In this document: positions 1 through 64,000 of the stretch, one piece after another
How positions within the stretch are numbered: position 1 is the stretch's first letter
How the letters are laid out: every line of letters begins with the position of its first letter
Virus record (IMG/VR): IMGVR_UViG_3300021197_001995
Coordinates: 95,042 to 159,041 of that record
Direction: 5' to 3' (one strand)
Length of the DNA: 64,000 nt
DNA from: a virus
The notes under the pieces: generated by a model
The model's database searches: none
Seen by the model: only the letters and a program-made list of their open reading frames with translations
Told to the model about the DNA's origin: nothing
Made by a program: the position numbers and the translations under genes

Positions 1-1
1 A

Positions 2-706
2 TTTTTGGACGACTTTGTTCCTGCACTATTGGTTAGGTCATTTGGTGAGTTCCCCGGGGCTGACTTCCTTCGCGACATCACTTTCGTGGTAACTAATTTC
101 ACGGCGCCTCCATGTAAGAGAAAGGTAAAAGAAGGCATCCTGCGGCTGGCTAGCTTGCCAAAGCCAACAGGCGCGGTAACCAAGGGCAACTTAAAGGACG
201 CTTCAGAATACTTTATAATCCATCAAAAAGCGCCCGCTTGGACCAGAGCCCCTGGCTCGGGAGACAAAGACAAAGACTTAAAGAACGGAATTTTCCACAT
301 CAGAGCGTCACAAGACAGAGGGTTTGTAAAATCAATTAATTTTTCAAAAATTTCACAACCAGCGAGAGAAACATACATGATGTTTAGAAATGGTCACATG
401 TATGATGAGCTGCGATTTCCTCACAACGCCACAGTAGAAATGTATGGGAACAACATCTTCATGCCAAACATGCAAGTGTACATAAACCCCGATACGCTAG
501 GTTTCGGCGACCCCCGCGGTATAAATTCTTCCGCGCGCCGCCTAGGATTTGGGGGATATTACACTTCCGAATCCGTGACTACAACTTTTTCACAAGGAGA
601 GCTTACCACGACAATGCAGTTGTTCTTCAATTCTTTTCCAGACACAAAGAGTCAACCAAACCTTCCAGGCGCAGTTAAGAACTCAATAAAGGATCTGAAG
701 CAATGA
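2..706 (+). CDS. Unrecognised protein, 5' end outside the window (possible virion protein)
   Basis: The reading frame is open from the first bases, so this is the C-terminal part of a longer gene. About 234 residues are visible. I do not recognise the family. It is rich in Phe, Asn and Gly with short beta-like stretches, and it has no membrane span or signal peptide. It overlaps the next gene by an ATGA junction (703-706), so the two are probably translationally coupled. A virion protein is a guess from the lack of enzyme motifs and the phage context. Confidence 0.6.
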   Translation, partial: FLDDFVPALLVRSFGEFPGADFLRDITFVVTNFTAPPCKRKVKEGILRLASLPKPTGAVTKGNLKDASEYFIIHQKAPAWTRAPGSGDKDKDLKNGIFHIRASQDRGFVKSINFSKISQPARETYMMFRNGHMYDELRFPHNATVEMYGNNIFMPNMQVYINPDTLGFGDPRGINSSARRLGFGGYYTSESVTTTFSQGELTTTMQLFFNSFPDTKSQPNLPGAVKNSIKDLKQ

Positions 707-1872
707 CTGAAGAAAAGTTTTTAGGGGGGTCGACCGTGGATCTCCAACTAGAGTTTTCGGAAAGAAGAAAATTTCTTGACTTTTTTAGGTCGAAAGGGTA
801 TCCTTTGCTTGATACCTTGTACGACAAAAGGTTGTACGGATTTGTGAACCACTTGGGCGAAGTTGTAATGCCTACTCCGACCCCCAAAAGGTTTGGAACA
901 GACTCTGGATCCGTAACGGGGATTAATTATGTGGTGGATTTGTTTAATAAATTTCGAAAGATGTATGTCAACACTCCAGCACTAAAATTTCCGACCGCGG
1001 TTGCACAGCTCAAGCCGCGCAAAAGTTTTCAGAAGTTTGAGACAAGCTATAATGAGTATGAAATACTTTTAGTCAACAAGCTCCTTCCAATCTTGATTGA
1101 AAGGATCCCAGACCCTAGTCCCTCCTTGGCAAGGTTCCTCGATGTTCTTGAGGCCTCAATTTTCGACCCGGAGATGCAAGGCTACCCGATCACCCGATCA
1201 GGTTTTGCGTTGTCTAACCGGTCCACGGCTTATCACACTGGTTTATATGTCGATGTACTGTCGGGACAAGATACAAACCTAGACCAGCAAAAAGCTAATA
1301 TTCTGGCCGATCCGGATTTTGAATGTTATGTTAGTATGGCACACGAACACGGATTTCTCGTCGACGCCAACGCTCCATGGCGACTAGTGGCTGATCTTGA
1401 CTCGCCGATTGTAAAACGGAACATTATGAATGGAAGAGCCATCTCAGAGTTCAACGCGTTTTATCGTGATGTGTATACTATAAAGGTGGCGCATGACGAT
1501 TATTGGTCGCTTAAATCTTTCTGCGCAAAATTTTATGTAGAATTTTACAACCAGAACAACCAACCGTTATCATCTATGAGAAAGGATGTTACTACCGATC
1601 GTTACCTGGAATTCTTGATGACGTGTCACTTCAAAAACTTGTCGCTAATGTTTAATCTAGAGGGGAAAGAATCAGTTCTTTTTTCAAAAACTCTGAAAAA
1701 AGCACTTGACACAAACAGAATTTATGGGTTAACATCTAATGCTGGCGCCATCGGATTTATTGAATCCTTTGTCTCCTCACAAATACTAAAAAAATTGGAA
1801 AAAAATGAAAATACTTCAAACGCTGGACATCAACAACAAGTGCCAGGGGATTTACCACTCTTGCGAATTTAA
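703..1872 (+). CDS. Unrecognised 389-aa phage protein
   Basis: It starts at ATG 703 inside an ATGA overlap with the upstream gene. The product is soluble and mixed alpha/beta, rich in aromatic residues, with no Walker, nuclease or zinc motif that I can see. A central part (YPITRSGFALS, YHTGLYVDV) looks like an ordered domain. Its 3' end overlaps the start of the DNA polymerase gene by 68 nt in another frame, a long overlap but one the polymerase start supports. Function unknown; a structural role is possible because it is cotranscribed with the truncated gene before it. Confidence 0.6.
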   Translation: MTEEKFLGGSTVDLQLEFSERRKFLDFFRSKGYPLLDTLYDKRLYGFVNHLGEVVMPTPTPKRFGTDSGSVTGINYVVDLFNKFRKMYVNTPALKFPTAVAQLKPRKSFQKFETSYNEYEILLVNKLLPILIERIPDPSPSLARFLDVLEASIFDPEMQGYPITRSGFALSNRSTAYHTGLYVDVLSGQDTNLDQQKANILADPDFECYVSMAHEHGFLVDANAPWRLVADLDSPIVKRNIMNGRAISEFNAFYRDVYTIKVAHDDYWSLKSFCAKFYVEFYNQNNQPLSSMRKDVTTDRYLEFLMTCHFKNLSLMFNLEGKESVLFSKTLKKALDTNRIYGLTSNAGAIGFIESFVSSQILKKLEKNENTSNAGHQQQVPGDLPLLRI

Positions 1873-2938
1873 ATTCAAAGATTATGAAAATCTACTTTCG
1901 CAATACTCCTTGGCGTGGAAACACTCCCCAATTTTAAATGATGAAAACTACAGATACCTATTCTTATCATCGAAGAACGAGGATTTGTCTCTGTTTTCAC
2001 GAACTCAAGATAGTTATGGAGAACTTAAACAGGTACTCGAAGCTCAAAGAAGAGCATCGCTTACGGCGAAGATAGATCTAGAAGAGAAATGTTTCCTTGA
2101 CGTATTGCCGACCCATCAACTCTCCAAGTGGTTCGAGTTGCGAGAGGACGCCTTGCAGAATCTTTACAACGAGAAGCAACAAGAAGACGACTATGACATT
2201 CTACACAAGGCCCACGTCCTAACTTCGGAGATCGCTCATCAGGATTTAATGTTCGAGGGCAAGAAAGGCAGAGTTCAATACAACATCTTCGGCTCGGCAA
2301 CAGGAAGACTAACCACCAAGAAAGGTTCAGTACCCATCATGACTCTAAAGAAGGAAGATAGGCATAAAATTACCCCTCAGAACGATGCTTTCGTGGAACT
2401 AGACTTAAACGCTGCAGAGATACGTACGTTAATGGCTCTATCAGGCCGAGAACAGCCGCAGGAGGACATTCACGAGTGGGTCGTGGAGAATGTGTTCAAT
2501 GGAGAGATAGAACGCTCTAAAGCGAAGGTAGAGTTATTTGCATGGCTGTATAACCCTTCAAGTTCAAAATCCCAATTCGACAAATTTTTTTCTCGGCAAA
2601 TTTTTCGAGATTTTTTTGCCCCTGGAAACCAGACGCTGAAAACCCCATTTGGTAGAGTCTTGGCGGTAGACGAAAGAAAAGCGCAAAATTACTTGCTTCA
2701 ATCGACGACTTCTGATATAGTTATACAAAACGCATACAAGATTATGAAGATGCTAAAGGGCAAAAGGTCCAAAATAGCGTTTACACTGCACGATTCGATT
2801 ATTATTGACATGTGCAAAAAAGATGCTATAATGTTAAAAGAAATAAAAAAACAATTCGAAGAAACGCCATGGGGCCCTTTCCTGAGTACGTGCAATGTAG
2901 GGAAAAACTTTGGAAACTTAAAGGAGCTAAAGATTTGA
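1805..2938 (+). CDS. Family A DNA polymerase, palm/fingers domain only
   Basis: The C-terminal half carries the three polymerase motifs of the Pol I family in order: motif A (ELDLNAAEIRTLM, with the metal-binding Asp), a motif-B-like helix (SKAKVELFAWLYN, with Lys and Tyr) and motif C (LHDSIIID). At 377 aa it is far shorter than Pol I or T7 polymerase. There is no 5'-3' or 3'-5' exonuclease domain, so it is either a reduced enzyme or one piece of a split polymerase. Start ATG 1805 overlaps the preceding gene; it ends in a TTGA overlap with the next gene. It most likely serves phage DNA synthesis with the SSB, RecA, exonuclease and helicase encoded downstream. Confidence 0.85.
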   Translation: MKILQTLDINNKCQGIYHSCEFKFKDYENLLSQYSLAWKHSPILNDENYRYLFLSSKNEDLSLFSRTQDSYGELKQVLEAQRRASLTAKIDLEEKCFLDVLPTHQLSKWFELREDALQNLYNEKQQEDDYDILHKAHVLTSEIAHQDLMFEGKKGRVQYNIFGSATGRLTTKKGSVPIMTLKKEDRHKITPQNDAFVELDLNAAEIRTLMALSGREQPQEDIHEWVVENVFNGEIERSKAKVELFAWLYNPSSSKSQFDKFFSRQIFRDFFAPGNQTLKTPFGRVLAVDERKAQNYLLQSTTSDIVIQNAYKIMKMLKGKRSKIAFTLHDSIIIDMCKKDAIMLKEIKKQFEETPWGPFLSTCNVGKNFGNLKELKI

Positions 2939-3792
2939 AAACAATTTTGGGCATAGGTACAGCAGGAAGTAATGTTGTGCGCCAACTCGGAGAATATAAA
3001 ACATACAAGCCGTATACGATTTGCACAGAAAATCAAAAAACTACGAAATACCATTTCAATTTACCATCACTCGACGGACCAGAAGAGTATGAAGAAATGA
3101 ACATGTCAAAGCTAACCAAATGGTTGGGTACAATCGAAAAAAGCTGCACAGTTTTTATCTGTGGAGCATCTAATTCATCGGGTATTACGTTACGAGCGCT
3201 CCACTCTCTGCACCAAAGAGGTGTAAAAATGGAAGTTGTGTATTTTATGCCTGAAACCGAGGTGTTATCTGAAGAGAAGACCCTGCAAGAACGCGCTTGT
3301 CGTGGTATTCTGCAAAATTATGCGCGCAGCGGCTTATTTGAAAAAATCTGTCTCGTATCCAACCTTCGGTTGGAGGAGATAGCGGGATCAACGAACGTAT
3401 TTGACTACTATAGCCAAATAAACCATGTGTTTACAAGCACTTACTACATGATGGATGTCTTTAGGAACACAAAGCCGATTACATCCACATTTAAGCGACC
3501 AAAGGAATCTTGCCGGATTACCACTATCGGACTGGGATCATTAGAGAAAGACGATTTAATGTTTTTTCCTTGCAATCGAGAGGTAGAAGTGGTATACTAT
3601 TATGGTATCAACGAAGAAAAGTTAAAGACGGAAGAAAACTTATTCAGAACAATAACCAACAAGGTAAAATCAAGAATCACCGATGAAACAAAGGTTTCGT
3701 TTGGGATTTATCCAACACAATACGAAGATGACTACATTTACGTGGAATACTTCTCACCAAAAATTCAACAAATAGTTGTTGACACAGAATAG
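2935..3792 (+). CDS. Divergent FtsZ/tubulin-like protein
   Basis: 285 aa from TTG 2935, which has AAGGAG eight bases upstream and overlaps the polymerase stop. The order of elements resembles FtsZ: an N-terminal nucleotide-binding strand and loop (ILGIGTAGSN, residues 4-13), a degenerate glycine loop CGASNSSG (76-83) where FtsZ has GGGTGTG, then a helix-strand-asparagine segment (RACRGILQNY..LVSNLRLEEI, about 120-149) matching the region that ends in N-D/N-R-L. I see no T7-loop NxDxxD, so GTP hydrolysis may be lost. The assignment is by pattern, not by search. A Rossmann-like protein of another family is the alternative. Confidence 0.55.
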   Translation: MKTILGIGTAGSNVVRQLGEYKTYKPYTICTENQKTTKYHFNLPSLDGPEEYEEMNMSKLTKWLGTIEKSCTVFICGASNSSGITLRALHSLHQRGVKMEVVYFMPETEVLSEEKTLQERACRGILQNYARSGLFEKICLVSNLRLEEIAGSTNVFDYYSQINHVFTSTYYMMDVFRNTKPITSTFKRPKESCRITTIGLGSLEKDDLMFFPCNREVEVVYYYGINEEKLKTEENLFRTITNKVKSRITDETKVSFGIYPTQYEDDYIYVEYFSPKIQQIVVDTE

Positions 3793-3807
3793 AAAATATA
3801 GTATTAT
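3779..3807 (+). promoter_or_regulatory. Sigma70-like promoter for the SSB gene
   Basis: TTGACA at 3779-3784 and TATTAT at 3802-3807, separated by 17 nt. It overlaps the stop of the FtsZ-like gene and lies about 80 nt upstream of the SSB start, leaving a short leader that ends in a strong Shine-Dalgarno site (GGAGG before ATG 3888). Confidence 0.75.
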
Positions 3808-3887
3808 ATAAACAGTTGGTCAGGATATTTGCTGACCTGCTATAGCCAAACGTGCAAAAAAGCAACATACCATAGGAGGTAATAACA

Positions 3888-4646
3888 ATGGCAATTAATT
3901 TAGACGCTATGAAAGCGAAACTCGATAAACTTAACGGAAAGGGAGACGGAAAGAAGAATTTCTGGCGCCCAGAGGACGGAGAAAGCAACATCCGTATCGT
4001 TTCCACGAAGGACGGCGACCCGTTCAAGGAAAAGTATTTCCACTATGGCGTGGGAGGTCAATCCTTCCTTTGTCCGAAGAGAAACTTTGGAGATGACTGT
4101 CCAACCTGCAACTTTGCGAACAAGTTGTGGAACGAAGGGACAGAGGATAGCAAGAGACAAGCAAAGGAGATGTTCGCAAAGCAACGCTTCTTTTCACCGG
4201 TTCTTGTCCGGGGGGAAGAGGATCAAGGAATCCGAGTCTGGGGATACGGCAAGATGGCTTATGAAAAGCTGCTAACGATCGTACTGGATCCGGATTATGG
4301 AGATATCACAGACCCAGAAACCGGCAACGACCTCAAGTTGATGTACGGAAAGCTTCCTGGTGCAAGTTTCCCTCGTACCGATATCCGACCTCGTCCTCGA
4401 AAGACTGCACTTTGTGACGATGCCGTCGGTGGAGACGAAAGATGCGCAGAGCTTTTGGAGACTATTCCAAACTTTGATGAAATCTTTGAACGTAAGACAA
4501 CCGAAGAGGTTCAATCTATTATGGACCAGTTCCTCTCAGGAGAGTCAGGAAACGCCGAGGTTCAGAAGTTTGGAACTAACACCTCAACGCCAACTGGACC
4601 TACAGATACAGTGGAAGCAGCGTTTAACGACCTGTTGAACGCGTAG
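3888..4646 (+). CDS. Single-stranded DNA-binding protein, T4 gp32-like
   Basis: 252 aa starting at ATG 3888 behind GGAGGTAATAACA. The N-terminus (FWRPEDGESNIRIV, YFHYGVG.QSFLCP) and the Cys-rich stretch CP..NFGDDCPTCNFANKLW match the zinc-binding OB-fold core of gp32-type SSBs. The tail is acidic and low in complexity, as expected for a segment that recruits partner proteins. Its strong private promoter fits a protein needed in bulk. RecA follows 7 nt later. Confidence 0.88.
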   Translation: MAINLDAMKAKLDKLNGKGDGKKNFWRPEDGESNIRIVSTKDGDPFKEKYFHYGVGGQSFLCPKRNFGDDCPTCNFANKLWNEGTEDSKRQAKEMFAKQRFFSPVLVRGEEDQGIRVWGYGKMAYEKLLTIVLDPDYGDITDPETGNDLKLMYGKLPGASFPRTDIRPRPRKTALCDDAVGGDERCAELLETIPNFDEIFERKTTEEVQSIMDQFLSGESGNAEVQKFGTNTSTPTGPTDTVEAAFNDLLNA

Positions 4647-4653
4647 GTGAAGA

Positions 4654-5787
4654 ATGGCAAAAGCTAAAGTTACCAAACTTAAAAAGGGCGCTTTAGATAT
4701 TGCTTCTATTCGAGGCATTATCAACAAGAAAGCCGGTAGAGAAGTTGCTCACTCACTTCAGGATAATAATCCAACAGAGGTGAATGAGTGGATTCCTACT
4801 GGCTCACGATGGCTTGACGCCATCATTTGCAAGGGCAGACACGCTGGCATCCCTGTGGGTAAAATCTCAGAGATAGCCGGCCTTCCCGGTACTGGTAAGT
4901 CATTCTTGGCTGCCCAGATTGCTGGGAACGCTCAAAAGATGGGTATTGATGTAGTGTACTTTGATTCAGAGTCCGCTATTGACCCTTCTTTTATGGAGCG
5001 CGCCGGTTGCGACTTAGACAGGCTTATGTATGTCCAAGCAGCATCTGTTGAGTTTGTCTTGGAAACCATCGAAGAACTACTAGCTACTGGTAACAAGTGG
5101 CTTTTCATTTGGGACTCTTTGGCTCTTACGCCCTCGATTTCTGATGTTGAAGGCGACTTCAATCCGCAGTCTTCTATGGCGGTAAAGCCTAGAATCTTGG
5201 CTAAGGGAATGTCTAAGTTGACTATCCCCATCGCTGATGCAAACGCTACTTTTCTAGTCCTCAATCAGTTGAAGACTAACCTAGGAGCGAGAACGCCAGC
5301 CCAAGCCATGACTGAACCATACACGACCCCAGGTGGAAAGGCTATGATTTATGCTTATTCACTTCGTGTTTGGCTCACCGCAAGAAAAGCCAAAGCTAGT
5401 TTCATCGTTGATGACAATGGTTTCCGCATTGGATCTGAAGTAAAGGTAAAGTTAGAGAAGTCTCGTTTCGGGACTCACGGCCGAACCTGCAACTTCAAGA
5501 TCCTGTGGGGAGATGATGCTGTTGGTGTCCAAGATGAAGAAAGTTGGTTCGATGCAATCCAAATCTCTGAAAGACTTGAACAGTCTGGTGCATGGTTTAC
5601 GCTAATCCACAATGATGGGTCTAAGGAAAAGTTCCAGCGCAAACAATGGGTCACTAAACTTGAGAGTGAAAAATTCAGAGAAAGTGTCTTGACTATTATT
5701 GAAGAAGATGTTATTATGAAGTTCAAGAATAGAGAAGGCAACGCAGGCGACTTCTACGAGCCGGATGAAATTCCGACCGAAGAGTAG
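4654..5787 (+). CDS. RecA/UvsX-type recombinase
   Basis: 377 aa with Walker A GLPGTGKS (residues 76-83), the conserved E-S region VVYFDSESAIDPSF, Walker B FIWDS (151-155) and the NQLKTNLGARTPAQ-like L2 loop followed by TTPGGKAMIYAYSLRVWL. This is the ATP-dependent strand-exchange protein that works with SSB in recombination-dependent replication and repair. It is in one operon with the SSB gene and is closed by a strong intrinsic terminator ten bases after its stop. The C-terminal 80 residues are acidic. Confidence 0.92.
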   Translation: MAKAKVTKLKKGALDIASIRGIINKKAGREVAHSLQDNNPTEVNEWIPTGSRWLDAIICKGRHAGIPVGKISEIAGLPGTGKSFLAAQIAGNAQKMGIDVVYFDSESAIDPSFMERAGCDLDRLMYVQAASVEFVLETIEELLATGNKWLFIWDSLALTPSISDVEGDFNPQSSMAVKPRILAKGMSKLTIPIADANATFLVLNQLKTNLGARTPAQAMTEPYTTPGGKAMIYAYSLRVWLTARKAKASFIVDDNGFRIGSEVKVKLEKSRFGTHGRTCNFKILWGDDAVGVQDEESWFDAIQISERLEQSGAWFTLIHNDGSKEKFQRKQWVTKLESEKFRESVLTIIEEDVIMKFKNREGNAGDFYEPDEIPTEE

Positions 5788-5796
5788 CCATCACAC

Positions 5797-5824
5797 AGCC
5801 CGCCTCTTCTGGCGGGCTTTTTTT
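5797..5824 (+). terminator. Intrinsic terminator after the SSB-recA operon
   Basis: A perfect 8-bp stem AGCCCGCC / GGCGGGCT with a 6-nt loop, followed immediately by eight T residues. Confidence 0.93.
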
Positions 5825-5836
5825 ATGGAGAATAGT

Positions 5837-6799
5837 ATGAAGAGAGTAATGATAGTAGACGCGTACAACCAGTTCATCCGCGGATACATAGTAGACCCCA
5901 GCAAGAACCCAAACGGCTCCCCAATCGGCGGAATCAGGACTTTTATTAACATTTTTAATAAGTTGACGAGAGAGATTAAACCGGATCTGTTGGTGTTGGT
6001 TTGGGACGGCAAAGGCGGCTCTAAAAAACGGCGCTCAATGAACAAGAACTACAAGGGTGGGCGCAAACCACCCCGCACTAACTGGACCCAAGTTGGCATG
6101 GGTGAAGAGGAGATTCTAGACAATAAGGTATGGCAACAGATGAGAGTGATTGAATACCTCAATCAGACGCCAGTAATTCAATTTATGGAACCTTTAGTTG
6201 AGGCTGATGACGTAATTTCTTACGTCAAGAACACACCAATGTTCGACGAGTGGCAAAAGGTCATCGTTTCGGCTGATAAAGACTTTATTCAACTTTTGGA
6301 CGACAAGACGATTTTGCATCGCCCTATCCAGAAAGAGTATCTAAATAAGAATAGTGTGGTGGATAAATTCGACATTCACCCTACTAATTTCGCACTGGCT
6401 CGAGCCATAGTGGGTGACTCCTCGGATAACCTACCAGGAGTACCTAGAGTGGGCCTTCCGACAGTAGCAAAGAAATTTCCTTTCTTAAAAGAAGAGAAGA
6501 CACACTACTTAGATAGTATTCTAGAGGAATGCAACAAGCCGGAAAATAAACAAAAAGTGTATACAAACATTTTAGAATCAAAGGAGTTAATAGAAAACAA
6601 TTATGATATTATGCAGCTATCTTCGCCAATGCTATCTATACAAGCCAAACAAGGGATCGACGATACGTTTGAGCAGTATAAGCCACAGTACAATCAAACG
6701 GAAATGAGAAAAAGAATGCTCCAAGATGGAGTACTGACAGTTTCCACCACAGATCTCGAACAAAGATTTAATCACATTATCACTTCCTTTTCAGAGTGA
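5837..6799 (+). CDS. 5'-3' exonuclease (FEN/T4 RNase H type)
   Basis: 320 aa from ATG 5837, chosen over an in-frame upstream ATG because GGAG lies six bases before it. Acidic metal-binding residues appear in the family order: MIVDAYN (first Asp), LVLVWDGKGG, EADDVI, SADKDFIQLL, and the helix-hairpin-helix-like VGDSSDNLPGVPRVG. Removes RNA primers and flaps at lagging-strand ends. It sits between recA and the helicase, as in other phage replication clusters. Confidence 0.9.
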   Translation: MKRVMIVDAYNQFIRGYIVDPSKNPNGSPIGGIRTFINIFNKLTREIKPDLLVLVWDGKGGSKKRRSMNKNYKGGRKPPRTNWTQVGMGEEEILDNKVWQQMRVIEYLNQTPVIQFMEPLVEADDVISYVKNTPMFDEWQKVIVSADKDFIQLLDDKTILHRPIQKEYLNKNSVVDKFDIHPTNFALARAIVGDSSDNLPGVPRVGLPTVAKKFPFLKEEKTHYLDSILEECNKPENKQKVYTNILESKELIENNYDIMQLSSPMLSIQAKQGIDDTFEQYKPQYNQTEMRKRMLQDGVLTVSTTDLEQRFNHIITSFSE

Positions 6800-6835
6800 A
6801 ATCTGTTATTATATACTAGAAGAAAAGGAATAGAG

Positions 6836-8230
6836 ATGGATCAGGAAAAGAACTTTTCAAAGTTCGGAAAAACATTCCAAGAAGACCTCTGTCATTTAAT
6901 ATTAAATGATAGAAGCTTTGCTGACCAGATGTTTGAGGTTTTAGACCTCGGGTTTCTGGAGCTTAAGCATTTAAGGGTTTTCATTGGAAAGATAAAGGAG
7001 TATAGGAAAAGGTATGGAGTTCACCCCACATCTAACATCATGCATTCCATCATACGGACAGGTTTGGATGCAGAGCCCGAATCAGTCAAGGTGCGAATCA
7101 GAGAGTACTATGCCCGCGTCCTGGCCAATGGTCAAATACCAGAATCTTCTGACTACATCAAGGACACTGCTCTCGATTTTTGCAAAAAACAAAAACTCAA
7201 AGAAGCATTAATTAAATCAGTTGAGTTAATCAAGTCATCTTCATTTGACGATGTGTCTAGGGTTATCGATGAAGCTTTAAAGTTGGGATCTGATAACACG
7301 TTGGGTTACGACTATTTGGTGGACTTCGAGCAGCGATTCGTCAAAAAAGCCAGGAACCCAATCTCCACAGGGTGGCGAGACATTGATGACATAGCAAAGG
7401 GAGGCTTAGGAAAAGGTGAACTTGGTGTTGTTGTTGCTCCTACTGGTGCTGGTAAGTCAATGGTACTTGTCCATCTCGGGGCCCAAGCCCTCAAGCAGGG
7501 AAAGAATGTACTCCATTATACTTTGGAACTTGCTGATACTATTGTCGCTGGCCGTTACGATTCTGCTATTACTGGCGTGGAACTTAAGAACCTAACAGTA
7601 TTTAAAGAAAAGATCTACGATGAAATCAAAGAAATTCAGGGAAAACTGATAGTAAAGGAGTATCCAACTCGTAGTGCTAGTATCCAAACAATAAAAAACC
7701 ACGTTGAGAAGCTAAAACGACGAGATTTCGCCCCAGACATGATCATCGTTGACTACGGAGACCTAATTCGGCCAGAAAACGGCGGAAAAGATGAGAAAAG
7801 ACATCAACTCGAAACTATTTACGAAGAGTTGAGGGGAATCGCCCAAATTTGCGAGTGTCCACTGTGGACAGCATCGCAAACTAACCGGTCTGGTCTCAAC
7901 GCAGAAGTGATCACCATGGAATCAATCTCGGAGGCATTTAACAAGTGTTTCGTCGCAGATTTTATCTTCACCGTTTCGCGAACAGTTGAAGACAAAAACA
8001 CAAACACTGGCCGAATTTTTGTTGCAAAGAACAGAAACGGCCCTGATGGACTCGTGTATCCTCTATTTATGGATACAAGTAACGTAAAGATAAAGGTTTT
8101 GCCAAAAACCGGCGAAACTGTTAATGAAATAATACAAAAATCTTCTGCAACGAGGTTGGTTAACCTCAAAGAGAAGTACGCGGCATTCAAAAAAGAAGGA
8201 GGAAAGAATCAAAATGGAATTGTCAAATAG
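6836..8230 (+). CDS. Replicative DNA helicase, DnaB/gp41 family
   Basis: 464 aa. An N-terminal helical domain is followed by the RecA-like motor: STGWRDIDDI..GGLGKGELGVVV, Walker A APTGAGKS (201-208), catalytic-Glu region HYTLEL, Walker B IIVDYGDLI, and a DNA-binding segment ECPLWTASQTNRSG. This is the hexameric 5'-3' helicase at the fork. Its 3' end overlaps the ribonucleotide reductase start by 17 nt. No separate primase was recognised in the window. Confidence 0.92.
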   Translation: MDQEKNFSKFGKTFQEDLCHLILNDRSFADQMFEVLDLGFLELKHLRVFIGKIKEYRKRYGVHPTSNIMHSIIRTGLDAEPESVKVRIREYYARVLANGQIPESSDYIKDTALDFCKKQKLKEALIKSVELIKSSSFDDVSRVIDEALKLGSDNTLGYDYLVDFEQRFVKKARNPISTGWRDIDDIAKGGLGKGELGVVVAPTGAGKSMVLVHLGAQALKQGKNVLHYTLELADTIVAGRYDSAITGVELKNLTVFKEKIYDEIKEIQGKLIVKEYPTRSASIQTIKNHVEKLKRRDFAPDMIIVDYGDLIRPENGGKDEKRHQLETIYEELRGIAQICECPLWTASQTNRSGLNAEVITMESISEAFNKCFVADFIFTVSRTVEDKNTNTGRIFVAKNRNGPDGLVYPLFMDTSNVKIKVLPKTGETVNEIIQKSSATRLVNLKEKYAAFKKEGGKNQNGIVK

Positions 8231-10076
8231 AATCTTGTCAGAAATCACAGTACACATGAAGTACGCCCGGTACCTGGATGATAAAAAGAGAAGGGAAACG
8301 TGGGAGGAACTAGTAACTAGGAACATGAACATGCACCTTAAGAAATTTCCCGAGATGGAACTTCAGATCGTAAAAGCTTATAAGAAGGTTTTCGAGAAAA
8401 AAGTTCTCCCTTCTATGAGATCTATGCAGTTTGGTGGAAAGCCAATTGAAGTAGCACCCAACAGAATCTTTAACTGCGCATTTATGCCAGCAGACGATTG
8501 GCGATGCTTCGGTGAAGCAATGTTTCTTCTGTTGGGGGGGACGGGTGTAGGATATTCCGTGCAAAAACATCATGTTGAAAAGTTGCCTGAGATTACTCGG
8601 CCAAACATGAACAGAACACGTAGATTTCTCGTAAATGATTCCATTGAAGGGTGGGCAGACGCAGTGAAAGCACTCGTTCGCTCTTATTTCCAGGGCGGTT
8701 CGCACCTTCGTTTTGACTTTACAGATATCCGACCAAAAGGCGCCGCCCTTGTGACTTCAGGTGGTAAAGCACCAGGTCCTCAGCCACTTCGAGAGTGTCT
8801 GGTAAAACTAGAAGGCATGTTGGTTCATAAAGAGAATGGAGACAAGCTATCGCCCATCGAAGTGCATGACATGATCTGCCACATCGCAGACGCAGTACTC
8901 GCAGGCGGCATCAGAAGAGCGGCTTTAATCTCTTTGTTTTCAGCAGACGATGAAGACATGATTGCTGCAAAAACAGGAAACTGGTGGGAAACCAACCCAC
9001 AACGAGGAAGAGCTAATAACTCGGTTGTATTGCTTCGCCACAAGATTGACAAAGAGTATTTTATGGGACTTTGGGACAGAGTAAAGGCTTCCGGCGCCGG
9101 CGAGCCTGGTTTTTATTTTTCGAATGATAAAGACTGGGGCACTAACCCTTGCTGTGAGATTGGTTTACGCCCATACCAATTCTGCAACTTGACAGAAGTA
9201 AATGTATCTAATGTGGAATCTCAAGAGGACCTCAACGAGAGAGTCAGGGCTGCAACCTTTATAGGAACGTTACAAGCTAGCTATACAGATTTCCACTATC
9301 TTCGTGATATATGGCGCAGAACGACAGAAAAGGACGCGCTAATAGGTGTATCCATGACTGGTATTGCCTCTGGCGCTGTTTTGGAGCTTGACATGAAAGA
9401 GGCAGCAAAGTGTGTAAAAACAGAAAACGACCGCGTTGCGAAGCTGATTGACATAAGACCGGCAGCACGTACAACCTGTGTCAAACCCGCGGGCACCACT
9501 AGTCTGACACTCGGTACGTCATCCGGAATTCACGCTTGGCACAATGAGCATTACATTAGAAGAATAAGGGTTGGAAAAAACGAACCAATCTATTCTTACC
9601 TAGAGATGAATCACCAGGAATTAGTCGAAGACGAATATTTCAGCCCCCATACAACGGCCGTTATCTCCATTCCGCAAAAAGCTCCTGACGGCTCCATCAT
9701 GAGAACAGAGTCAGCACTACAGTTGCTCAAGAGGGTAAAGCATGTTACTGATGAGTGGGTGAAGCCAGGCTTCCGCAAGGGACAAAACACTCACAACATT
9801 TCAGCAACTGTATCAATAAAAGAAGCAGAGTGGGCAGACGTGGGTGAGTGGATGTGGGAGAATAGAGCTAGTTACAACGGCCTGTCTGTCCTGCCTTACG
9901 ACGGAGGGTCCTATACCCAAGCACCCTTTGAAGACTGCTCTAAGGAGACTTATGAAGCAATGATGGCATCACTAAGCAGCATTGATCTTACCAGGGTGAC
10001 TGAATCGGAAGACAACACAAACCTTTCTGGCGAGATTGCCTGCGCCGGCGGCGCCTGCGAAATAAAATTTGTTTAA
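8214..10076 (+). CDS. nrdJ: Adenosylcobalamin-dependent (class II) ribonucleotide reductase
   Basis: 620 aa. Reduces ribonucleotides using a radical generated from vitamin B12. The N-terminal redox Cys lies in FNCAF (C88). The finger loop TNPCCEI (N311, C313 or C314, E315) holds the thiyl-radical Cys and its Asn/Glu partners. Also present are CVKPAGTTSLTLGTSSGIHAWHN-like core strands and a C-terminal CAGGAC pair that re-reduces the active site. The size and lack of an ATP cone resemble the monomeric triphosphate-reductase type. AAGGAGG lies 11 nt before the start. The host must supply or import cobalamin for it to work. Confidence 0.92.
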   Translation: MELSNRILSEITVHMKYARYLDDKKRRETWEELVTRNMNMHLKKFPEMELQIVKAYKKVFEKKVLPSMRSMQFGGKPIEVAPNRIFNCAFMPADDWRCFGEAMFLLLGGTGVGYSVQKHHVEKLPEITRPNMNRTRRFLVNDSIEGWADAVKALVRSYFQGGSHLRFDFTDIRPKGAALVTSGGKAPGPQPLRECLVKLEGMLVHKENGDKLSPIEVHDMICHIADAVLAGGIRRAALISLFSADDEDMIAAKTGNWWETNPQRGRANNSVVLLRHKIDKEYFMGLWDRVKASGAGEPGFYFSNDKDWGTNPCCEIGLRPYQFCNLTEVNVSNVESQEDLNERVRAATFIGTLQASYTDFHYLRDIWRRTTEKDALIGVSMTGIASGAVLELDMKEAAKCVKTENDRVAKLIDIRPAARTTCVKPAGTTSLTLGTSSGIHAWHNEHYIRRIRVGKNEPIYSYLEMNHQELVEDEYFSPHTTAVISIPQKAPDGSIMRTESALQLLKRVKHVTDEWVKPGFRKGQNTHNISATVSIKEAEWADVGEWMWENRASYNGLSVLPYDGGSYTQAPFEDCSKETYEAMMASLSSIDLTRVTESEDNTNLSGEIACAGGACEIKFV

Positions 10077-10081
10077 AAGTG

Positions 10082-10110
10082 TTGACAAACCAAGTAAAAT
10101 AGATTATTAT
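10082..10110 (+). promoter_or_regulatory. Sigma70-like promoter
   Basis: TTGACA 10082-10087, 17-nt spacer, TATTAT 10105-10110. It lies just after the reductase stop and drives the small gene at 10139, probably with the GroES-like and thyX genes. Confidence 0.75.
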
Positions 10111-10138
10111 TATAACACAACTCAGAAAAGGAGAAATA

Positions 10139-10414
10139 ATGAGTATTAACAGTAACCAAAAGAAATCAACAAAAGAAGAGCACCTCGCGAACTACATCAA
10201 GACGTTTGTAGCGCTTGAGGATGCGATGGAACCATTCAAGGAGCAGAGGAAAGATTTGCGCGAGTCCTACTCTGAGAACGGATGGCTCTCTAAAGAAGAC
10301 ATGCGACTGGCAGTCAAAGCCTATCGACTATACAAGTCAGAGACCGACATGGAGATCTTGACAGATTATGTAAACAAGTGTCAACGATCTATGGGGAGGT
10401 TCCCTGGTGCCTGA
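10139..10414 (+). CDS. Small charged helical protein, resembles GapR/DUF2312
   Basis: 91 aa, all helical by composition and highly charged. The order of features (a long helix with ALEDAMEPFKEQRKDLRESYSE, then a basic ENGWLSKEDMRLAVKAYRLYK segment) resembles small DNA-binding proteins of the GapR/DUF2312 type. The resemblance is weak and unverified. It is first in its operon and overlaps the GroES-like gene by 8 nt. Confidence 0.6.
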   Translation: MSINSNQKKSTKEEHLANYIKTFVALEDAMEPFKEQRKDLRESYSENGWLSKEDMRLAVKAYRLYKSETDMEILTDYVNKCQRSMGRFPGA

Positions 10415-10727
10415 TCTATCTTTATTAAAACCGGTCAACAGGCATTTGTTGATCGTCCCGCACGTGAAGAAAAACGAAACAAGCTCGGGAGTGCTTCTTC
10501 CTGAGGATTTCAAGCCCGCGGAAGATAGTTATATAGAAGCAACTGTGATAGACATCGCACAGGACTGTGATAAACAGTTCAGACACTTAAGTCATGGTAG
10601 TATTGATGACAACAAGATAGTTGTAGACAGAACAATGATTCAGGAGATAAAGATTAAAGGCAGCACTCATCACATAATTTTAGAAAATTATGTTGTAGGG
10701 ATTTATCGGAGGTCGGATGCGCGTTGA
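10407..10727 (+). CDS. GroES/gp31-like co-chaperonin
   Basis: 106 aa from GTG 10407 with GGGGAGG about seven bases upstream. The Cpn10 pattern is visible: VNRHLLIVP at the N-terminus, a mobile-loop region SSGVLLPEDFKP (residues about 26-38), a beta-strand VIDIAQ and a C-terminal ENYVVGIY. It caps a GroEL ring during folding of phage proteins such as the capsid protein. The phage also encodes its own GroEL 15 kb away (25439). It overlaps thyX by 11 nt. Confidence 0.75.
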   Translation: MPDLSLLKPVNRHLLIVPHVKKNETSSGVLLPEDFKPAEDSYIEATVIDIAQDCDKQFRHLSHGSIDDNKIVVDRTMIQEIKIKGSTHHIILENYVVGIYRRSDAR

Positions 10728-11418
10728 GTTATTCGGAGACGGGATAGGTGCGGTTGAGTACATTTCACATATGGGTTCAGATCTCTCGGTTGTTAATGCA
10801 GCAAGGGTATCTTTCGGCTCGGAAAAAGAAGAAGTAGATGAAAAGGACATCAAACTTATCAACTACCTTATGGACCATAATCATAGCTCTCCTTTTGAGC
10901 ATTGTGCTGTCACATTTAGGTTCACGGTTCCTCTCTTCATACGTAGCCAACACCATCGCCACAGGACATGGGCCTATAATGAGATTAGCAGAAGGTATAC
11001 TTCCGTGGACATCAACTTCTATGAGCCGAAAAAATTCAGACAGCAACACGCTAGTAATAGGCAGGCTAGCACTGATGACTTGATCAATCCCACGCTTGAT
11101 TCTTCCTATCTAGACTATGGATATGAGGTCGCCGCCACCGCAGTCAAAACACATAATACTAGAAGCGTTTCGTTATATGGTGCACTGATAGCGTCCGGCG
11201 TATGCCGCGAGCAAGCCCGCGGCGTACTGCCTCAAAACCTCTACACGCAGTATTACGGAACGGTAAACCTTCACAACCTTTTGAAGTTTATTTCCCTGCG
11301 CAGCCACCAGGGAGCGCAGTGGGAAATACAGCAGGTAGCTGCAGCCTGTTTATCTATTGTGAAAGACAAGTTTCCAGAATCAGTGTCTGCCTATAAAAAA
11401 TACAAGATGGGCACCTGA
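10717..11418 (+). CDS. thyX: Flavin-dependent thymidylate synthase
   Basis: 233 aa. The ThyX signature RHRTWAYNEISRRY (81-94) is a clear variant of RHRxxSxNExSxRY, with Ala where the first Ser usually sits. Upstream SSPFEHCAVTFRFTVPLFIRSQ and downstream SGVCREQARGVLPQNLYTQ are also typical. Makes dTMP from dUMP using FAD and methylene-tetrahydrofolate. It belongs with the class II reductase, dUTPase and thymidine kinase as the phage thymidylate supply. Confidence 0.93.
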   Translation: MRVELFGDGIGAVEYISHMGSDLSVVNAARVSFGSEKEEVDEKDIKLINYLMDHNHSSPFEHCAVTFRFTVPLFIRSQHHRHRTWAYNEISRRYTSVDINFYEPKKFRQQHASNRQASTDDLINPTLDSSYLDYGYEVAATAVKTHNTRSVSLYGALIASGVCREQARGVLPQNLYTQYYGTVNLHNLLKFISLRSHQGAQWEIQQVAAACLSIVKDKFPESVSAYKKYKMGT

Positions 11419-11448
11419 TGAACCTGAACAAGTACTGAGGAGAACACC

Positions 11449-13668
11449 ATGAGACTTATCACTATTCTATTACTATTGGCAGGGTGCACAGATGTCGTAT
11501 CTATGTCACCAGACCAGGGCTTTAGGGCCCTCGCTAGCGACGCTATTGTTCGCGATGTGCACATATTAGACTGGCAACCACCACCGCCCACCACACCACC
11601 ACTGACCAGAGAAGAAAGGTGCGCACAGACACCAATGCAGGAGTCACAGGCTTATTGTCAGTGTTACCCGCAGTGTTGTGATTCTCAAAGGTGGTACTGT
11701 CCCCCGAACCCACAACAAACAATTGACGTGATGCAGGTAGTGGTTGAGGTGTGTGACGACGATAAAAGCCCTTGCGTTTATGGTCCCGATCCCGATTGTC
11801 CACCTCCTGAAATAATCTCTCAGAGTGAATGTTATACCCAGTGGGAATGTCCTCCTGGGACAAGTGGGGAATTTATTAGGTGGTTTGAGTGTCAACTTGA
11901 GGACGGAACATTGGGGAGGCAACAAATTATCTGCGATAAAGGAAACTTGCAACATCTCCCTTGTAGACCGTGTGATCCTGAGGTTTGCGACAATTTGGAC
12001 AACGACTGTGACACCCTTGTAGATGAAGGCTTCTTTCCCTGTGAAACTACGTGCGGAGAGGGGGTGGGTGTCTGTATAGAAGGGAACGTGGAAGATTGCA
12101 CTGCTGAATTACCTGGAGAGGAAAGGTGTAACTATGAAGACGACGATTGCGACGGAGAAGTTGATGAAGGTCAACGTAATGTCTGCAATGAATGCGGCGC
12201 CGTGCCATCCGATACGTGTGACGGAGAAGATAACGATTGCGACGGCGCTACAGACGAAGAGCTAATTCGTGAGTGCGAAACTGCATGCGAACGTGGTCTT
12301 GAAGTCTGCGAAGAGGGCAATTGGATATCTTGCACAGCGGTCCAGCCGTCTGCAGAAGAGTGCGATGGTGCCGACAACGATTGCGACGGACAAATAGATG
12401 AGCAGCTTAATTGTCTGTGTGACATCAGCGACGTCGGCAACCTGATGCCTTGTAACGAGCCTCCCCTGCTGTGCGGCCAGGGCTTTAAAACCTGTGAATG
12501 CATAGATCCGGGTTGTCAAGAGATGAGATTAACAGATTGCGCTTCTCTGTGTACATACGTGCCCCTCCCAGAGCCACCAGTTTGTGATCCCCTTAGGGGC
12601 ATAGCTTTAGAAAGAGAGGAGTGCAATAATTTTGATGAGGACTGCGATCAGGTGATAGACGAAAATCTAGCGCAAGCATGCTATACAGGTCCCCCGGACA
12701 CTCTCCTAGTGGGCGTATGTCTCCCCGGGGAAGTTTTTTGTCACCAAGGTGCATGGGGAAACAATCGCGCCAACCAGTTCGAACCCGGATTGTGCACTGG
12801 GGAAATAACCCCTAGTGAAGAGATTTGTGACGGCGCCGATAATGATTGTGACGGAATAGTTGACTACGGAGAGGAAATAAGAGACACAGATATCTTATTC
12901 ATCGTGGACTGGTCCGGATCCATGGATCAAGAGATAGAGGCCGTTAGAACGGCACTTAATCGATTCGCCGCACAGTTTTCAGCAGAACAACAGCTTCAAT
13001 GGGGCCTGATCGTTGGCCCAAAAGAGTTTAGAGGCACGCAGGATGAAATGCTGGTACTTGTGTCTGACATTTCCCCTTTTGAAAACTTTCTGAGATCGTT
13101 CGCCGCATTAGGTATGGAGGGCATGGACACAGGAAACGAAATGCTCCTAGACGCTATCTATTTAGCAGTGAGAAACATTTCAGCTAGAGCCAACGTAGAT
13201 TTGGCCTCGACAGTGTGGTGGAGAAACACCGGGTCGATACCGCCGAAGGGTATCTTCGACATTACGTGGAGAGCAAACACTGACCGCGTCGTGGTTGTAT
13301 TTTCAGATGAAGAAGAGCAATCTTTCTTGCGAGACATTAACGACCCGGAAGGGCCGGCGCGCCCTATAGATAGGGGAGTGGTAGCGGAAGCGGTAAGACT
13401 CACTCCGAGTTTGAAATTTTATGCATTCGCGCCTGTGCCCATCTTCGGAAACCTGCGCCAACAGTGGGAAGATCTAACATTAGCGGGTAATGGCACTGTC
13501 TTTGAGCTGACAACTAGCCCAGCTAGCATGTACAACGACCTGATGTCGATTATCGACGAAGCGTGCCTACCTAGGGCTAATTCCCGGGCATCCACTACGA
13601 AGAGTAATTATTCGCTCGCTTCCCACTCTCACCATCGGTACGATTATAGACTTGGTCTATGCTATTAA
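11449..13668 (+). CDS. Cys-rich metal-binding-repeat lipoprotein with a VWA domain
   Basis: 739 aa. A short signal peptide ends in the lipobox LLAGC, so the mature protein should be membrane anchored. Six repeats of the form C(D/N)xxD(N/D)DCDxxxDE occur (starting near residues 180, 226, 256, 305, 391 and 460), the type found in MopE-like proteins. A von Willebrand A domain follows, with MIDAS motif DWSGSMD near 488 and a second Asp in FSDEEEQ. The family is typical of large-genome myxobacteria-like hosts. It could be a surface or adhesion protein made in the infected cell, or a virion fibre component. The last about 30 residues are Ser/His/Tyr-rich. Its stop overlaps the next start by 10 nt. 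Confidence 0.8.
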   Translation: MRLITILLLLAGCTDVVSMSPDQGFRALASDAIVRDVHILDWQPPPPTTPPLTREERCAQTPMQESQAYCQCYPQCCDSQRWYCPPNPQQTIDVMQVVVEVCDDDKSPCVYGPDPDCPPPEIISQSECYTQWECPPGTSGEFIRWFECQLEDGTLGRQQIICDKGNLQHLPCRPCDPEVCDNLDNDCDTLVDEGFFPCETTCGEGVGVCIEGNVEDCTAELPGEERCNYEDDDCDGEVDEGQRNVCNECGAVPSDTCDGEDNDCDGATDEELIRECETACERGLEVCEEGNWISCTAVQPSAEECDGADNDCDGQIDEQLNCLCDISDVGNLMPCNEPPLLCGQGFKTCECIDPGCQEMRLTDCASLCTYVPLPEPPVCDPLRGIALEREECNNFDEDCDQVIDENLAQACYTGPPDTLLVGVCLPGEVFCHQGAWGNNRANQFEPGLCTGEITPSEEICDGADNDCDGIVDYGEEIRDTDILFIVDWSGSMDQEIEAVRTALNRFAAQFSAEQQLQWGLIVGPKEFRGTQDEMLVLVSDISPFENFLRSFAALGMEGMDTGNEMLLDAIYLAVRNISARANVDLASTVWWRNTGSIPPKGIFDITWRANTDRVVVVFSDEEEQSFLRDINDPEGPARPIDRGVVAEAVRLTPSLKFYAFAPVPIFGNLRQQWEDLTLAGNGTVFELTTSPASMYNDLMSIIDEACLPRANSRASTTKSNYSLASHSHHRYDYRLGLCY

Positions 13669-14447
13669 AAAACCTAGTAATAGGAAACAGTGTAGAATCT
13701 GCAACGTACGCCTTTCTTAACGGTTATTATTTCTTGCATTCGTCAGGAAACAACCCTCTGTTTTTCGAGCCAGTGGGTTTTAAATTTTTAGGAAGCGAGA
13801 GGAAGGACTACACCTGGAGTAGATTGCAAACTTTTCTAGCTTTCCACGGCCTGTTATTAAATTATGAGAATATTTCAACTATAAGAATAAGAGATAACGA
13901 GGTAAAAGTAGTTTCAGATTCAGGCCTAGTCAGGTATGATTTCGGAATGTGCGAAATTTTTGATACAACAGGTATTGACCTGGAGAATGAAGTAACGAAG
14001 GCTTTGTCCCCTGTGTTCGTAGTTTACGACGACTTTGAGCTTGCGAATTTAGGAGGTAAACACTCCTACTTGGAGCCGAAGATTTCGAGAGGGTCACTTG
14101 CATGCCAAATACATTACTACACTTCCAGCCGCGTCGACGGAGCCCACTATGTAACAGATTGTGTTTCGGTATCAAACCTCACAAGAGAGCAATTATCTGA
14201 CTTCGAATATTCAGACTCTATGGCCAGATTTGCAGTCGAAAGGCACTTGACTTCTATAGGAATCCATGGTAATTTTATGGAGTACTACAAAAATGGTAGC
14301 CCGAAATACCGAAAACCAAAAGTTGTCCACAAAAAGAGGACGATCAGAAAGGAAGACATGTCCGAATACAAAGACTCTGAAAGTGTAAAATTTTTAACTT
14401 TGGAATTGGAAGGTATCTTTGATGATTTCTGCACTACAAGGTCGTAA
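13659..14447 (+). CDS. Unrecognised 262-aa protein
   Basis: Starts at ATG 13659 inside the 3' end of the VWA lipoprotein gene. The N-terminus (LLKNLVIGNSVESATYAFLNGYYF) looks like the first beta-alpha unit of a Rossmann-like fold but lacks a clear GxGxxG. The C-terminal 60 residues are basic. Always adjacent genes suggest it works with the nucleotidyltransferase-like protein that overlaps its end. Function unknown. Confidence 0.6.
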   Translation: MLLKNLVIGNSVESATYAFLNGYYFLHSSGNNPLFFEPVGFKFLGSERKDYTWSRLQTFLAFHGLLLNYENISTIRIRDNEVKVVSDSGLVRYDFGMCEIFDTTGIDLENEVTKALSPVFVVYDDFELANLGGKHSYLEPKISRGSLACQIHYYTSSRVDGAHYVTDCVSVSNLTREQLSDFEYSDSMARFAVERHLTSIGIHGNFMEYYKNGSPKYRKPKVVHKKRTIRKEDMSEYKDSESVKFLTLELEGIFDDFCTTRS

Positions 14448-15288
14448 TGTCGCAGGTGTCATACCTTTGGCTGGCTGGAGTAACACTTTCGATCTACCAT
14501 GGCCTGATTATCTACAGCCCCTCAGAGAAGGGTTCCTAGCCGTAGAGAGATCCGTATATGAATGTGCTTATGCCGGTTGCGACAGTATTTGGATAGTATG
14601 CAACGATGACGTAGCTCCACTGGTGAAGCAAAGGATAGGCGATTATGTTATGTCACCCCGGTACTTCGAAGAGAAAGACTTTGTAAAGAGAAGAGATTAT
14701 CATGAAAAGTGGATCCCTGTTTATTACACTCCCATTTCCCAGAAAGATAGAGACCGGAGAGATTCGCTAGGTTGGTCAATATTACACGGAGCGTTAACGT
14801 CTTTCATGATCTCAGACAAGATGAGCAGATGGGTAACACCTACAAAATACTTCGTGTCTTTTCCTTATGGGGTCTACCACCCGGGATTCATAAGGGATCA
14901 TAGGGATGCCATCCGAGGCCCAAATTCTTTCTTTCTTTCTCACGGCGGGCAGACAGTCAGAGACAACAAGTACCTGGCGTTTACATTCTTCCCGGAAGAT
15001 TGGCCGAAGTTTAAGTGGAACATTAAAAATCAGTGCACCGGAGGAGACAAGTCAATACCGTTCCAAGAAAGGTGGTCGAGTCGTCATTTTTCTCTTGACA
15101 AAATCTTCTCACTTAGTGTAATATCAATGGACAAGGTTGAAGAAGTGGAAGAGTACTACGACCTTGAATCTTGGCAGTCGTTACAGGAATACTACGCCTC
15201 AGAACTCAAGATACCAAGACCCACAAAGGGGTTTATGAAACCATACATCCTTAAAAGCGAGACAGAAAATGACAACGAAATACTTTGA
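14422..15288 (+). CDS. Nucleotidyltransferase/GT-A-like protein
   Basis: 288 aa from ATG 14422, with GGAAGG eight bases upstream. The N-terminus VIPLAGWSNTFDLPWPDYLQPL, then ERSVYECAYAGCDSIWIVCND, follows the layout of sugar-nucleotide pyrophosphorylases: a strand ending in a glycine loop, a Pro-Leu before a helix, and a second strand ending in an acidic residue. The diagnostic KxxP lysine is not obvious, so activity is uncertain. It overlaps genes on both sides. It may modify a base or sugar, but no substrate can be read from the sequence. Confidence 0.5.
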   Translation: MISALQGRNVAGVIPLAGWSNTFDLPWPDYLQPLREGFLAVERSVYECAYAGCDSIWIVCNDDVAPLVKQRIGDYVMSPRYFEEKDFVKRRDYHEKWIPVYYTPISQKDRDRRDSLGWSILHGALTSFMISDKMSRWVTPTKYFVSFPYGVYHPGFIRDHRDAIRGPNSFFLSHGGQTVRDNKYLAFTFFPEDWPKFKWNIKNQCTGGDKSIPFQERWSSRHFSLDKIFSLSVISMDKVEEVEEYYDLESWQSLQEYYASELKIPRPTKGFMKPYILKSETENDNEIL

Positions 15289-15472
15289 AGCAGCATATAA
15301 CAGAATACCATACGACACAAAGCAAGAAATAGGTTTTCCTGATGCATTTATCTTCTTGACAAGAGAGCAAGAAAGGTTTATAATGGAACTGTTCCAAGAT
15401 GAGAGAGACACAATAAAGAAAGAACTTCTAGAAACAATAGAAGAAATGAAAGGTTTAATTAATGAACTCTAG
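15269..15472 (+). CDS. Small acidic helical protein
   Basis: 67 aa, starting in the 3' end of the preceding gene (ATG 15269) and ending inside the DnaE start region. The second half is a coiled-coil-like helix rich in Glu and Leu. Its tight coupling to dnaE on both sides suggests it is cotranslated with the polymerase. No family recognised. Confidence 0.6.
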   Translation: MTTKYFEAAYNRIPYDTKQEIGFPDAFIFLTREQERFIMELFQDERDTIKKELLETIEEMKGLINEL

Positions 15473-18400
15473 GAAAGAAAGCTCAATACCATTTGTAGGG
15501 CTACACGCACATTCGGTCGCAGGATCGCCATTCGACGCACTTGGATATCCACAAGAGCATATGGACTTTGCTTATGAAAACGGCATGGATGCATTGGCAT
15601 TGACTGATCATGGCAACGCCAACGGCCTAGCTTATCAGGTTTTGCATGCAAAAAAGATGCAGAAAGAAGGAAAAGAGTTCAAGCCGATCTTCGGCTGTGA
15701 AGCATATTTCATCCCCTCCGTCGCAAAGTGGAAGGAAGAATACGAAACTATCAGAAGCGCCGCAAAGAAAAAGTCCGAGTACGAGGCTGACAATTCTGGC
15801 ACTACGGTCGAGGATGAAGCATCATCAAAGAAGAAGATCAAGTCGAGCCTCAACAGAAGAAGGCACTTGATACTTCTAGCCATGAACCAGACCGGTCTGC
15901 AAAACATTTTCAAAATGATTTCACAGTCCTACGCTGGTGACAACTTCTATCGATATCCCCGCGTAGATTATGCTATGCTCAAGAAACATGGCGAAGGTGT
16001 CATTGCGGCATCTGCTTGCCTTGGGGGTGTCTATGCTGGAAACTACTGGGAAAACCGAGACACTGGGCCTGATGCAATCTTGTCCTCCATGCGAAAGACA
16101 ACTCAAAAGATGCAGTCCATCTTTGGCGACCGCTGGTACGGAGAGCTTCAATGGAATAATGTTCCAGAGCAGCACGACTTGAATCAATATATTATTCAGA
16201 TGCACCAAGAATTCGGCATCGAGCTTATCTCAACGGCCGACTCCCATTATTACAACGCAGACGTGTGGAAAGACCGAGAGCTATACAAGCGCCTCGGCTG
16301 GCTCGGAAAAGGAAGGCCCGACTATCTGTCAGAAGAGCTGCCCCTATCCGTCGAAGAGGTAGGGTATGAACTTTACCCGAAGAACGGAGATCAAATGTGG
16401 GAATCTTACGTGAAGTATTCCAAGGAGTGTGGAGTCGAATATGATGATAAAATCATAAAAGACTCTATCACTAGGACACATCAAATAGCTCACGATAGAA
16501 TCGAGAAATTCCTACCAGATAACAAGGTTAGGCTCCCCGACTTCGTCGTACCAGAGGGTTCTACTGCTGGCCAAACTCTCGCAGCTTTGTGTGTCGAAGG
16601 CCTCCGATCTCTAGGATTACAAAGCAATCAGGATTATGTAGATAGGTTGAAACACGAAGTTGGCGTTATCGAGGAGCGAGGCTTCTCCAAGTACTTCCTG
16701 ACGATGAAGTCTATTGCTGACGTAGCTGTGGACAGGCAACTAGTTGGTGCAGGGCGCGGCTCTGCAGCAGGATCTTTAGTGGCATATGTTCTGAACATTA
16801 CCCAGGTTGACCCCATCAAGTATGGACTCCAATTCGAGAGGTTTTTGACCAAGGGCGGCGCGGGATATCCAGACATCGATTATGACGTATCTGACCCGAT
16901 GGTACTTAAAGAGGTCTTGATTGATCAATGGGGTGACAACTCTGTCGTGCCGATTACAAACTGGAACACGCTTCAGTTGCGGTCACTCATCAAGGACATC
17001 TCGAAATTCTACGGAATCGAGTTCACGGAGGCGAACAACGTCACTAGTAAAATGGTTTATGAGGCGACTCCTCGGGCTAAAGCAAAACACGGAATCACTT
17101 CCGGAGTATACGCCCCTACGTTTGAAGAGCTAGTGGAGTACTCCGAGTCTCTTCAAGCGTTTCTAGAGAAATACCCACACATCAGAACTCACATTGAGAA
17201 ACTGTATGGCCAGACACGCTCAGCCTCTCGCCATGCTGGTGGTGTTGTTGTAGGTGAGAACCTAGATCAGTGGATGCCGCTTATCAACTCAGGAGGAGTT
17301 CGACAAACACCTTGGTCCGAGGGTATGAACGTAAGACACCTTGAGCCCATGGGTTTCATCAAGTTTGACATTCTTGGCCTCGCTTCACTTCGTATGCTGG
17401 AGGGTGCTATCGAGCGTATCCTCAAACGGCATCACGGAATGGAGAACCCTACATTCGCAGACGTCAAAGACTTCTACAACAAGAATCTACATCCAGAGAA
17501 GATTGACCTGGATGACAGAGAGGTTTGGGAGAACGTCTTCCACAAAGGTAAGTGGGCAGGCATCTTCCAGTTCACAGAGGCAGGTGCTCAATCGTTCTGT
17601 AAGAACGCTAAGCCAGATAACATCATTGACTTGTCGGCCATCACATCTATCTATCGACCAGGCCCACTAGGTGCGGGAGTAGATAGAAAATACATTGGAG
17701 CGAAGTCGAACCCCGAGGATGTGGAGTATGTCAACAAGCATGTGAGAGAAGTGACGGAAGAGACATACGGCTTCCTTATTTTTCAGGAACAGATTGCAAT
17801 GCTGGCTCACAAACTAGGCAAGGACCTGTCCCTGGATGAAGGTAATAAGCTTAGAAAACTACTTACTAAGAAGGGTACTGGTGAAGTCCAGGCTCAGAAA
17901 GACAAAATCTTTGACAAGTTCAAGCGCGGATGCTTAGAGAAAGGAATGAAAGATTATGAAGCTAGAGAACTATGGGAAACATTTGAATACTTTTCCGGCT
18001 ACGGCTTTAATAAGTCTCACGCTGTATCCTACTGTGTGCTCTCTTATCAGTGTGCTTATCTTCTTAACTACTATCCATCAGAATGGCTAGCCGCCTTCTT
18101 GGATAAAGAGCCGGAGACAAGAAAAGAAAGAGCAATCGCAACAGCAAAGTCGCTGGGATATAACGTGGAACAACTCAATGTGAACACGTCAGGAGTCGGC
18201 TGGGAAATCAGCGATGATGGCAAGACTCTGATTCAGCCCCTGTCCTCTATCAAGGGTCTGGGCATCAAGGCTATTGAACAAATCATTGAGAACAGGCCGT
18301 TCAATACTATTGAGGAGTTCTTGTTCCATGAGAAGATTACTTATTCTAAACTAAACAAGAAGTCTATCTCGGCTCTGTGTCTTTCCCAGGCGCTAAATAC

Positions 18401-18896
18401 CTTGATGGATGACAGGTTTTCAGGTATGAAGCACTTTTTCAACGCAGTTGCCGAAGACCGCCCACGAAAAGAGAAGAAACTTTTAGAAAACATAGAACTA
18501 TATGAGCCAGAAGGTGACTTCTCGGAGGAGGAGAAGCTAGAATACTTGGTAAATCTTACGGGTGTGTTTCCAATCAACGCAGTGGTGACACCCAGGGTTA
18601 GACAAAAACTAGACGAACTTTATGTGCCCCCTATCTCAGAATATGATCCCGAACTTGGTGTGACTTGGTTTATCCCTCGGGAGTGCAAGCTCAAGAAATC
18701 AAAGAACGGAAAGAACTTCTATGTTGTGAAGGTAATCGACGACAACAACGAGATGACTGTGATTCGGTGTTGGGGTGTCGACCCAGAGAGAGACATTGTG
18801 CACATCAACAGGCCATACATGGCAAGACTAAATTACAATCAGCAGTGGGGATTCTCCACTTTCAGTATGAGAAAAATGTTCAAGTTATTAGCATGA
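15462..18896 (+). CDS. dnaE: DNA polymerase III alpha subunit (DnaE)
   Basis: 1144 aa, near full bacterial length. The N-terminal PHP domain has LHAHSVAGSPFD (H15, H17) and LALTDHGNANG. The family C palm shows GAGRGSAAGSLVAYVL (about 430) and catalytic PDIDYD (about 470), with the third Asp region FDILGLASLRML (about 640). QEQIAML and GYGFNKSHAVSY are typical fingers motifs, and a C-terminal OB-like segment closes the protein. A family A polymerase is also encoded at 1805, so this genome has two replicative-type polymerases. No clamp, clamp loader or epsilon subunit was seen. Confidence 0.93.
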   Translation: MNSRKESSIPFVGLHAHSVAGSPFDALGYPQEHMDFAYENGMDALALTDHGNANGLAYQVLHAKKMQKEGKEFKPIFGCEAYFIPSVAKWKEEYETIRSAAKKKSEYEADNSGTTVEDEASSKKKIKSSLNRRRHLILLAMNQTGLQNIFKMISQSYAGDNFYRYPRVDYAMLKKHGEGVIAASACLGGVYAGNYWENRDTGPDAILSSMRKTTQKMQSIFGDRWYGELQWNNVPEQHDLNQYIIQMHQEFGIELISTADSHYYNADVWKDRELYKRLGWLGKGRPDYLSEELPLSVEEVGYELYPKNGDQMWESYVKYSKECGVEYDDKIIKDSITRTHQIAHDRIEKFLPDNKVRLPDFVVPEGSTAGQTLAALCVEGLRSLGLQSNQDYVDRLKHEVGVIEERGFSKYFLTMKSIADVAVDRQLVGAGRGSAAGSLVAYVLNITQVDPIKYGLQFERFLTKGGAGYPDIDYDVSDPMVLKEVLIDQWGDNSVVPITNWNTLQLRSLIKDISKFYGIEFTEANNVTSKMVYEATPRAKAKHGITSGVYAPTFEELVEYSESLQAFLEKYPHIRTHIEKLYGQTRSASRHAGGVVVGENLDQWMPLINSGGVRQTPWSEGMNVRHLEPMGFIKFDILGLASLRMLEGAIERILKRHHGMENPTFADVKDFYNKNLHPEKIDLDDREVWENVFHKGKWAGIFQFTEAGAQSFCKNAKPDNIIDLSAITSIYRPGPLGAGVDRKYIGAKSNPEDVEYVNKHVREVTEETYGFLIFQEQIAMLAHKLGKDLSLDEGNKLRKLLTKKGTGEVQAQKDKIFDKFKRGCLEKGMKDYEARELWETFEYFSGYGFNKSHAVSYCVLSYQCAYLLNYYPSEWLAAFLDKEPETRKERAIATAKSLGYNVEQLNVNTSGVGWEISDDGKTLIQPLSSIKGLGIKAIEQIIENRPFNTIEEFLFHEKITYSKLNKKSISALCLSQALNTLMDDRFSGMKHFFNAVAEDRPRKEKKLLENIELYEPEGDFSEEEKLEYLVNLTGVFPINAVVTPRVRQKLDELYVPPISEYDPELGVTWFIPRECKLKKSKNGKNFYVVKVIDDNNEMTVIRCWGVDPERDIVHINRPYMARLNYNQQWGFSTFSMRKMFKLLA

Positions 18897-18906
18897 GGAG
18901 GAATAG

Positions 18907-19086
18907 GTGAACAATTACACAATTAAGATACACAATGAAAAAGAAGACCTGTGGAAGGAGAGAGTGGTAGAAAAACTCACATTTCCAGAGGCAGCCATGG
19001 AAGCTTACAATACGCGGAGCAAGTTAGGCTATGCGTGGAAAGTAGTCAGTATTTGTAAAAACGAAAAGGAGAAGGAAAATGTCTAG
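18907..19086 (+). CDS. Small protein, 59 aa
   Basis: GTG 18907 directly follows the DnaE stop with AGGAGG at ideal distance. The product is charged, with a beta-hairpin-like start (NNYTIKIHNEKEDLWKERVV) and a helix (FPEAAMEAYNTRSKLGY). It ends by overlapping the next gene by 8 nt. The strong Shine-Dalgarno site and both tight junctions support it. No function can be assigned. Confidence 0.7.
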   Translation: MNNYTIKIHNEKEDLWKERVVEKLTFPEAAMEAYNTRSKLGYAWKVVSICKNEKEKENV

Positions 19087-19726
19087 ACTAGCAGGTTTAT
19101 GTGCCAGGATGACCGTTGACCATTACAGGGAGACCTTAATAAACAAGGGGTACAAATTTTTTGAGAAGGGGGATTATAACCTCAACATTATCGGAGTTAG
19201 GAACGATTCCGGAAGCGCTAGCAAGTTCGACGACTTGATTAACGTCTTTTATAAAATTGATGGAGAATGGGTAGTAGACACTTATCCTGCCACCACAGAA
19301 CCAGGAACAAGAATCTTAAACAGACCGATCAATGATAAGGGTACTGCCATTTTGGTACCGGATCAATATCGCTCAACTTACAAAATCGACATCCACGGAG
19401 GAAAGAGAAAATATACTGCATTATGCCAGCGCGCCGGAAAAGTCAAAGTCTGGCGCGATGACAACCGCGATTCGACACCGGATTACGTTGGACCCGAAGA
19501 TGAAGGCATGTACGGGATCAACATTCACAGACAGTTTGGCTCTGACGAGAGAGAATATACAGGAGGAGTCTCCGCAGGTTGTCAGGTCTTTCAAAGTTCT
19601 GTAGACTTCTATGAATTCATGCATACTTGCAACATCTCCGCGGACAAGTGGAGCAACAAATTTACTTACACTCTGATTGAAGAGAAAGACTTAAAAACTA
19701 AGGGGGTTAATTATGACATCGTTTGA
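19079..19726 (+). CDS. L,D-transpeptidase/YkuD-like protein
   Basis: 215 aa. The segment YGINIHRQF followed about 15 residues later by VSAGCQVFQ resembles the H...SxGC catalytic signature of YkuD-type L,D-transpeptidases and related peptidoglycan enzymes. The upstream half (YNLNIIGVRND, FYKIDGEWVVDTYPATTEPG) resembles the beta-sandwich before that site. No signal peptide is seen. In a phage such a protein could cleave or remodel the wall at lysis; that is inference. It overlaps the dUTPase gene by 14 nt. Confidence 0.6.
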   Translation: MSRLAGLCARMTVDHYRETLINKGYKFFEKGDYNLNIIGVRNDSGSASKFDDLINVFYKIDGEWVVDTYPATTEPGTRILNRPINDKGTAILVPDQYRSTYKIDIHGGKRKYTALCQRAGKVKVWRDDNRDSTPDYVGPEDEGMYGINIHRQFGSDEREYTGGVSAGCQVFQSSVDFYEFMHTCNISADKWSNKFTYTLIEEKDLKTKGVNYDIV

Positions 19727-20174
19727 AAGTGTAAAAGTTTATCGTACCAGGCCAATCGCTAAGCTGCCACAAAGGGCCCATGGTACTGACGCAGGAATGG
19801 ATTTCTTCTTCGCGCCGACCGAGGGAGCAGCCACCAGGATCAAGCCGGGCCAGAGTGTACTTTTGGAAACCGGAATCAAAATGCAGGTGCCTCCAGGGTG
19901 CATGCTTCAGATTATGAATAAATCAGGCATCGCAAGCAAGAAACACTTGATTACTGGTGCTTGTGTGGTTGACGAAGGTTACGACGGCGAAATTTTTGTT
20001 AATCTTCACAACGTAGGTAACGACGTCGAGTACATCGAACTTGGCCAAAAAATAGCCCAGGGAGTTTTCGTGAGAATTGAAAAACCAACTCTTACTCTCA
20101 TAGAAGAGGACAGCATCTACGATGGTTCTACTGACCGCGGCGATGGAGCACTCGGATCAACAGGAGACACATAA
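19713..20174 (+). CDS. dut: dUTP pyrophosphatase
   Basis: 153 aa, the normal length for a trimeric dUTPase. The conserved motifs are present in order: HGTDAGMDFF, QIMNKSGIAS (MNKSG for RSG), GVVDEGYDGE-like VVDEGYDGEIFVNLHN, QKIAQGVF, and the C-terminal RGDGALGSTG. Hydrolyses dUTP to dUMP, feeding ThyX and keeping uracil out of DNA. It ends in an ATGG overlap with the next small gene. Confidence 0.93.
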   Translation: MTSFESVKVYRTRPIAKLPQRAHGTDAGMDFFFAPTEGAATRIKPGQSVLLETGIKMQVPPGCMLQIMNKSGIASKKHLITGACVVDEGYDGEIFVNLHNVGNDVEYIELGQKIAQGVFVRIEKPTLTLIEEDSIYDGSTDRGDGALGSTGDT

Positions 20175-20422
20175 TGGGATTTGGAAGAAAGATTAAGAGA
20201 AAACAGATGTTAGTCGCAAGGAAACAATTTATGAAAAGCTTCAAGTCCAGTATGAGCAATTTCAAGAAGCAGATCAAGTGCACGGCCTGCGACCGCCCAC
20301 CAGAACCGGAAGAGAAGATAGATAATTGGCACATAAATAAAGAGTCAGAAAACATTGACTTAATATGTACGACCTGTTATAATGAAGGTGAATCAAAAAA
20401 GGAAAGTGATAATGAAAATTAG
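20174..20422 (+). CDS. Small zinc-finger-like protein
   Basis: 82 aa. A very basic N-terminal helix (GRKIKRKQMLVARKQFMKSF) is followed by CTAC and CTTC about 40 residues apart, a likely Cys4 zinc site. The layout suggests nucleic-acid binding. It lies between dUTPase and the IMPDH-family gene with overlaps on both sides. Confidence 0.65.
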   Translation: MGFGRKIKRKQMLVARKQFMKSFKSSMSNFKKQIKCTACDRPPEPEEKIDNWHINKESENIDLICTTCYNEGESKKESDNEN

Positions 20423-21440
20423 AGAATCAGTATGTTTCGACGACGTGCTTCTTGAGCCGCAAAAGAGTGCAATCAACAGCAGGGATGCTATAGATATAAG
20501 CACGTCGATAGGCCACCACCGCTTCAGGCTCCCAATAATTTCGTCACCAATGGACACCATCACCGAGTCAACGATGGCCCTTTCGATGGCCGCCTCTGGA
20601 GGCCTGGGTATCATACATAGATATAACACAATAAAAGACCAAGCAAACATTATTTCAGAAATGTCTTCTATCCATGAAAACATGGCCTCATCACACATTT
20701 CTTCCATTTCCGCCGCTGTCGGCGCCTCTTCTAATTTTATGGAGCGCGCTGCAACATTGTACGCCGCCGGAGCCAGAATCTTGTGCATCGACGTTGCTCA
20801 CGGCCATCATTCTCTCGTCGAACGAGCGCTGAAAACCTTGCGGGATTCTTATGGTGATAATGTCACTTTGATTGCAGGAAACGTCGCGACTGCAGAGGGG
20901 TTTAACGACCTTTCTTTGTGGGGCGCCGACGCAATTAGGGTTGGAATCGGAGGTGGCTCAATCTGCTCCACTAGGATACAAACAGGCCACGGCGTGCCAA
21001 CTCTCCAATCGGTGCTAGACTGCAGAACAGTAGACTCAGACGCAAAGATCATCGCCGACGGCGGAATCAAGAATGCTGGAGATATAGTCAAGGCCCTCGC
21101 CGCAGGTGCAGACTTTGCCATGCTTGGTTCAATGCTAGCGGGGACAAGGGAGACACCCGGACAACTCATAAACAATCAATACAAAGTATACAGGGGCATG
21201 GCCAGCCCAGAAGCTCAGATAGCGTGGAAGGGGGAGGCACGTTCCTTAGAAGGTGTTTCTACTACGGTACCACTTAAGGGAGACGTCGAAGACGTTTTAG
21301 GTAAGATCTCCAAGAACGTAAGGTCCGGCTTGTCATACACTGGAGCCTTAAACCTTTCAGAGTTCAGGGCCAAAGCCAGGTTTATCAAACAGTCTCCGTC
21401 AGCCCTTGTGGAAAGCAGGACTCACATTTTATCCAGATGA
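20412..21440 (+). CDS. IMP dehydrogenase/GMP reductase family enzyme
   Basis: 342 aa from ATG 20412 (GGAA upstream), the length of GMP reductase or an IMPDH without CBS domains. The TIM-barrel landmarks are clear: CFDDVLLEP, ISSPMDTITES, the phosphate loop and active-site Cys in GGGSICSTR, IIADGGIKNAGDIVKALAAGADFAMLGSMLAG. The flap has LEGV..VPLKG but no RYFQ, so IMPDH and GMP reductase cannot be separated. It would alter the guanine nucleotide pool during infection. It is uncommon in phages. Confidence 0.85.
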   Translation: MKIRESVCFDDVLLEPQKSAINSRDAIDISTSIGHHRFRLPIISSPMDTITESTMALSMAASGGLGIIHRYNTIKDQANIISEMSSIHENMASSHISSISAAVGASSNFMERAATLYAAGARILCIDVAHGHHSLVERALKTLRDSYGDNVTLIAGNVATAEGFNDLSLWGADAIRVGIGGGSICSTRIQTGHGVPTLQSVLDCRTVDSDAKIIADGGIKNAGDIVKALAAGADFAMLGSMLAGTRETPGQLINNQYKVYRGMASPEAQIAWKGEARSLEGVSTTVPLKGDVEDVLGKISKNVRSGLSYTGALNLSEFRAKARFIKQSPSALVESRTHILSR

Positions 21441-21766
21441 TAGAAGATTTCAAACCGGTAACTTTTACTTTCAAGTGTCACGAGAAGGAGTCCGCGGACT
21501 TAAAAGTAAGACTAAAATATGACAAGCTTCAGCAGACTGAATTTTTTGTGTCCATTCTAAAGATGTACATAGACAATGACCCTTTGCTTCTGAGCGTAGT
21601 AGAGAGGATAAAAGGAGAGAAGAGCAAGATGGGAAAGAAAAAACTAAAGAACACTAAAAGAGACTTAGACTTAGGAAGGGAAATTATGAAGAATTTAGGA
21701 ATTACAGAATCAGACAAACAAAATGTTTTTGACTTGATCGAATCTGACTGGCCGGAACATGAATAA
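21437..21766 (+). CDS. Small charged protein, 109 aa
   Basis: ATGA overlap with the upstream enzyme gene. The first half is beta-like (KPVTFTFKCHEKESADLKVRLKYD), the second half is a Lys-rich helical region. It precedes the sigma-like gene and overlaps it by 8 nt. No family recognised. Confidence 0.65.
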   Translation: MIEDFKPVTFTFKCHEKESADLKVRLKYDKLQQTEFFVSILKMYIDNDPLLLSVVERIKGEKSKMGKKKLKNTKRDLDLGREIMKNLGITESDKQNVFDLIESDWPEHE

Positions 21767-22004
21767 ATATGTACTGCCACAATGTGCCAAAAACTGCTTG
21801 AAAGCTGAAAAATCCTGCGATAAATCTGATTGCCGGATGTGGGTAAATTACGGAGAGGACGTCAATTGTTCCCTGGTTTCAATCTACACTAATGGCGCGA
21901 TGACTCTCGAAGAGGTAGCCAAGAGAATGGAGTTATCTTTCGTCAGGATCTCGCAGATAGAAAAGCAGGCAATAAATAAACTTTCAAAAAGGATAAAAAT
22001 CTGA
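21759..22004 (+). CDS. Sigma-region-4-like helix-turn-helix protein
   Basis: 81 aa. The C-terminal half TLEEVAKRMELSFVRISQIE plus KQAINKLSKR follows the helix-turn-helix of sigma70 region 4.2 closely, the part that reads the -35 element. The N-terminal half holds six Cys (C..NC..SC..DC..C), probably a zinc site. It lacks regions 2 and 3, so it cannot be a full sigma factor. It could bind RNA polymerase or promoters to switch transcription, in the way small phage sigma-like or anti-sigma proteins do. The gene directly precedes the scaffold and ClpP genes. Confidence 0.65.
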   Translation: MNKYVLPQCAKNCLKAEKSCDKSDCRMWVNYGEDVNCSLVSIYTNGAMTLEEVAKRMELSFVRISQIEKQAINKLSKRIKI

Positions 22005-22083
22005 CGTTTATACTGCACCTAAACTATTTATAGTTGTATTATACCAATGGTCACCACTTTGAACAACAAGGAGATTATATAAA

Positions 22084-22632
22084 ATGAGTGATAAAAAACT
22101 GCTAAAAGAAAACACGATTCGCCGCTTCATGAAGCTTGCAAACGTGGAAGCCTTAACGGATAATTTCATCCAAACAAACGAGACCGTCGCGCCAGGCGTG
22201 GTTCTAAAAGAAGAGGCACCGATGGAAGATGAAATCGGCATGGAAGAAGAACCAGCTGAGGAAGAGATGGAAATGGAGATGGATGATGACATGGGCGACG
22301 AGATGGGCGGCGACATGGACGAGCCTGCTGCAGCCGACATCAGCCTGACAGAAGAAGAAGCACAACTTCTCATCGATCTTGGAGAGAGACTACAATCTGC
22401 TATGAGCGAAGGCTCAGAGGAAGAAGGTCTGGAAGACGACGACGAGGACTTTGATCTCGAAGACGACGACATGGGATCTGACCTTGATGCAGAGGACGAA
22501 GGCCCAGCTGAAGAGGAGCCAGAAGCCCCAGGAATGCGATCCGACGTTTATGAGAACAAAGAAGCGATTATAGAGGAGGTTCTTAAGAGAGTCACCAAAA
22601 GAATCGTATCTAAAAAGATGAATCGCAACTAG
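22084..22632 (+). CDS. Highly acidic protein, scaffold/core-like
   Basis: 182 aa. A basic, helical N-terminus (KKLLKENTIRRFMKLANVEAL) is followed by about 90 residues dominated by Glu, Asp, Met and Gly, then a C-terminal amphipathic helix ending in basic residues. This charge layout is usual for phage head scaffold or core proteins. AAGGAG lies upstream of ATG 22084. A terminator follows it and a ClpP-like protease comes next, a pair compatible with head assembly and maturation, but no function is proven. Confidence 0.7.
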   Translation: MSDKKLLKENTIRRFMKLANVEALTDNFIQTNETVAPGVVLKEEAPMEDEIGMEEEPAEEEMEMEMDDDMGDEMGGDMDEPAAADISLTEEEAQLLIDLGERLQSAMSEGSEEEGLEDDDEDFDLEDDDMGSDLDAEDEGPAEEEPEAPGMRSDVYENKEAIIEEVLKRVTKRIVSKKMNRN

Positions 22633-22666
22633 AAAGTAAGAAGTGAAAGCTCGTTGGTAACATATA

Positions 22667-22697
22667 AAGCCCCGCCCTAAAAAGTGGGGTTTTTTAT
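22667..22697 (+). terminator. Intrinsic terminator after the acidic protein gene
   Basis: A CCCCGC / GTGGGG stem with one G-T pair, extended by A-T pairs, with a short A-rich loop and a run of T residues. Confidence 0.8.
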
Positions 22698-22792
22698 TTA
22701 TCAACTAAAAGAATTAAAATCTGAAAAAAGAGTGGAAAAGACAACAAACTTCTGATAGTATAAATAAACATCAAAAAAGAGAGACCACAACA

Positions 22793-23485
22793 ATGATCGA
22801 AAGAGTAACATCTCAACCTGAGAAGAAGAAAAAACCTGGAAAGAAGGATAAAGCCAAAGAGAAAGACGATAATCAAATAGTTATAGTCAACAACATACAA
22901 CTGCCTCAACACAGTGACCAAGAACTCAGGACTATAAATCTCTACGGTGACATCACTGAACAAAAAGGCGCCGACGTGGTGGCCGCTCTATTATATTTAG
23001 AAAGTAACTCGCACACAGTAATGCAACAAGACCCCACGGATCCAGAAAGTAAAGACGTTATCGTTGCGAGATCTATCTCCATGATAATCTCCACCCATGG
23101 CGGCATAGCCTCCGACATGTTTTCCATCTTGGACATTATGGACTTGATAAAACAGCGCACATGTGACGTCGAGACCTTCGGCCTAGGCAAGGTAATGTCG
23201 GCCGGCGTGCCTATACTTGCTGCCGGCACACCCGGGAGACGTAAAGTCGGCCGAAATTGCCGCATAATGCTTCACAATGTGATGGCAGGAACAGGAGGGA
23301 CGATCTTTTCCATGGAAAATGAACTTGACGAGATAAGATGGGTCCAAGACCGATACATCGAGACTCTTGCGAGCTACACAAAACTTACGCCATCTAAAAT
23401 AAAAAAGCTTCTAAAGACCCAAAAAGACGTGTACATCTCGGCAGAAGAGGCTATAAAGATGGGAATTGCAGATGAGATCATCTAA
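22793..23485 (+). CDS. ClpP-like serine protease
   Basis: 230 aa, starting after a leader with a TATAAATA box at 22759. A Lys-rich N-terminal extension of about 25 residues precedes the ClpP fold: INLYGDITEQKGADVVAALLYL, ISTHGGIASDMFSILD, nucleophile Ser136 in KVMSAGVPILAAG, His161 in IMLHNVMAG, and DVYISAEEAIKMGIAD at the end. It may be the prohead protease or a partner of host Clp ATPases. Placement after the acidic scaffold-like gene favours the former. Confidence 0.85.
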   Translation: MIERVTSQPEKKKKPGKKDKAKEKDDNQIVIVNNIQLPQHSDQELRTINLYGDITEQKGADVVAALLYLESNSHTVMQQDPTDPESKDVIVARSISMIISTHGGIASDMFSILDIMDLIKQRTCDVETFGLGKVMSAGVPILAAGTPGRRKVGRNCRIMLHNVMAGTGGTIFSMENELDEIRWVQDRYIETLASYTKLTPSKIKKLLKTQKDVYISAEEAIKMGIADEII

Positions 23486-23505
23486 TTATACAGAGGAGAA
23501 GTAAG

Positions 23506-25374
23506 ATGGCATGGCACGAAGAATTTTTATCAGAGAATAACAAGAAATCTACCATATCAACCATGGGAGACCTTTTCAGTCTTATCGAAGAGGTCTTCGA
23601 GGTAGAGAAGGGTAGACTGTTTAAGTCGAACAAAGACCCAATCGCTCTGCTCAAAGAGCAATTCCTCAACGAACGAAAGTCTATGACTATGACCTTGGAT
23701 GCTATTCCTGAAATAGCAGTCACAGAATTAGGCTGGACTGATGTCACAGGCGCCGGCGGCGACAATCCAGTTAACGGCCCTGAGCGAAAAAAGCTGTTGC
23801 AGTTCTTGGAGAACATTCCAGGCGGAGACTTTGTAGAAAAGATTAAGTCACTTTCCAATTTCTATGACGATCCTGATGCTGCAATGCAAGAGATGTTTGG
23901 CGACGGGGGAAGCACTTCGACCGCACAACAGATAGCGGTAGCTTTATCTTATTTGGTCTTCTATAAGACGTTGACGAAGGTCATAGCGAATTTTAACGCT
24001 GCCTCTGCGGGCTTTAGTTTCGAAGCGTTCCTAGCTGTCTTGATGGAAGGCGAGCAAATACCAGCCAACACTGGGACTATTGCGGACTTTCTTTCTAGGA
24101 GTGACGGTACCGCCATGCCTGTAAGTCTGAAGTTGTATCAAGACGGAAACCTGCACGTTGGAGGTTCTTTCAGAGATCTCGTTGGAGATATAACGAACCC
24201 TAAATTTGATAACGATCTTATGCGTTATGTTGCCGTGACGAAAAGGTTCGAAGGCGGCCAGAAAGAAGGTCAGGACGTCAATGGTTTTTTGAAGTGGTAT
24301 AGGTTTGACTTTACTTTAGATAACATTTTCGATATACTGTCCAGGTCCTCAAAACACTCCAGATTATGTATTCAGTTGCCAAGAGGTGGCCAAGCTTTCA
24401 TAGACGATTTACCAGGCATCGCAGCGCCATCAGCAGAAGAGATGGAAAACAAATACGCCCTAGCTTTTCAAAAAGAAATGGACGTTATGAACGTGAAATT
24501 ACCAGAAGAACTGCAAGTTGATGAGTTATTCACGCAACAATTTCTTAAAAATCTAAGTTGGGCCACGCAACTAAGTGATAAATTTTTTGCACAATTCGAC
24601 CCTGATGCGAAGTTATCAGACGAACAAAAAGCTTCCCCCGATTACGAACCAAGAGCACCTTACGTAAAGAGGGGCACCTCTCCCATGTACGGCTCGGGAG
24701 CGCCTTTCCTCGCGCTAATAGACGTCGTACTAGGGACTCTAGCCCAAGTTAATGACACGCTACCTGAGCCTAGGTACAACCTGGAGGACAAGGCTATCAC
24801 AAACCGTATGAACGGTCTTGCTATCAGTATAGCAAGACGTGCCAAAGCTGCCAACAACGGTGGTGGCGCCGCTGATAAGATTAGCATACTAAAGCAGTAT
24901 TCTGCTACGAAAGAGACCTTGCGGCGCAATAAGCGTCTGAACTTAAAGAAGAACTGGTTCTCACCAGAGGAGTCGGCAAAACAATACAACGCTATGAGTA
25001 GAGAGCAGAAGCTGGCAGCCTTAGTGCAGACCCGAGGCTTTCTTTCAACAGAGCAGTTTGGTCTAACTCAGAACATGGTAGCAGAAATTGACACTTACAG
25101 CAACAGCCGCGTTCTTGGACCTAATCAAGATAAAGCATTCTTCGGAGTTATAAACGTTGGTAGGAAGAACACACAGAAAATGCTAAACAGAGTTACAGGA
25201 ATCCTTAACGAGTCCTTGTTTGACATTTTTGTGAACGTAAAATCAATACAAGACAACACCTATGCTTATATCGCCGGCGGCATGTCGGAAGACGCAAAAG
25301 CAGAAGAAGCAATTAAGGCTTCTGGAAATGTTATCTCAAAGACAGAAGAACTTCAATCAACAAAAGATAAATAA
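23506..25374 (+). CDS. Unrecognised 622-aa protein, possible structural or nuclease-like
   Basis: Follows the protease gene by 20 nt with a GAGGAGAAG Shine-Dalgarno region. Mostly helical with no membrane span. A segment near residues 195-225 (TIADFLSRSDG..PVSLKLYQDG) has an Asp followed by SLK, faintly like a PD-(D/E)xK nuclease core, but the resemblance is too weak to assign. Position in the likely head-assembly region suggests a large virion or internal protein. Confidence 0.6.
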   Translation: MAWHEEFLSENNKKSTISTMGDLFSLIEEVFEVEKGRLFKSNKDPIALLKEQFLNERKSMTMTLDAIPEIAVTELGWTDVTGAGGDNPVNGPERKKLLQFLENIPGGDFVEKIKSLSNFYDDPDAAMQEMFGDGGSTSTAQQIAVALSYLVFYKTLTKVIANFNAASAGFSFEAFLAVLMEGEQIPANTGTIADFLSRSDGTAMPVSLKLYQDGNLHVGGSFRDLVGDITNPKFDNDLMRYVAVTKRFEGGQKEGQDVNGFLKWYRFDFTLDNIFDILSRSSKHSRLCIQLPRGGQAFIDDLPGIAAPSAEEMENKYALAFQKEMDVMNVKLPEELQVDELFTQQFLKNLSWATQLSDKFFAQFDPDAKLSDEQKASPDYEPRAPYVKRGTSPMYGSGAPFLALIDVVLGTLAQVNDTLPEPRYNLEDKAITNRMNGLAISIARRAKAANNGGGAADKISILKQYSATKETLRRNKRLNLKKNWFSPEESAKQYNAMSREQKLAALVQTRGFLSTEQFGLTQNMVAEIDTYSNSRVLGPNQDKAFFGVINVGRKNTQKMLNRVTGILNESLFDIFVNVKSIQDNTYAYIAGGMSEDAKAEEAIKASGNVISKTEELQSTKDK

Positions 25375-25379
25375 ACCCC

Positions 25380-25408
25380 TTGACATTTCAACCGAAATGC
25401 ATTATAGT
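25380..25408 (+). promoter_or_regulatory. Sigma70-like promoter for groEL
   Basis: TTGACA 25380-25385, 17-nt spacer, TATAGT 25403-25408, 30 nt before the GroEL start. It gives the chaperonin its own transcript start. Confidence 0.8.
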
Positions 25409-25438
25409 ATATACATACAAACATGAAAGCGAGTCAAA

Positions 25439-27007
25439 ATGACCACACAACTCAGCCACGGAACTGAACTCCGCAATAAAGTTCTTGAAGGCGTAAACAC
25501 TCTGGCGGATTATGTAGCAACAACGCTTGGACCAAAAGGTCAAAACGTACTCATTCACGAAAAGGGCCGAAGCCCGTTTGTGACTAAAGATGGAGTCACG
25601 GTCGCACAGAGTATAAACTTTGAAGACCCGCACGTTAATGCAGGAGCACAGGTTGTAAAGCAAGTTTCAGCCCAAACAAACGCGGAAGCTGGAGACGGTA
25701 CCACCACAAGTACCGTATTAGCCAGAGAAATACTTTCTCAAGCGAACAAACACATCGCTTCAGGGGTATCTCCCATAGAAATCAAAAGAGGCCTAGAACA
25801 GTGCATGCTCGAAGCGACAGAGATAGTGAAGGAAATCTCTACACCGATCTCGTCCGTAGAAGATGTAAAGCACATCGCAACCATCTCGGCAAATAACGAC
25901 GAAACTATTGGAACGCTTGTCGCCACCGCAGTAGATAAGGTAGGCAAGAACGGCTCCATCACAATCGAAGAAGCACGTAGTCATGAAACGAGTTTAGATC
26001 TTGTGGAAGGATTTAGATTCTCTGGCGGATATGCAGCCACCGCATTTGTTACGGATGAAAGAAGGGGTGTTTGCAGATATGAGAACCCAATGTTCTTTAT
26101 TACTGACTCAAAGGTAGAACAGATAAACCAAATACTGCCGGCATTAGAACTAGCAGCCCGAGAAGGGCAGCCGTTTGTTATAGTTGCAGATGAAATAGAA
26201 GGTCAAGCGCTTGCTGCACTAATTATGAATACCGTTCGAGGTTCTATGAAGGTTGTGGCAATCAAAGCGCCACACTATGGTGAGCAAAGAAGAGCGATCA
26301 TGAGTGACCTAGCGGTCTCAACCGGGGCAACATTCTTCCAACAAAAGATGGGGAACAAGTTGACTGAGGTTTCTTTGAGTGATTTTGGTAAAGCAACCAG
26401 TATAGAAATCACAAAGAACATGACGACGGTTGTTGACGGGGAGGGTTCACATGAAGAAATCGACCAGACAATTGAAAAGGTTAAGGAAGAAATCAAACAA
26501 ACTGATGACATCCATGAAGCAGGGCGACTCCAAGATCGTGTTACTCGCCTCTCTTCTGGTGTTGCTATTATCCGCGTGGGTGCATCATCTCAAGTAGAGA
26601 TGATAGAAAAGAAGCACCGGATTGAAGATGCGTTAGAAGCCGTCAGATCTGCTCAGAAAGAAGGAGTGGTCCCTGGAGGTGGAACCACCTTATTGCGTAT
26701 CGCATCCGCCGTAGCTCCAAACTTCGTAAATGAAGACCAAGCTACAGCGCTCTCAATTTTCCGCCGGGCCCTCGCGGCACCATTCAGAAAGATGGCAAGC
26801 AATGCAGGAATGTCGCCGGAAGTAGCGATGTTGACAGTTCAGGAATGTAAAGAATCCGAGGGTATTGATTTCTCCACTGGAGACAAGGTTGACCTCTTAC
26901 AGGCTGGGATTATCGACCCTGCAAAAGTAACCCGCTGCGCCCTTAAGAATGCAGTATCAGTTTCTTCCACTCTTTTATTAACTAATCATAGTATTGTACA
27001 AGGGTAG
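25439..27007 (+). CDS. groL: GroEL-type chaperonin
   Basis: 522 aa. Chaperonin signatures are plain: TLGPKGQNVLI, TKDGVTVA, AGDGTTTSTVLAREI, ISANND, SLDLVEGFRFSGGY, and GVVPGGGTTLLRIA. The C-terminus ends without the GGM-type tail, making it about 25 residues shorter than E. coli GroEL. Together with the GroES-like protein at 10407 the phage appears to carry a complete folding chamber, probably for its own capsid or a large protein. The preceding sigma70-like promoter would allow independent expression. Confidence 0.94.
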   Translation: MTTQLSHGTELRNKVLEGVNTLADYVATTLGPKGQNVLIHEKGRSPFVTKDGVTVAQSINFEDPHVNAGAQVVKQVSAQTNAEAGDGTTTSTVLAREILSQANKHIASGVSPIEIKRGLEQCMLEATEIVKEISTPISSVEDVKHIATISANNDETIGTLVATAVDKVGKNGSITIEEARSHETSLDLVEGFRFSGGYAATAFVTDERRGVCRYENPMFFITDSKVEQINQILPALELAAREGQPFVIVADEIEGQALAALIMNTVRGSMKVVAIKAPHYGEQRRAIMSDLAVSTGATFFQQKMGNKLTEVSLSDFGKATSIEITKNMTTVVDGEGSHEEIDQTIEKVKEEIKQTDDIHEAGRLQDRVTRLSSGVAIIRVGASSQVEMIEKKHRIEDALEAVRSAQKEGVVPGGGTTLLRIASAVAPNFVNEDQATALSIFRRALAAPFRKMASNAGMSPEVAMLTVQECKESEGIDFSTGDKVDLLQAGIIDPAKVTRCALKNAVSVSSTLLLTNHSIVQG

Positions 27008-27041
27008 TTGACTAATTAGTGATAAGCGGGAGGGCTGAATT

Positions 27042-27305
27042 ATGTTTGAACAACAGGACATCATGGAATTATCTAACAAAATAGACAAGGTCTGCAACGG
27101 CATAGAAGTGGTGAGAGACAAACAGGAAGAAATGTCGGAAGATGTAGCAAAAATAAAAGAGGCAGTTTATAATCCAGACAACGGTCTTTACGCTAGGCTG
27201 AGGGAACTGGAAACCTGGAAGCAAACATCATCCAGAATGATTTGGACGCTTTTTACGACGGTTATTGGTTTAATAGGTGCCTTCGTCCTGAAGAGTATAG
27301 GGTGA
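27042..27305 (+). CDS. Holin/XhlA-like small membrane protein
   Basis: 87 aa. About 60 residues of heptad-like helix (LSNKIDKVCNGIEVVRDKQE..VAKIKEAV) are followed by one C-terminal membrane span (MIWTLFTTVIGLIGAFVL). This layout matches XhlA-type haemolysin/holin-associated proteins. It may take part in lysis, but the nearest candidate wall enzyme is at 19079. GGGAGGG lies before the start. Confidence 0.65.
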   Translation: MFEQQDIMELSNKIDKVCNGIEVVRDKQEEMSEDVAKIKEAVYNPDNGLYARLRELETWKQTSSRMIWTLFTTVIGLIGAFVLKSIG

Positions 27306-27308
27306 GGC

Positions 27309-27593
27309 ATGCTGGTCGAGCTTAAAAAATTATCCATAACAAACAACGGATACAATAGAGTTATCTCTTTAGATAGGTTCTATGTGAACTCTAACAGTAT
27401 TCTGTCCTTATCTGACTATTCCGGCGCTAAAGAATTTCTCCTGAAGGAGAGTCCTGAAAACTATTCTAAAAAAGCTTATTCGATCCTGAAGTTTACCGAG
27501 GGTGCCAACATCGAAGAGATTATTGTTCTAGGAACAGCGGAAGAGCTATTTAAGGCGATTAACGGATCCGGGAAGATGTTGTTAAATGACTGA
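27309..27593 (+). CDS. Unrecognised small protein, 94 aa
   Basis: Begins 4 nt after the holin-like gene (GAGG overlapping the previous stop). Beta-rich N-terminus (LVELKKLSITNNGYNRVISLDRFYVNS) and a strand-helix end (EEIIVLGTAEELFKAING) like small single-domain phage proteins. Overlaps the glutaredoxin gene by 8 nt. Function unknown. Confidence 0.65.
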   Translation: MLVELKKLSITNNGYNRVISLDRFYVNSNSILSLSDYSGAKEFLLKESPENYSKKAYSILKFTEGANIEEIIVLGTAEELFKAINGSGKMLLND

Positions 27594-27834
27594 TAGAATA
27601 CTAATTTATGGCAGAAGCAACTGCCCTTTCTGCCTATACGCTCAGGATTTTTGCATAGCAAATAGCTTAGAGTTTAAGTTCTTGGATTATATACACGACG
27701 AAGAATTTCTAGAAGAGTGTAAGGAGTTCTATGATCACCCAACTGTTCCGATTGTTTTATCAAACGATTTAGATTCTGGATTGGTCAAAAAAATCGGAGG
27801 CTATACTGACCTGTTAGACAGGTCAAATGAGTAA
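27586..27834 (+). CDS. Glutaredoxin-like protein
   Basis: 82 aa with the redox motif CPFC near residue 13, a cis-Pro region TVPIVLS, and GGYTDLL at the end, matching glutaredoxin. It may supply electrons to the class II ribonucleotide reductase or other phage thiol enzymes. Overlaps at both ends show it belongs to the operon starting with the holin-like gene. Confidence 0.87.
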   Translation: MTDRILIYGRSNCPFCLYAQDFCIANSLEFKFLDYIHDEEFLEECKEFYDHPTVPIVLSNDLDSGLVKKIGGYTDLLDRSNE

Positions 27835-28159
27835 AGAAACCCCAGTGAAAGTAGAAGTCCTTAAGACTATCTATGATGCAATGATACCAGCTTATCATCG
27901 ACTAAACTCATTAACACAAGATGTAACGTCAGGAACTTACCCTTTATCTGATTCCGAGAGGGCTTCGTTGCTGGACGCAACGGCATGTGCCACCACCCTA
28001 AAAGCAATCTTTGAAGAGTACTTATCTCAGGCTCTCGAAAGTTCTGTTGATACACTCTACTTGCCCAATGCGGAATTCAAGAGTGTATTAACTATGTCAA
28101 AAGTAGTAGAGGCGTCACAAAGAGCGACCTACTCCAACGCAGCAATTTGGTCACACTAA
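27827..28159 (+). CDS. Unrecognised helical protein, 110 aa
   Basis: Overlaps the glutaredoxin gene by 8 nt and the membrane-protein gene by one base (TAATG). Helical, with Ala, Thr and Ser enrichment (LLDATACATTLKAIFEEYLSQ). No family recognised. Confidence 0.6.
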   Translation: MSKETPVKVEVLKTIYDAMIPAYHRLNSLTQDVTSGTYPLSDSERASLLDATACATTLKAIFEEYLSQALESSVDTLYLPNAEFKSVLTMSKVVEASQRATYSNAAIWSH

Positions 28160-28497
28160 TGTCAGTATATTTTGGCGTCTTTCTTTTTTTCTTGGGTCAA
28201 ACGCTGGGATGGTTTCAGTTAAACACCCAATATTTATCAGAATGGTGGCAGAATAGGCCCATCGCAGCCGCATTCATAATGGGTGTGCCAACATCTATAT
28301 CTTTTTGGTATGCCTGGAGAATTATAGTCGAAGCAACGGGGTCTGTATGGACCGCAAGATTCATCGGCTCATCCGCAGGTTTAATACTGTTTCCTATTTT
28401 GACATGGTTCCTTCTTGGTGAATCAATGCTAACGACAAAAACCATGATCTGTTTTTCTTTGGCAGTGTTGATAATTCTAATTCAGCTTTTCTATTAA
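28159..28497 (+). CDS. Multi-span membrane protein, 112 aa
   Basis: Starts at ATG 28159 in a TAATG overlap. Four hydrophobic segments: YFGVFLFFLGQTLGWF, the AAAFIMGVPTSISFWYAW region, a Gly/Ala-rich FIGSSAGLILFPILTWFLL and a last MICFSLAVLIILIQLF. Resembles small four-helix inner-membrane proteins of the DMT-like type found in some phages. Role unknown; it could contribute to lysis or membrane remodelling. Confidence 0.65.
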   Translation: MSVYFGVFLFFLGQTLGWFQLNTQYLSEWWQNRPIAAAFIMGVPTSISFWYAWRIIVEATGSVWTARFIGSSAGLILFPILTWFLLGESMLTTKTMICFSLAVLIILIQLFY

Positions 28498-28541
28498 TCT
28501 TCGTCTGAAATCAATTAAATCTTAAACCCTTAAGTTACTCC

Positions 28542-28570
28542 TTGACTATTTATAGTAAAAAGGTTATAAT
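28542..28570 (+). promoter_or_regulatory. Sigma70-like promoter
   Basis: TTGACT 28542-28547, 17-nt spacer, TATAAT 28565-28570. The first in-frame ATG of the 28577 gene is only 6 nt after the -10 box, so the transcript would be leaderless or start within the gene. Confidence 0.75.
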
Positions 28571-28576
28571 ACTAGT

Positions 28577-30448
28577 ATGAACTTCAACAACACATGGCGA
28601 AACTATGTTCGCACACCAATAAAATCTAAAAACGTCATCCTGATGGAGGAGGGCTATAGGTTAGCTAACTTGTTAGCAGAAAGCAAAAAGAAACTAGCCA
28701 AGGGAAAGTTTGAAATAACAAACGAGTTCGGAGTGGTGGATATCCTAGCGACACAACTGAAAAGTCAGTTCGGGCCCCAGGGTATGTCAAAATACATAAT
28801 GTTTGCCTGCAAATGTATGGAAGAATTTTATCAAAAATTTACAATCAAAAACCCAGAAGGTAAACATGTTATGAAAGACGGTTACACTGCGACGACCTTC
28901 TTTGACCAAGTGATGGGTTTAGTCACTGACTTCCATAGAAATCAGCAGAGAATCGATGAGAAAGACATAAACAAGTATACTTTTGATACCCTCACTCAAA
29001 AATTGCAAGCCTTACCGCAGTCCGCCGGCGAAAGAAAGAGGTACATGAAAGACAAAGAGTTGGCGAAAAAAGACTCAGAACTAGTCTACAGCGATAACGG
29101 CATTTTTGCTGTGCGGCCGCTCACAACACAGTCTTCGTGCTACTACGGTCAAAACCCCCGACTAACAAATTGGTGTATCTCGACGAAATCTAAACTAAAT
29201 TATTTTAAAAGATACACCGAACAAGAAGGTAAAGCGTTTGTTATAGCTTATTTTTCAGGTATCCCAGAGGGCAACAAAGACCACTTGATTACTTTAGAGT
29301 TTGATCAAGACGGCGATTTAACAATGATATGGGATGCTCCAAACAAATCGCAGGATCCGGATGATATTTACGAAATCGTAGAGAGACACCTCAAGGGCTT
29401 GCAAGAAAAGGAATCTGCCGACGCTATAGCGAATTTTAGAGATGAGCCGAAGTCGATGACAGATGCAGGATTAGAATCAAAGGCCTTCTCGATAGTAGAA
29501 GAAATTCTGAGGGAGTCAAAGGAATGGATACAACACAACCCGCCACCAGATCCTGAGCAGGCGACAGAGAGGCGCTGCCAAGAAGCAGAACGAATGGCCA
29601 ACGAAGAGTACGAGTTTGTTAGTCCGCACTGGGAACTGGGAAACCGAGAACCAGGCGAACCGCCTTCTGTTATGTTCTACGCGAACCTGGAGGTACTCTG
29701 GGACATAGACACACCGGAGTACGAGGATGCCACAGGTAACGTGTTATTGAACAAAGACTATCGTTTCTGGAGAGACTTCGAGTCTAAATTTTCAGAGAAT
29801 TTGCAAAAAATGGGCCCACCATGGTCTGACATGTCCGGAGAGGTAAACTGCTATACTGAAGATAACTATGCTAAATTGGAGCTTAGATTCGACGGGTACG
29901 ATTCTTACCATGGAGAAGATGCAGAAGGTTTCGAGGCCTTTTGTGCAGAAGACTGTAGGGCCCTGGAGAACCGCGGTGCCCAGATGCAAGAGCTTATGGC
30001 AGCAATGCTGAACGCAGAGGCGGGCGTAGATAGAAACAGAGACGAAGATGAAGACGACGATTTGCTTGAGAACAAATTCTACCAAGGCTTAGAATCACAA
30101 CTACTCGGAGAAGAAAAAGGCCGTTCAAGACAGAGAGGCATTTATAAGTTCTATTGCATGATTGCTTACAGTTTGACAGCTGAGGGAGAAAAGACTCGTG
30201 GCCTCGACGACATTTTAGCAGACATGCGCGCGCTACCAAACGTCACAATCGTTACAGTAGCTATAAGAAACCAGAAGGTAGCCGACGGCCGATACATCGC
30301 AGGTTTGGCTATAAAATTCATACCATCAACACCTGGGGACATGAACACTCCAGAAAATGTAAAAGCCCGAATAGTCAGAGACATTAAGAGGTTAGAGAAC
30401 GTCCGTTCTTTGTTTAAGCTCTCTTCCGGAATTATAAGATTGGAGTAG
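28577..30448 (+). CDS. Unrecognised 623-aa protein with a WCIS-type domain
   Basis: The ATG lies almost on the promoter's transcription start, so either translation is leaderless or the true start is the internal ATG at about 28643 behind GATGGAGG. A central part (SSCYYGQNPRLTNWCIST..KAFVIAYFSGIP..LITLEFDQDGDL) resembles a domain I remember in marine phage proteins with a conserved Trp-Cys; I cannot verify it. The remainder is acidic and helical. It may be a virion or regulatory protein. The stop is one base from the next start. Confidence 0.6.
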   Translation: MNFNNTWRNYVRTPIKSKNVILMEEGYRLANLLAESKKKLAKGKFEITNEFGVVDILATQLKSQFGPQGMSKYIMFACKCMEEFYQKFTIKNPEGKHVMKDGYTATTFFDQVMGLVTDFHRNQQRIDEKDINKYTFDTLTQKLQALPQSAGERKRYMKDKELAKKDSELVYSDNGIFAVRPLTTQSSCYYGQNPRLTNWCISTKSKLNYFKRYTEQEGKAFVIAYFSGIPEGNKDHLITLEFDQDGDLTMIWDAPNKSQDPDDIYEIVERHLKGLQEKESADAIANFRDEPKSMTDAGLESKAFSIVEEILRESKEWIQHNPPPDPEQATERRCQEAERMANEEYEFVSPHWELGNREPGEPPSVMFYANLEVLWDIDTPEYEDATGNVLLNKDYRFWRDFESKFSENLQKMGPPWSDMSGEVNCYTEDNYAKLELRFDGYDSYHGEDAEGFEAFCAEDCRALENRGAQMQELMAAMLNAEAGVDRNRDEDEDDDLLENKFYQGLESQLLGEEKGRSRQRGIYKFYCMIAYSLTAEGEKTRGLDDILADMRALPNVTIVTVAIRNQKVADGRYIAGLAIKFIPSTPGDMNTPENVKARIVRDIKRLENVRSLFKLSSGIIRLE

Positions 30449-30449
30449 A

Positions 30450-31061
30450 ATGAAAAAAACGCCGCAAGAGTTCAAGAGGGAAAATTTAAAAGAACTCTTA
30501 GAAAAGACACTCAAAGCTCAGTCACTAAAATTGCAACCACTAGACATAACAGTAAAAGAATCTTGTAACAGCGATTTCACCTCTGTTAGTTTGGCCATAA
30601 GTGAAACAACTGGTGGGATACAGAGGCGCACAGAGGTAACAGAAGAGAAAGCAAAAGGTTTCGTCGACGGAATGTTCAAGGCATGCCACGCGCAATATGT
30701 TGAAGGTAGCCCTAGCTTGAGGAATCTAAGGCTTGTGGATTACCAAGTCAATCCAAGTTTCAAAAAATCAACGGCCGCCATCGGGTCTGACGCGTCAACA
30801 GAGGTGGTCATTACCGTCGACGTCATCGACCGCGGCAGCTCAGAATTTAGTTGTACATCCAGATCTATTCTTCACTCAAGTCTTGTCGCGACGCTCAACG
30901 CTTTCGAATTTTATATTAACTGCGATGGCGCCTTCGAAAAGTTGAACTTGATAATAGCTGATGCTAACGCGCGCAATCGAAGTGACATAGCACAGAAGTG
31001 CATGTTTGATCTAAGTCGACTAACCGAGGTAAATACTTATGAAAAGAAGAAGAAAAGTTGA
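30450..31061 (+). CDS. Stand-alone LeuA-type regulatory (dimerisation) domain
   Basis: 203 aa. From about residue 68 the sequence KGFVDGMFKACHAQYV, then LRLVDYQVNPSF, STEVVITVDVID, and SRSILHSSLVATLNAFEFYI matches the C-terminal allosteric domain of 2-isopropylmalate/citramalate synthases (G.VDALF.AI...L.DY.V......A...V.V...G....G.G.S.DI..AS..A...A.N). The catalytic TIM barrel is absent here and upstream. It might sense a branched-chain amino acid or its precursor, or be reused as a dimerisation module. Assignment is by pattern. Confidence 0.65.
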   Translation: MKKTPQEFKRENLKELLEKTLKAQSLKLQPLDITVKESCNSDFTSVSLAISETTGGIQRRTEVTEEKAKGFVDGMFKACHAQYVEGSPSLRNLRLVDYQVNPSFKKSTAAIGSDASTEVVITVDVIDRGSSEFSCTSRSILHSSLVATLNAFEFYINCDGAFEKLNLIIADANARNRSDIAQKCMFDLSRLTEVNTYEKKKKS

Positions 31062-31125
31062 CTGGCCCACGGCGCTTGCTGCGGCGCTATTTACAGCAGC
31101 TCTGTTTCTTTGGAGAAATAATTAA
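31039..31125 (+). CDS. Single-span membrane micropeptide, 28 aa
   Basis: ATG 31039 overlaps the LeuA-like gene end in another frame. Basic start (KRRRKVDWP), then one hydrophobic helix (ALAAALFTAALFLW). No clear Shine-Dalgarno site beyond GAGG. One of several such peptides in the window. Confidence 0.5.
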   Translation: MKRRRKVDWPTALAAALFTAALFLWRNN

Positions 31126-31193
31126 CAAACACAGAAACATCCTGCTGATCTTGTGGCTCTCCTGCCTAGTTATTGTGGGGGTGCTATCTTATT

Positions 31194-31508
31194 ATGGACC
31201 AGTCCACATCGAAAATCAAAGGGCTAGCGATAGGTGATTTAGTCACTCACATTCTCTATGGAAAAGAATGGATCGGTGTGATCCTGGAATTCAAAGAAGA
31301 GGAAGGTAAGGTCAAGCAGCGTCACGGAGAGAAAGCCCTTGTGCAAATCCAGCCAGGTACCAAGTTCGAGGGATTTTTCGATAAGAAGGTTTCAGATGAA
31401 AATAGGATGCATGCAAACTTGGGCTTCATTTCTACAAGCTGGCTGTTTAAATTGGAGATTAAGAATGGAAGTATTAGACCTTCACGGGACAAGACACCAC
31501 CAGGTTGA
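31194..31508 (+). CDS. KVGD-family small protein (early relative)
   Basis: 104 aa from ATG 31194. After 11 residues it has AIGDLVTHILYG, then WIGVILEF, KALVQIQPG and WLFKLE, the same strand order as the tandem-array proteins at 34.9-39.1 kb. It has no close neighbour copy. The gene end overlaps the Smr-domain gene by 44 nt in another frame. Confidence 0.6.
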   Translation: MDQSTSKIKGLAIGDLVTHILYGKEWIGVILEFKEEEGKVKQRHGEKALVQIQPGTKFEGFFDKKVSDENRMHANLGFISTSWLFKLEIKNGSIRPSRDKTPPG

Positions 31509-31686
31509 CGAGGCAGTCAGGAAGTTTTTAAACTTCGCGCATCTCCCGTGCCAAATAATAACAGGGCACTCTGACGAGATGAAATCCCTCGTAGAAAAAA
31601 CAGTGAGAGAGTATGGATGGTACACTAGCGAGAAAGATAGCTACAACACTGGTACTCTGATTATAACAGAAAGAAAAAGAAAATAG
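31465..31686 (+). CDS. Smr-domain protein
   Basis: 73 aa from ATG 31465 (GGAG upstream). LDLHGTRHHQVDEAVRKFLN and IITGHSDEMKSLVEKTV, with a final strand TLIIT, match the Smr domain of MutS2 C-termini and small Smr proteins, although the second motif has H-S-D in place of G-x-G. Smr domains cut or bind branched DNA or stalled mRNA. It starts inside the KVGD-family gene before it. Confidence 0.75.
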   Translation: MEVLDLHGTRHHQVDEAVRKFLNFAHLPCQIITGHSDEMKSLVEKTVREYGWYTSEKDSYNTGTLIITERKRK

Positions 31687-31689
31687 TTA

Positions 31690-31718
31690 TTGACTTTTCC
31701 ATGAATCTAAGCTATAAT
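31690..31718 (+). promoter_or_regulatory. Sigma70-like promoter for the UV endonuclease
   Basis: TTGACT 31690-31695, 17-nt spacer, TATAAT 31713-31718, 33 nt before the GTG start at 31751. Confidence 0.8.
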
Positions 31719-31750
31719 TTATAAACAATCACAACATCAAGGAAATCTCC

Positions 31751-32680
31751 GTGAAGCAGAACTACGGCTATGCCTGTATCAACATGACATTATCCGATGT
31801 GCCCAAGTCAAAGCGCATCATGACCAACCGTTCTATGATTAAGAGAACATTTAAAGCTAAAGGTATCAAGTACGCATCAGAACTTGCGCTTGACAACATC
31901 ATGGACTTGCTCAAAATTTTGAAGTGGAATGAAAAAAACGACATCAAGTTCTATCGCATGTCCTCTGACATCTTCCCGTGGGCCTCAGAGTATGAGTACA
32001 GTTCACTTCCGGACATTGGGGAGATTAGAAGGCGCCTCAAGTTGATTGGTGAATACGCCACGAGAAACGGCCACAGACTGACGTTTCACCCTGGGCCTTA
32101 CAATTGCCTTGGCTCACCCCACAAGAACGTCGTAGAGAAGGCATACAAGGACTTAAACATGCACTCTCGTATCTTTGACATGATGGGATTCGAACCGAGT
32201 CACTACAACAAGATAAACATTCATGTTGGCGGCACTTACGGCGACAAGGAAAAGACGGCAGCCAGATTCATCGAGAACTTCCACAGACCTGGCGGCCTCG
32301 ATGAGAATACTAAGAAACGTTTCACGTTAGAAAATGACGACAAAGCTTCAATGTGGAGCACAAAGGAGATTTATGAAAAAATTCATCACAAAACTGGAAT
32401 CCCGATTGTTTTCGATTACCATCACCATAGATTCTGCACCGGAGGACTCACAGAAGGGGAAGCAGTCAAGCTCGCAGCCAGAACCTGGCCGCCCTGGATC
32501 ACTCCCGTTGTTCACGTCTCGGAGTCGAAAGCTCTTGAATACGGCGACCCAAAAATTCGCAAACAAGCTCATTCAGATTTTATCGAAAGACCAGTAGATA
32601 ATCATGGACAGATGCACGACATCATGTTAGAGTGCAAAAAGAAAGAGCTGGCCCTCTTGAAGCTACGCAAAGTAAAATAA
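31751..32680 (+). CDS. uvsE: UV damage endonuclease (UvsE/UVDE)
   Basis: 309 aa starting at GTG 31751. The UVDE pattern is strong: YGYACINMTL at the start, YRMSSDIFPWAS, RLTFHPGPYNCLGSP, NIHVGGTYGDKEKTAARF, LENDDKASMWS, IPIVFDYHHHRFC and HSDFI. Metal-binding His, Glu and Asp lie in these TIM-barrel strands. Nicks DNA 5' of UV photoproducts. It is transcribed from its own promoter and is rare in phages I know. Confidence 0.94.
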   Translation: MKQNYGYACINMTLSDVPKSKRIMTNRSMIKRTFKAKGIKYASELALDNIMDLLKILKWNEKNDIKFYRMSSDIFPWASEYEYSSLPDIGEIRRRLKLIGEYATRNGHRLTFHPGPYNCLGSPHKNVVEKAYKDLNMHSRIFDMMGFEPSHYNKINIHVGGTYGDKEKTAARFIENFHRPGGLDENTKKRFTLENDDKASMWSTKEIYEKIHHKTGIPIVFDYHHHRFCTGGLTEGEAVKLAARTWPPWITPVVHVSESKALEYGDPKIRKQAHSDFIERPVDNHGQMHDIMLECKKKELALLKLRKVK

Positions 32681-32696
32681 AAACAATAAATAAGTA

Positions 32697-32725
32697 TTGA
32701 CAAAATTATAGTAAGGTACTATAAT
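32697..32725 (+). promoter_or_regulatory. Sigma70-like promoter
   Basis: TTGACA 32697-32702, 17-nt spacer, TATAAT 32720-32725; consensus at both boxes. Drives the 32771 gene and thymidine kinase. Confidence 0.85.
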
Positions 32726-32770
32726 CATTATAGATAAGCAGTTATCACAAACACAAACAAAGGAGAAAAA

Positions 32771-33259
32771 ATGACTGTAACAATTATTGACACCATCAAC
32801 AATCTTGATGTAACCGACGAGACAATCGTCACACTGACATACGAAGACAAGCACGAGGGTTGGCATTCAACCGGAGACTTGGAGGAGAATGCAGTCCGAG
32901 AGACAGACACAGCAGACCGAGTCGCTGATTTAATCACCGATACCCAGCTTGCAGTAAGAACGTCGTTCGGGGACACGAACGCCCTTGAAGCAATGAGGGA
33001 TGCTGATTTTTTGGAGGATTATGGCCGCGGCGAATTTGCATTCCAACAGTTCATTGCGGAAACAATCAGGGAGAACCCACACGACTTGGATGAATTTGTA
33101 GAGTTTTCAACAGAACAGTACGACCACAAGAGAGGTTGCTGTACTGTGTCTGCTGAATTTACGACTACCGTCGCAAACTTAAAGGAAAACATTGACGCTG
33201 CTTCTGGTTGGGGAGTTTCTATTCCAATCGAAGGTGGCGAGTTCACGACGACAATCTAA
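32771..33259 (+). CDS. Unrecognised acidic protein, 162 aa
   Basis: AAAGGAG precedes ATG 32771. Very acidic with many Thr (VTDETIVTLTYEDKHEG), and no membrane span. A Cys pair GCCTV occurs near the end. A strong promoter suggests abundant early expression. Such acidic small proteins can be DNA mimics, but nothing in the sequence proves that. Confidence 0.65.
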   Translation: MTVTIIDTINNLDVTDETIVTLTYEDKHEGWHSTGDLEENAVRETDTADRVADLITDTQLAVRTSFGDTNALEAMRDADFLEDYGRGEFAFQQFIAETIRENPHDLDEFVEFSTEQYDHKRGCCTVSAEFTTTVANLKENIDAASGWGVSIPIEGGEFTTTI

Positions 33260-33260
33260 A

Positions 33261-33812
33261 ATGAAAAGACCAGAAGTAAAAATCTTTACAGGACCAATGT
33301 TCGGCGGCAAGACGACTAAGATGTTAGCAGCTCTTGAACGCTTTTCCTATCAGAACAGGAAAACAATCCTGTTCAAACCGAACATAGACAAGAGATATTC
33401 TGATGGTAAGGTGGTAACGCACAAGGGACAGACTCATAACTCAGTCTTGGTGTCCACGGGTTCGGAGATTCTTAAAAAGGCTCGCAACGTCGATGTTGTA
33501 GCCGTTGACGAGATGTTCATGATCCCTGGGTCTGCCCAAGCGTTACTCGCTCTTTTCAAAAAAGGTAAAACAATATTAGCGTCCACACTACAGCTATCTT
33601 CTCAACCTACAGGATACACTGCATTTGAAGAAGTAAAAGAGCTAATGCCGTGGGCAACAAGTATAGAGGTCTGCCCTGCCGTGTGTTACAAATGCAGCAG
33701 GGACGCCTATTATACCGAGAGATTGTGTAAGGAAGATAAAGAAGTGTTAGTAGGCGGCGCAGAATCGTATCAGCCCGTGTGTTACAGACACTCGCTTATG
33801 TTAGAAAGTTAA
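33261..33812 (+). CDS. tdk: Thymidine kinase
   Basis: 183 aa from ATG 33261, one base after the previous stop. Walker A GPMFGGKTT (11-19), DEMFMIPG for the Mg-binding DE region, a lasso-like end with Cys pairs (CPAVCYKCSRDAYYTERLC) that fit the TK zinc lobe. Phosphorylates thymidine to dTMP, completing the salvage arm beside ThyX. Confidence 0.92.
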   Translation: MKRPEVKIFTGPMFGGKTTKMLAALERFSYQNRKTILFKPNIDKRYSDGKVVTHKGQTHNSVLVSTGSEILKKARNVDVVAVDEMFMIPGSAQALLALFKKGKTILASTLQLSSQPTGYTAFEEVKELMPWATSIEVCPAVCYKCSRDAYYTERLCKEDKEVLVGGAESYQPVCYRHSLMLES

Positions 33813-33831
33813 TCAGCACCCTATTTAAAGT

Positions 33832-34077
33832 ATGGACGACTTTGAGAAGGGAGACCGAGTCATTTTACTTGATAGACCGTTAGGACACGCCACAAAGATA
33901 CGAGGAGTTATCGTTGGTTTTGTTGGCGAAAGTTTGTTTAATGTTTTATTGACAAATGGATACGGTAAGGGTAAAATAAGAAGACTCAAATCATTTGAGC
34001 TAAGAAAGGAAGATAATTGTGTCTTTGGACAACGTGACAAAAATCAGAAATGGGAAACATTTGAAGACGATAATTGA
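33832..34077 (+). CDS. KVGD-related small protein, 81 aa
   Basis: ATG 33832. FEKGDRVILLDRP, IRGVIVGFVGE, LFNVLLTNGYG and KSFELR follow the strand order of the KVGD array proteins, with GDRV for GDLV. The stop is 59 nt inside the next gene. Confidence 0.6.
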   Translation: MDDFEKGDRVILLDRPLGHATKIRGVIVGFVGESLFNVLLTNGYGKGKIRRLKSFELRKEDNCVFGQRDKNQKWETFEDDN

Positions 34078-34297
34078 GGAAGAGTATCGAACATCTGAAT
34101 TCCATGAAATAGACAACCTGAACACAAAAACGATAACGGAAGCTGTCAACTCATACGAGAAAACTTTCGTTGCAATTAGAGAGGCCCTAGAGAATAATGA
34201 ACAATATTGTTGTGATGATGAAAATGATAGGCTATCAATTGCCCAAGTCGTCGTTGATTCGCTTAGACAAAATAGTCTCATTCGCAAGGAACACTAA
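34019..34297 (+). CDS. Small acidic helical protein, 92 aa
   Basis: GTG 34019 within the 3' end of the gene before; AAGGAAG lies upstream. Helical and acidic (NSYEKTFVAIREALENN). Ends in a TAATG overlap with 34297. No family recognised. Confidence 0.6.
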   Translation: MSLDNVTKIRNGKHLKTIIEEEYRTSEFHEIDNLNTKTITEAVNSYEKTFVAIREALENNEQYCCDDENDRLSIAQVVVDSLRQNSLIRKEH

Positions 34298-34545
34298 TGA
34301 AAAGGGGTGAAGCGATACGTTGCATCGACGATTATGACTTATTCGAGAAGAACGTCAACGGAGAGGAAGGCTGCTTCATTAAGTTTAGTGAAGCAAACAA
34401 CAAGTATCTTGTTTGGTTCCCTTGTAATGGGGAATGGGCCGAACTAAAAGAAGAACAATTTGAAATGGTAAACAAGCCAGGATACATCCCTAGTAAATAC
34501 CGAAAGTTCGTAGAGCACATCAAAACTTTAGAATACACATACTAA
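34297..34545 (+). CDS. KVGD-related small protein, 82 aa
   Basis: ATG 34297 in a TAATG overlap. RGEAIRCIDDY, GCFIKFSEANNKYLVWFPCNGEWAEL and EEQFEMVN resemble the array proteins' strands, including the aromatic VWFPCNG segment in place of VLWxDG. Extended C-terminal tail. Confidence 0.55.
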   Translation: MKRGEAIRCIDDYDLFEKNVNGEEGCFIKFSEANNKYLVWFPCNGEWAELKEEQFEMVNKPGYIPSKYRKFVEHIKTLEYTY

Positions 34546-34552
34546 TTATTAT

Positions 34553-34756
34553 GTGAAATCAAAGCAAGTAAAATGCAACAAGACCTACTGGTCAACCCGC
34601 CACAAAGAAAAGTGTGTCTGTATCTCCATCGCCCGTTGGCTAGTGGAGTTACAATTCAGAGACCCTGCCAAATCAGGATGGTACCACTGTCAAGAGATAG
34701 AAGAAGTACCAAAATCACAAGAAAAAGTTATTGACATTACAGACTTAATAAGGTAG
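34553..34756 (+). CDS. Small basic protein, 67 aa
   Basis: GTG 34553 a few bases after the previous stop. Cys and Trp rich (KCNKTYWSTRHKEKCVCISIARWLVE). The last codons overlap the promoter at 34731, which may therefore be constrained as both code and promoter. Confidence 0.55.
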   Translation: MKSKQVKCNKTYWSTRHKEKCVCISIARWLVELQFRDPAKSGWYHCQEIEEVPKSQEKVIDITDLIR

Positions 34757-34759
34757 AAT
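34731..34759 (+). promoter_or_regulatory. Sigma70-like promoter of the KVGD array
   Basis: TTGACA 34731-34736, 17-nt spacer, TAGAAT 34754-34759. It is embedded in the 3' end of the 34553 gene and faces the first array gene. Confidence 0.75.
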
Positions 34760-34765
34760 AGTATT

Positions 34766-34933
34766 ATGGAATTTGGATTTATCTTTTTAATTCTCGCGAT
34801 TCTGTTTTTGCGGAACAGGATCAAGGCAGCAATCCTTCAAAGCCAGAAGGAAGATTTTGTCAGAGAAGTTATTCGCCGCGTTGACCAAAAAAAGAAACTG
34901 GATGAGCTTTATGGAAGAAATGAAGATAGGTGA
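34766..34933 (+). CDS. Single-span membrane micropeptide, 55 aa
   Basis: ATG 34766 lies just after the promoter's -10 box. N-terminal hydrophobic helix (FGFIFLILAILFL) then a charged helix ending in EDR. The final GAAGATAGGTGA also carries the start of the first KVGD gene, the same overlap style used throughout the array. Confidence 0.6.
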   Translation: MEFGFIFLILAILFLRNRIKAAILQSQKEDFVREVIRRVDQKKKLDELYGRNEDR

Positions 34934-35138
34934 CTTGGTGATTGACACTTGGCTGAACCAAGTAGCCCTCCTTATCTCTGAGCCCAGAGCATCCCTCGAC
35001 TCACAAGAAGACCAAAAGCGTTTAGGCGTCATGGCTGGAGATGAGTATTACGTTGTAGACGTACTCTTGGCCGACGGAACTAGAGATCTTGCACTCTGTG
35101 ATGACCTGGAGGCTATCAGTGAACATAGATGTGGGTGA
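34920..35138 (+). CDS. KVGD-family protein, array member 1
   Basis: 72 aa from ATG 34920. Starts MKIGDLVIDTWLNQVALLI and ends DDLEAISEHRCG; it is one of the longer members, with an insert before VVDVLLADG. No SD is visible except AAG, so it may depend on coupling to the 34766 peptide. Confidence 0.75.
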   Translation: MKIGDLVIDTWLNQVALLISEPRASLDSQEDQKRLGVMAGDEYYVVDVLLADGTRDLALCDDLEAISEHRCG

Positions 35139-35286
35139 CTTTGTGCAGTACCGCGCCGCGTCAGGCGAGGTAATGGGTTACGGAATCATTGTCAAAGTGA
35201 CTGAGTATTGGCACATACTTGTGGACCAACACACAGGCAAGAGAGAGCATTGGTGTAACACTTTAATGAGAAAGATTGTACCGTGA
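35119..35286 (+). CDS. KVGD-family protein, array member 2
   Basis: 55 aa from GTG 35119; GGAGG lies in the previous gene's end. MNIDVGDFVQYRAASGEV has two extra residues before VGD. Overlaps member 1 by 20 nt and the next peptide by 4 nt (GTGA). Confidence 0.7.
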   Translation: MNIDVGDFVQYRAASGEVMGYGIIVKVTEYWHILVDQHTGKREHWCNTLMRKIVP

Positions 35287-35420
35287 TTGATGGATTTTTA
35301 TTTGAATTTCAAATGGGAGAGATTCTAGACGCAGTGAGGTTGACTCTTTGTACCATAGGGCTCCTCACTGGCATAGGCCTTTGGGTACATGCAACTTATT
35401 TCAGGGAAGAAAAGCAATGA
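35283..35420 (+). CDS. Single-span membrane micropeptide, 45 aa
   Basis: GTG 35283 in a GTGA overlap; stop in an ATGA overlap with member 3. One hydrophobic helix (LTLCTIGLLTGIGLWVHA). It interrupts the array. Confidence 0.6.
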   Translation: MIDGFLFEFQMGEILDAVRLTLCTIGLLTGIGLWVHATYFREEKQ

Positions 35421-35599
35421 AAATTGGCGATCTAGTACGATGGCGCGCCGATGATGGAATGGGCATCATTTTGCAGACCCGAATCGTCAGCAAAATCACC
35501 GGAAGTTCTATCGTTTATGTGCTTTGGTTTGACGGAAATACAACGGGACCGATAGAAAACGACCATGATGAACTGGAGTTGGTAAGTGAAAGTCGGTGA
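35417..35599 (+). CDS. KVGD-family protein, array member 3
   Basis: 60 aa from ATG 35417. MKIGDLVRWRADDGMGIIL, then YVLWFDGN and ELELVSESR; close to the family consensus. Confidence 0.78.
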   Translation: MKIGDLVRWRADDGMGIILQTRIVSKITGSSIVYVLWFDGNTTGPIENDHDELELVSESR

Positions 35600-35753
35600 T
35601 TTGGTGAAACAAACACCGCGCTGGTCTCCCTCGCGTTTTGGTATTGTAACTCATGACCTGAAGAACGACAGGTGTATGGTCCTTTTCTTTGACACCAACA
35701 CTCAATACGATATGGACAAAAATTTGTTGGAGCTAGTCAGTGAAGGTCGGTGA
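35586..35753 (+). CDS. KVGD-family protein, array member 4
   Basis: 55 aa from GTG 35586 in the 14-nt overlap. MKVGDLVKQTPRWSPSRFG, VLFFDTN, LLELVSEGR. The Ser to Gly change in the tail is a single base change in the junction. Confidence 0.8.
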   Translation: MKVGDLVKQTPRWSPSRFGIVTHDLKNDRCMVLFFDTNTQYDMDKNLLELVSEGR

Positions 35754-35919
35754 TTTGATTGAATGGGGTATGCACTCGGTATGCCCGAAAGCTATAGTGA
35801 TTGGTTTTGATGGCGATTTCGCAAAGCTTTTCTGGCTTCCGAATCCGAGGTTCAGTAACGGGGGTAGAGTGTCACTGGTTGAAAAGCAAGAATTGGAGGT
35901 AATCAGTGAAAGTCGGTGA
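35740..35919 (+). CDS. KVGD-family protein, array member 5
   Basis: 59 aa from GTG 35740. MKVGDLIEWGMHSVCPK, AKLFWLPNP, ELEVISESR. A Cys and a Gly-rich turn are unique to this copy. Confidence 0.8.
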   Translation: MKVGDLIEWGMHSVCPKAIVIGFDGDFAKLFWLPNPRFSNGGRVSLVEKQELEVISESR

Positions 35920-36067
35920 CTTGGTGAGGTTATACCGCAACCATGACACGATTGGCATTGTCATCAGTATACTGCAAGGTAACGGGTATTTCGACGTTTT
36001 AAGGACAGACGGAGTGACAATCTTCGTCCACGAGTCATCTCTGGAGATAATCAGTGAAAGTCGGTGA
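35906..36067 (+). CDS. KVGD-family protein, array member 6
   Basis: 53 aa from GTG 35906, the shortest member and so close to the minimal fold: MKVGDLVRLYRNHDTIGIVI, YFDVLRTDG, LEIISESR. GGAGGT precedes the start. Confidence 0.82.
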   Translation: MKVGDLVRLYRNHDTIGIVISILQGNGYFDVLRTDGVTIFVHESSLEIISESR

Positions 36068-36248
36068 TTTAGTTTGTATAGCACTGCCAGCAAAGGAAAA
36101 AGGAAAGCCTGTTGGAATCATTCTCGGGTTCAGTGTTGACTGGCTTATCAACAGGTATGCTACCCCTGACTATAGAATACTGTGGAACCATGGTGGAATT
36201 AGCACCGCTTCAGAAATGCATTTGAGGAAATTAAATGAAAGTCGGTGA
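36054..36248 (+). CDS. KVGD-family protein, array member 7
   Basis: 64 aa from GTG 36054. MKVGDLVCIALPAKEKG, VGIILGFS, YRILWNHGG, and a tail LRKLNESR. The Asn tail codon makes the next start an ATG. Confidence 0.8.
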   Translation: MKVGDLVCIALPAKEKGKPVGIILGFSVDWLINRYATPDYRILWNHGGISTASEMHLRKLNESR

Positions 36249-36420
36249 TTTAGTAAAAGACAACCACCCAACAGGACAGGGGCGGACAGGAATAGTCATA
36301 GCCTCAGTACCACATTCAACCGCTCTAAATAAAGTGTTCAGGGTCTTGTGGCAAAACGGCAAAGTTGGCGACAACATCTGGGACTACGACTTGAAGCTAC
36401 TCAACGAAAAAAGGCCTTGA
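36235..36420 (+). CDS. KVGD-family protein, array member 8 (ends first sub-array)
   Basis: 61 aa from ATG 36235. MKVGDLVKDNHPTGQGR, VFRVLWQNG, and a changed tail LLNEKRP. The last codons are part of the promoter TTGACT (36417), so the stop and the -35 box coincide. Confidence 0.8.
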   Translation: MKVGDLVKDNHPTGQGRTGIVIASVPHSTALNKVFRVLWQNGKVGDNIWDYDLKLLNEKRP

Positions 36421-36445
36421 CTTTCAATGACTTACCTGCTATACT
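36417..36445 (+). promoter_or_regulatory. Sigma70-like promoter of second sub-array
   Basis: TTGACT 36417-36422, 17-nt spacer, TATACT 36440-36445. It is nearly identical in sequence to the promoter at 49055, including the end of the preceding gene. Confidence 0.82.
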
Positions 36446-36472
36446 TATAGTATAGAGAAATGGAGAAGTCAA

Positions 36473-36664
36473 ATGAAAATCGGTGATTTGGTGATGTGGC
36501 TAGACCCTTGGAAGACTAAACGCCATGGGTTGGTATTCGCGGTGATCCTGACTGATCCTGATAAGCCATGGCGAGGCAAAGAAGACTATTACGATGTGTT
36601 GGTTGACGGCAAGATTGAATTTTGCCACAGAAAAAACCTGGAGGTGCTTAGTGAAAGTCGGTGA
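36473..36664 (+). CDS. KVGD-family protein, array member 9
   Basis: 63 aa from ATG 36473 with GGAG upstream. MKIGDLVMWLDPWKTKRHG, YDVLVDGK, LEVLSESR. First gene after the promoter, so its start does not depend on an upstream overlap. Confidence 0.8.
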   Translation: MKIGDLVMWLDPWKTKRHGLVFAVILTDPDKPWRGKEDYYDVLVDGKIEFCHRKNLEVLSESR

Positions 36665-36839
36665 TTTGGTGCAGAACGGCCAAGGACACACAGGCATCGT
36701 GACAGGCATTGGCTATGCTGGCAACTGTCCGAGTTATCATGAATGTCCTTTCTTGAACCCGGATATTCACGTCGTAACCAGCCATGGCAAGAGATTGTGG
36801 AGCTACAAAGCATTGGAGGTTATCAGTGAAAGTCGGTGA
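36651..36839 (+). CDS. KVGD-family protein, array member 10
   Basis: 62 aa from GTG 36651. MKVGDLVQNGQGHTGIVTG, then an insert with two Cys (NCPSYHECPF) and a tail YKALEVISESR. Confidence 0.8.
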   Translation: MKVGDLVQNGQGHTGIVTGIGYAGNCPSYHECPFLNPDIHVVTSHGKRLWSYKALEVISESR

Positions 36840-37032
36840 CCTAGTGAAGAAGAGATGGGGCAAGATTGAACCACATCAGGCGGGGACAGTCGGCATCGTA
36901 ACCGGAAAGCACGTTGAACAACGCGGGCCCAACCCTGCGTTCCATGGCTACTGGCTTATGGTTATGTATCCGGGCCATCCTGTTTATCGTGAACGACCTG
37001 GTGAGTATGAGGTGATAAGTGAAAGTCGGTGA
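36826..37032 (+). CDS. KVGD-family protein, array member 11
   Basis: 68 aa from GTG 36826. MKVGDLVKKRWGKIEPHQ, GTVGIVTGKHV, and a Pro-rich loop before YEVISESR. Confidence 0.8.
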   Translation: MKVGDLVKKRWGKIEPHQAGTVGIVTGKHVEQRGPNPAFHGYWLMVMYPGHPVYRERPGEYEVISESR

Positions 37033-37219
37033 TTTGGTGGAATCCCACAAGGGAGCACGCGGCATTGTTGTTGAGAGTGAACTGATGTATCCGAAACATC
37101 GCGACTCTCCGGTTGGTAGAGTCCGAGTTCATTGGCAAACTGAACCACCAGAGTGGACTCACCCCGGCCTATTCTTTAGTGTAATGTCGCTCAGGAAGAT
37201 AACCAATGAAAGTCGGTGA
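37019..37219 (+). CDS. KVGD-family protein, array member 12
   Basis: 66 aa from GTG 37019. MKVGDLVESHKGARGIVVE, RVRVHWQTEP, LRKITNESR. Asn tail; the next start is ATG. Confidence 0.8.
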   Translation: MKVGDLVESHKGARGIVVESELMYPKHRDSPVGRVRVHWQTEPPEWTHPGLFFSVMSLRKITNESR

Positions 37220-37418
37220 TGTTGTGGCCTGGACACCAACCAGGGGTGTCTTCGGCCACCAGAAGGTTAAATTTGTCGGGATTGTGACGGGCGAGCGAGT
37301 AGAAAACAAATTCGGCGAGCCAGACCGGGTACCTGTGATTTGGAGTGAATCAACGATACCAATGATGACTGATGTAAGAGACGTAAAAGTTATTGAGGCA
37401 TTCAATGAAAGTCGGTGA
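37206..37418 (+). CDS. KVGD-family protein, array member 13
   Basis: 70 aa from ATG 37206. MKVGDVVAWTPTRGVFG, KFVGIVTGERV, VPVIWSEST, VIEAFNESR. Its TGIVTGE strand resembles member 11. Confidence 0.8.
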   Translation: MKVGDVVAWTPTRGVFGHQKVKFVGIVTGERVENKFGEPDRVPVIWSESTIPMMTDVRDVKVIEAFNESR

Positions 37419-37587
37419 TTTAGTTCAGTGGTACACGGAGTATGCTGATTGTACCACCACAGACTTAGGTGTCGTCCGCCAAGTTATGGTAGATCAGGTC
37501 TTTATTGTATGGCAAACTGGAGACGGAAATGGCTGGTTCAGTCAAGGACATCCAAGCATAGGAGTTATTAATCATGCAGCCGGGTGA
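37405..37587 (+). CDS. KVGD-family protein, array member 14
   Basis: 60 aa from ATG 37405. MKVGDLVQWYTEYADCTTT, VFIVWQTGDG, and an atypical tail INHAAG because the next junction is rearranged (ATGCAGCCGGGTGA). Confidence 0.78.
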   Translation: MKVGDLVQWYTEYADCTTTDLGVVRQVMVDQVFIVWQTGDGNGWFSQGHPSIGVINHAAG

Positions 37588-37768
37588 CTTGGTGGTGTGG
37601 AAATGGAATGGTAAATCACAACTTCACAAAACAGGAATCATTGTTTCAGACTACCTCCAGTGCCAAGATTTTGATGGGAATCATTATAAAAATGTTTACT
37701 GGTTCGATAATCAATGGGTCCGACCAATCAGACCAGAGTATTTAGAGGTTCTCAATGAAAGTCGGTGA
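37574..37768 (+). CDS. KVGD-family protein, array member 15
   Basis: 64 aa from ATG 37574. Starts MQPGDLVVWKWNGKSQLHK, a divergent N-terminus; regains consensus with KNVYWFDN and YLEVLNESR. Confidence 0.78.
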   Translation: MQPGDLVVWKWNGKSQLHKTGIIVSDYLQCQDFDGNHYKNVYWFDNQWVRPIRPEYLEVLNESR

Positions 37769-37955
37769 CTTGGTAAGAGAAAAAGGACTTCAGGAGCGGA
37801 CTGGTATCATTGTAGAAGATACCTTCACCAGCCGATATGATGGTGGCCGAGCGAGAATATACAAAGTGCTGTGGAACAAGTTGAGTCCAGCATCACCTAC
37901 CTTGACTAGTGGCGCGTGGGCTAATCAGTTGGAGGTCATCAATGAAAGTCGGTGA
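37755..37955 (+). CDS. KVGD-family protein, array member 16
   Basis: 66 aa from ATG 37755. MKVGDLVREKGLQERTGII, IYKVLWNKLS, LEVINESR. The middle loop is Ser/Thr/Gly-rich. Confidence 0.8.
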   Translation: MKVGDLVREKGLQERTGIIVEDTFTSRYDGGRARIYKVLWNKLSPASPTLTSGAWANQLEVINESR

Positions 37956-38142
37956 TTTGGTGAGGTTATCTCGCGGTGTAGGTAACCATTTTGACTTGGA
38001 AAGTTATGTTGCCATTTTAGTTAAGAAGCGACCAAGAGCCGACTCTTATGAGTACGACTGGATCGTTCTGACGGATGGTAGGTACATTGCACTAGGCAGA
38101 CAAATAGAACACTCCGCGAGGATACTCAGTGAAAGTCGGTGA
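37942..38142 (+). CDS. KVGD-family protein, array member 17
   Basis: 66 aa from ATG 37942. MKVGDLVRLSRGVGNHFD, YVAILVKKRP, WIVLTDGRYI, ARILSESR. Confidence 0.8.
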   Translation: MKVGDLVRLSRGVGNHFDLESYVAILVKKRPRADSYEYDWIVLTDGRYIALGRQIEHSARILSESR

Positions 38143-38329
38143 TATTGTGAGGTGGTCCCCCATAGAGGCAGCATACCATAAATCTTGTTTTGGTTCAGCC
38201 GGTTTAGACTTGACAAGTGATAGAAAATGTGGTATTATCGTAGATAGAAATCCTTATGTGTTCTTTGTTCTTTGGCAAGACAAAGAACTTTTAGCACAAA
38301 AACCAAACACAATCGAGGTAATCAGATGA
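38129..38329 (+). CDS. KVGD-family protein, array member 18
   Basis: 66 aa from GTG 38129. MKVGDIVRWSPIEAAYH, CGIIVDRNPYVFFVLWQ, and a tail NTIEVIR without the ESR end, because a lipoprotein gene follows. It contains the promoter at 38210 within its coding sequence. Confidence 0.8.
   Translation: MKVGDIVRWSPIEAAYHKSCFGSAGLDLTSDRKCGIIVDRNPYVFFVLWQDKELLAQKPNTIEVIR
38210..38238 (+). promoter_or_regulatory. Sigma70-like promoter embedded in a KVGD gene
   Basis: TTGACA 38210-38215, 17-nt spacer, TATTAT 38233-38238, inside member 18 and upstream of the lipoprotein gene at 38326. Confidence 0.7.
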
Positions 38330-38517
38330 AAAAACTAATCTTATCAACACTTCTCATTTTAACTGCCGGATGTGTTGAAGCACCAGAACGAGCAGAATAT
38401 AAATACGCATCCGAAGAAGCCTGGGACCATTGTTATGATAGTTGCCCTGGTTCTGACTGTCCTTGTATTCTTGGAGAAGGTTACACATGGTACATCAGCC
38501 CCGAGGTCGGAGAGTGA
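38326..38517 (+). CDS. Small lipoprotein, 63 aa
   Basis: ATG 38326 in an ATGA overlap. Signal peptide KKLILSTLLILTAGC with a lipobox (TAGC); the mature part has six more Cys (CYDSCPGSDCPC), so it is probably disulfide bonded in the periplasm. It could be a superinfection or surface factor; that is only context. Confidence 0.7.
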   Translation: MKKLILSTLLILTAGCVEAPERAEYKYASEEAWDHCYDSCPGSDCPCILGEGYTWYISPEVGE

Positions 38518-38729
38518 AAATTAAAGTAGGAGACTTAGTAAACATCAGGCCACACCTCGCCGGCGATGCTCACTCAGGCGAATCGAACAGTGTGATGATA
38601 CTCGAATCGAAAGTGGGTATTGTCAAGAGTAGGCTAAATGGAAACGGGTACTACGATGTCTTACTCAGTAGCGGCAAGGTTGTCTTTACCGCATACGCAA
38701 ACTTGGAGGTCATAAATGAAAGTCGGTGA
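38514..38729 (+). CDS. KVGD-family protein, array member 19
   Basis: 71 aa from GTG 38514. Extra residues at the start (MKIKVGDLVNIRPHLAG), YYDVLLSSGK, LEVINESR. First member after the lipoprotein. Confidence 0.78.
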   Translation: MKIKVGDLVNIRPHLAGDAHSGESNSVMILESKVGIVKSRLNGNGYYDVLLSSGKVVFTAYANLEVINESR

Positions 38730-38892
38730 TTTAGTGAAATACGATCATCACAACTGGTCTGACTGGTACGGAATCATACTTCGCGAAATACCAGGAACCG
38801 ATGAGAGAAGAATGGTTATGTGGAACAGGGACAATAGCGTGATAACATCGACACCGAAAAGGGATTTGGAGCTAGTCAATGAAAGTCGGTGA
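38716..38892 (+). CDS. KVGD-family protein, array member 20
   Basis: 58 aa from ATG 38716. MKVGDLVKYDHHNWSDWYG, RRMVMWNRDN, LELVNESR. Confidence 0.8.
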   Translation: MKVGDLVKYDHHNWSDWYGIILREIPGTDERRMVMWNRDNSVITSTPKRDLELVNESR

Positions 38893-39088
38893 TTTGGTCG
38901 CGCTGTCAGCGTATGGCAAGAAAGTAAAACGAACAGGTTGGGTTCAACCTGGTGACGTAGGGATTATCAAGAAGGTTAGGAACAGTATCTGGCTAACTTA
39001 TGAGATTATGTGGAATCGAAGTCGGTGGGAGTACTCCTACCATCATCAACACTGTTTTGACCGCAAAGATTTAAAGTTTGTTAAGTAG
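38879..39088 (+). CDS. KVGD-family protein, array member 21 (last of main array)
   Basis: 69 aa from ATG 38879. MKVGDLVALSAYGKKVKR, VGIIKKVRNS, YEIMWNRSRW and a basic tail KDLKFVK without the ESR end. Confidence 0.8.
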   Translation: MKVGDLVALSAYGKKVKRTGWVQPGDVGIIKKVRNSIWLTYEIMWNRSRWEYSYHHQHCFDRKDLKFVK

Positions 39089-39098
39089 TTAATTTTAC

Positions 39099-39127
39099 TT
39101 GACTTTTTCTACCAACAGTGTTATTAT
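39099..39127 (+). promoter_or_regulatory. Sigma70-like promoter
   Basis: TTGACT 39099-39104, 17-nt spacer, TATTAT 39122-39127, ending the main array and serving 39154. Confidence 0.75.
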
Positions 39128-39153
39128 AGTATTAACAAGATGATGGAGGAATT

Positions 39154-39336
39154 ATGAAATTCGAGATTGGTGAAATTGTTGAAATCGAATATGGCGATTG
39201 CAACGCTGGCAAGAAAGCCGTTCTTTTGCAGTTTAATGATGACAAAGTGTTTGGCACCGGCGAGTTGGTTAAAATCATGTTCATCGGAGAGAACAAGCCA
39301 ACCTATACACTTTTAGATAGGATTGCAAAGCTATGA
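39154..39336 (+). CDS. KVGD-related small protein, 60 aa
   Basis: ATG 39154 behind GGAGG. EIGEIVEIEYGDCNAGKKAV, VKIMFIGENK, YTLLDRIAKL. A distant member with IGEIV for VGDLV. Overlaps the next gene in an ATGA junction. Confidence 0.65.
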   Translation: MKFEIGEIVEIEYGDCNAGKKAVLLQFNDDKVFGTGELVKIMFIGENKPTYTLLDRIAKL

Positions 39337-40010
39337 TGACGCACCAAGAAACAAGTACCATGTTTGACTACCTCAACTCGGTCAGTGAAAAAATGACTTA
39401 TGGGGATTCCCAGTTCATGAAGTCTCTACACTGGCACTTTCAAAAGAACGGTGATCTTTCTGGTGGCCAAGACTACCACCTTGAGAAACTCGGGACTAAG
39501 TATAGTATGGAAGAGCTTTCAAGACAAGAACAGTTTGAGCAGAACTACAGCGACGAACTTAGACTCGCCGCGCTCAGGTGTGCTAGATATTATGATGTGC
39601 AACATCCTCGATACTATGGAAATATTGTTGATAAAGTTCTTAATGACCCATCGAACCACACGCTCAATTACAACGAGTTTAACAAAATGTGCAACAACAA
39701 GTATGCTAAGAAGATTCTGGCAGCATACGATACGCCACACAAGTTTTCATCCGGTGACATGGTTCAAATTCGCTCGAACAACAGGATAGACATCGCAAAC
39801 ACGAACACCAAGGACGGTCACGTCGCCAAAGGCACCCGGTCAACGTGGCGGCTGGCCAACAAGATTTGCATGGTTCTTGAAGTGGATTCAAGACCCATTA
39901 CTAGGCCAGCAAAGGGCGCAAGGATTTATAAGGTTCTAATTATTGATGAGACGTCTCCAGTTTACGCTCACGAATCAGACTTGAAGAAGGTCCGGAGGTC
40001 AAAGAAATGA
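39333..40010 (+). CDS. Protein with a C-terminal KVGD-like domain
   Basis: 225 aa. The N-terminal about 135 residues are helical and unrecognised (MKSLHWHFQKNGDLSGG, DELRLAALRCARYYD). From about residue 143 (FSSGDMVQIRSNN, ICMVLEVDS, IYKVLIIDETS, ESDLKKV) it follows the array proteins' fold with a longer loop. It shows the small domain being used as a module in a larger protein. Overlaps the next gene by 4 nt. Confidence 0.65.
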   Translation: MMTHQETSTMFDYLNSVSEKMTYGDSQFMKSLHWHFQKNGDLSGGQDYHLEKLGTKYSMEELSRQEQFEQNYSDELRLAALRCARYYDVQHPRYYGNIVDKVLNDPSNHTLNYNEFNKMCNNKYAKKILAAYDTPHKFSSGDMVQIRSNNRIDIANTNTKDGHVAKGTRSTWRLANKICMVLEVDSRPITRPAKGARIYKVLIIDETSPVYAHESDLKKVRRSKK

Positions 40011-40435
40011 ACAAGGTTATCCATGCAATCTCCTTTCTACACCAGGGGGAGAGGGTAGTTGTTGAAGCTACCATTTTCGGTAAGTTTAAGGTTCCAGTTA
40101 CGGAAGTGGTGAACGGAACACTCAAAACAAAAATGAGAAACCTAACCGCAAAGCAGGTCATTGAACATGACATAATTAAAAACTGTGATCCAACCTTTTA
40201 TCTGAAGAACAATGAAAGGTTGAGAGTTTACCCCGGTGGTGACCCTTCTTACTTGCCTGCACAGTCAGACGGTATCGCGATAAAACATGACGACGCGAAC
40301 AAGATCTTGTTACCCAAGGTTAAGAAAAAGATCCTTGACAAACCATCAACTAATGGTTACAATAGTTATCAACAAGCAGGTTTAGATATGTATGGCTGGT
40401 GGCCAGAGGACTTTAATGATGGAAACGCAGACTAA
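40007..40435 (+). CDS. Unrecognised protein, 142 aa
   Basis: ATGA overlap. Beta-rich first half (ERVVVEATIFGKFKVPVTEV) then a Pro- and Lys-containing tail ending MYGWWPEDFNDGNAD. No family recognised. Confidence 0.6.
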   Translation: MNKVIHAISFLHQGERVVVEATIFGKFKVPVTEVVNGTLKTKMRNLTAKQVIEHDIIKNCDPTFYLKNNERLRVYPGGDPSYLPAQSDGIAIKHDDANKILLPKVKKKILDKPSTNGYNSYQQAGLDMYGWWPEDFNDGNAD

Positions 40436-40679
40436 ATTAGAGCCGGGAGACTTGGTTTTCACCCACCCACAAGACAACCCCGAGCACATTAAAAGACTAC
40501 CATCTTATGCTCACCTCACGCCGTATCTTGTTTTGTCAGAAGAATTGGCTCCAAACGGAGAAGCCATAAGACAGCAATCGTGGTACAAGATAATGTCAAC
40601 CAGTAGAATAACAGGAGACGTTAAAATTATTCAACTACCAGAGAACATGCTTACGAGGTTTGAAGAATTAAATGAGTGA
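40416..40679 (+). CDS. KVGD-related small protein, 87 aa
   Basis: ATG 40416 (a second ATG follows). KLEPGDLVFTHPQDNPEH, PYLVLSEELAP, WYKIMSTSR, PENMLTRFEEL. Longer loops than the array copies. Confidence 0.62.
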   Translation: MMETQTKLEPGDLVFTHPQDNPEHIKRLPSYAHLTPYLVLSEELAPNGEAIRQQSWYKIMSTSRITGDVKIIQLPENMLTRFEELNE

Positions 40680-40968
40680 GGTCTATAATTTAAGAATTGG
40701 AGACATGTTGTGGAATACAAAAGACTCGACAGGCGAGTCCGCAAACATTATCGGTTTGGTTTACAAGCTGACTCCGAAGTACGCTTACTACGCTATCTGT
40801 GCGAGGCTGAGAAACGAACCCGATGGGGACCATTTCATCACAAAGGATCATAAGGTGAAGAAGTCTAAACTTTACGAATCAATCAAAAACAACCAAGTAG
40901 AGGTAAGCTATGCAGGTGGCACAAAGAGACGAAGAAAAATCACAGACATCACAGCTCAAAACTGGTGA
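40672..40968 (+). CDS. KVGD-related small protein, 98 aa
   Basis: ATG 40672 in an ATGAGTGA overlap. NLRIGDMLWNTKDSTGE, IIGLVYKLTP, AYYAICARLR, with a basic C-terminus. Its last 59 nt are shared with the next gene in another frame. Confidence 0.6.
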   Translation: MSEVYNLRIGDMLWNTKDSTGESANIIGLVYKLTPKYAYYAICARLRNEPDGDHFITKDHKVKKSKLYESIKNNQVEVSYAGGTKRRRKITDITAQNW

Positions 40969-41119
40969 CATCGTGAGGTTCAGTGATCTTCGGCTTCCCT
41001 TGTTTCACGACCAGACCGGCATTGTTTTGGAATTTTTTAACGAAGGGTTCGATGCTCTAGTTTTATTGAATGATGGCGGTTTATTCCTTGACAGAGTGGA
41101 GGCTTTTGTGGTATTATGA
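40910..41119 (+). CDS. KVGD-family protein, 69 aa
   Basis: ATG 40910; AGAGG upstream. A charged extension precedes LKTGDIVRFSDLRLP, TGIVLEFFNEG, LVLLNDGGL, VEAFVVL. The promoter at 41088 lies in its last codons. Confidence 0.65.
   Translation: MQVAQRDEEKSQTSQLKTGDIVRFSDLRLPLFHDQTGIVLEFFNEGFDALVLLNDGGLFLDRVEAFVVL
41088..41117 (+). promoter_or_regulatory. Sigma70-like promoter embedded in coding sequence
   Basis: TTGACA 41088-41093, 18-nt spacer, TATTAT 41112-41117, in the last codons of the 40910 gene, before the 41123 gene. Confidence 0.6.
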
Positions 41120-41122
41120 ATT

Positions 41123-41362
41123 ATGGTTAAACAAAAAATCGACATTGGAGACTTGGTGGAAGTAGACCCGCCTGCACCTGGAAAAAGATACCAAGGCGTT
41201 GTAGTAGAGCGCAAGACTATCAATCCGAACTTCGATGATCCGAATCGATTATTCCACCCAGACGAGTATCATTGCAAGGTTTTGATTATCAACTCAGACG
41301 CAGATAATGACCAACGCTGGGTGCGAACTAAGTGGTTGAAATTATTGTCAAAATCTTCTTGA
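41123..41362 (+). CDS. KVGD-family protein, 79 aa
   Basis: ATG 41123 only 5 nt from the -10 box of the promoter before it, so the transcript may be nearly leaderless. KIDIGDLVEVDPPAPG, QGVVVERKT, CKVLIIN, WVRTKWLKLLSKSS. Confidence 0.65.
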   Translation: MVKQKIDIGDLVEVDPPAPGKRYQGVVVERKTINPNFDDPNRLFHPDEYHCKVLIINSDADNDQRWVRTKWLKLLSKSS

Positions 41363-41387
41363 CATTTCCTATAAACTCTGATAATAT
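41359..41387 (+). promoter_or_regulatory. Sigma70-like promoter
   Basis: TTGACA 41359-41364 overlapping the previous stop, 17-nt spacer, TAATAT 41382-41387; drives 41401. Confidence 0.72.
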
Positions 41388-41400
41388 ATAAGTATAAAGA

Positions 41401-41625
41401 ATGGAGAAACCCTTGACCGACCCGTATGAAATCCACCCCGAATGTCCGCCTACCGAAAAAAAACCTAATAATTACTTGACTTTAGAGCAAGTTAATGGTA
41501 TTATAGATAAAGAGATTGAGGTAATACTTTCCTGGAAATCAAACCCGTGGGGATTTACAAGAGACGACTTCATCGAAACACTCGAAGAGATCAAAGAAAC
41601 AATGGAGACAGAATGTCACAACTAG
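41401..41625 (+). CDS. Small acidic protein, 74 aa
   Basis: ATG 41401 close to the promoter. Pro-rich start (DPYEIHPECPPTEKKP), then a helical acidic region. It carries a promoter-like pair at 41476. It overlaps the next gene by 13 nt. Confidence 0.55.
   Translation: MEKPLTDPYEIHPECPPTEKKPNNYLTLEQVNGIIDKEIEVILSWKSNPWGFTRDDFIETLEEIKETMETECHN
41476..41504 (+). promoter_or_regulatory. Sigma70-like promoter embedded in coding sequence
   Basis: TTGACT 41476-41481, 17-nt spacer, TATTAT 41499-41504, inside the 41401 gene and about 110 nt before the 41613 gene. Confidence 0.6.
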
Positions 41626-42194
41626 CGAATAACGTATACAGAATGGAGAACGCCGAACTAATCGGCCTTGCAAAGAACCGCTTCCTAGACAGCGAAACGC
41701 AATTAAAGATCGCAGAGCACCCGTACCGCAGAGCAAAAATCTACTTAGCAGAGAACGCAGGACTGTGCCCCGCTGCGAGGGATCATCTCTGGAACATGCG
41801 AGGTTATGTTCTGAAGACAGAACTGCTTACTTTTGGGCACTACGTGGGTCAAGATGAGTTCTATCACGAGATGTATACTGACCATGGAGACAAGATGCGC
41901 TGGCGATCCCCTTGGAGACTGCACCGGTGCTTTGTCGGAGGTTATGGAAGAACAAGAAATGGTTGGGGTAATTCCGAAGGCCCTCGCGGCTGCCCTCCAG
42001 AAATTCTGGAAGACATTTATGAGAAGGACGTTGCTTCAAAGAATGCTGCGTCAGACTGGAATGCACGCTCAACTTTGAGAGGCTTGTTGAGTAATCCAAA
42101 CCTCCCAACTGACGTTGTGGTGAAGGTTTCAGCCTCACATCCGGATTCAGACATAAGAAACATGGCACTTAGACGCCTCGGAACACTAAAATAA
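41613..42194 (+). CDS. Leucine-rich-variant/HEAT-like repeat protein
   Basis: 193 aa from ATG 41613 behind GGAGACAGA. Segments such as LIGLAKNRFLDSETQLKIAE and GLLSNPNLPTDVVVKVSASH follow the pattern of leucine-rich variant or HEAT-type helical repeats that bind proteins. A Trp/Arg/Gly-rich loop (WRSPWRLHRCFVGGYGRTRN) sits between them. Function unknown. Confidence 0.65.
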   Translation: MSQLANNVYRMENAELIGLAKNRFLDSETQLKIAEHPYRRAKIYLAENAGLCPAARDHLWNMRGYVLKTELLTFGHYVGQDEFYHEMYTDHGDKMRWRSPWRLHRCFVGGYGRTRNGWGNSEGPRGCPPEILEDIYEKDVASKNAASDWNARSTLRGLLSNPNLPTDVVVKVSASHPDSDIRNMALRRLGTLK

Positions 42195-42209
42195 AATTGC
42201 ATTTTGTTA

Positions 42210-42238
42210 TTGACAAAATGTACCCACTATAGTATACT
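42210..42238 (+). promoter_or_regulatory. Sigma70-like promoter for the MoxR gene
   Basis: TTGACA 42210-42215, 17-nt spacer, TATACT 42233-42238; an AAGGAG site and ATG 42287 follow. Confidence 0.85.
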
Positions 42239-42286
42239 AGTTATAGATAGATAAGACAAAAACAGCAAAACTACAAGGAGATCCCC

Positions 42287-43354
42287 ATGGCTGTTGATTT
42301 CGCGACATTTTCTAAAATTGTTAACCATGTAACCGCAGTGCGTAAGCCTGTCCTACTTCGAGGCCGTCACGGCATCGGCAAGTCCACCGTTGTGTATCAG
42401 TTCGCTGATTCGCAGGGCATGGAGATTGTCGAACGACGTGCTTCTCAGATGACCGAGGGTGACTTGGTTGGTCTTCCAACCATTGAAGACAATTCTACAA
42501 CTTTCAACCCGCCAGACTGGTTCAAGGCTGCTTGTGACCGACCTGTTGTTTTGTTTCTCGACGAAGTTGACCGCGCTACTCTGGAGGTCCGCCAGGGTAT
42601 CTTCGAGCTTACTGATTCACGTAAGCTGAACGGTCACACTCTCCACCCAGACACGCTCGTTTTCGCAGCAGTCAATGGTGGCGACCACGGATCACAATAC
42701 CAAGTAGGTGAGATGGACCCAGCAGAACTAGACCGCTGGACAGTATTCGACATCGAACCTACAGTGGAGGACTGGCTGTCTTGGGCCAAGGACTCAGAGA
42801 TTTCTTCTGAGGTTTGGAATTTTATCAACCAGAACCGACCCCACCTCGAACACACAGATGACTTCGAGCCGAACAAGGTTTACCCTTCTCGTCGCTCGTG
42901 GGAACGTCTTGACCGATGCTTGGCTCAAGCCGGCCTGTTGGAGGAGTCCAGTCCTACACTTTACAATCTTACGTCAGCGTTTGTTGGCTTCGAGGCTGCC
43001 GTCGCTTTCAACGATTTCATTCTCAACTATGACCGACAGGTTACGACTGAGGACATCTTGGTCAAGGGTGATTTCGCCAAGGTTGCGGATTTCGGTATCA
43101 ACGACCACACTGCTATCATCGACAAGTTCGAGGCAGAGGAAATCTTCAAGGATGAGTTGGTTCAAGAGCAGGTTGATAACTTGGCTCGATACTTTGTGAT
43201 GCTTCCTTCTGAGGTTGCCATGAAACTCTGGACTGTCATGGGCAAGGGTGATGTTAACAATACTGTCAAGCTGCACAAATCAGAAGTAGACGGAGAATCT
43301 GTGTCAAAGCACTTCGTCAAGCTGATTAACGGCTCGGAAAATGACGTCAACTAA
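42287..43354 (+). CDS. MoxR-type AAA+ ATPase
   Basis: 355 aa. Walker A GRHGIGKST near residue 26, Walker B VVLFLDEVDRA, sensor-1-like LVFAAVNGGD, and the MoxR-style AELDRWTVFD arginine region. MoxR ATPases act on partner VWA proteins to fold or activate metal-containing complexes. The next gene encodes just such a VWA protein, each under its own promoter. Large phages sometimes carry this pair; the target is unknown. Confidence 0.9.
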   Translation: MAVDFATFSKIVNHVTAVRKPVLLRGRHGIGKSTVVYQFADSQGMEIVERRASQMTEGDLVGLPTIEDNSTTFNPPDWFKAACDRPVVLFLDEVDRATLEVRQGIFELTDSRKLNGHTLHPDTLVFAAVNGGDHGSQYQVGEMDPAELDRWTVFDIEPTVEDWLSWAKDSEISSEVWNFINQNRPHLEHTDDFEPNKVYPSRRSWERLDRCLAQAGLLEESSPTLYNLTSAFVGFEAAVAFNDFILNYDRQVTTEDILVKGDFAKVADFGINDHTAIIDKFEAEEIFKDELVQEQVDNLARYFVMLPSEVAMKLWTVMGKGDVNNTVKLHKSEVDGESVSKHFVKLINGSENDVN

Positions 43355-43357
43355 TAG

Positions 43358-43386
43358 TTGACAAATGCCATGAAATGTGGTATAGT
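43358..43386 (+). promoter_or_regulatory. Sigma70-like promoter for the VWA gene
   Basis: TTGACA 43358-43363, 17-nt spacer, TATAGT 43381-43386, with GGAGG just before ATG 43413. Confidence 0.85.
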
Positions 43387-43412
43387 ATATTATACAAACA
43401 ATGGAGGCTGTT

Positions 43413-44648
43413 ATGTCTGACAATAAAGAATTTGACCTCAACATGAACACCGCTCGTCTTCTCATGGACGAGCCGTTCTTTGCTGCAATCTCTCGCAGGA
43501 TTGATAAGCGAGCATCTACTGCAATCCCCACCGCTGGAGTGATGGTGAATCCCGACACCGCCCAGTTTGAGATGCTTTACAACCCAGCGTTCTTTACAGA
43601 TTTGACAGACCTTGAGCGCACCGACGTGCTCAAGCATGAATTTTATCACGTTCTGTTTGAGCACGTCACTGGTCGCTTCCCAGATGGCGTCAACATGAAG
43701 CTATGGAACATTGCCACAGACCTGGCTATCAACTCTCACCTTCACAATCTACCCAAGGGCGGACTAATTCCTGGCGAAGCCGGAACACCATTCGCAGACT
43801 TACCTAAAGGTGAGTCAGCAGAGTGGTACATGGCCAACATGCCAGACTTCAACAAGGACAAAGAAGACCAAGACGGACAGAAGGGTGAAGGTGGAGAGCA
43901 AGAGGGTGAAGGTGGTCAAGGCGGAGAGTCAGGCTCCAACCCTGGAGAGGGCGATGGTATACCTGATACACTTGACGACCACTCAGGATGGCAAGAGTGC
44001 TCTCAAGAGGTCAAGGAAATGGCCAAGGAACGCCTTAAGGATGCTGTCCGCAAGGCCGCCAATGAAGCAAGTGCCTCGAACCGTTGGGGCTCGGTATCTT
44101 CTGAAGTCCGCAAGGAAGTGATGAAGATGCTGGATACCAAGATTGACTGGCGTAAAGTTCTACGATACTTCGTCAAGTCATCACAACGAGCCGACCGTTC
44201 GAGTTCAATCAAGCGTATTAATCGTCGTTATGCTTACATTCATCCTGGTCGCAAGTCTGCTCGTGTAGCGCGCGTAGCAGTTTCAGTTGACCAGTCGGGC
44301 TCAGTGGACGATAACATGCTTGCTTTGTTCTTCGCAGAGCTTAACAAGTTGGCATCCGTTGCCGAGTTCGTGGTTGTGCCGTTCGACACTCGTGTTGATG
44401 AGAGCAAGATATTCACCTGGCGTAAGGGACAGAGCAAGGCTCCAGAGCGTGTGTTGCAAGGCGGCACAGACTTCAATGCTCCAACGGAGTATGTCAACAA
44501 GCAAGGTTTCGATGGTCACATTGTCTTAACCGACATGGGCGCGCCCAAGCCCAAGCCTAGCAAGTGCCAGCGCATGTGGATGACTACAAAACAGTATGCA
44601 GATTCTTATCACTTCGACACCAAAGAGAGGGTCGTGGCGATAGATTAA
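43413..44648 (+). CDS. Metallopeptidase-like/VWA protein partnered with MoxR
   Basis: 411 aa from ATG 43413 (GGAGG five bases away). The N-terminal domain contains KHEFYHVLFEH, an HExxH zinc-peptidase-like motif. A Gly/Glu/Gln-rich linker with DGIPDTLDDHSGW follows, then a VWA domain with MIDAS-like VDQSGSVDD and a second Asp in VVPFDTRVD. This architecture matches DUF2201-type proteins found beside MoxR ATPases. A structured non-coding region follows the stop. Confidence 0.85.
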   Translation: MSDNKEFDLNMNTARLLMDEPFFAAISRRIDKRASTAIPTAGVMVNPDTAQFEMLYNPAFFTDLTDLERTDVLKHEFYHVLFEHVTGRFPDGVNMKLWNIATDLAINSHLHNLPKGGLIPGEAGTPFADLPKGESAEWYMANMPDFNKDKEDQDGQKGEGGEQEGEGGQGGESGSNPGEGDGIPDTLDDHSGWQECSQEVKEMAKERLKDAVRKAANEASASNRWGSVSSEVRKEVMKMLDTKIDWRKVLRYFVKSSQRADRSSSIKRINRRYAYIHPGRKSARVARVAVSVDQSGSVDDNMLALFFAELNKLASVAEFVVVPFDTRVDESKIFTWRKGQSKAPERVLQGGTDFNAPTEYVNKQGFDGHIVLTDMGAPKPKPSKCQRMWMTTKQYADSYHFDTKERVVAID

Positions 44649-44661
44649 ATCCACCCGGGTT

Positions 44662-44970
44662 GAACGGACCAACAGGGGTCTGGTTCTGGTGGTGTCGGTT
44701 GGTCAATCTTTGATTCCCTGAGTGTCTACGGGCATCGAAAGCTATACAGTGAATCAAAGCAACCGGCGGATTCTTGGAAATTAAATAGGAAATCGGCGCG
44801 ATTGTCTATAACCGCGTCCGCGTTGTCGTTAATCCGGTGTAAGAGGCTATCTATTATCGAAGCCCATCCTGAACTCGATGTAACAGAATAAAATAAGACA
44901 TAGGCTGGCGAACGTCAAGGCGGTGAGGACAGCCTGACCCAAGAATCCCACTTTTATGTCCGAGCGTCAT
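44662..44970 (+). ncRNA. Candidate structured non-coding RNA
   Basis: About 330 nt with no credible gene. Several perfect stems are visible: GACCAAC/GTTGGTC (44667-44673 with 44698-44704), CTTTGATTC/GAATCAAAG (44708-44716 with 44751-44759, 9 bp), CGGATT/AATCCG (44767-44772 with 44831-44836), GGCT/AGCC (44845 with 44861), and nested GACAT/ATGTC around AGGCTG/CAGCCT (44897-44960). It is likely transcribed with the VWA gene. It does not match tmRNA, RNase P or group I intron signatures that I know. It may be a leader for the 44980 gene, which lacks a Shine-Dalgarno site. Confidence 0.5.
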
Positions 44971-44979
44971 ATTTAGTAT

Positions 44980-45225
44980 ATGATTGCTTTCAAACCAGGG
45001 GACTTGGTAGCCTGTTTTATTACTAACACACAGGTCTATGAAGAATTACTAATGTGGGGGATCGTCCTGCGAGTAACTAGAGAATTGAAAGACGTTCTGG
45101 TGCTCGACAACATGGGCAACACACATTGGTACCCATCTCACCGCTGGCAGAAATTATCTAAACAAAAATCAAAGAAAACACTTGACATTACAGGCATACT
45201 AGCGTATAATAGTAGTACAAGTTAG
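44980..45225 (+). CDS. KVGD-related small protein, 81 aa
   Basis: ATG 44980 follows the structured region with no visible Shine-Dalgarno site. AFKPGDLVACFITNTQVY, GIVLRVTREL, KDVLVLDNMG, WQKLSKQ. The last codons contain the promoter at 45182. Confidence 0.6.
   Translation: MIAFKPGDLVACFITNTQVYEELLMWGIVLRVTRELKDVLVLDNMGNTHWYPSHRWQKLSKQKSKKTLDITGILAYNSSTS
45182..45210 (+). promoter_or_regulatory. Sigma70-like promoter
   Basis: TTGACA 45182-45187, 17-nt spacer, TATAAT 45205-45210, in the end of the 44980 gene; faces the nuclease-like/methyltransferase genes. Confidence 0.8.
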
Positions 45226-45235
45226 GAGAAAAAAC

Positions 45236-45331
45236 ATGATTAGAGTTACCTTAGTGTTAGCTATTATAAATTTCATCGCCGGAATCTTCGGCATCACAAT
45301 CCCTGAAAAGGGGGACTCATGGGATCAGTAA
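45236..45331 (+). CDS. Membrane micropeptide, 31 aa
   Basis: ATG 45236 with AGGAG upstream and just after the promoter. Nearly all hydrophobic (VTLVLAIINFIAGIFGITI) and ending by overlapping the next gene by 13 nt. Confidence 0.55.
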   Translation: MIRVTLVLAIINFIAGIFGITIPEKGDSWDQ

Positions 45332-45888
45332 ATCCAGTGTGCCTCGCAGAAATAATTGACTTACACAAGAGAGAAAAAAACAAAGATGGTGTGAGCCCAT
45401 GGCTCAACTCAAGGAACGAATCTTTCAGACATCTCGATACCCCGCAGGATAAAGGTACAGTCGGAGTTAAGCTGTACATGGCCCACTTGCTCAGCCGCGG
45501 CTACGAGGTTGAGATTGTAAGTGACCAGGGAGACATAAGGTACAGGAAGCCCGGAGGTGCCTGGATCAAGGATGAAGTCAAAACAGCTAGTGCATCTATA
45601 AAAGTCCTAAAGAGTGGAGATTGGAGTTCTTACCATTGGTTTAATCAAGTCAGGCCCAATCAAGAAGGTTGGGACGGGGTGACACTGGTTTCCGTTTGGC
45701 CAAACCATACAGAAATCTATAGATTATCGAGGGAGGATTATCTGCGAAGCAAGATGATCGGATCTGCTGGCATCAGTTCGGGCCACACAGGGACAGAAGA
45801 ACTCGACCAGGTTAAACTGATTAGCAACAGCAACACTTTCAACTATGACGAGTGGAGTTGTATCTACACAGACAAGGAGACAAAGTGA
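45319..45888 (+). CDS. Restriction-endonuclease-like protein
   Basis: 189 aa from ATG 45319. GDIRYRKP followed by WIKDEVKTAS gives the D...ExK core of PD-(D/E)xK nucleases, preceded by helix LYMAHLLSRGYEVEIV as is usual for that fold. It overlaps the methyltransferase gene by 4 nt. Together they look like a restriction-modification pair, or an adapted nuclease/methyltransferase used against competitors or host DNA. The assignment is by motif only. Confidence 0.6.
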   Translation: MGSVNPVCLAEIIDLHKREKNKDGVSPWLNSRNESFRHLDTPQDKGTVGVKLYMAHLLSRGYEVEIVSDQGDIRYRKPGGAWIKDEVKTASASIKVLKSGDWSSYHWFNQVRPNQEGWDGVTLVSVWPNHTEIYRLSREDYLRSKMIGSAGISSGHTGTEELDQVKLISNSNTFNYDEWSCIYTDKETK

Positions 45889-46931
45889 CAGACAGTAAAA
45901 GATTGAGAGGTTTGGTCGAAAGTGTACTTTCGTCTGCAAACGCAGACATGCCAGAAGAAGAAGCTGAACGACTGGCTAAAACGATGATGACTGCAATAGG
46001 AAGTGAGTTCTTCTACGGGCAAATTGGAAACAATGTGAAAGCCGGCCACCGCAACAAGCAGTCTTACGCAAACAAGCGAACGTCAGGCAAGGAGCAGTAT
46101 TACACTAGCCAAAACGTCGTGGACATCTGCCTGGAAGAAGTGCAGAAACATGTAGATTTGTCCTCCGTGAATCTTGTTGAACCTTGCGGCGGTACCGGCG
46201 AGTTCATCGACGGTCTGATTCGACTTGGAGTGGATGAGAACAACATAACTTCGTTCGATATTGAGCCAAAGCACGAGCTGGTTAAGCAGGGCGATTATCT
46301 AGAACAAGACCTTTCAGGCGTCACCAACCTGGTTTCGATCACGAACCCACCATTCGGACGTGCCTCGTCACTAGCAAAGAAGTTTTTCAATCACGATGCT
46401 AAGTTCTGCACTCACATCTGTTACTTGATACCGAAGGCTTGGAGGAAGTGGTCTGTGCACAATTCTCTTGATAAGAATTTCCATTTGGTAGCAGACATAG
46501 ACCTTCCTCAGAACTGCTTTTATCTTGCGGACGGCACGAGGAAAGAGAAAGACGTGCTAAACACTGTGTTTCAGATCTGGGAGAAGAGAGATTACCAGCG
46601 ACCAAAGATTAAGATACCAGATCACAAGTTGATACAGAAGGTGATACCTGAGATGGCCAAAGGCAATTTGAAAGTGGTTAAAGGTGCTAACTTTTCAATC
46701 GTCGCGTTCGGACATTCAGCGGGGCGATGTGAGGAAGTCACCGAGCCAGTCGTACCATACAAGACAACGACTATGTACTTGAAGATAAAAGATGAAAAAG
46801 TTAAAGACGCGCTAAGAAAGGTTGATCTTTCCAAGTTTTACAATAATGTGTCGTATGTACAAGCACTATCAATTCAGGAGATTAACTATGCTCTGAATGA
46901 GTTCTTTGGACTGTCGAATTTTAAATTTTAG
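45885..46931 (+). CDS. N6-adenine DNA methyltransferase
   Basis: 348 aa from GTG 45885 in a GTGA overlap. SAM-binding motif I is EPCGGTGEF (99-107), an acidic FDIEPKH follows, and the catalytic motif is NPPF (154-157), diagnostic for N6-adenine methylation. The N-terminal 60 residues are helical and may hold the target-recognition part. The tail (ALSIQEINYALNEFFGL) is helical. Could protect phage DNA from restriction by the host or by its neighbour. Confidence 0.87.
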   Translation: MTDSKRLRGLVESVLSSANADMPEEEAERLAKTMMTAIGSEFFYGQIGNNVKAGHRNKQSYANKRTSGKEQYYTSQNVVDICLEEVQKHVDLSSVNLVEPCGGTGEFIDGLIRLGVDENNITSFDIEPKHELVKQGDYLEQDLSGVTNLVSITNPPFGRASSLAKKFFNHDAKFCTHICYLIPKAWRKWSVHNSLDKNFHLVADIDLPQNCFYLADGTRKEKDVLNTVFQIWEKRDYQRPKIKIPDHKLIQKVIPEMAKGNLKVVKGANFSIVAFGHSAGRCEEVTEPVVPYKTTTMYLKIKDEKVKDALRKVDLSKFYNNVSYVQALSIQEINYALNEFFGLSNFKF

Positions 46932-46944
46932 ACTCAGATAATAC

Positions 46945-46973
46945 TTGACTTTTCCATAAATACCTGATACTAT
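46945..46973 (+). promoter_or_regulatory. Sigma70-like promoter
   Basis: TTGACT 46945-46950, 17-nt spacer, TACTAT 46968-46973; drives the second KVGD-family cluster from 47004. Confidence 0.72.
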
Positions 46974-47003
46974 TAGTATATACAGAATAGAGAAAGGTCA
47001 CAA

Positions 47004-47234
47004 ATGATTCGCTCCAAAGCAGAGAAGCCGCCACAAAAGCTAGAGATAGATCTTACTGGACCAGAAGGTAACGCTTATGTTCTCATGGGTTACGCAGAGA
47101 GGTGGGGCAGACAACTAGGTTATAGTAGCCATAAAATCAAGAGCATAATTGACGAGATGAAGTTGACCAACTACGAAGGCTTGCTTTACACTTTTGACCG
47201 CGAGTTCGGAAGTTTTGTGACGTTATGGAGATAA
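47004..47234 (+). CDS. Unrecognised small protein, 76 aa
   Basis: ATG 47004 with GAAAGG upstream. LEIDLTGPEGNAYVLMGY, then a helix GRQLGYSSHKIKSIIDEM, then YEGLLYTFDREFGSFV. Looks like a compact phage domain; first gene of its operon, overlapping the next by 10 nt. Confidence 0.65.
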   Translation: MIRSKAEKPPQKLEIDLTGPEGNAYVLMGYAERWGRQLGYSSHKIKSIIDEMKLTNYEGLLYTFDREFGSFVTLWR

Positions 47235-47428
47235 AAGTAGGAGATACAGTGACCATGGACCCGGGCTGTCAGCCTCCTGGTCTTTATGGGGTGGGCCTAA
47301 TCGTGCGTATTTTCCCCTGTGAGGACAACTGGTCTGGTCCTTCTCGTGCAACTGTTTATTGGCAAGCCAACGGTAAACCGCGCTTTGGTAGGTGCTCAAC
47401 TCGATACTTGTTAAGGTGGGTGAAATGA
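47225..47428 (+). CDS. KVGD-family protein, second cluster
   Basis: 67 aa from ATG 47225. MEIKVGDTVTMDPGCQ, VGLIVRIFP, TVYWQANGK, and a basic tail YLLRWVK. Confidence 0.75.
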   Translation: MEIKVGDTVTMDPGCQPPGLYGVGLIVRIFPCEDNWSGPSRATVYWQANGKPRFGRCSTRYLLRWVK

Positions 47429-47616
47429 TAAAAGTAGGTGACTTGGTAAGAATGCCCCCTAATCCTTCGTATTGGTGGGGAGGGCAAGTTGGTATAATTG
47501 ATATTGTAGAACCAGAGGGCAGCAGTTATGTTCAGTATCGTGTATGTGTTCCAGGTATCGGTTTCGCTCGCTTTGGCGATGTGACATTTGTGGAGGTGCT
47601 GAGTGAGAGTCGGTGA
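47425..47616 (+). CDS. KVGD-family protein, second cluster
   Basis: 63 aa from ATG 47425 in an ATGA overlap. MIKVGDLVRMPPNPSYW, VGIIDIVEPE, VEVLSESR, so it ends with the array-type junction. Confidence 0.78.
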   Translation: MIKVGDLVRMPPNPSYWWGGQVGIIDIVEPEGSSYVQYRVCVPGIGFARFGDVTFVEVLSESR

Positions 47617-47767
47617 TTTAGTGAGATATAATTATGACAGTCTCTGGGTAGGAAGAGTCGTGGAGCTTGGCGCGACGATGCACAAAGTTGCGTGGAACGA
47701 GAATCTGATTCATGGCAACGTAACTGAGTGGGTACCCAAGCACGCCCTGGAGATAGTGGATGAATAA
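47603..47767 (+). CDS. KVGD-family protein, second cluster
   Basis: 54 aa from GTG 47603 in the conserved 14-nt overlap. MRVGDLVRYNYDSLWVG, HKVAWNEN, LEIVDE; the tail no longer carries ESR. Confidence 0.78.
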   Translation: MRVGDLVRYNYDSLWVGRVVELGATMHKVAWNENLIHGNVTEWVPKHALEIVDE

Positions 47768-47972
47768 GGGAGACATAGTGAGATACAAGCCTTGGCCTCA
47801 CGTAGAACTGCACGCGTCAGGATGCACAGGTGTGGTCACCCGCGGACGATATATCCTCGACGGCAATGAGTATGCAATAGTTGACGTTGTGTGGTCGAAA
47901 GACAGGCCACAGTGCCCAGCAGGTAAGGTCATGTGGGAATTTGAAGATGAATTGGAGAAAATAAATGGATAA
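47760..47972 (+). CDS. KVGD-family protein, second cluster
   Basis: 70 aa from ATG 47760. MNKGDIVRYKPWPHVEL, TGVVTRGRYI, VDVVWSKDR, and a tail DELEKING. Overlaps the next gene by 8 nt. Confidence 0.75.
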   Translation: MNKGDIVRYKPWPHVELHASGCTGVVTRGRYILDGNEYAIVDVVWSKDRPQCPAGKVMWEFEDELEKING

Positions 47973-48288
47973 GAGAGAACCTTTTGAAGTGGGCGAAGAC
48001 CCGGTAAAAGCACGACGAAGGATAATGACGCAAGGCGTCAACATCCTGCATTCGCTCGTGGAATCATACAACGAAGGATTATTAGATGACCCTACTAGTG
48101 CTGCTAATCTTTGCACAATGTTTGCACTTGTTGCAGAAGGTAAGGTGACTGGCAACTTCGATGACGAAACCGGTTGCACAAAATGGAGCCTTACAGACAA
48201 TTACATGGCACGTCTTCGAGAGGCAGAAGAGATGATTTTGGGGTCAAAAATAATTAAAGGACCATGGGAGAAAACTGTTGACAATTAG
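47965..48288 (+). CDS. Helical protein, 107 aa
   Basis: ATG 47965 with TTGGAG upstream. An N-terminal basic region, then helices NILHSLVESYNEGLL and CTMFALVAEGKV. The stop codon region is the -35 box of the next promoter. No family recognised. Confidence 0.6.
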   Translation: MDKREPFEVGEDPVKARRRIMTQGVNILHSLVESYNEGLLDDPTSAANLCTMFALVAEGKVTGNFDDETGCTKWSLTDNYMARLREAEEMILGSKIIKGPWEKTVDN

Positions 48289-48306
48289 CTAAAACCCTGT
48301 TATAAT
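48278..48306 (+). promoter_or_regulatory. Sigma70-like promoter
   Basis: TTGACA 48278-48283, 17-nt spacer, TATAAT 48301-48306; full consensus. Drives 48335. Confidence 0.87.
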
Positions 48307-48334
48307 TATATTATAACAATTGAGGAGCATTTAG

Positions 48335-48535
48335 ATGGAAGCCGTTTGTATTGATTGTCACACTGACTTTAACCCAAAGCGACTTGAGCTTGGGTATCGC
48401 ACTTGTCTTGATTGTGGTTCAACCCGCGCCCTCCGCGAGATGAATCGCAAGGCAAAGTGCTCTGCGCCTGCTTATAACAAGGGCGCATACCAGTATGTTG
48501 GCTCAGTTGAGGCTGCAAGGGGAGTGGGGCGATGA
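48335..48535 (+). CDS. DksA/TraR-like zinc-finger protein, 66 aa
   Basis: ATG 48335 behind GAGGAG. CIDCHTDFNPKRLELGYRTC and LDCG form a four-Cys site spaced like DksA/TraR zinc fingers, but the coiled-coil part is missing. It may touch RNA polymerase; that is inference. It overlaps the next gene by 4 nt. Confidence 0.6.
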   Translation: MEAVCIDCHTDFNPKRLELGYRTCLDCGSTRALREMNRKAKCSAPAYNKGAYQYVGSVEAARGVGR

Positions 48536-48747
48536 AGGTTGGAGACGTCGTCTGTTTGTCTGAATATGGTATTGCCAGAGACTTCAACAGGACTATCACG
48601 AACGATGATCCTTATCAGGTCGGCGTGATCGTGAAGGAGTTCCCTGGCGAGTATCCTTACAGGGTTCATTGGATGAAAGCTACCAATGCTCGCCGGTTTC
48701 TGGTCAATTCACACTCAAGACGGGAGTTGAAGTATGCAGGTCGGTAG
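48532..48747 (+). CDS. KVGD-family protein, second cluster
   Basis: 71 aa from ATG 48532 in an ATGA overlap. MKVGDVVCLSEYGIARD, VGVIVKEFPG, YRVHWMKAT, and a tail RELKYAGR that overlaps the next start. Confidence 0.75.
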   Translation: MKVGDVVCLSEYGIARDFNRTITNDDPYQVGVIVKEFPGEYPYRVHWMKATNARRFLVNSHSRRELKYAGR

Positions 48748-48892
48748 CTTGATTAAATATTATGGCAACTGGACCGACATTGGCGTCGTATTATGGGTAA
48801 ACACCGAAGGCGGAACAGTCAAGGTCCACACCAATAATAAGATCTGCTGGTGGGTTATTAGCGGCTGCGAGGTAATCAGTGAAAGTCGGTGA
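48734..48892 (+). CDS. KVGD-family protein, second cluster
   Basis: 52 aa from ATG 48734, the smallest member. MQVGSLIKYYGNWTDIGVV, VKVHTNNK, CEVISESR. The conserved Asp of VGD is replaced by Ser. Confidence 0.75.
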   Translation: MQVGSLIKYYGNWTDIGVVLWVNTEGGTVKVHTNNKICWWVISGCEVISESR

Positions 48893-49058
48893 TTTAGTGA
48901 CATTCAAGGATACCTTCTATCGAGAGTCTTACGGCGCCGGCGTGGTACTTGAAAAGTACCACTCTTCAGATGACTATGGATTCGTGGTTCTCTTCTGCCG
49001 AGATGAGAAGGTCCATGTGCGCCAAGAAGAATTGAAAATAATCAATAAAAGTCCTTGA
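48879..49058 (+). CDS. KVGD-family protein, second cluster (last)
   Basis: 59 aa from GTG 48879. MKVGDLVTFKDTFYRES, GAGVVLEKY, VVLFCRDEK, LKIINKSP. The final codons coincide with the TTGACT of the 49055 promoter, matching the arrangement at 36417. Confidence 0.78.
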   Translation: MKVGDLVTFKDTFYRESYGAGVVLEKYHSSDDYGFVVLFCRDEKVHVRQEELKIINKSP

Positions 49059-49083
49059 CTTTCAATGGTTTAGCTGCTATACT
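49055..49083 (+). promoter_or_regulatory. Sigma70-like promoter, duplicate of 36417 promoter
   Basis: TTGACT 49055-49060, 17-nt spacer, TATACT 49078-49083. Sequence shared with the 36417 promoter includes CCTTGACTTTCAATG. Confidence 0.82.
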
Positions 49084-49119
49084 ATTAGAGTAGAAACAAT
49101 CGAGAAAGGTTATTTTTCT

Positions 49120-49299
49120 ATGGCTGGTAAAGCAAGAATGAGATTTATTGCGAGGTCGAACCGACTTTGCTTTGAGCGTGACAGTGGACACTATGCAGGG
49201 CAAGCTATCTACGGCGTTGACTGTATTTATTGTCACGAGTATTTTCCCAATGTAAAGAAGCCAGAGCTTGGCGGTCATGTATGCAGGAGTTGTAAGTAA
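49120..49299 (+). CDS. Small zinc-ribbon-like protein, 59 aa
   Basis: ATG 49120 with GAGAAAGG upstream. Basic N-terminus; CIYC and CRSC about 20 residues apart form a probable Cys4 zinc site, plus a Cys near residue 17. Ends in a TAATG overlap. Confidence 0.65.
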   Translation: MAGKARMRFIARSNRLCFERDSGHYAGQAIYGVDCIYCHEYFPNVKKPELGGHVCRSCK

Positions 49300-49646
49300 T
49301 GGGTTATCGTAGCGAGGTTGCATTTGCATGTGATCCAATCATTAAAGATGTGGTTGAGACTGTGGCAGAGTGGGACAAAGAATTAAAAGAATTGATTGAC
49401 TATGCCGACGATTTATCAAACGACGACCATGGGCGCTGGAGATTCGAGGATGTCAAGTGGTATGAAGGCTATCCCGACGTACAAATCATAGAAAACATTA
49501 TGGTAATGTGTGACAATGTAGACGTTTCCGGTCTTGCATACGATTCATACGGCTTCATCCGCATCGGAGAAGAGTATGAAGACATTGAGCAGAAGGGTGA
49601 TACATCTGCGTTTGACCTTTACGTCAACAGGAGCATAGAAATATGA
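49299..49646 (+). CDS. Unrecognised small acidic protein, 115 aa
   Basis: ATG 49299 in a TAATG overlap; GGAG upstream. GYRSEVAFACDP then a helical acidic region and FIRIGEEYEDIE, a small alpha/beta domain. I remember similar single-domain proteins in phages, unverified. It ends in an ATGA overlap. Confidence 0.65.
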   Translation: MGYRSEVAFACDPIIKDVVETVAEWDKELKELIDYADDLSNDDHGRWRFEDVKWYEGYPDVQIIENIMVMCDNVDVSGLAYDSYGFIRIGEEYEDIEQKGDTSAFDLYVNRSIEI

Positions 49647-49894
49647 TTAAAGAAGGTACAATCGTAAAGGGCAATAGGAATAATAAGACAGTTTCAGGCG
49701 TTATCACCAAGACGAAGACACTCAAGCGTAAATCAGCAGCTTATGGTCGAAGCGAGGTCGAGCTTGAAATCACGTTGGCAGAGGTTCTCTTTCAGAAAGA
49801 AGGTTACGAGCGAGCCATCTATGCTTATGTTGAAAATGAGTTTCACATTATCAAGGACAGTAAAGACGCACCAGCAGGATTGGAGTTAGCATGA
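49643..49894 (+). CDS. KVGD-related small protein, 83 aa
   Basis: ATG 49643. MIKEGTIVKGNRNNKTVSG, VELEITLAEVLF, AIYAYVENEFHII. EGTIV in place of VGDLV and a basic loop suggest a diverged member. Confidence 0.58.
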   Translation: MIKEGTIVKGNRNNKTVSGVITKTKTLKRKSAAYGRSEVELEITLAEVLFQKEGYERAIYAYVENEFHIIKDSKDAPAGLELA

Positions 49895-50061
49895 ACGAAG
49901 ACACATTAACCGAAGCATTCAACGTCGCTGCTATCGTAGCACTACTCAATCATAAATTCGCTGTAAATTATGATAACGAAGACAAGGCAGAAGTCTTGAC
50001 AGAAGTGTTAAATGATGTTAAACTATTACTACAACCAACAACGAACAATGAGGTTCACTAA
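49891..50061 (+). CDS. Small helical protein, 56 aa
   Basis: ATG 49891 in an ATGA overlap with GGAG upstream. Helical with one mildly hydrophobic stretch (VAAIVALL). Contains a promoter-like pair and ends in a TAATG overlap. Confidence 0.6.
   Translation: MNEDTLTEAFNVAAIVALLNHKFAVNYDNEDKAEVLTEVLNDVKLLLQPTTNNEVH
49996..50024 (+). promoter_or_regulatory. Promoter-like pair in coding sequence
   Basis: TTGACA 49996-50001, 17-nt spacer, TAAACT 50019-50024, upstream of 50061 and the tRNAs. Confidence 0.5.
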
Positions 50062-50549
50062 TGAAGTATAAATCTTTTATCAACAAACTCAAGAAGCGGC
50101 TCGGCACCAAAGACTTAGACATAAGTGCCTCAGAATGGGGTGTCAACGGACGCAAAGAGTGGCTTGTGTATGACGGAACCGTTGCATCATGGCGTGTTGA
50201 GCCAAGCGACTTCCGCGACCCGGACTCTCCTCGATGCGTGACTGGCTTTCACACGAAAGGAGTGGGCCAAGAGTCTGACCCACACACTGACTATTTCCCT
50301 GGCACCTGGTGGCAAAACGCAACGCAGTTGGTTGATAGATTAAAATCACCACCAGCAAAGTATCCAGCCGGCTCACTCGTTCGGGGCAAGGATAACAAAA
50401 GAGCCAAGCGATTTGGCTACGCTGGGAAGCACGCACTTGTAACCAAGGCAGACGATGCCCGTTATCTTGGACTACAGTTTGTCGGTGATGAAGTCCCGGC
50501 TTCTTACCACAACTGTTATCCAGCACGAGATTTTGAGTTGGTTTCGTAA
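50061..50549 (+). CDS. Protein with a C-terminal KVGD-like domain, 162 aa
   Basis: ATG 50061. The first 100 residues are Trp- and Arg-containing with no family (EWLVYDGTVASWRVEPSD). From about residue 101, YPAGSLVRGKDNKRA, HALVTKADDARYLGLQFVG and ARDFELVS follow the array proteins. A second example, after 39333, of the domain fused to a larger protein. It ends in a TAATGG overlap. Confidence 0.62.
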   Translation: MKYKSFINKLKKRLGTKDLDISASEWGVNGRKEWLVYDGTVASWRVEPSDFRDPDSPRCVTGFHTKGVGQESDPHTDYFPGTWWQNATQLVDRLKSPPAKYPAGSLVRGKDNKRAKRFGYAGKHALVTKADDARYLGLQFVGDEVPASYHNCYPARDFELVS

Positions 50550-50734
50550 TGGCGAGCAAGGAAATCATGCGCTTCCGCTATCGAATCGGTAAAGATGCGA
50601 GTCTCGAAGTAATTGCAACAGAGAAGATTTGTCTGAAGAGAAAAGAAGAATTGATAGCTGAACACAATGGGAACATTAAGATCTCAAAAATGGTGCCAGC
50701 TTCAACCCATCCGTGTGGAGCACCTCACGTTTGA
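50549..50734 (+). CDS. Small basic protein, 61 aa
   Basis: ATG 50549. EIMRFRYRIGKDASLEVIAT, then Lys-rich; the stop abuts the first tRNA at 50735, so the transcript must be processed to release the tRNA. Function unknown. Confidence 0.55.
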   Translation: MASKEIMRFRYRIGKDASLEVIATEKICLKRKEELIAEHNGNIKISKMVPASTHPCGAPHV

Positions 50735-50807
50735 GGGCTACTAGCTCAACTGGCAGAGCATCGGACTTTTAATCCGCAGGTTCAGGGTTCGAGTCCCTGG
50801 TGGCCCA
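50735..50807 (+). tRNA. tRNA-Lys (TTT)
   Basis: 73 nt. Acceptor arms GGGCTAC / GTGGCCC pair, D-loop CTAGCTCAACTGGCAGAG, anticodon loop CTTTTAA, T-loop GGTTCGAGTCC. CCA is not encoded. Reads AAA (and AAG). Confidence 0.93.
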
Positions 50808-50820
50808 CAAAATTATAACT

Positions 50821-50892
<72 letters not shown>

Positions 50893-50900
50893 TATTTTAT

Positions 50901-50977
<77 letters not shown>

Positions 50978-50987
50978 AGGAGATAGG

Positions 50988-51215
50988 TTGAAAGATTATC
51001 TTATCTGGTACAGAAAGCCGTATGACACACACGACAGGGTTTGCGGCACCGCTAGAAATTACGAAGCAGCAGAAAAATTAGCAGAGTCTATCTTTTTAGA
51101 TCTACGCTCAAGAAGAAAAGAAGTGTTGTCGGCTGGCGTCAAGCGATCTCTTGCCGGCACATTGTATTCTGATGATGATTTTGATCTACGTTGGGTCGTA
51201 AAAAAAGATAAATAG
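50988..51215 (+). CDS. Small protein between tRNA genes, 75 aa
   Basis: TTG 50988 with AAGGAG five bases upstream, just after tRNA-Pro. [20 protein letters not shown], then a helix ([20 protein letters not shown]) and a final strand DLRWVVKK. No family recognised. The start is chosen because the longer reading frame would run through two tRNA genes. Confidence 0.6.
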
Positions 51216-51218
51216 TTA

Positions 51219-51247
51219 TTGACAAATCGTTGAAAACTTGATATACT
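51219..51247 (+). promoter_or_regulatory. Sigma70-like promoter for tRNA-Arg
   Basis: TTGACA 51219-51224, 17-nt spacer, TATACT 51242-51247, 24 nt before tRNA-Arg. Confidence 0.82.
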
Positions 51248-51270
51248 GTAAGTATAGAAAATAAAGAATT

Positions 51271-51344
<74 letters not shown>

Positions 51345-51366
51345 CAAATATTAAATGGAGAAGTAG

Positions 51367-51453
51367 ATGTTAGACTTTTTGGGAAGTGTTATGACGATCG
51401 CAGCCGGCTTGTGGGTCGGCCAACTGTTAATCGACTGGTATAGGAGAAAATAA
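51367..51453 (+). CDS. Membrane micropeptide, 28 aa
   Basis: ATG 51367 behind GGAG. One hydrophobic helix (VMTIAAGLWVGQLLI) ending in a basic tail DWYRRK. Downstream genes follow one base later. Confidence 0.55.
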   Translation: MLDFLGSVMTIAAGLWVGQLLIDWYRRK

Positions 51454-51454
51454 G

Positions 51455-51646
51455 ATGTTCCTAGAAACACACACGGGCGAATACATTAACGTCGACCGGC
51501 GTTATTTGGAAAAGGCAACAAGAACCGAATTGGTTTCGTTTTTAGAACTCAGAGGTTCCGCATGTTATGATGACGAGTCAACGGAGTTGTTAAGAGAAGC
51601 TGCCCTCGACGACTATGACTGCGAGTATGACGGAGCACCACGATGA
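51455..51646 (+). CDS. Small acidic protein, 63 aa
   Basis: ATG 51455 with AGGAG upstream. Acidic, no hydrophobic span, a helical middle (TRTELVSFLELRG). Ends in an ATGA overlap. Confidence 0.6.
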   Translation: MFLETHTGEYINVDRRYLEKATRTELVSFLELRGSACYDDESTELLREAALDDYDCEYDGAPR

Positions 51647-51909
51647 CAACCTCTAATAGAGAAATTGGGAATTTGTTCGATAAGTATAATCCAAACAAAA
51701 TAAGGTCAGGAGACAGAGTAGTCGTAAAGGTAGGCTCGGCGCCTTACCAGGCACGAGTCGTTGGACTTGAAATAGATATTAAAAATCAAAAAGTGTTTGC
51801 AAATTTAAAATTGTTTGACACAACAAAAAGGAATCCAATCCGCGTAGATGTCGCTGATTGCACCTCAGCCGGCCCACTTTACCCCGGACACCACAACAAT
51901 GGAGAATAA
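51643..51909 (+). CDS. Small SH3-like protein, 88 aa
   Basis: ATG 51643. IRSGDRVVVKVGSAPYQAR, VVGLEIDIKN, FANLKLFDTT resembles the KVGD strand order with GDRV. Distant member at best. Confidence 0.55.
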   Translation: MTTSNREIGNLFDKYNPNKIRSGDRVVVKVGSAPYQARVVGLEIDIKNQKVFANLKLFDTTKRNPIRVDVADCTSAGPLYPGHHNNGE

Positions 51910-51913
51910 CAAG

Positions 51914-52135
51914 ATGAAAAAAGAGAAGACTGAACATAGCAATGCAAGCTACCGCCGCACAGCGCGCCAACTTGTGGACATGTCAGACCCCAAGAGAAAG
52001 GAAATGCTCAAGGGGTTTCCGTCGGACCTACGCTGCAAAATTGTAGAAGAGATGGTAAACATCCGACTCACGAGAATGAGAGACAAAGAAACCGGCTTAA
52101 TCCGACCACCAATGGCTGAAGAGAGTAAGAGATAG
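51914..52135 (+). CDS. Small basic helical protein, 73 aa
   Basis: ATG 51914 with GGAGAATAACAAG upstream, beginning 4 nt after the previous stop. Basic helices ARQLVDMSDPKRKEMLKGF and CKIVEEMVNIRLTRM suggest nucleic-acid or protein binding. Confidence 0.6.
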   Translation: MKKEKTEHSNASYRRTARQLVDMSDPKRKEMLKGFPSDLRCKIVEEMVNIRLTRMRDKETGLIRPPMAEESKR

Positions 52136-52136
52136 T

Positions 52137-52394
52137 ATGAAACCAGTAGTAAATTCATTAGTAGCAGAAGCATGGGCACTTGGCAACCCCGCGAAGAATC
52201 ACAAGGGAACATTCCACACAGATGGAAAGAGGATCTATTCTTACGAGCTGCAACTCGGAGACACCTCAGAGGACGGAAAGAAGATTGTGAAGGACTACAC
52301 CGCACGAGGTAGCTACGGATTCAGGACAATGACGACATCCCAGCACGTCGGACTACTTCGATACATCCACGGACATGACACCATCGTGGTTTAG
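52137..52394 (+). CDS. Unrecognised small protein, 85 aa
   Basis: ATG 52137 one base after the previous stop. WALGNPAKNHKGTFHTDGKR, then a beta-rich YSYELQLG and GLLRYIHGHD. No family recognised. Confidence 0.6.
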   Translation: MKPVVNSLVAEAWALGNPAKNHKGTFHTDGKRIYSYELQLGDTSEDGKKIVKDYTARGSYGFRTMTTSQHVGLLRYIHGHDTIVV

Positions 52395-52412
52395 CATTCG
52401 GCGGTATTTTTT

Positions 52413-52637
52413 ATGAAAGATAAACTCAAGGTCGGAGACATGGTGATATATGATCACAAATCGGTTAACCCTTATACTGGAGTCATAAAAAGCATTGAAA
52501 CTGACAAGTGGGGATACCAGAACAATGTCTTCATACATTGGCAAGGGAGATGTCCGCATGTATACACTGACTTGCACGGATTTTCAGGCTTCAACATTCG
52601 TAACCGTCCTCACGAGTTTCTCCTCATCAGGCAGTAA
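52413..52637 (+). CDS. KVGD-family protein, 74 aa
   Basis: ATG 52413. KLKVGDMVIYDHKSVNP, YTGVIKSIETD, VFIHWQGRC and a basic tail. Not overlapped with its neighbour. Confidence 0.72.
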   Translation: MKDKLKVGDMVIYDHKSVNPYTGVIKSIETDKWGYQNNVFIHWQGRCPHVYTDLHGFSGFNIRNRPHEFLLIRQ

Positions 52638-52645
52638 GACTTTTT

Positions 52646-52900
52646 ATGAAACATGAACTCAAGCCGGGTGAGCTAGTACAAATCTGGGACCACTCGCCCG
52701 ATGAAGTGTCCGGCTCGACGATTACAGAACGCGGATCGATAGGTTACCTTGTCAGACCAGGCATACAAAAGGGTTCTATTATCAGTGGTGTAATTTGGGA
52801 GGTGATTTGTTTCGGCCAAGATCCACCAGTAACGCACAATGTGCACGAGTCGTGGTTAAGGGTGATTCACACCTCATCGGACATAAAAAAAAAGACATAG
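52646..52900 (+). CDS. KVGD-family protein, 84 aa
   Basis: ATG 52646. ELKPGELVQIWDHSPDEV, IGYLVRPGIQ, VIWEVICFG, WLRVIHTSS, and a Lys-rich tail. Close in layout to 52413, so a local duplication is likely. Confidence 0.7.
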   Translation: MKHELKPGELVQIWDHSPDEVSGSTITERGSIGYLVRPGIQKGSIISGVIWEVICFGQDPPVTHNVHESWLRVIHTSSDIKKKT

Positions 52901-52916
52901 ACCCCTAAAATAGTTC

Positions 52917-52945
52917 TTGACTTTTGGTTAAAACCTTGATAGTAT
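52917..52945 (+). promoter_or_regulatory. Sigma70-like promoter (AAAATAGTTC cassette)
   Basis: TTGACT 52917-52922, 17-nt spacer, TAGTAT 52940-52945, preceded by AAAATAGTTC as are the promoters at 53748 and 54546. Confidence 0.75.
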
Positions 52946-52991
52946 GTATATAGAAACAATGAGGAATTAACCAAAAACAAAGGATTTTATT

Positions 52992-53297
52992 ATGAAGTGG
53001 TTATATAAATTGGAATGCGACCTTGATCTCAACATGCCAACAGCTTGGAGCGGCTTCGTCAAAGCGAAGACGAAGAACGAAGCGCACAAGGCAATCTTGA
53101 CAAAGCTGGGTGTTGACAAGATGCCGACAAATACCATCGTAGCGACTCAAGCGGATTTAATCGCCGGCAAGGCACCCAAGAAACTCCGCCGTGTCTCTGT
53201 CTCGAAGCCAGCACCGAAGGTTAAGGCATTCGAGGATGTCGGGATGACGTTCGACCAAGCCGAAGCTCTATTGAAGCAGTTCGGACTGAAAAACTAA
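52992..53297 (+). CDS. Unrecognised small protein, 101 aa
   Basis: ATG 52992 after a long leader. WLYKLECDLDLN, a helix NEAHKAILTKLG, then a basic Pro/Lys linker and a C-terminal helix TFDQAEALLKQFG. Possibly a two-domain binding protein. Confidence 0.6.
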   Translation: MKWLYKLECDLDLNMPTAWSGFVKAKTKNEAHKAILTKLGVDKMPTNTIVATQADLIAGKAPKKLRRVSVSKPAPKVKAFEDVGMTFDQAEALLKQFGLKN

Positions 53298-53301
53298 AAA
53301 G

Positions 53302-53403
53302 GTGGAAGCCTTTATCGAAGACGCGTCAAACTTTGAAACCGTAATGTTTTATGGTTTGATGTGCGTTACTTTTCTTTTATTTCTTTGGTCTGTGAGAATG
53401 TGA
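53302..53403 (+). CDS. Membrane micropeptide, 33 aa
   Basis: GTG 53302 behind AAAAAGG. One hydrophobic helix (MCVTFLLFLWSVR) near the C-terminus. Its TGA is followed directly by the next start. Confidence 0.45.
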   Translation: MEAFIEDASNFETVMFYGLMCVTFLLFLWSVRM

Positions 53404-53610
53404 ATGAGTTTGTGGAGAACGATGAAGGGCAAGTTAATGTTGACCTTTCCTTATACAGTGTTTGTGGGTCGATCGCCCAAGTGGGAATTGTCCCATCGAC
53501 GTTACGACTTGGTGTTATCGGAAGATACGACAACCCCATACAGTATCCTACGCGTGGGCCCATTAGAATTTTTCATTCGACCGGCCGCGCGCGAATTGGA
53601 TTGGTTTTAA
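53404..53610 (+). CDS. Small protein, 68 aa
   Basis: ATG 53404 directly after the previous stop. Beta-rich (LTFPYTVFVGRSPKW, ILRVGPLEFFIRP). An internal ATG at 53422 is an alternative start. Confidence 0.5.
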   Translation: MSLWRTMKGKLMLTFPYTVFVGRSPKWELSHRRYDLVLSEDTTTPYSILRVGPLEFFIRPAARELDWF

Positions 53611-53611
53611 G

Positions 53612-53695
53612 ATGGATTGGGTCGCTCTTGGTTCGTTGCTTGCCGTGTTTACAGGTTGTTTGATTTTTACATTCACAATCTCGATGAGACGTTGA
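53612..53695 (+). CDS. Membrane micropeptide, 27 aa
   Basis: ATG 53612 one base after the previous stop. Hydrophobic helix (ALGSLLAVFTGCLIFTFTI) ending in MRR. No Shine-Dalgarno site is obvious; translational reinitiation is possible. Confidence 0.45.
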   Translation: MDWVALGSLLAVFTGCLIFTFTISMRR

Positions 53696-53747
53696 TTTGA
53701 CGATGCCAATCGCCGGTATTTTTTTTGCAAACAGACTAAAATAGTTC

Positions 53748-53776
53748 TTGACAAAAGCTAATAAACCGGGTATAAT
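53748..53776 (+). promoter_or_regulatory. Sigma70-like promoter (AAAATAGTTC cassette)
   Basis: TTGACA 53748-53753, 17-nt spacer, TATAAT 53771-53776. Upstream AAAATAGTTC is shared with 52917 and 54546. Confidence 0.87.
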
Positions 53777-53804
53777 GGTAACATAAACAATTAAGGAATA
53801 ACAA

Positions 53805-54035
53805 ATGTTGAAGATAGTTTTGATTGTAGCGTTACTTGCTTCAATCGGTTGCGATGAAGAAAAAATGTCATGCACTTCCACAGTGGAATGCACAGATGAT
53901 AAAGAGATGGTGTGTGACTTGCCGGTAACACATGAATATCCTAATGGCGAAGTGATAGAAGTAAGAGCTTGCACGTATGTCACTTATGAGAATTGCCTTG
54001 AACAAACGATTTGTAAGCCAAAGGATAGCAAATGA
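53805..54035 (+). CDS. Small secreted or lipoprotein, 76 aa
   Basis: ATG 53805. Signal peptide LKIVLIVALLASIGC with a lipobox-like SIGC; seven more Cys follow, likely disulfide bonded. Overlaps the next gene by 4 nt. Confidence 0.6.
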   Translation: MLKIVLIVALLASIGCDEEKMSCTSTVECTDDKEMVCDLPVTHEYPNGEVIEVRACTYVTYENCLEQTICKPKDSK

Positions 54036-54310
54036 AAACAGTAGAAGAAATGATTAACGCGTATAAGAACATGCTTGATCATCCATCATCCATGTCGTTT
54101 TATCGAGAAGCGAAGTATCAATACATCGACATGGCTAAGGGCGGTGACGGTGGTGACCTAGGCTTCGAGCGCAACGGCGAAACTACTTGCCGTGGTATCA
54201 ACTATAAAGGATACCCCGATTCATTCTTTCGCGAAGTAAGCGAGCGAATGGGTTGGTTGCCACGTAAGGAAACCATCACGCTTGAGGCGTATTCAGCCGA
54301 CCCTATTTAG
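54032..54310 (+). CDS. Unrecognised small protein, 92 aa
   Basis: ATG 54032 in an ATGA overlap. Helical start (EEMINAYKNMLDHP), then a Gly-rich middle KGGDGGDLGFERNG and a mixed end. The structured RNA region begins just after the stop. Confidence 0.6.
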   Translation: MKTVEEMINAYKNMLDHPSSMSFYREAKYQYIDMAKGGDGGDLGFERNGETTCRGINYKGYPDSFFREVSERMGWLPRKETITLEAYSADPI

Positions 54311-54321
54311 GGTCGCACCGT

Positions 54322-54512
54322 GGGGAACATAGACCAGAGACGTAATGATTCAGGATTAGCATTGTTGTCAAGTGCCCCAAACGCGGCACATTGTTGTCAA
54401 GCTAACCGAAGTTCAACGTCGTGGTTGCGTAAGCGTGGGAACGATTCCCAGGTAGGCTATGTTTAGTTGTGGGAAGTTGGGAACCCACAGCATTTGTGTC
54501 GGTCGTGACACT
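54322..54512 (+). ncRNA. Candidate structured RNA with a symmetric repeated internal loop
   Basis: No gene fits here. Perfect stems: AACATAG/CTATGTT (54326-54332 with 54457-54463) closes the region. Inside it TTAGC/GCTAA (54356-54360 with 54401-54405) and GTGCC/GGCAC (54372-54376 with 54385-54389) are separated by two identical 11-nt sides ATTGTTGTCAA (54361-54371 and 54390-54400). Also TGGGAA/TTCCCA around CGA, TGTGGG/CCCACA and GTGTC/GACAC. The order, symmetry and number of stems go beyond chance. Cotranscribed with 53805 and 54032. Family not recognised. Confidence 0.6.
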
Positions 54513-54545
54513 AAAATAAAAAGACACTTGACCTTAAAATAGTTC

Positions 54546-54574
54546 TTGACTTTTGGTCGAAGTCTTGGTATAAT
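54546..54574 (+). promoter_or_regulatory. Sigma70-like promoter (AAAATAGTTC cassette)
   Basis: TTGACT 54546-54551, 17-nt spacer, TATAAT 54569-54574, preceded by AAAATAGTTC; drives 54643. Confidence 0.85.
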
Positions 54575-54642
54575 ACTTGTATAGAGAATGAGGGATTGGC
54601 TTTCTTTCTTTATAAAACAAACTACCTCGAAAGGGTAACATT

Positions 54643-54888
54643 ATGAAGCGCATCGTATCAAACATTCAAAACCTAGGTTTCACCATCATGAACGCGGAGA
54701 GCAACGATAAGAAGCAATCAGCCGGTGGCATCATCCTTGACCAGACACTCGTCAATGGTCACTCACAGGGCGTTAGCGTCCGACTTATCAACGGAGGCCG
54801 CAAGTCGGCAGCCGTGAAGCTCGACAAGCAGGCACTAACCAACCTGCTTGAGGCGGTAAATGAAGTGCTTTCAACAGAGCAGGCTTAA
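54643..54888 (+). CDS. Small protein, plus-strand copy of a duplicated family
   Basis: 81 aa. Has a close paralogue on the minus strand (56679-56915): both contain ILDQT(L/I) or TIDQTIL, RLINGGRKSAA, and a helical end like LLEAVNEVLST. I recognise no known family. A short hairpin CAAGGC/GCCTTG (54900-54923) follows and may be a weak terminator. Confidence 0.78.
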   Translation: MKRIVSNIQNLGFTIMNAESNDKKQSAGGIILDQTLVNGHSQGVSVRLINGGRKSAAVKLDKQALTNLLEAVNEVLSTEQA

Positions 54889-54988
54889 CCTAGGTCGTAC
54901 AAGGCTTATGGCGTTGTGCCTTGCTTTCACAAAACAACGCCACCATTTGACTTGAACCAATAACGAATCGCGGAGATTAAAAGAAATA

Positions 54989-55114
54989 ATGTTTAACACA
55001 TCATCAAGAGTAGTAAGAGTAAGAGATCAATCATTCATTGCGAATAGAGCAGTGATACGAATGACAACACGACCTAGCACACCAACACCAACCGCGAACA
55101 AAGGAAACAAATAA
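54989..55114 (+). CDS. Small basic protein, 41 aa
   Basis: ATG 54989. Arg, Ser and Thr rich, with a Pro/Thr tail RPSTPTPTANKGNK and no hydrophobic span. Ends in a TAATG overlap with the next gene; GGAAACAAATA upstream of that start. Confidence 0.5.
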   Translation: MFNTSSRVVRVRDQSFIANRAVIRMTTRPSTPTPTANKGNK

Positions 55115-55308
55115 TGTTTATCGAATCAAACGCAGCAACTCACCCACGCCACAAGAATGGCTTGGCACTCGAACAACGTAGAGCTGGAAAGGAAACTCTT
55201 ATTCAGTGGAGCAATGGTGACCAGCAATGGTGTAACACTAAAGACCTGGACTATCAAGGTTCAGACATGACCCTTATCGGAGGCGCGGAGTATGTTAACA
55301 ATGGCTAG
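55114..55308 (+). CDS. Small SH3-like protein, 64 aa
   Basis: ATG 55114. KNGLALEQRRAGKETLIQWS, NGDQQWCNTKDLD resembles the KVGD strand order without the VGD start. Its last codons AAT GGC TAG overlap the start of the 19-aa gene that follows. Confidence 0.6.
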   Translation: MFIESNAATHPRHKNGLALEQRRAGKETLIQWSNGDQQWCNTKDLDYQGSDMTLIGGAEYVNNG

Positions 55309-55360
55309 AAGAAAGAATAGTTCAGTTAGTTCATCATGGGCTAAAACAAAGAAGCGTTAA
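55301..55360 (+). CDS. Micro-gene encoding a 19-aa basic peptide
   Basis: ATG 55301 overlapping the previous stop by ATGGCTAG. The peptide is MARRKNSSVSSSWAKTKKR. A minus-strand gene at 56112-56165 encodes MARRSKVASSWAKTKKK with the same ATGGCTAG overlap; the shared SSWAKTKK uses different synonymous codons in the two copies, so it is under selection as protein. Confidence 0.7.
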   Translation: MARRKNSSVSSSWAKTKKR

Positions 55361-55648
55361 AGCAGTAGCGAATAACCCCTAAGTGTCACAAGGTAGAAAA
55401 AGCTTTAAAGAAATTCTTTTATGGGTTTGAAAAAAGTGTTTCCTTGTGGGCTTAGGTGGTATAGGGTGTAAGTGGGTGTGATTAAATACATAGACGCTGT
55501 GAATTGTCAACGTCAAAAAAAGAACGCCTCGCGTTAGAAAAAAAACACTTGACAAAGAAAAAACGTCAAGATGTTAACGGCTTGGAGGACACGCGGAGAG
55601 TATGCCGCGATGTAATGAAAAGACCTACACGCCAGGCACGTAGCCGGT
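55361..55648. other. Gene-free stretch before the GTAGG array
   Basis: No credible gene. Contains A/T runs and an AGGTAG- and GTG-rich part. ACTTGACAAAG at 55547 has a -35-like TTGACA but no matching -10. Confidence 0.5.
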
Positions 55649-56041
55649 GTAGGCAAATGTGGGCAGGTGCAGCACATGTAGGCAGAGATGCGCATGTGTG
55701 GGTGTTGACCCCACAGGTAGGGAAATGTAGGTGTAAGACACACAATGTGTTGAATGTACGCATTTTATCCTACCTGTGGGGGAACGTAGGCCCAGGACCC
55801 ACATGTAAGGTAATGTAGGCAAGGTAGTTTTAAAACCTACAGGTAGGATATCGTTCTCACGGATACACTTGATGTGGGACGTTGCAACACTTTATCCTAC
55901 CTGTAGGCCCATGTAGGGAGATGTAGGCAAGGTAGGTAGGTGTAGGTTTTGTCTGGCCCTAGGGCGAGTTAAACTAACCCCTTGAAATCATTAGGTTTTT
56001 AAAATTGGGGTTTTGCTGATTTTGATGTAGGGTAATGTAGG
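55649..56041. repeat. 10-bp-phased GTAGG repeats, left block
   Basis: GTAGG pentamers start at 55649, 55678, 55717, 55727, 55786, 55815, 55843, 55903, 55913, 55923, 55932, 55936, 55942, 56027 and 56037, with GTAAG or GTGGG variants between. Runs such as 55903-55913-55923 are exactly 10 bp apart, one helical turn. CCTAC in inverted orientation occurs at 55769, 55836 and 55896, forming near-palindromes such as CCTACCTGTAGG. The unit TTATCCTACCTGT is repeated at 55765 and 55892. No gene reads through it. Confidence 0.85.
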
Positions 56042-56111
56042 TGTAATACATACAAAGATGCCCCATGGCGCCTGGCGACGCACATGGGGCTGGTGGGGAC
56101 TTTGAAGGGTT

Positions 56112-56165
56112 CTATTTTTTCTTGGTTTTCGCCCATGAGGAGGCGACTTTTGAACGTCTAGCCAT
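56112..56165 (-). CDS. Micro-gene encoding a 17-aa basic peptide (minus copy)
   Basis: MARRSKVASSWAKTKKK, starting on the minus strand at 56165 in an ATGGCTAG overlap with the gene before it. Counterpart of the plus-strand 19-aa gene at 55301. Confidence 0.68.
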   Translation of the reverse strand: MARRSKVASSWAKTKKK

Positions 56166-56328
56166 GGTTGAACCCCCAATCGTAGCGCGAGGCCTTCGTT
56201 TTGCGCTTGGGTTTATCAAGCCAGCCTTCAAACATACGCGAGTCGCCTAGGCCTCGGCCATTGGCGAGCTGGTAAGCGATACCCGGTAGGGACGGGTCAA
56301 CATATCGTCGGTTGATCAACTTATCCAT
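56158..56328 (-). CDS. Small basic protein, 56 aa
   Basis: Minus strand, ATG at 56328 overlapping the preceding gene by 8 nt (ATGGATAA). Basic (DKPKRKTKASRYDWGFNHG) with Gly-rich centre ANGRGLGDSRMFEGW. No family recognised. Last codons overlap the 17-aa gene. Confidence 0.6.
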   Translation of the reverse strand: MDKLINRRYVDPSLPGIAYQLANGRGLGDSRMFEGWLDKPKRKTKASRYDWGFNHG

Positions 56329-56518
56329 GTGCGCGCACCCCCTGGCGATGCAAGAAGGCGCATCCGTCGGCGTTGAACGCCTTCTTGAGCAGCTCGCGGC
56401 TTAAGCTTTCATTGCCCGTTAACCAAACGGCGTTGGCCTCGCGCAGCATGCGAGCTTTGGGCGATCCAGGCACGACCATGTAATTTGCGCCCTTATAAGC
56501 GACACTGATATATTCCAT
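56321..56518 (-). CDS. Small protein, 65 aa
   Basis: Minus strand, start ATG at 56518 chosen because AGAGGATTG lies before it. MEYISVAYKGANYMVVPGSP then a helical, basic region and a Cys near the end. Its stop overlaps the next start. Function unknown. Confidence 0.65.
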   Translation of the reverse strand: MEYISVAYKGANYMVVPGSPKARMLREANAVWLTGNESLSRELLKKAFNADGCAFLHRQGVRAHG

Positions 56519-56559
56519 CTTCAATCCTCTAAACAGGCCCAATCATAGGCCGGCAACAT

Positions 56560-56574
56560 GCATTCCGCGAATGC
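56560..56574. other. Short perfect hairpin
   Basis: GCATTC/GAATGC around CGC, between the two minus-strand transcription units. Purpose unknown. Confidence 0.35.
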
Positions 56575-56647
56575 TAATATAAAACTAACTAAAACAAATT
56601 CTAAAAACACCGGTTTTCCTTTTCAGTCGTTGGTGTGCTAAATGTGT

Positions 56648-56665
56648 GGGGCTCTTTCGAGCCCC
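56648..56665 (-). terminator. Hairpin after the minus-strand gene
   Basis: GGGGCTC/GAGCCCC with a 4-nt loop, just beyond the 56679 stop. No T run follows, so termination would be weak or rely on another factor. Confidence 0.45.
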
Positions 56666-56678
56666 GCAGGGCTATGAC

Positions 56679-56915
56679 CTAGAAGTCGCCTTCAGTAGCA
56701 AGAATCTCCTGAAGAGCTTCCGCCAAGTCAACAATCGCAGCGCGGTCCAACTTTGCAGCGGCGGACTTGCGACCCCCGTTGATAAGCCGGAAGGATACGA
56801 CCGCCGACTTACCATTCAAGATGGTTTGGTCGATAGTCATGCCAGCCTTTTCGTCCTCGTTGAGAACGGTCATGCCGAGATTGATAATGTTGCTTTTCTG
56901 CTTACGTAATGCCAT
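56679..56915 (-). CDS. Small protein, minus-strand copy of a duplicated family
   Basis: 78 aa from ATG at 56915 (AAAGG eight bases before). Paralogue of 54643: TIDQTILNGKSAVVSFRL, INGGRKSAAAKL, LAEALQEILAT. Transcribed from a promoter at 56995-57023. Its copy on the other strand and the shared 17/19-aa gene suggest a module was duplicated with inversion. Confidence 0.8.
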   Translation of the reverse strand: MALRKQKSNIINLGMTVLNEDEKAGMTIDQTILNGKSAVVSFRLINGGRKSAAAKLDRAAIVDLAEALQEILATEGDF

Positions 56916-56994
56916 GATAGACACCTTTCATTTTTGCGCTATTGCGCGGTTAATACCCGTAACGATGACCACCATCGTTTTCAGGTTATACCTT

Positions 56995-57023
56995 ATTATA
57001 CCAAATAAGGTTGGAGTTGTCAA
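56995..57023 (-). promoter_or_regulatory. Sigma70-like promoter, minus strand
   Basis: On the minus strand, TTGACA is at 57018-57023 and TATAAT at 56995-57000, spaced 17 nt; consensus. It starts the only leftward transcript in the window. Confidence 0.88.
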
Positions 57024-57221
57024 GAGAAAAGTGAAGTTTTTTTACTTTTTTTTCACTTTAATTTTTTCTCTCTCTCGCCTCCTTATAGTATAATTATACC
57101 ATTTTTTCGAGGAGAAAGCCAATTCCAGCCGTAAGCCCTTGAAATCATTGAGTAAATCCCTTCGCCCTTGAATTTCAAAACGTGACCGTAAGAACTTCAA
57201 TGATTCCGCATACTTAGAGCA
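57024..57221. other. T-tract region between promoter and right repeat block
   Basis: No gene. Two T-rich tracts sharing CTTTTTTTTCACTTT occur at about 57048 and again at about 57303. CCCTTGAAATCATT at 57137 also occurs at 55979, so the two gene-free blocks share more than the GTAGG units. Confidence 0.5.
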
Positions 57222-57666
57222 CCTACACCAGAGGAAAGGTAGGTAAAGGTAACCGTTACACCTACACATACCGACATGTATCCGGAATAAAATGATCTTT
57301 TTTTTCTTTTTTTTCACTTTTATTTAGCGTTAGAATGTTAACGGTGGTACACTTGGCTACGTTTACCTACATTCACCTACACTTACCTACACCATCCGAC
57401 ATGTAGGACAAGGTGCGAGAATGTAAGAAGAGTAAAAACAATAACCTAACAACGTAGGGAAAGGTAGGTAGATGTAGGATGTGGGATAGATACATACAGT
57501 GTAAGCAAAGGTAGGATAATAACATACAGTTAATTAATTAACTTGTAAACAAATGTAATCAAATGTAGGTGAAACACATACGTGTAGGTGGGGGTACCCC
57601 CTCCCCCCCGGTGTAGGCATAGGTAGCCGAATGTAAGTCCCATACCTACATGTAGGGTAATGTGGG
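57222..57666. repeat. 10-bp-phased GTAGG/CCTAC repeats, right block
   Basis: CCTAC at 57222, 57261, 57366, 57376 and 57386 (the last three exactly 10 bp apart), then GTAGG at 57239, 57403, 57454, 57464, 57474, 57511, 57565, 57584, 57613 and 57652, with GTAAG or GTAAT variants on the same 10-bp phase (57501, 57555, 57633). Several inversions of orientation create CCTACATGTAGG-type palindromes. No gene reads through it. It mirrors the left block across the minus-strand gene cluster. Confidence 0.85.
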
Positions 57667-57800
57667 CGGCCAGATACACGCAATACACCCAGGGAAATTT
57701 TGCCAGATTCGGAACTCACATACTAATTACTACCAGTGAGGGGTCGAGAATGTATAAAACACAAGATGCAACAAAAATGAAAAAGGAGAATAAACATCCC
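57667..57800. other. Leader before the right-end gene cluster
   Basis: No separate gene. Contains GTATAAAAC at 57756 and AAGGAG at 57783 ahead of ATG 57801; a promoter is possible but no clear -35/-10 pair is seen. Confidence 0.4.
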
Positions 57801-58238
57801 ATGAAAATTACCAGGAAAAATTTAGAGAGAATTGTAAAAGAAGAGATTGAGAGAACTATAAAAGAAATAGAATATATGGGTGACGTGGCGGCAGCGACTG
57901 GGTTCGCGCATCAAAAACAAGCGTTTGACCATGGCTCTGAGTCTGATCGTAAAGATGCTACGGCTTTAATTCGCGATATTGCGACTGCTCAAACGATGGG
58001 TGCAGCCATAGTGGCCATGTCCGGCTTGGTCGCCGGGCCTCTGTTGAATTCGGCCAGTTTGGGCGCCCAAAAAGCGGCCATTCAAACTATAGCGGGCGTT
58101 TACAAAAAAATCCCTGTGCGCGGGCAGAAGAAAATGTACGACCTCGCGTTCAAAGCGTTCAAGAATCCGAAAAACGGAGACTGGGCGAGGAGCCTCGCCC
58201 ATGCGCTAAATAAGATATCGAAAGGAGTACCAAAATGA
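57801..58238 (+). CDS. M-K-I-T-R-K protein with glycine/alanine membrane-like region
   Basis: 145 aa from ATG 57801; AGGAG is rather far (13 nt), so ATG 57777 is an alternative. The start MKITRKNLERIVKEEIERTI is a basic-acidic helix also seen at 58235. A hydrophobic stretch (TMGAAIVAMSGLVAGPLL) follows. I associate such M-K-I-T-(R/K) starts with marine phage virion or internal proteins, perhaps as a packaging or processing tag; unverified. Confidence 0.65.
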   Translation: MKITRKNLERIVKEEIERTIKEIEYMGDVAAATGFAHQKQAFDHGSESDRKDATALIRDIATAQTMGAAIVAMSGLVAGPLLNSASLGAQKAAIQTIAGVYKKIPVRGQKKMYDLAFKAFKNPKNGDWARSLAHALNKISKGVPK

Positions 58239-58432
58239 AAATTACCAAAAAAATATTAGAAAGAATTATTAACGAGGAGCTTAAAAAATTAATCGAACAA
58301 GAGATTAATATGTCCGGAGGAGATATACCAGTCGGTGGTGAGGGAAACAAAGCAACCATTGAAGGGTTGGACGATAGCTTGCGATCAATACACGAAAAGT
58401 TAGATCGATTACTGGGAGCGATGAGTTCTTAA
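58235..58432 (+). CDS. M-K-I-T-K-K small protein, 65 aa
   Basis: ATG 58235 in an ATGA overlap with AAAGGAG upstream. MKITKKILERIINEELKKLI is homologous to the start of the preceding protein, then a Gly-rich part and a coiled-coil-like end (LRSIHEKLDRLLG). Confidence 0.7.
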   Translation: MKITKKILERIINEELKKLIEQEINMSGGDIPVGGEGNKATIEGLDDSLRSIHEKLDRLLGAMSS

Positions 58433-58479
58433 CTTTAAAGCTAGTTGTACCTAGATAAACACTACCAGGAGAGATAACC

Positions 58480-58914
58480 ATGAAACTTCGCTTGTACATA
58501 CCAATCTTGGCTTCTATGATGGCTTTATCATGCGGATCATCGGGCCCAACCTCGGGAAACTCCAATACTGAGGTAGTTGTCACATATAACGGACAAGAAG
58601 AACTCAGAAAAAATTCGCGTTACATTAGTGAAAATCATTTGCGGTCGCTATTAGACCGAGGTAATGATACAATTGTAATTTTTGGCGCGGACTGGTGTGC
58701 TCCTTGTCGATTAACACGACGAGTTATTGAAGAAGCAAAGCTAAACGTTAAGGTGTATCATCTTGATCTTGACGAACCTTGGGTTACACAGCTTGCTGGC
58801 ATCATGGGAATAAAAACAATACCTGTTATGTTTCATACTGGAAAGGCAAAAGAAACTATTGCAATCAGAGTAGGGCCAGAAAGTATTGTTTCATATTTGG
58901 TTAGAACGTTTTAG
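58480..58914 (+). CDS. Thioredoxin-fold lipoprotein
   Basis: 144 aa. Signal peptide KLRLYIPILASMMALSC with lipobox ALSC, then a thioredoxin domain with the active site DWCAPCR near residue 70 and cis-Pro in TIPVMF. Periplasmic or outer-membrane anchored, it would oxidise or reduce disulfides. GGAGAGATAACC precedes ATG 58480. It may mature Cys-rich phage lipoproteins such as 11449, 38326 or 59006; that is inference. Confidence 0.85.
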   Translation: MKLRLYIPILASMMALSCGSSGPTSGNSNTEVVVTYNGQEELRKNSRYISENHLRSLLDRGNDTIVIFGADWCAPCRLTRRVIEEAKLNVKVYHLDLDEPWVTQLAGIMGIKTIPVMFHTGKAKETIAIRVGPESIVSYLVRTF

Positions 58915-59005
58915 CCTCCCGTTGCAAGCGCTAGTGCAAAAAAATACCGCAAAAAATCGCCGGAAACTGGGGTTCACCTATTTATTATAAGGGAGAATAC
59001 CTAAA

Positions 59006-59314
59006 ATGTTTAAAAAAATCTCGATTTGCGGCGCCTTGCTTGTTCTTTCCTGTGCCGCTGAAGAAAACCCAAGCTACCACGATGCTGACATGGGCCCGGA
59101 TGCATCCGATGTTGCTCAATTGCCGCCTGATGATGTGTGGGTCTGCTATAGTCCCGGTAGCCAGTTTCACGGAAAGCAATGTGATGAGAAACAAGAACCC
59201 GGACAATGCTTGACAAACGGTGATTCAAGTAAATTCTGTTGGAGGCTTGATCTCGAAGAGTGTGCTTCCGGCTCTGCAGACCTTCTTTATAACGAAATTT
59301 GCCAACATTTCTAG
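59006..59314 (+). CDS. Cys-rich lipoprotein, 102 aa
   Basis: ATG 59006 behind AAGGGAGAATACC. Signal peptide FKKISICGALLVLSC with lipobox; seven further Cys in a soluble, Asp/Pro-rich domain. Probably surface exposed. Function unknown. Confidence 0.72.
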   Translation: MFKKISICGALLVLSCAAEENPSYHDADMGPDASDVAQLPPDDVWVCYSPGSQFHGKQCDEKQEPGQCLTNGDSSKFCWRLDLEECASGSADLLYNEICQHF

Positions 59315-59428
59315 GTTGATTTTCAGAATCGCGAATGATTCGTTGCCCTTAAAAGCTTCAAACACTATTTACTATGTTGGCTTAACCACAAAAGCATTAT
59401 AATTTAACGAACCCAAGGAGAAAACGCC

Positions 59429-62299
59429 GTGATAACCACAAAAATCGAAAACAAAAACAAAAACAATTTTAAAATGATAATGGAAAACTTCAGGAATTGG
59501 TCTGACAAAACCCCACAAGAGGTGGCAGAGGAAGAAATAATCCAGCTTTCAAATAAATTTCTTTGTAAGAAGTTCGGATTCGGCAAAAACAGGGAACTCT
59601 TCGAACAGTGGGCGGTGCACTCAATAAACGATTATGGAAGACTTATACTCAACATCGAGGCTGTCGATTACATCAAAGACACTGAGCTGGCTGAAAAGAG
59701 CAGTTTTCATCGGCGATTTCTTGAGGTTTGTTGCTTGAGGAACGAAATTTTGCTGAATAACGTGCCAGATTCTGTCAATAGCTTGGCGGAAGGGTTGAAG
59801 CTTAAGTCTCCTTTGTTGCTTGAAGGTCCCGAGGCTTTCGCGAAACCGGTGGTATCGAAAATTGTGCAGGCCGTCGGCGGTGCAGTGGGCAAAGGCGCCC
59901 CGAAAGCGGCGTCGTCTACAGCAACGGCAACCTTTGGGCGCGCTGCAAGGGGCGCGATCGATGATATTACAGCTCATATCAACGCCAATGGCTATGACGA
60001 TGCAGTCATGGGGATTGTCAAACAAGCAAACCAAATTATTGTAAAAAACTCGGGGACTAGAAACCTTACCAAGGCAGAGCAGGCGATTGTCAAACAGGCT
60101 AATACCATTCTAAAAAACGCTGGCCGTAGTCATGACGTCAAATCCGCGGCGGGTACCTTACTCGGGCGCATCGGTAAAGAGGGTGCAACGAAATTAAACA
60201 AACTCAAAGATCTGCAGAGGTTGGCAGCGCCAGGGGCCAATAGAGCGACCAAGGCAGCTGCGAATGCAGCAGAGAAAACAGTGCGCGCATCCGCGAAAGC
60301 AGGCATTGGGATCCCCACTCAGGTGGCCAACGCACTAGGAGACATGACCGTAAAAAAGATGGTTCTTGATGCAGCGGTGCAAGTCTTAAGTAGAACCTCT
60401 GGCGCGGTGGTCAATGGGCTACTGACGAAGACGGGCCTCAAGGCCATGGCAAAGGCCTGGGGGAAATTAGATCTAACGGGCAAAGCCGGCGTGGCAGTTC
60501 TAGCTCAAGGCGCGATGACAGTACCTATCTATCTTGCTCTTCGCAAGGATAACACGAAGCTGCCTCCATTAGGACCTTCTCTAGGCGGCGCGGAAGGTTC
60601 TGGCCCTAAAGGTCCAGTATCCAACGATCAAGGCATGATCGCCCAAATTCAAACAAACGGTGGCGTTCCTGGCATGCCTTCGTTGGAAAATTATTTAGCG
60701 GCCGAGGGAGTTGATCTCGGAACACTTAGCGCAGAAACCTTTCCCCCTTACTTGGCCGCGTATTTAGAAGAAGCCGGAATTGATACTGCTAAGTTTCTCA
60801 GTGCCCTGAAAAGCGGTGATCAAGGACTCAATCAGATGATACAGAATATATTAGATACGATTCTTGGCGGGCGCGCTCCGAGCGCAGGACCTGCAGCATC
60901 ACCACAGGCTGGTGCGGCATCTGGCGCAGGACCTGCAGCATCACCACAGGCTGGTGCGGCATCTGGCGCAGGACCTGCAGCATCACCACAGGCTGGTGCG
61001 GCATCTGGCTCAGGATCTGCATCATCATCACAGGCTGGCGGAGCGAGAGGTCGCAGTTACTATCAGAGGAAAGCCAAAATCCAGAGAAGATTGATTAGCC
61101 AGCTAAACGCTAGCGGGAGGCTGATGCAAGAAGAAACCACAGAGGACTCAATTACATTGCGTAAAATTCAGAACGTCCTCAAAGGTCTAGGTTATAACTT
61201 AGGTACTTTTGGACCTAATAAAGATGGAGTTGACGGAAAGTATGGTCAAAGCACTCATGATGCGATTGTTAAGTTCCAAACAGACTACCCAGAAACAAGA
61301 CCAAAGGGTGAAAAACCTGACGGACTTATTGGTCCTAATACTTTTCCGGTTCTCTTTAGGAAAGGGTCCAAGGATGGGACTATATCCTCTAGAGCACAAA
61401 AAAAGAACGCGGCTGTTAAGGGAAGGAAAGTCGCCGACGCGGCTGAAGGCGCCTATACAAATAGAGAAAAAGCCACTTCGTCTTTTGTAAAGTCTATGCA
61501 GCAGTGGATTGAGCGCGCTGCGGAAGGAAATGGACTCATCCGAGGCCATAGAAATTTTATTGAGGCCAACAGAGATGTAATGAGCGGTATAGAGCTCAAA
61601 AATAGCGCTGGTTTTTGGACCGCGTACCTTACGGCGGATAAGAAGCGACTTAAAAAGATTATCGATCCCAACAAACATGAGCTTTTCAGCCGCGTTATGG
61701 GCAACTTCTCTCCAAAAAAGCTCAAGAAGAAATATCCACAACTAGAAAAGCTTTCCAATAAATTTTCCGCAGCGATGGCAAAGTACCAAGATGCTAGCGA
61801 TGCCCAAAGCGCCGCGTCAGAGCCAGCTAACATCGCAAGGCGCATGCGGGATCAGCAGGGTGCTGACTCAAAGGAACTTGAGAAAACAAGTAAAAATCCT
61901 CCTAGGATGGCCATCAAATTAGCCGATCTTAAAGGACTGATGATCTTTTTTATGGAGAAACAACAAATGATTCCTGGCAAAAAAGAGCGGGCCGGCCAGC
62001 CTGTTAAAATTGGCGAGGTCGGAAAGCACGCCAAAGGGACCCGTCGGGATCCAGACGCGGATCGCAAGGGGGCAAAAGAACTTTATCTTGGGGGATTTAT
62101 AAAAAAATATGGAATTCCTGGAAAGACTTTTGAGCCCCAAGCCCAAGGAAAAACATCTGAAAAAATGAAAAACATGTGCATCAAGATTCACAAGATCATA
62201 GTTAAAAAGTTAAAAATCACCGATGCAGACCTTAATAAGTTTGATGGCAACCGAAGCAACGAAAAGGCTATTGATGGCTATGGTGATGGTGAGAAATGA
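59429..62299 (+). CDS. 956-aa multidomain protein with a peptidoglycan-binding-like domain
   Basis: Starts at GTG 59429 with AAGGAG about seven bases upstream. N-terminal 100 residues are charged; 150-360 is Ala/Lys-rich and helical; a short hydrophobic part (AVLAQGAMTVPIYLALR) lies near 360. Three exact 14-aa repeats plus one degenerate copy (about 486-541) form a flexible linker. Near 573-650, ITLRKIQNVLKGLGYNLG then DGKYGQSTHDAIVKFQ and DGLIGPNTF match a PG-binding-1 domain. The C-terminal 290 residues are unrecognised. A tail- or virion-associated wall-binding protein is the best guess. Confidence 0.72.
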   Translation: MITTKIENKNKNNFKMIMENFRNWSDKTPQEVAEEEIIQLSNKFLCKKFGFGKNRELFEQWAVHSINDYGRLILNIEAVDYIKDTELAEKSSFHRRFLEVCCLRNEILLNNVPDSVNSLAEGLKLKSPLLLEGPEAFAKPVVSKIVQAVGGAVGKGAPKAASSTATATFGRAARGAIDDITAHINANGYDDAVMGIVKQANQIIVKNSGTRNLTKAEQAIVKQANTILKNAGRSHDVKSAAGTLLGRIGKEGATKLNKLKDLQRLAAPGANRATKAAANAAEKTVRASAKAGIGIPTQVANALGDMTVKKMVLDAAVQVLSRTSGAVVNGLLTKTGLKAMAKAWGKLDLTGKAGVAVLAQGAMTVPIYLALRKDNTKLPPLGPSLGGAEGSGPKGPVSNDQGMIAQIQTNGGVPGMPSLENYLAAEGVDLGTLSAETFPPYLAAYLEEAGIDTAKFLSALKSGDQGLNQMIQNILDTILGGRAPSAGPAASPQAGAASGAGPAASPQAGAASGAGPAASPQAGAASGSGSASSSQAGGARGRSYYQRKAKIQRRLISQLNASGRLMQEETTEDSITLRKIQNVLKGLGYNLGTFGPNKDGVDGKYGQSTHDAIVKFQTDYPETRPKGEKPDGLIGPNTFPVLFRKGSKDGTISSRAQKKNAAVKGRKVADAAEGAYTNREKATSSFVKSMQQWIERAAEGNGLIRGHRNFIEANRDVMSGIELKNSAGFWTAYLTADKKRLKKIIDPNKHELFSRVMGNFSPKKLKKKYPQLEKLSNKFSAAMAKYQDASDAQSAASEPANIARRMRDQQGADSKELEKTSKNPPRMAIKLADLKGLMIFFMEKQQMIPGKKERAGQPVKIGEVGKHAKGTRRDPDADRKGAKELYLGGFIKKYGIPGKTFEPQAQGKTSEKMKNMCIKIHKIIVKKLKITDADLNKFDGNRSNEKAIDGYGDGEK
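60884..61051 (+). repeat. 42-bp tandem repeat in the 956-aa gene
   Basis: Three exact copies of a 42-bp unit (60884, 60926, 60968) and a diverged fourth (61010), encoding a 14-aa Ala/Gly/Pro/Gln linker. Identity at the DNA level suggests recent slippage or unequal crossing over. Confidence 0.95.
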
Positions 62300-62333
62300 G
62301 ATAATAAGTTAAATGTGTATAATTTGTATAGAA

Positions 62334-62555
62334 ATGGACAAAAATAAACTTACGCCATGGGAAGCCAAGAGAAATCTTGGCGAAATGGTGAATAAAATAG
62401 ACGAAGATCATGTCAGAGAAGTAGAGAATAAGATTTCAGACGCAATTTTTGATGAAATCAACCTCAACTACGGAGAAACTATACAACAAACTCTTGACTT
62501 TTGCGACTTTTGCGACTGTTACCCTTGTGGTTGCCACTGGAGAAGCTATGAATGA
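62334..62555 (+). CDS. Small acidic protein with Cys-rich end, 73 aa
   Basis: ATG 62334 (or ATG 62313, seven codons earlier; neither has a clear Shine-Dalgarno site). Helical and acidic, ending in CDFCDCYPCGCHW, a likely metal-binding tail. Ends in an ATGA overlap. Confidence 0.6.
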   Translation: MDKNKLTPWEAKRNLGEMVNKIDEDHVREVENKISDAIFDEINLNYGETIQQTLDFCDFCDCYPCGCHWRSYE

Positions 62556-62815
62556 CCAAATTTGTTAAAAATTCTTTAATTTTTTGTCTTTTTTGTCTTT
62601 TTTTGCTTTCCGGAGCAGTGGCTAGCCCAAAATCGTCGAACACAAAGATGAAATTTTATGATTTTGACGATTTGCTAATAAATGGTCAGTATCGTAAGCC
62701 TCAAGTTCTTTATATTGACTCCAGAGAGAAGCTTAAATTCGAAAAACTCTTGAAATTAAAAAAAGATTTCCTTCCAAAATTAAAAAACACCCAAAAAGAC
62801 CCTTCTTTGCGTTAA
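62552..62815 (+). CDS. Small exported protein, 87 aa
   Basis: ATG 62552. Signal peptide KNSLIFCLFCLFLLSGAVAS, then YDFDDLLINGQYRKPQVLYI and a basic tail. The (D/E)(D/E)LxxGxxxxP layout resembles small exported proteins I associate with myxobacterial motility or cell-surface loci. It is a possible host-derived gene. Confidence 0.6.
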   Translation: MTKFVKNSLIFCLFCLFLLSGAVASPKSSNTKMKFYDFDDLLINGQYRKPQVLYIDSREKLKFEKLLKLKKDFLPKLKNTQKDPSLR

Positions 62816-62851
62816 AAAAACTAATTACTTTGGATCTAAGAGGAAAACGCA

Positions 62852-63778
62852 GTGAAAATTACCAAAAAAAATAAAAATGATGACAATTTGCTAGAAATAG
62901 CGCCCATCATCGTCGGCGCATACGCAGGATTGTCTTATCTTGCTGGTATTATTGCCTGGGAGGCTGCTTATTCAGTGTTCAACCCCATAGGCGACGGCAC
63001 CAGGACTGCGGCCATAAAAGAGCGCGCCAGAGGCTCCATGCTCGGGGCTTACAGTGAATTTAGAGACTGGTACCGAAAGAATTATCCTAATGGGCCAAGA
63101 CAACTTAAAAAACAAGGCCTTAAGTTGAGTCCCGCTATAAAATGGGTCCCTTCAACTTCCTGGATTGATAAATTGAGAAAAATACCTGGGACATATGAAC
63201 TTAAGGGTAGTGAAGACGAGAAATTTAGCTGGGTTTTTAGAACTGAGTGGATTGCGTATCAAAAAAACAGCAAAACAAAGATAGGTGACAATCACGTTAT
63301 GGGAGATTATTACCGGCAAGTCTCTGATCATGATTTTACACCAGGCGGGGACGATGAGAAGAGGGTCCTTGCGCAAACAGCAAGAGCAATGAGCAGATCT
63401 GCTGAAAAAGCCAGGAAATTTGAAGCAAGACTCCAAAAAGAAAACCCGGAGGCCTGGAGGGCTCTTCAGTTAAGTAAAAGTAAAATAAAAAAGCAAATGC
63501 AAGCTGCCGGCACGAAAGAAGCAGCAATAATGATAACAAACAAACTTAATCTAACTAAACCACACAAAAAAATTTCCAAAGCAATTAGTGCCGCGGCAAA
63601 AGAAGCGCAATCTATCTCAGCCCAAAAGGCATCACTTGCTTCAAAATCTGTCAAACCGGAAGAGCCGACCGGCGCGCCTCAGGGTGATGCTGAGCGCCTG
63701 GCGTCCTTATTCGAGTCGTATTATCAAGAAAATTCAGAAATTGTAAAAAAGATCGATGATCGTAAAATGACTCCTTAA
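62852..63778 (+). CDS. M-K-I-T-K-K protein, 308 aa
   Basis: GTG 62852 behind AGAGGAAAACGCA. It shares the first six residues of 57801 and 58235 but then diverges. A Gly/Ala membrane-like segment (IIVGAYAGLSYLAGIIAW) lies near residue 20; the rest is basic and helical, with a coiled-coil-like Ala/Lys/Glu region 170-270. Family not recognised. Confidence 0.65.
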   Translation: MKITKKNKNDDNLLEIAPIIVGAYAGLSYLAGIIAWEAAYSVFNPIGDGTRTAAIKERARGSMLGAYSEFRDWYRKNYPNGPRQLKKQGLKLSPAIKWVPSTSWIDKLRKIPGTYELKGSEDEKFSWVFRTEWIAYQKNSKTKIGDNHVMGDYYRQVSDHDFTPGGDDEKRVLAQTARAMSRSAEKARKFEARLQKENPEAWRALQLSKSKIKKQMQAAGTKEAAIMITNKLNLTKPHKKISKAISAAAKEAQSISAQKASLASKSVKPEEPTGAPQGDAERLASLFESYYQENSEIVKKIDDRKMTP

Positions 63779-64000
63779 GTTTTCTATAGTTTAATAGTAA
63801 CATAGTATACAGAGTTAGTCAACAGTAAAGTTGGTGAAATTAGTGTTTATTAACTTTAAACAATAATTATTTAGTACCCATCCCTTGCCGGGGCCCAACA
63901 ATAATAAAAGCATTTACGTTGAACAAAGATTTTTTGAAAAACCAAGCAAAGCTTATTTAAAAAGAATTTTCTAATCAGTACACCAAGGTTTTCAACTTCA
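63779..64000. other. A+T-rich end of window
   Basis: No gene of useful length. Long A/T stretches and short repeats; GCCGGGGCC at 63889 is the only GC-rich point. Cut by the window end. Confidence 0.5.

What the first reader, a model, noticed from the sequence alone, without database searches (positions are those of the whole stretch)
2935..3792. FtsZ/tubulin-like protein with degenerate GTPase loops
Phage tubulins (PhuZ, TubZ) position or segregate phage DNA. This one lies in the replication operon, starts at TTG, has CGASNSSG for GGGTGTG and seems to lack the T7 catalytic loop, so it may bind nucleotide without hydrolysis or be a capping partner.
Basis: inference. Interest (0 to 1): 0.7.

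Follow-up and report, generated by a model that had tools for sequence, protein, structure and literature searches.

The report
Phage tubulin-fold protein lacking GTPase machinery
A large group of uncultured phages carries, between its DNA polymerase and single-strand-binding-protein genes, a small tubulin/FtsZ-shaped protein that has lost the usual GTP-splitting parts, which suggests that this cytoskeletal fold was reused as a fixed part of the phage replication machinery.

Summary
Window 2935-3792 (+) is a real 285-aa gene whose start overlaps the stop of a polA-like gene by 4 nt. Sequence searches find no known family (Pfam, PHROGs, PDB, 50,697 phage records). Two AlphaFold2 models of members about 37% identical (pLDDT 93 and 92) match tubulin-superfamily structures over their whole length (Z 24 to CetZ, 22-23 to TubZ, about 22 to FtsZ). 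I recovered 191 homologous loci (101 clusters at 90% identity). None of 100 aligned sequences has GGGTG(S/T)G; no acidic residue is conserved where the T7 catalytic aspartates should be; helices H8 and H9 are missing. The T1 glycine (100/100) and asparagines in T6 and H7 (96/100 each) remain. The gene sits between polA and gp32 in all 45 testable loci found with an independent anchor (uvsX), is under strong purifying selection (dN/dS 0.04-0.10), and co-diverges most closely with polA (r = 0.91). This is a new, divergent family of the superfamily, not shown to be FtsZ or PhuZ/TubZ. Most likely it binds nucleotide without T7-type hydrolysis and acts as a replication-linked assembly factor; that function is inferred. 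No second tubulin was found in the 159-kb record.

The parts
2935..3792 (+). tubulin/FtsZ-fold gene (285 aa, TTG start), founding example of the new family ('TUB')
2921..2926 (+). Shine-Dalgarno-like AAGGAG, 8 nt before the TTG
   Evidence: sequence; purine-rich SD-like site upstream in 75 of 99 homologues
2935..2938 (+). 4-nt start/stop overlap (TTGA) between polA-like gene and TUB, suggesting translational coupling
   Evidence: same -4 spacing in 47 of 91 loci
2950..2973 (+). T1 loop, GIGTAGSN (residues 6-13); G8 kept in 100/100 homologues
   Evidence: register by hhalign
3160..3183 (+). degenerate T4 loop, CGASNSSG (residues 76-83)
3313..3330 (+). family signature QNYARS (residues 127-132); Q127, R131 and S132 invariant in 100/100
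3361..3363 (+). T6 asparagine N143, aligned with the guanine-side Asn of FtsZ; 96/100
3397..3465 (+). long central helix H7 (residues 155-177), includes N163 (96/100)
   Evidence: DSSP of model
3466..3516 (+). loop in place of T7 and helix H8 (residues 178-194); no conserved catalytic Asp
1805..2938 (+). short family A DNA polymerase-like gene (377 aa), upstream of TUB
   Evidence: Pfam DNA_pol_A 4.9e-12
3888..4646 (+). gp32-like single-strand DNA-binding protein, downstream
   Evidence: PHROG 1192 7.9e-22
4654..5787 (+). UvsX-like recombinase
   Evidence: PHROG 97 1.4e-59
5837..6799 (+). 5'-3' exonuclease
   Evidence: Pfam 1.1e-23
6836..8230 (+). DnaB-like replicative helicase
   Evidence: PHROG 19 5.3e-75
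8214..10076 (+). ribonucleotide reductase (nrdJ-like)
   Evidence: PHROG 367 3.9e-131

Best explanation
Shown: this is a genuine, strongly conserved phage protein with a complete two-domain tubulin/FtsZ fold (by prediction), minus helices H8 and H9, the canonical T4 loop and the T7 catalytic aspartates. It is a fixed gene of the replication operon of a broad uncultured phage clade. Inferred: it binds a guanine nucleotide in a simplified pocket, does not hydrolyse it by the tubulin/FtsZ T7 mechanism, and is made together with the short PolA-like polymerase by translational coupling. It then acts as a static or switch-like assembly or tethering factor for the phage replication machinery (self-assembly, or a complex with PolA or gp32), not as a dynamic cytomotive filament of the PhuZ kind. 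My confidence by step: fold 0.97; no T7-type GTPase 0.85; replication-linked role 0.65; this particular mechanism about 0.35.
For: Fold: AF2 models pLDDT 92.8 and 91.9. VIA-align: Z 24.0, 265 residues, 3.3 A to CetZ 3zid; 22.9 to TubZ 4ei7; 21.9 to FtsZ 2r6r; second model Z 24.4 to CetZ. Loss of catalysis: GGGTG(S/T)G in 0/100; acid frequency at the expected T7 positions 184 and 187 is 9% and 10%, whereas both Asp are invariant in the 8 PhuZ and 7 FtsZ aligned here. FtsZ T7 Asp are the catalytic residues (PMC8936486). Pocket remnants: G8 100/100, N143 and N163 96/100. Replication link: polA-TUB-gp32 order in the loci whose flanks reach them (printed output was cut in the middle) and in 45/45 loci found by a uvsX anchor (33 TUB clusters at 90%); 4-nt overlap with polA; distance correlation TUB/polA r=0.907, gp32 0.854, uvsX 0.805, none of 999 permutations as high; dN/dS 0.04-0.10 for TUB against 0.12-0.14 for polA.
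Against: No biochemical data; nucleotide binding and polymerisation are untested. Operon position shows co-expression, not contact. The TUB/polA correlation may only reflect vertical inheritance and neighbouring position. In the nearest isolates with the same operon another ~130-aa protein fills the slot, so the replication module can run without TUB. E191, just before strand S7, is acidic in 70/100 and could stand in for a catalytic residue. The protein is acidic (median pI 5.7), so direct DNA binding is not suggested. A PhuZ T7 mutant still forms filaments (PMC10299810), so losing T7 Asp does not by itself exclude filaments.
Confidence: 0.5

Rival explanations
1. Host-division inhibitor: a decoy FtsZ subunit. 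It keeps the nucleotide face but lacks T7 and H8, so it could add to the exposed T7 end of host FtsZ filaments and block further growth.
For: One-sided loss of interface elements. Phages with FtsZ-targeting proteins are common: T7 Gp0.4, lambda Kil, P1 Icd, T5.008 (PMC4944311, PMC3961180, PMC11897509, PMC10714956).
Against: Those inhibitors are small, unrelated, accessory proteins (own knowledge). This gene is locked into the replication operon of phages whose TUB copies are down to about 25% identical, and similarity to FtsZ is not significant by sequence.
Confidence: 0.2
2. A genuine filament-forming phage tubulin with altered chemistry: it polymerises through a remodelled interface and positions or segregates phage DNA as PhuZ and TubZ do.
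For: Complete tubulin fold; best viral neighbours are FtsZ-type and PhuZ-type proteins. A hydrolysis-dead PhuZ still makes filaments (PMC10299810).
Against: [quoted passage not shown] TubZ assembly dynamics need the tail (title and abstract of PMC5322520). PhuZ is found in only 66.2% of chimallin phages and is dispensable (PMC10299810), unlike this gene. No chimallin match in this record.
Confidence: 0.22
3. An enzyme or NAD(P)-type nucleotide-binding protein of Rossmann fold that only resembles tubulin.
For: TrkA_N Pfam match in 6 of 36 members (best 8.8e-06); YjeF_N below cutoff.
Against: The whole chain, including H7 and the second domain, superposes on tubulins at Z 21-24 with two models; the top 50 entries are all tubulin superfamily.
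Confidence: 0.03

Closest known systems
PhuZ / phiKZ TubZ (phage tubulins of Chimalliviridae)
   Same: Phage-encoded tubulin/FtsZ fold; T1 glycine loop; hhalign places T1 and T4 in register (E 8.6e-4, probability 24%); BFVD structural match.
   Different: PhuZ keeps a glycine-rich T4 and both T7 Asp (8/8 here), has a C-terminal helix H11 and tail (PMC3678025) and is optional; the new family lacks these and is fixed between polA and gp32.
CetZ (archaeal)
   Same: Best structural match, Z 24.0-24.4 over 256-265 residues.
   Different: 12-18% identity in the structural alignments; CetZ is a cellular GTPase with intact T4 and T7 (own knowledge).
FtsZ
   Same: Fold, T1 register, T6 Asn and H7 Asn; Foldseek E 3e-13.
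   Different: No GGGTG(S/T)G, no NxDxxD, no H8 or H9, no long C-terminal tail; sequence similarity not significant (E 0.034).
TubZ (plasmid and phage segregation)
   Same: Z 22-23 over 269-281 residues.
   Different: About 100 residues shorter, no C-terminal tail, no T7 catalytic residues.
FtsZl1 / FtsZl2 (Makarova and Koonin 2010, PMC2875224)
   Same: Precedent for divergent FtsZ-tubulin families of unknown function.
   Different: Both have an intact GGGTG(S/T)G, carry extra C-terminal regions and are cellular; FtsZl1 has no recognisable T6-H7, which is conserved here.
Uncultured Caudovirales protein A0A6J5RW92 ('FtsZ', 452 aa)
   Same: Closest viral structure (TM 0.78 on the query).
   Different: 12-13% identity, about 170 residues longer; its context could not be examined here.

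Membership tests
Tubulin/FtsZ superfamily (fold) | GTPase-type domain, long central H7, then a second domain with a mixed sheet | tested here: met
   (predicted models)
Tubulin/FtsZ superfamily (sequence) | T4 signature GGGTG(S/T)G | tested here: not met
   0 of 100
Tubulin/FtsZ superfamily (sequence) | T7 catalytic Asp (NxDxxD) | tested here: not met
   no conserved acid at the expected positions; H8 absent
Tubulin/FtsZ superfamily (sequence) | T1 glycine loop and guanine-side Asn in T6 and H7 | tested here: met
   G8 100/100, N143 96/100, N163 96/100; T6 and H7 register from hhalign, not from coordinates
FtsZ family | significant sequence match to the Pfam Tubulin or an FtsZ profile | tested here: not met
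   best Pfam Tubulin E 0.075-0.13 in 1-2 members; hhalign E 0.034
PhuZ/TubZ phage tubulins | sequence homology to PhuZ | tested here: inconclusive
   hhalign E 8.6e-4 but probability 24% over 97 columns; no tblastn match to any phage record
PhuZ/TubZ phage tubulins | C-terminal helix H11 and acidic tail | tested here: not met
   the window chain ends within about 11 residues of the last strand; tails listed
PhuZ/TubZ phage tubulins | GTP-dependent dynamic filaments | not testable with these tools
   needs protein
Phage nucleus system (Chimalliviridae) | chimallin shell gene in the genome | tested here: inconclusive
   no phmmer match to PHIKZ054 in the 159-kb record; the record may be incomplete and distant homologues could be missed

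The most novel reading that the evidence does not exclude
A tubulin-fold protein that has left the cytoskeleton and become an obligate subunit or regulator of a phage DNA replication complex, working as a nucleotide-bound, non-hydrolysing partner of a short family A polymerase.
Probability: 0.3. Interest if true: 0.88.

Novelty: new variant of a known kind. Interest (0 to 1): 0.62.

Why it matters
Known phage tubulins such as PhuZ are accessory filaments that move DNA or capsids. This family is present in every testable member of a broad uncultured phage clade, sits in one fixed place in the replication operon, and lacks the parts thought essential for tubulin/FtsZ GTPase activity. It would extend the tubulin superfamily to a likely non-cytomotive, replication-linked role. 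It also matched nothing in Pfam, PHROGs or isolate phage records, so it has been invisible to routine annotation.

Tried and rejected
Sequence-only searches (Pfam, PHROGs, PDB chains with a single sequence and with two profiles, tblastn on phage isolates with four family members) found nothing significant for the tubulin reading. Weak Pfam matches (YjeF_N and DUF267 below cutoff; TrkA_N 8.8e-06 in 6 members) were set aside as local glycine-loop resemblance. Two scans of 84,980 bacterial and archaeal species genomes found no relative, so there is no sign of prophage copies and no host clue. A second tubulin and a chimallin in the same record were sought and not found. In the nearest isolates (Microcystis phage Mel-JY01, Flavobacterium phage immuto, uncultured LR756508) I suspected a split or diverged tubulin in the same slot; the proteins there are different: a shared ~130-aa family plus others. 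Even the 36-member profile finds no FtsZ among PDB sequences, so homology rests on fold plus motif register.

Full report
Observation. The ORF at 2935-3792 (+) is 285 aa with a TTG start. The TTG overlaps the TGA of the upstream polA-like gene by four bases, and AAGGAG lies eight bases upstream. The start is credible because homologues keep it: 39 of 99 start with TTG and 47 of the 91 with a polA neighbour have exactly the four-base overlap. The window is bases 95,042-159,041 of a 159,041-base virus record. The record also encodes a terminase, portal, major head protein and tail sheath, so it is a contractile-tailed phage.

Sequence searches. The single protein finds nothing significant for a tubulin reading in Pfam, PHROGs, PDB chains or 50,697 phage records. 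Family profiles do no better. In IMG/VR, four scans, one of them with uvsX as the query, brought in loci that contain 191 family ORFs of at least 255 aa. These form 101 clusters at 90% and 25 at 50% identity. Two scans of species genomes found none.

Fold. AlphaFold2 with 41 family sequences gave pLDDT 92.8 and pTM 0.91. Foldseek ranks FtsZ first (E 3e-13). VIA-align gives CetZ Z 24.0, TubZ 22.9, FtsZ 21.9, with 263-282 residues aligned in the top rows. A second model, of a homologue about 37% identical, gave pLDDT 91.9 and CetZ Z 24.4. All top 50 entries in both lists are tubulin superfamily. Secondary structure fits S1 through S6, H6, the long H7 (155-177) and the second domain (S7, S8, H10, S9, S10). 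Two elements are missing in both models: no helix between H7 and S7 (H8), and none between S7 and S8 (H9). The element names rest on order and length, since coordinates could not be inspected.

Active site. hhalign sets T1, T4, T6 and H7 in register with FtsZ, and T1 and T4 with PhuZ, although the scores are weak. Kept in 100 aligned homologues: G8 100, A10 93, G11 86 (T1); N143 96 (T6); N163 96 (H7). Lost: GGGTG(S/T)G in 0 of 100. The window has CGASNSSG, while distant members have forms such as GGSGTISG, so T4 is short but still partly glycine-rich in the wider family and most eroded in the window's subclade. At the positions expected for the T7 aspartates (184 and 187, counted from the end of H7) acids occur in 9 and 10 of 100; the only position in the loop that is acidic in most members is 191 (70 of 100). 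In the 8 PhuZ and 7 FtsZ sequences aligned here both T7 Asp are invariant. In FtsZ they promote hydrolysis of the nucleotide of the neighbouring subunit (PMC8936486). I therefore expect no T7-type GTPase. A further feature, QxxxRS (Q127, R131, S132) at the end of H5, is invariant and unexplained.

Context and conservation. The order orfA-orfB-polA-TUB-gp32-uvsX-exo-dnaB-nrdJ recurs in the loci printed, as far as each contig reaches (the middle of that printout was cut). Because those loci were selected by TUB itself, I repeated the test with uvsX as anchor: 45 of 45 loci with both polA and gp32 have TUB between them. The 46 TUB ORFs in the uvsX-anchored loci form 33 clusters at 90% identity. 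Some of these contigs were also in the first set, so the two samples overlap. Insertions occur on either side (for example a methylase/GHKL-ATPase cassette in L030) but TUB stays. dN/dS in close pairs is 0.04-0.10 for TUB, 0.12-0.14 for polA and 0.02-0.05 for gp32; dS is above 1, so these are rough. Distances of TUB correlate with polA (0.907), gp32 (0.854) and uvsX (0.805). In the nearest isolates with this operon the slot holds other proteins.

Mechanism. The evidence supports a protein that keeps the nucleotide side of a tubulin subunit but not the catalytic side, made with the polymerase and retained throughout the clade. I favour a nucleotide-bound assembly or tethering factor of the replication machinery. 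Rivals are a decoy that blocks host FtsZ and a filament former with a remodelled interface. PhuZ by contrast is optional and dispensable (PMC10299810).

Limits. No structure is experimental. Both models use alignments from one family. Nucleotide binding, oligomeric state, partner and host are unknown. The literature search covered open-access papers only and found no description of this family.

Noticed in passing
1805-2938 and 15462-18896: Two DNA polymerases: a short family A-like protein (377 aa, palm motifs visible by eye, no exonuclease domain match) and a DnaE-type Pol III alpha (1144 aa, Pfam 5.7e-51).
   Followed up: partly
3313-3330: Invariant QxxxRS motif at the end of H5 (Q127, R131, S132 in 100/100), not known to me from other tubulins; candidate partner or ligand site.
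   Followed up: partly
L151 3867-4253, L152 1346-1798, L153 5374-5763: A conserved ~130-aa protein of unknown function (HRKKESNTLYTINALN) lies in the polA-gp32 interval of Microcystis phage Mel-JY01, Flavobacterium phage immuto and LR756508; none found in TUB-bearing loci.
   Followed up: partly
11449-13668: 739-aa predicted lipoprotein with MopE-type metal-binding motif repeats and a VWA-like domain; may hint at the host group, not checked.
   Followed up: no
42287-44648: AAA ATPase (by eye) followed by a DUF2201 metallopeptidase/VWA-like protein, a MoxR-VWA-like pair in a phage.
   Followed up: no
22793-27007: ClpP-like protease and a full-length GroEL-like chaperonin (522 aa, by eye) within about 4 kb.
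   Followed up: no
L030 6845-10351: Cassette between TUB and gp32 with a weak type II restriction enzyme match, an N6 methylase-like protein and a GHKL ATPase; looks like a restriction-modification or defence insertion.
   Followed up: partly
phages collection hits H74-H99: Several 'phage' records carry cellular-looking ftsZ (two at 98.7-99.6% identity to E. coli), probably bacterial contamination of the records.
   Followed up: no
50735-51345: Four tRNA genes (Lys, Gly, Pro, Arg).
   Followed up: no

Follow-up and report, generated by a model that had tools for sequence, protein, structure and literature searches.

Tandem genes for small predicted barrel proteins in uncultured marine phages share a coding start/stop joint and reassort as cassettes

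The window analyzed here, a 64,000-nt stretch of DNA, includes part of the accessory region of a large uncultured marine phage, in which small genes stand head to tail. From the listing of open reading frames and re-annotation we count 21 genes of one family (KVGD), all on the + strand between 34920 and 39088 and each encoding 53-72 aa. The earlier note, which had placed about 21 genes of one small family here, was accurate in count, position, and family assignment. We refer to one such gene, about 150-200 nt long and encoding a predicted SH3/KOW-like barrel protein, as a cassette. The array opens with k01 (34920..35138; 72 aa, MKIGDLV...), which has relatives at 43-46% in contigs L016, L058, and L046, followed by k02 (35119..35286; 55 aa), whose start is degenerate (NIDVGDF). 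The array is impure, since two unrelated small ORFs on the same strand lie inside it with 4-nt overlaps: a 45-aa membrane-protein-like passenger from outside the family, overlapped on either side (35283..35420), and a 63-aa lipoprotein-like passenger (MKKLILSTLLILTAGC; 38326..38517).

Between the passengers lie k03 (35417..35599; 60 aa), whose body is 98% identical in L181; k04 (35586..35753; 55 aa), present in L033 and L084 at 96-97% DNA identity with unrelated flanks; k05 (35740..35919; 59 aa), a 66% relative of which accounts for the one-cassette difference between L183 and L184; k06 (35906..36067; 53 aa); k07 (36054..36248; 64 aa); and k08 (36235..36420; 61 aa). The last is of a cassette type that ends in a promoter, with its stop codon within the -35 hexamer of a sigma-70-like promoter on the + strand (36417..36445; TTGACT, 17 nt, TATACT, extended -10). 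Beyond the promoter come k09 (36473..36664; 63 aa), the widely shared k10 (36651..36839; 62 aa), which overlaps its predecessor and its successor by 14 nt each, k11 (36826..37032; 68 aa), k12 (37019..37219; 66 aa), k13 (37206..37418; 70 aa), k14 (37405..37587; 60 aa), k15 (37574..37768; 64 aa), k16 (37755..37955; 66 aa), k17 (37942..38142; 66 aa), and k18 (38129..38329; 66 aa). After the second passenger, k19 (38514..38729; 71 aa) is followed by k20 (38716..38892; 58 aa), matched in L084 by a body 95% identical in amino acids and a gene 90% identical in DNA, and by k21 (38879..39088; 69 aa), the conserved right-hand end. A remoter family-like gene (39154..39336, +) marks the right flank. A second, shorter KVGD cluster (47225..49058, +) has like junctions, is interrupted by other genes, and has members at 47225, 47425, 47603, 47760, 48532, 48734, and 48879. 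The same phage encodes a UvsX/RecA-like recombinase (4654..5787, +; phrog_97, E 1e-59).

Members adjoin one another directly at 18 joints, and at 16 of these the overlap is exactly 14 nt; the other two are the first joint (k01/k02), with a 20-nt overlap, and the 52-nt gap at 36421-36472 that bears the promoter. The 14-nt overlap, (G/A)TGAAAGTCGGTGA, provides the start and MKVGD codons of the downstream gene and, in the other frame, ESR and the stop of the upstream gene, while the Shine-Dalgarno site of each overlapped start sits within the preceding gene. An example on the + strand at 35575..35605 has GTGAAAGTCGGTGA at 35586-35599 and a purine-rich ribosome-binding region in the upstream gene. 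The motif RTGAARRTHGGTGAYNTNRT, with one mismatch allowed, occurs 22 times in the window, always on the + strand; chance is rejected as its origin, as 100 dinucleotide shuffles gave an expectation of 0.01 and none contained more than one. The promoter gap follows only k08-type cassettes within the array, and the promoter is kept behind the k08-type cassettes of L144, L181, L183, and L184.

Why should proteins with different bodies end alike? The same nucleotides that open the next gene encode, in a different frame, the C-terminal ESR tail. Across partly redundant loci, 440 of 503 genes with a 14-nt overlap at their end have this tail, versus 23 of 466 genes without one. Fourteen nucleotides is also the modal overlap in loci fetched by protein rather than by junction (484 of 654 close neighbors, partly redundant). 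The Gly codon is GGT at 501 of 501 overlapped starts, partly forced by the stop, versus 270 of 375 other starts, and its share in the large genes of the phage is 28%. For Val, GTC is used at 387 of 501 overlapped starts (77%) against 21% in the genome, so that by codon usage the likeness of the joints goes beyond what the protein needs. The ends are nearly identical in DNA, as the earlier note had held, and the identical protein ends across the family result from the overlap of DNA and translation, not from protein function. Conserved termini of this kind are a warning against reading such ends as protein function.

The bodies, said earlier to differ, do so strongly, with a median pairwise identity of 23% and a maximum of 42%. 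The SH3/KOW-like fold that had been proposed gains support from profile matches to Spt5 KOW (E 2e-4), eL21, and uL24, and from AlphaFold2 models of k06 (pLDDT 93.4) and k10 (pLDDT 86.9), each with five strands and the latter with a 17-residue loop; on these models, the members share a predicted five-stranded barrel of about 50 residues. The k06 barrel reaches query TM-scores of 0.8-0.9 against Spt5 and NusG domains, and the fold also matches Tudor domains by which UvrD and Mfd bind RNA polymerase. Against solved structures, Foldseek E-values are 0.001 or higher, a common outcome with small barrels. No family for the set was recognized in Pfam, PHROGs, or NCBIfam: one member matches DUF4537 weakly (E 1.5e-4), and by the curated profile cut-off the members fall outside the KOW domain family. 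PADLOC detected no defense system, curated models of known defense and anti-defense families gave no convincing match, and the Pfam Tad2-like match concerns one member only (E 0.09). Could the array then supply many versions, for dosage, of a single kind of KOW-like nucleic-acid or ribosome binder, acting for example on host transcription or translation? The profile and fold matches just listed speak for it. Isoelectric points from 4.1 to 9.9, however, argue against a single nucleic-acid-binding role; the Foldseek E-values and the many functions of SH3 barrels also count against it. A single biochemical role for all members is doubtful, and we regard this explanation as rather unlikely.

Relatives were gathered by a junction-pattern scan and by single-protein scans of viral contigs. 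In IMG/VR, 16 records have such arrays and share DNA polymerase III, and mostly also UvsX and GroEL, at 53-99% identity. All relatives are metagenome-assembled contigs, in which mis-assembly at repeats is possible, although it is less expected here because a repeat of 20-40 nt is shorter than the usual assembly k-mers and the replaced blocks differ in sequence. Neither near nor distant nucleotide searches found relatives of the array among cultured phages, nor did tblastn with two members, and the core proteins are only 28-43% identical to those of named phages. Among bacterial and archaeal genomes, 11 stretches turned up in assemblies derived from metagenomes and assigned to scattered taxa; some of these resemble binned phage contigs, one being equal in length to an IMG/VR contig, and we therefore assign no host.

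Order within the array is permuted. An identical fixed order in all relatives, which the earlier note had named as evidence against its reading, is firmly rejected: Kendall's tau is close to zero in the three relatives tested (0.00 for L084, 0.07 for L181, and 0.05 for G008), and these include the closest relative found, L181 (PolIII 94%, UvsX 99%). Orthologous cassettes 85-98% identical occupy permuted positions, and where cassettes are 85-97% identical in DNA, flank identity falls to background more than 20 bp away. Of 90 cassette pairs, which are not independent of one another, 59 have unrelated sequence on both sides. Some positions are steadier: k18 and k21 lie fairly fixed at the right end, and a k21-type gene closes the array ahead of core genes in L125, L182, and L189. 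Might such arrays have arisen by tandem duplication and divergence in one lineage, through unequal crossing-over, with the constant ends as translational relics and no traffic between phages? One family, set head to tail with the same frame shift at every joint, would fit, as would the two k10 copies of L181 (89% identical) and the extra cassette of L022, a 72%-identical paralog of another cassette in the same array. Yet neighboring members are 24% identical, no closer than other pairs, which disfavors duplication alone; highly similar cassettes recur in permuted order between unrelated flanks; and the use of GTC at the joint exceeds the protein's need. This history seems very improbable to us.

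Exchange can be seen directly in five pairs of near-identical contigs. Among their 12 structural differences, nine are the gain, loss, or replacement of a whole cassette with both edges in the junction; two lie outside KVGD genes (215 bp in L146/L147 and one block of about 350 bp in L203/L205), and one is an array block with an ambiguous edge. Over 58 kb, G001 matches G002 at 99.85-99.99% identity, and their sole large structural difference is a 176-bp cassette bordered on each side by the 20-nt repeat ATGAAAGTCGGTGATTTGGT; point differences between them are 7.9-fold denser in KVGD genes. An independent one-cassette difference separates L183 from L184, and blocks have been replaced in L084/L184 and L193/L194. 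All 18 edges of the nine blocks lie within -20 to +23 nt of a KVGD start. The earlier proposal of recombination at the constant junctions is supported by these cassette-sized differences together with the permuted order and the unrelated flanks. The position of the edges could instead reflect selection against chimeric bodies rather than a preference of recombination. A further possibility is an integron-like system, with the junction serving as attachment site for an integrase or other recombinase; one conserved joint, a single orientation, and the gain and loss of single cassettes agree with this. However, translation signals fully account for the joint, the repeats shared at the edges are not of one length (20 and 40 nt), which fits homology-driven exchange, and tracts of point differences within cassettes resemble gene conversion. 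We give a site-specific system little credence, and exchange driven by homology is more likely than an integrase.

Does this exchange serve to create new proteins? The divergence of bodies within one phage, and the k04 gene, which differs from its L033 and L084 counterparts by nonsynonymous changes only, might suggest a hypervariable library of targets or decoys under diversifying selection, such as fast-changing anti-defense proteins. Against this, dN/dS is about 0.13 for bodies, in pairs chosen by amino-acid similarity and not independent, so diversifying selection is not supported overall. Single cassettes have pN/pS values of 0.05 (k20), 0.13 (k08), and 0.18 (k17), k10 is conserved at 71-92% across 12 records, and the searches for defense and anti-defense families found no convincing match. 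Such a library is thus an improbable explanation. The bodies are under purifying selection, and the earlier suggestion that they are kept variable finds no support in that form, because individual cassettes are conserved between phages. It follows that recombination reassorts a conserved stock and does not mainly make new bodies: the array is a toolkit that is reassorted rather than a library that hypermutates.

We consider it highly probable that this is an array of cassettes for barrel proteins, reassorted between phages at a recombining joint with several purposes. In this reading a single element of 20-30 nt does three jobs. It ends the upstream protein, with the TGA stop inside the GGT-GAY codons for Gly-Asp; it begins the downstream protein, with a Shine-Dalgarno site followed by GTG or ATG and KVGD; and it provides the homology common to cassettes at which recombination occurs. 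A homologous-recombination or annealing function of phage or host would drive the exchange, for which the UvsX-like recombinase of this phage is a candidate. Transcription would begin at early sigma-70-like promoters, including one that accompanies the k08 cassette, and translation of the array genes would be coupled.

What might the proteins do? Our tentative suggestion, made with somewhat less than even confidence, is that they are putative binders acting early in host takeover, with the variable loops of each barrel dedicated to a particular target, much as RNA polymerase or ribosomes are bound by SH3/Tudor-type domains in NusG, UvrD, and Mfd. By reassortment, a phage line could then swap its tool set quickly between hosts. 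If this is true, the arrays supply modules by the hundred that are small, conserved, and open to testing, as well as a route to link cassette content with host range. Tiny genes of uncharacterized role abound in phage accessory regions, and their fast exchange is a long-standing question; here, since nearly identical genomes differ by one entire cassette, the sequence itself reveals the unit of exchange, the joint, and recent events.

In the literature searched, which excluded most subscription papers, we found no description of such an array. The predicted five-stranded barrel is that of the NusG CTD, Spt5 KOW, the UvrD and Mfd Tudor domains, and Bacillus subtilis YorP, but the KVGD proteins stand alone at 53-72 aa, belong to no named family, and have variable loops. 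In integron arrays, cassettes of one gene each follow one another head to tail across a constant joint and are gained, lost, and re-ordered. The KVGD array resembles them in each of these respects and differs in that its joint is coding and translational and is accounted for by overlapping codons. It is conceivable, though we would not put it at even chances, that this is an undescribed integrase-free cassette system akin to the integron but driven by coding-sequence homology. The nested start/stop overlap would be a universal joint across an uncultured marine phage clade, any cassette, with a ribosome-binding site of its own, could be placed in frame after any other, and hundreds of conserved host-interaction proteins would form one shared, recombining pool.

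The PeSL, or mobile regulatory cassettes, of T4-type phages are reportedly short repeated regulatory elements, an intergenic promoter with a stem-loop between unrelated small accessory genes, and are said to serve large phages as common stretches of homology at which modules are shuffled. Here, too, small genes are shuffled between related phages at a repeated element. In contrast to an intergenic early promoter with a stem-loop terminator, however, the KVGD joint lies in coding sequence as a start/stop overlap with a ribosome-binding site, and it connects members of one protein family. Mosaicism in lambdoid phages involves phage-encoded recombination of diverged DNA (homeologous recombination; PMC2327257), and similarly uses short or imperfect homology, but it includes neither a one-family array nor a single recurring joint through which every cassette could be linked to every other. 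In Cluster K mycobacteriophages, many small genes of one phage have a conserved short SAS/ESAS element where translation begins; the elements lie upstream of genes from different phamilies, are conserved between related phages, and have a proposed role in translation initiation (PMC3203893). Many of the KVGD genes likewise have a conserved element where the ribosome binds and translation starts, but this element overlaps both genes, encodes protein in two frames, and is a place where exchange can be seen directly. The Cluster K consensus, GGGATAGGAGCCC (PMC3203893), differs from the KVGD junction, which makes the latter an analog of SAS and not a member. PeSL cassettes and SAS elements are the nearest known ideas.

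The KVGD array occupies 34920-39088 on the plus strand of the window, which forms the final 64 kb of a 159,041 bp record; ORF listing and re-annotation place 21 genes there (k01 to k21, left to right), each encoding 53-72 aa. Almost all begin with MK(V/I)GDLV or a near variant, and 16 of the 18 direct member-to-member joints are exact 14-nt overlaps. Two genes from outside the family, one membrane-protein-like (35283, +) and one lipoprotein-like (38326, +), are fitted into the array by 4-nt overlaps. A second, shorter cluster with the same joints lies at 47225-49058, and its cassettes (each one small gene) at 48734 and 48879 are present in the arrays of related metagenomic loci (L084, L103) at 76% and 91%.

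How do neighboring genes share 14 nt? The downstream gene reads the joint, (G/A)TGAAAGTCGGTGA, as GTG-AAA-GTC-GGT-GAY (MKVGD), while the upstream gene reads it in another frame as (S/N)-E-S-R-stop, its TGA falling within the downstream Gly-Asp codons GGT-GAY. A Shine-Dalgarno-like GGAGGT lies within the LEV codons of the upstream protein. The window contains 22 occurrences of the motif, where 0.01 would be expected by chance. Among loci retrieved by protein similarity, which are partly redundant, 484 of 654 close neighbors overlap by 14 nt, and an ESR-like tail closes 440 of the 503 genes that run into such an overlap versus 23 of the 466 that do not. At overlapped starts the glycine codon is GGT in 501 of 501 cases (28% in the phage's large genes), because the upstream stop demands it. 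Valine is GTC in 387 of 501, versus 21% genome usage, a DNA-level likeness beyond the needs of either protein. Judged by sequence, the shared protein ends are a product of the joint and not of the protein. In one relative, L058, a 39-aa ORF (3454-3573, +) starts MKVGDLVKNN and continues into a membrane helix; here the joint of a cassette leads into a body from outside the family.

The junction pattern alone retrieved at least 118 stretches in IMG/VR; it is restricted to one strand per genome, and a reversed-pattern control returned none. All 16 records examined encode a relative of the DNA polymerase III alpha (62-94%), and those of sufficient length mostly also encode UvsX (66-99%) and the GroEL-like chaperonin (25439-27007; Pfam Cpn60, E 3e-69; 53-80% across the clade). 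These records make up a single clade of large phages, several of them spanning 185-204 kb. No cultured phage is closely related, the best named matches reaching ~30% (polymerase) and 43% (GroEL). Two overlapping KVGD genes also occur in CP070664.1, titled a WOR-3 bacterium chromosome (L142, 7481-7862); they may mark a prophage or a genuine host association, or come from a phage contig binned in error. Elsewhere, the window encodes a 739-aa protein in which Pfam recognizes copper-binding motifs of the MopE type and a VWA-like stretch (11449-13668). It also encodes a MoxR-type pair made up of an AAA ATPase and, after it, a DUF2201 metallopeptidase-like/VWA protein (42287-44648).

Cassettes of the window turn up again in its relatives, where body identity reaches 98% but the order is different. 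L084 reads k04, k17, k14, k20, k08, k07, k06, k18, and the order is likewise permuted in G016/L181, the closest among the matches listed (polymerase 94%, UvsX 99%); Kendall tau against the window is 0.00, 0.07, and 0.05 in three relatives. k04 and its L084 copy share 97% DNA identity, with flanks at ~20-40% past the first 20 bp, and both flanks are unrelated past 20 bp in 59 of 90 cassette pairs with flanks. The array is steadier at its right-hand end, at k21 and the 39154 homolog. L181 carries k10 twice in one array, each copy 89% identical to that of the window, a sign, on sequence, of duplication or double gain.

Near-identical contigs capture recent events. Over 58 kb, G001 and G002 agree at 99.85-99.99%, and their sole large structural difference is one whole cassette (G001 60200-60375, 176 bp), bounded on each side by ATGAAAGTCGGTGATTTGGT; other differences comprise a 6-bp indel and small tracts only. 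The density of point differences is 7.9-fold higher in KVGD genes, and one tract stops at a joint. L183 and L184 differ by a single 176-bp cassette, and between L084 and L184 blocks are re-sorted between fixed flanks (identity 98.9-99.5% left of the array, 97.8% right). Across five such pairs we counted 12 structural differences, nine of which have both edges, 18 of 18 in all, lying from -20 to +23 nt around a KVGD start; the naive chance per edge, 0.24, overstates the case, because selection against broken bodies would look alike and shared joint sequence draws alignment ends to itself. The remaining three are one array block with an ambiguous edge and two outside KVGD genes. Of these two, one is a 215-bp insertion/deletion between the near-identical contigs L146 (1378-1594) and L147, which is not a KVGD cassette, and the other is a block of about 350 bp in L203/L205.

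Are the bodies themselves changing fast? Over 95 cross-contig pairs, overlapped ends excluded, dS is 0.72 and dN 0.09; the ratio of 0.13 is biased low because pairs, which are not independent, were selected at ≥75% amino-acid identity. Single-cassette pN/pS values are in line (k20 0.05, k08 0.13, k17 0.18), and k10 is conserved at 71-92% across 12 records. By these substitution patterns the bodies are under purifying selection: the cassettes move about as conserved tools, and their bodies do not change fast.

Members share a median body identity of 23%, and their pI spans 4.1 to 9.9. Curated family searches found no family covering the set; similarity searches by sequence profile and by fold lead to barrels of the KOW, Tudor, and SH3 kinds (Spt5 KOW, E 2e-4 by profile; Spt5, NusG, YorP, and PHF1 by fold). 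AlphaFold2 models k06 as a five-stranded barrel (pLDDT 93.4) and k10 as a barrel of the same type (pLDDT 86.9), with lower certainty for the 17 residues that loop from strand 2 to strand 3. k10 matches RNA-polymerase-related Tudor domains of UvrD and Mfd, and a Lon specificity factor. The proteins may bind diverse host targets early in infection, a role that fits the variable loops, charge range, and accessory location, as well as the resemblance of the predicted barrel to domains that bind RNA polymerase or ribosomes.

A sigma-70-like promoter, TTGACT-17-TATACT (36417-36445, +), lies in the 52-nt gap after k08, whose stop codon is inside the -35 box. The promoter-like repeat TTGACTTTCA..TATACT also occurs at about 39099, 41359, and 49052, its -35 box over the preceding gene's stop, and moves with k08-type cassettes in relatives. 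KVGD genes would be expressed from early promoters, with translation of neighbors probably coupled through the nested start.

The array's anatomy, its permuted order, and whole-cassette gain and loss are directly observed. Cassettes would be exchanged at the joint through homologous recombination or strand annealing, with the phage's UvsX-like gene as a candidate driver. In working principle the array is nearest to the PeSL modular shuffling of T4-type phages, and its layout is reminiscent of an integron array. The repeated start element is nearest to the SAS of Cluster K mycobacteriophages (PMC3203893). Unlike both PeSL and SAS, the KVGD joint codes in two frames and links members of one family.

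Follow-up and report, generated by a model that had tools for sequence, protein, structure and literature searches.

A structured RNA of about 170 nt is encoded in a 159-kb uncultivated marine phage, in which two copies of the same 13-nt sequence, CAUUGUUGUCAAG, face each other and pair; this two-fold symmetric module recurs in otherwise unrelated RNAs of other phages, including miniature tmRNA-like RNAs. The RNA lies at 54 320–54 491 (plus strand) of the window, the 64,000-nt stretch that we analysed (positions 95042-159041 of a 159,041-base virus record). We consider the module most likely to be a portable docking site for a partner that has not been identified, with a probability of roughly one half. 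A first-pass annotation, made from the sequence alone, had described an RNA element with two identical 11-nt sides of an internal loop, enclosed by a 7-bp stem and followed by three more hairpins, and had suggested a two-fold symmetric binding site or a kissing motif without a match to a known RNA family. The observation holds, and the element is larger than was described.

The features described there are all present: AACATAG (54326-54332) pairs with CTATGTT (54457-54463), ATTGTTGTCAA lies at 54361-54371 and 54390-54400, with TTAGC/GCTAA outside and GTGCC/GGCAC inside, and further hairpins are found at 54437-54449, 54466-54491 and about 54496-54511. Two corrections apply to the facing element: the repeat is really 13 nt (CATTGTTGTCAAG, 54360-54372 and 54389-54401), and the predicted internal loop is only UUGU/UUGU, because UUG of each copy pairs with CAA of the other with one bulged A per strand. 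The last hairpin (GTGTC..GACAC, 54496-54511) is not conserved. The folding energy alone is only modestly better than that of shuffled sequences (z = -2.24), and the weight of evidence comes from homologues.

The window carries genes of a large phage (DNA polymerase III alpha, RecA-like, DnaB-like, ribonucleotide reductase, GroEL and IMP dehydrogenase). The RNA is found just after a 92-aa ORF of no known family (54032-54310, plus strand) and before a sigma-70 promoter at 54546-54574, and a tRNA cluster (Lys, Gly, Pro, Arg; 50735-51345, plus strand; identified by ARAGORN and Rfam) lies about 3 kb upstream. The nearest upstream sigma-70 promoter (53748-53776, plus strand; TTGACA-17-TATAAT, matching 12 of 12 consensus positions) precedes two small ORFs and the RNA; near-identical promoter units (AAAATAGTTCTTGAC, then TATAAT) are repeated before small-ORF operons at 53736-53776 and 54534-54574. 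Downstream, two paralogous 81-aa proteins (55% identical over 74 aa) are encoded on opposite strands at 54643-54888 (plus) and 56679-56924 (minus), the first without a Pfam or PHROG match, and the region 55670-57660 has many diverged CCTAC/GTAGG repeats (CCTACATGTAGG-like palindromes) with few convincing genes.

Searches with the neighbouring ORFs (homologues of the 92-aa ORF, L008-L011, led to RNA homologues; L numbers denote the sequence records and loci that we collected) and with a conserved scaffold string gave nine related RNAs. All share the layout GUGGG-P1-ACCA(GA)-[arm]-(G)UGGUUGCGUAAGCGUGG-P4-AGG-P1'-P5. The 5' lead GUGGG (54320-54324) is invariant in all 10 RNAs. P1 is formed by GAACATAG (54325-54332) and CTATGTTT (54457-54464), and several of its pairs change on both sides (C-G/T-A, T-A/C-G, A-T/G-C). 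The P2 base pairs ACCA (54333-54336) with TGGT (54422-54425) and is invariant, while the arm between the two strands ranges from 15 to 101 nt. P3 (54427-54434, a GC-GUAA-GC hairpin) is invariant as well, and thus gives no covariation information. In P4 (54437-54449, GGGAACGATTCCC) a G-C pair is changed to A-T on both sides in three of 10 homologues. In the 3' hairpin P5 (54466-54491) most pairs change on both sides, the stem being fully variable yet paired in 10 of 10; its loop (AAGUUGGGAA; AWGWUGGGWR across homologues) is conserved although the stem varies freely, so the loop may be a second contact site. P5 is followed by a T-rich tail in most homologues, and is possibly also the terminator. 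The absence of covariation in homologues had been named in advance as grounds for rejecting the element, and covariation was found; for the other such ground, the lack of a transcript, there were no transcript data. In two relatives (L026 and L048) the RNA is directly preceded by its own consensus sigma-70 promoter (TTGAC(T/A)-18-TATAAT-like), and in L048 it lies upstream of the small ORFs rather than downstream, so it looks like an independent unit.

The arm (54339-54420; stems GACGT/ACGTC, TTC/GAA, GG/CC and TTAGC/GCTAA) is an exchangeable part of this RNA: five of the 10 RNAs (the window, L006/L009, L026/L010, L027/L008 and L048) carry the paired 13-mer, while L055, L056, L057, L058 and L059 keep the scaffold but have other arms at the same place. 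In the five, 94.5% of cells over the 26 pairs of the arm are paired and five pairs are changed on both sides, against at most 38% paired in slid controls. Within the module, copy 1 (54360-54372) faces copy 2 (54389-54401), closed by a cap hairpin (54372-54389; GUGCC-CCAAACGC-GGCAC). The pairing is C1-G13, A2 bulged, U3-A12, U4-A11, G5-C10, then U.U, U.G, G.U, U.U, and the same in reverse. Nearest-neighbour energies favour this extended duplex over a shifted register and over a four-way junction with two mini-hairpins, the latter being the least stable of the paired alternatives modelled. UUG and CAA never vary, so that their pairing rests on energy and symmetry only; their constancy rather suggests base-specific recognition or a tertiary fold, which is an inference.

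Exact-pattern scans of viral contigs found the same pair with flanking stems in two further groups of phages, with no DNA similarity in flanking sequence to this family (group A) or to each other. Group B consists of L024, L028 and L029, which carry tmRNA-like domains of only 82-90 nt with G3.U70 acceptor stems and a hairpin in place of the coding part, without a tag reading frame (L024:12758-12839, minus strand; L028:9486-9572, plus strand; L029:8158-8247, minus strand). They match the Rfam tmRNA family RF00023 at both ends (model 1-374), with E = 4.6e-23 (above gathering), and 1.4e-12 and 6.5e-12 (below gathering: 39.9 and 38.3 against 47 bits). In L028 and L029 the module replaces the mRNA-like part beyond P2, capped by GAAA; in L024 it sits in the neighbouring upstream RNA, where L028 has a different hairpin. 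In group C (L002, L003/L004, L005/L007, L062 and L220) the module caps hairpins, in most cases near phage tRNA genes; for example, L003:7600-8330, L005:7450-8230 and L220:180-860 are arrays of structured RNA cassettes (arms closed by GAUAC/GUAUC-like stems, some with T-arm-like hairpins) joined by repeated hairpin linkers resembling UUGUAGAGAUAAUUGUUGUUUCUUCAUG, beside phage tRNA genes.

Across 13 distinct instances in the three backgrounds, one base is changed in the 26 module positions (U to A at one position of copy 2 in L062), and the closing pairs C-G and G-C are invariant. By contrast, outer pairs 2-4 and inner pair 2 are of several types and stay paired in 51 of 52 cells (shuffle mean 40.5; none of 10,000 shuffles reached the observed value, but instances within a group are related, so this control overstates independence). 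The cap varies freely: GC-GCAA-GC, GU-GAAA-GC, GCGCU..AGCGC, and over 50 nt in L220. Freeing the central four or two bases (at least 119 stretches with the central four freed) or one copy (21 stretches) gave chance matches, apart from L062 as the one further instance with the flanking stems. These searches were anchored on exact letters in at least one copy and the scan that freed both centres was not exhaustive, so divergent modules may be missed and the apparent invariance may be partly inflated. In nine phage records of groups B and C the 13-mer occurs only as that one pair, even with one mismatch allowed, and the window's own genome has no other copy within one mismatch.

The module is absent from the bacterial genomes (except one phage-like contig), cultured phages and plasmids searched. 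The exact double motif gave 25 hits in about 85,000 species genomes, of which only L048 has the module, a phage-like contig with this phage's genes placed in a Dehalococcoidia bin; the rest are mostly tandem repeats without flanking stems, L050 (a repeat array) being the clear exception. The viral hits L022, L023 and L025 have no stems and were rejected. Cultured phages and plasmids gave no true match, and a BLAST search of the element against cultured phages found no homologue (the listed hits are 41-nt matches over the downstream promoter).

We compared the RNA with known families. No Rfam 15 family matches the element at gathering score, nor at E up to 5 for 54250-54620, and no tmRNA or tRNA match is found at the element, so the window RNA itself is not a tmRNA. 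The GOLLD and ROOL RNAs are likewise phage-encoded structured RNAs of unknown function near tRNA genes, with symmetry features in their assembly, but they are roughly 650 to over 800 nt long and differ in anatomy, and their models had no match in the window or in 11 related loci (multimerisation was not assayed). The tmRNA-like domains of group B are apparently further cases of the rare type in mycobacteriophage DS6A, whose tmRNA has only the tRNA-like domain (PMC4131195, PMC11915505); we did not find replacement of the mRNA-like part by such a module reported for DS6A. The module resembles recurrent RNA recognition modules such as the kink-turn and boxB in being a small sequence-constrained motif placed in unrelated RNAs between variable helices. 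However, it has exact two-fold symmetry with the same 13-mer on both strands and, by inspection of the pairing, no sheared G.A core as in a kink-turn (tandem sheared G.A pairs beside a 3-nt bulge): UUGUUGUCAA against its copy puts U.U and U.G, not G.A, in the loop. No open-access paper with this motif was found, in a search that left most subscription papers uncovered. Phage tRNA-island RNAs and recurrent RNA modules are known as broad categories, but this scaffold and this symmetric portable module match none of the families tested.

The interpretation as an RNA element of no known family is supported, and that as a two-fold symmetric binding site is well supported in form, although binding itself is not shown, whereas a loop-loop kissing form has no support. 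What the analysis demonstrates is the structure, the near-invariance of the module against covarying surroundings, and its reuse in unrelated phage RNAs, several at or beside tRNA- or tmRNA-like genes; that the RNA is independently transcribed is probable, and the partner and function are inferred. In our preferred reading, the module is read base by base by a two-fold symmetric partner, most likely a homodimeric protein, because the module serves as an appendage of otherwise different RNAs, like a tag; a symmetric small molecule comes second. The phage would attach it to small RNAs to deliver them to that partner or to occupy it. The absence of the module from bacterial genomes suggests a phage-specific role, such as a phage-encoded partner or blocking of a host defence or quality-control factor, rather than mimicry of an identical host RNA motif. 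No partner was identified: an all-against-all protein comparison of the groups found only general replication and recombination proteins, GroEL, and a few short low-scoring matches that were not followed up. The GroEL-like chaperonin is encoded by both group A and group B phages (window 25439-27007; L198, L200 and L202; 33-36% identical between groups).

Other explanations are less likely. The symmetric pocket could be an aptamer or sponge for a two-fold symmetric small molecule (for example a cyclic dinucleotide defence signal) or metal ions, which the stable phage RNA soaks up: two-fold symmetry, near-invariant nucleotides in a mismatch-rich helix and free flanks are what an aptamer would show, the module is found in stand-alone RNAs of phages only, and phage protein sponges for such signals are known (PMC12043709). 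But no RNA sponge of this kind surfaced in our literature search, no ligand or ligand-induced structural change was assayed, and a sponge needs a high copy number, for which there were no data. We regard this as unlikely, and more so an RNA–RNA assembly role, in which the self-complementary 13-mer would mediate homo- or hetero-oligomers of phage RNAs, as in the cage-forming GOLLD and ROOL RNAs (PMC12286853). In our collection the two copies are always placed so that they pair in cis with short caps, down to a tetraloop, and the contacts that we found described for GOLLD and ROOL are kissing loops, stacking and A-minor contacts.

A cleavage site for a double-strand RNase (an RNase III-like homodimer) that matures RNAs in the island would fit the symmetric helix and the position of the arm in arrays of hairpins joined by repeated linkers in the tRNA-island phages. 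This is also doubtful, as near-invariance of 13 nt is far stricter than RNase III needs, cutting the arm of a tmRNA-like domain (L028, L029) would break it, and no such motif is found in the host genomes searched. The least likely is a protein-binding or recombination site in DNA with an incidental RNA structure: direct repeats are present in every instance, but the spacing between copies ranges from a few to over 50 nt while the flanking arms stay complementary with two-sided changes, and the tandem-repeat hits in bacterial genomes mostly lack these stems.

A molecule similar to the DS6A tmRNA is reported to strongly inhibit host tmRNA (PMC4131195, PMC11915505), which suggests but does not show that the module-bearing RNAs act on translation or its quality control. 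A broader reading, more tentative than the one above, is that several unrelated phage lineages use this previously undescribed module to arm different small RNAs (a new scaffold RNA, tag-less tmRNA-like domains and tRNA-island arrays) for binding one shared partner, plausibly a host translation, quality-control or defence factor, which would make it a common RNA-based counter-host device. A strictly conserved symmetric RNA module that moves between unrelated phage RNAs is unusual, and its simple form (one 13-mer facing itself) makes it easy to test. Its place in tag-less tmRNA-like RNAs and tRNA islands ties it to translation or its surveillance, and its partner could reveal a new RNA-based counter-defence or a new aptamer class, and give a clue to why phages carry structured RNAs in tRNA islands.
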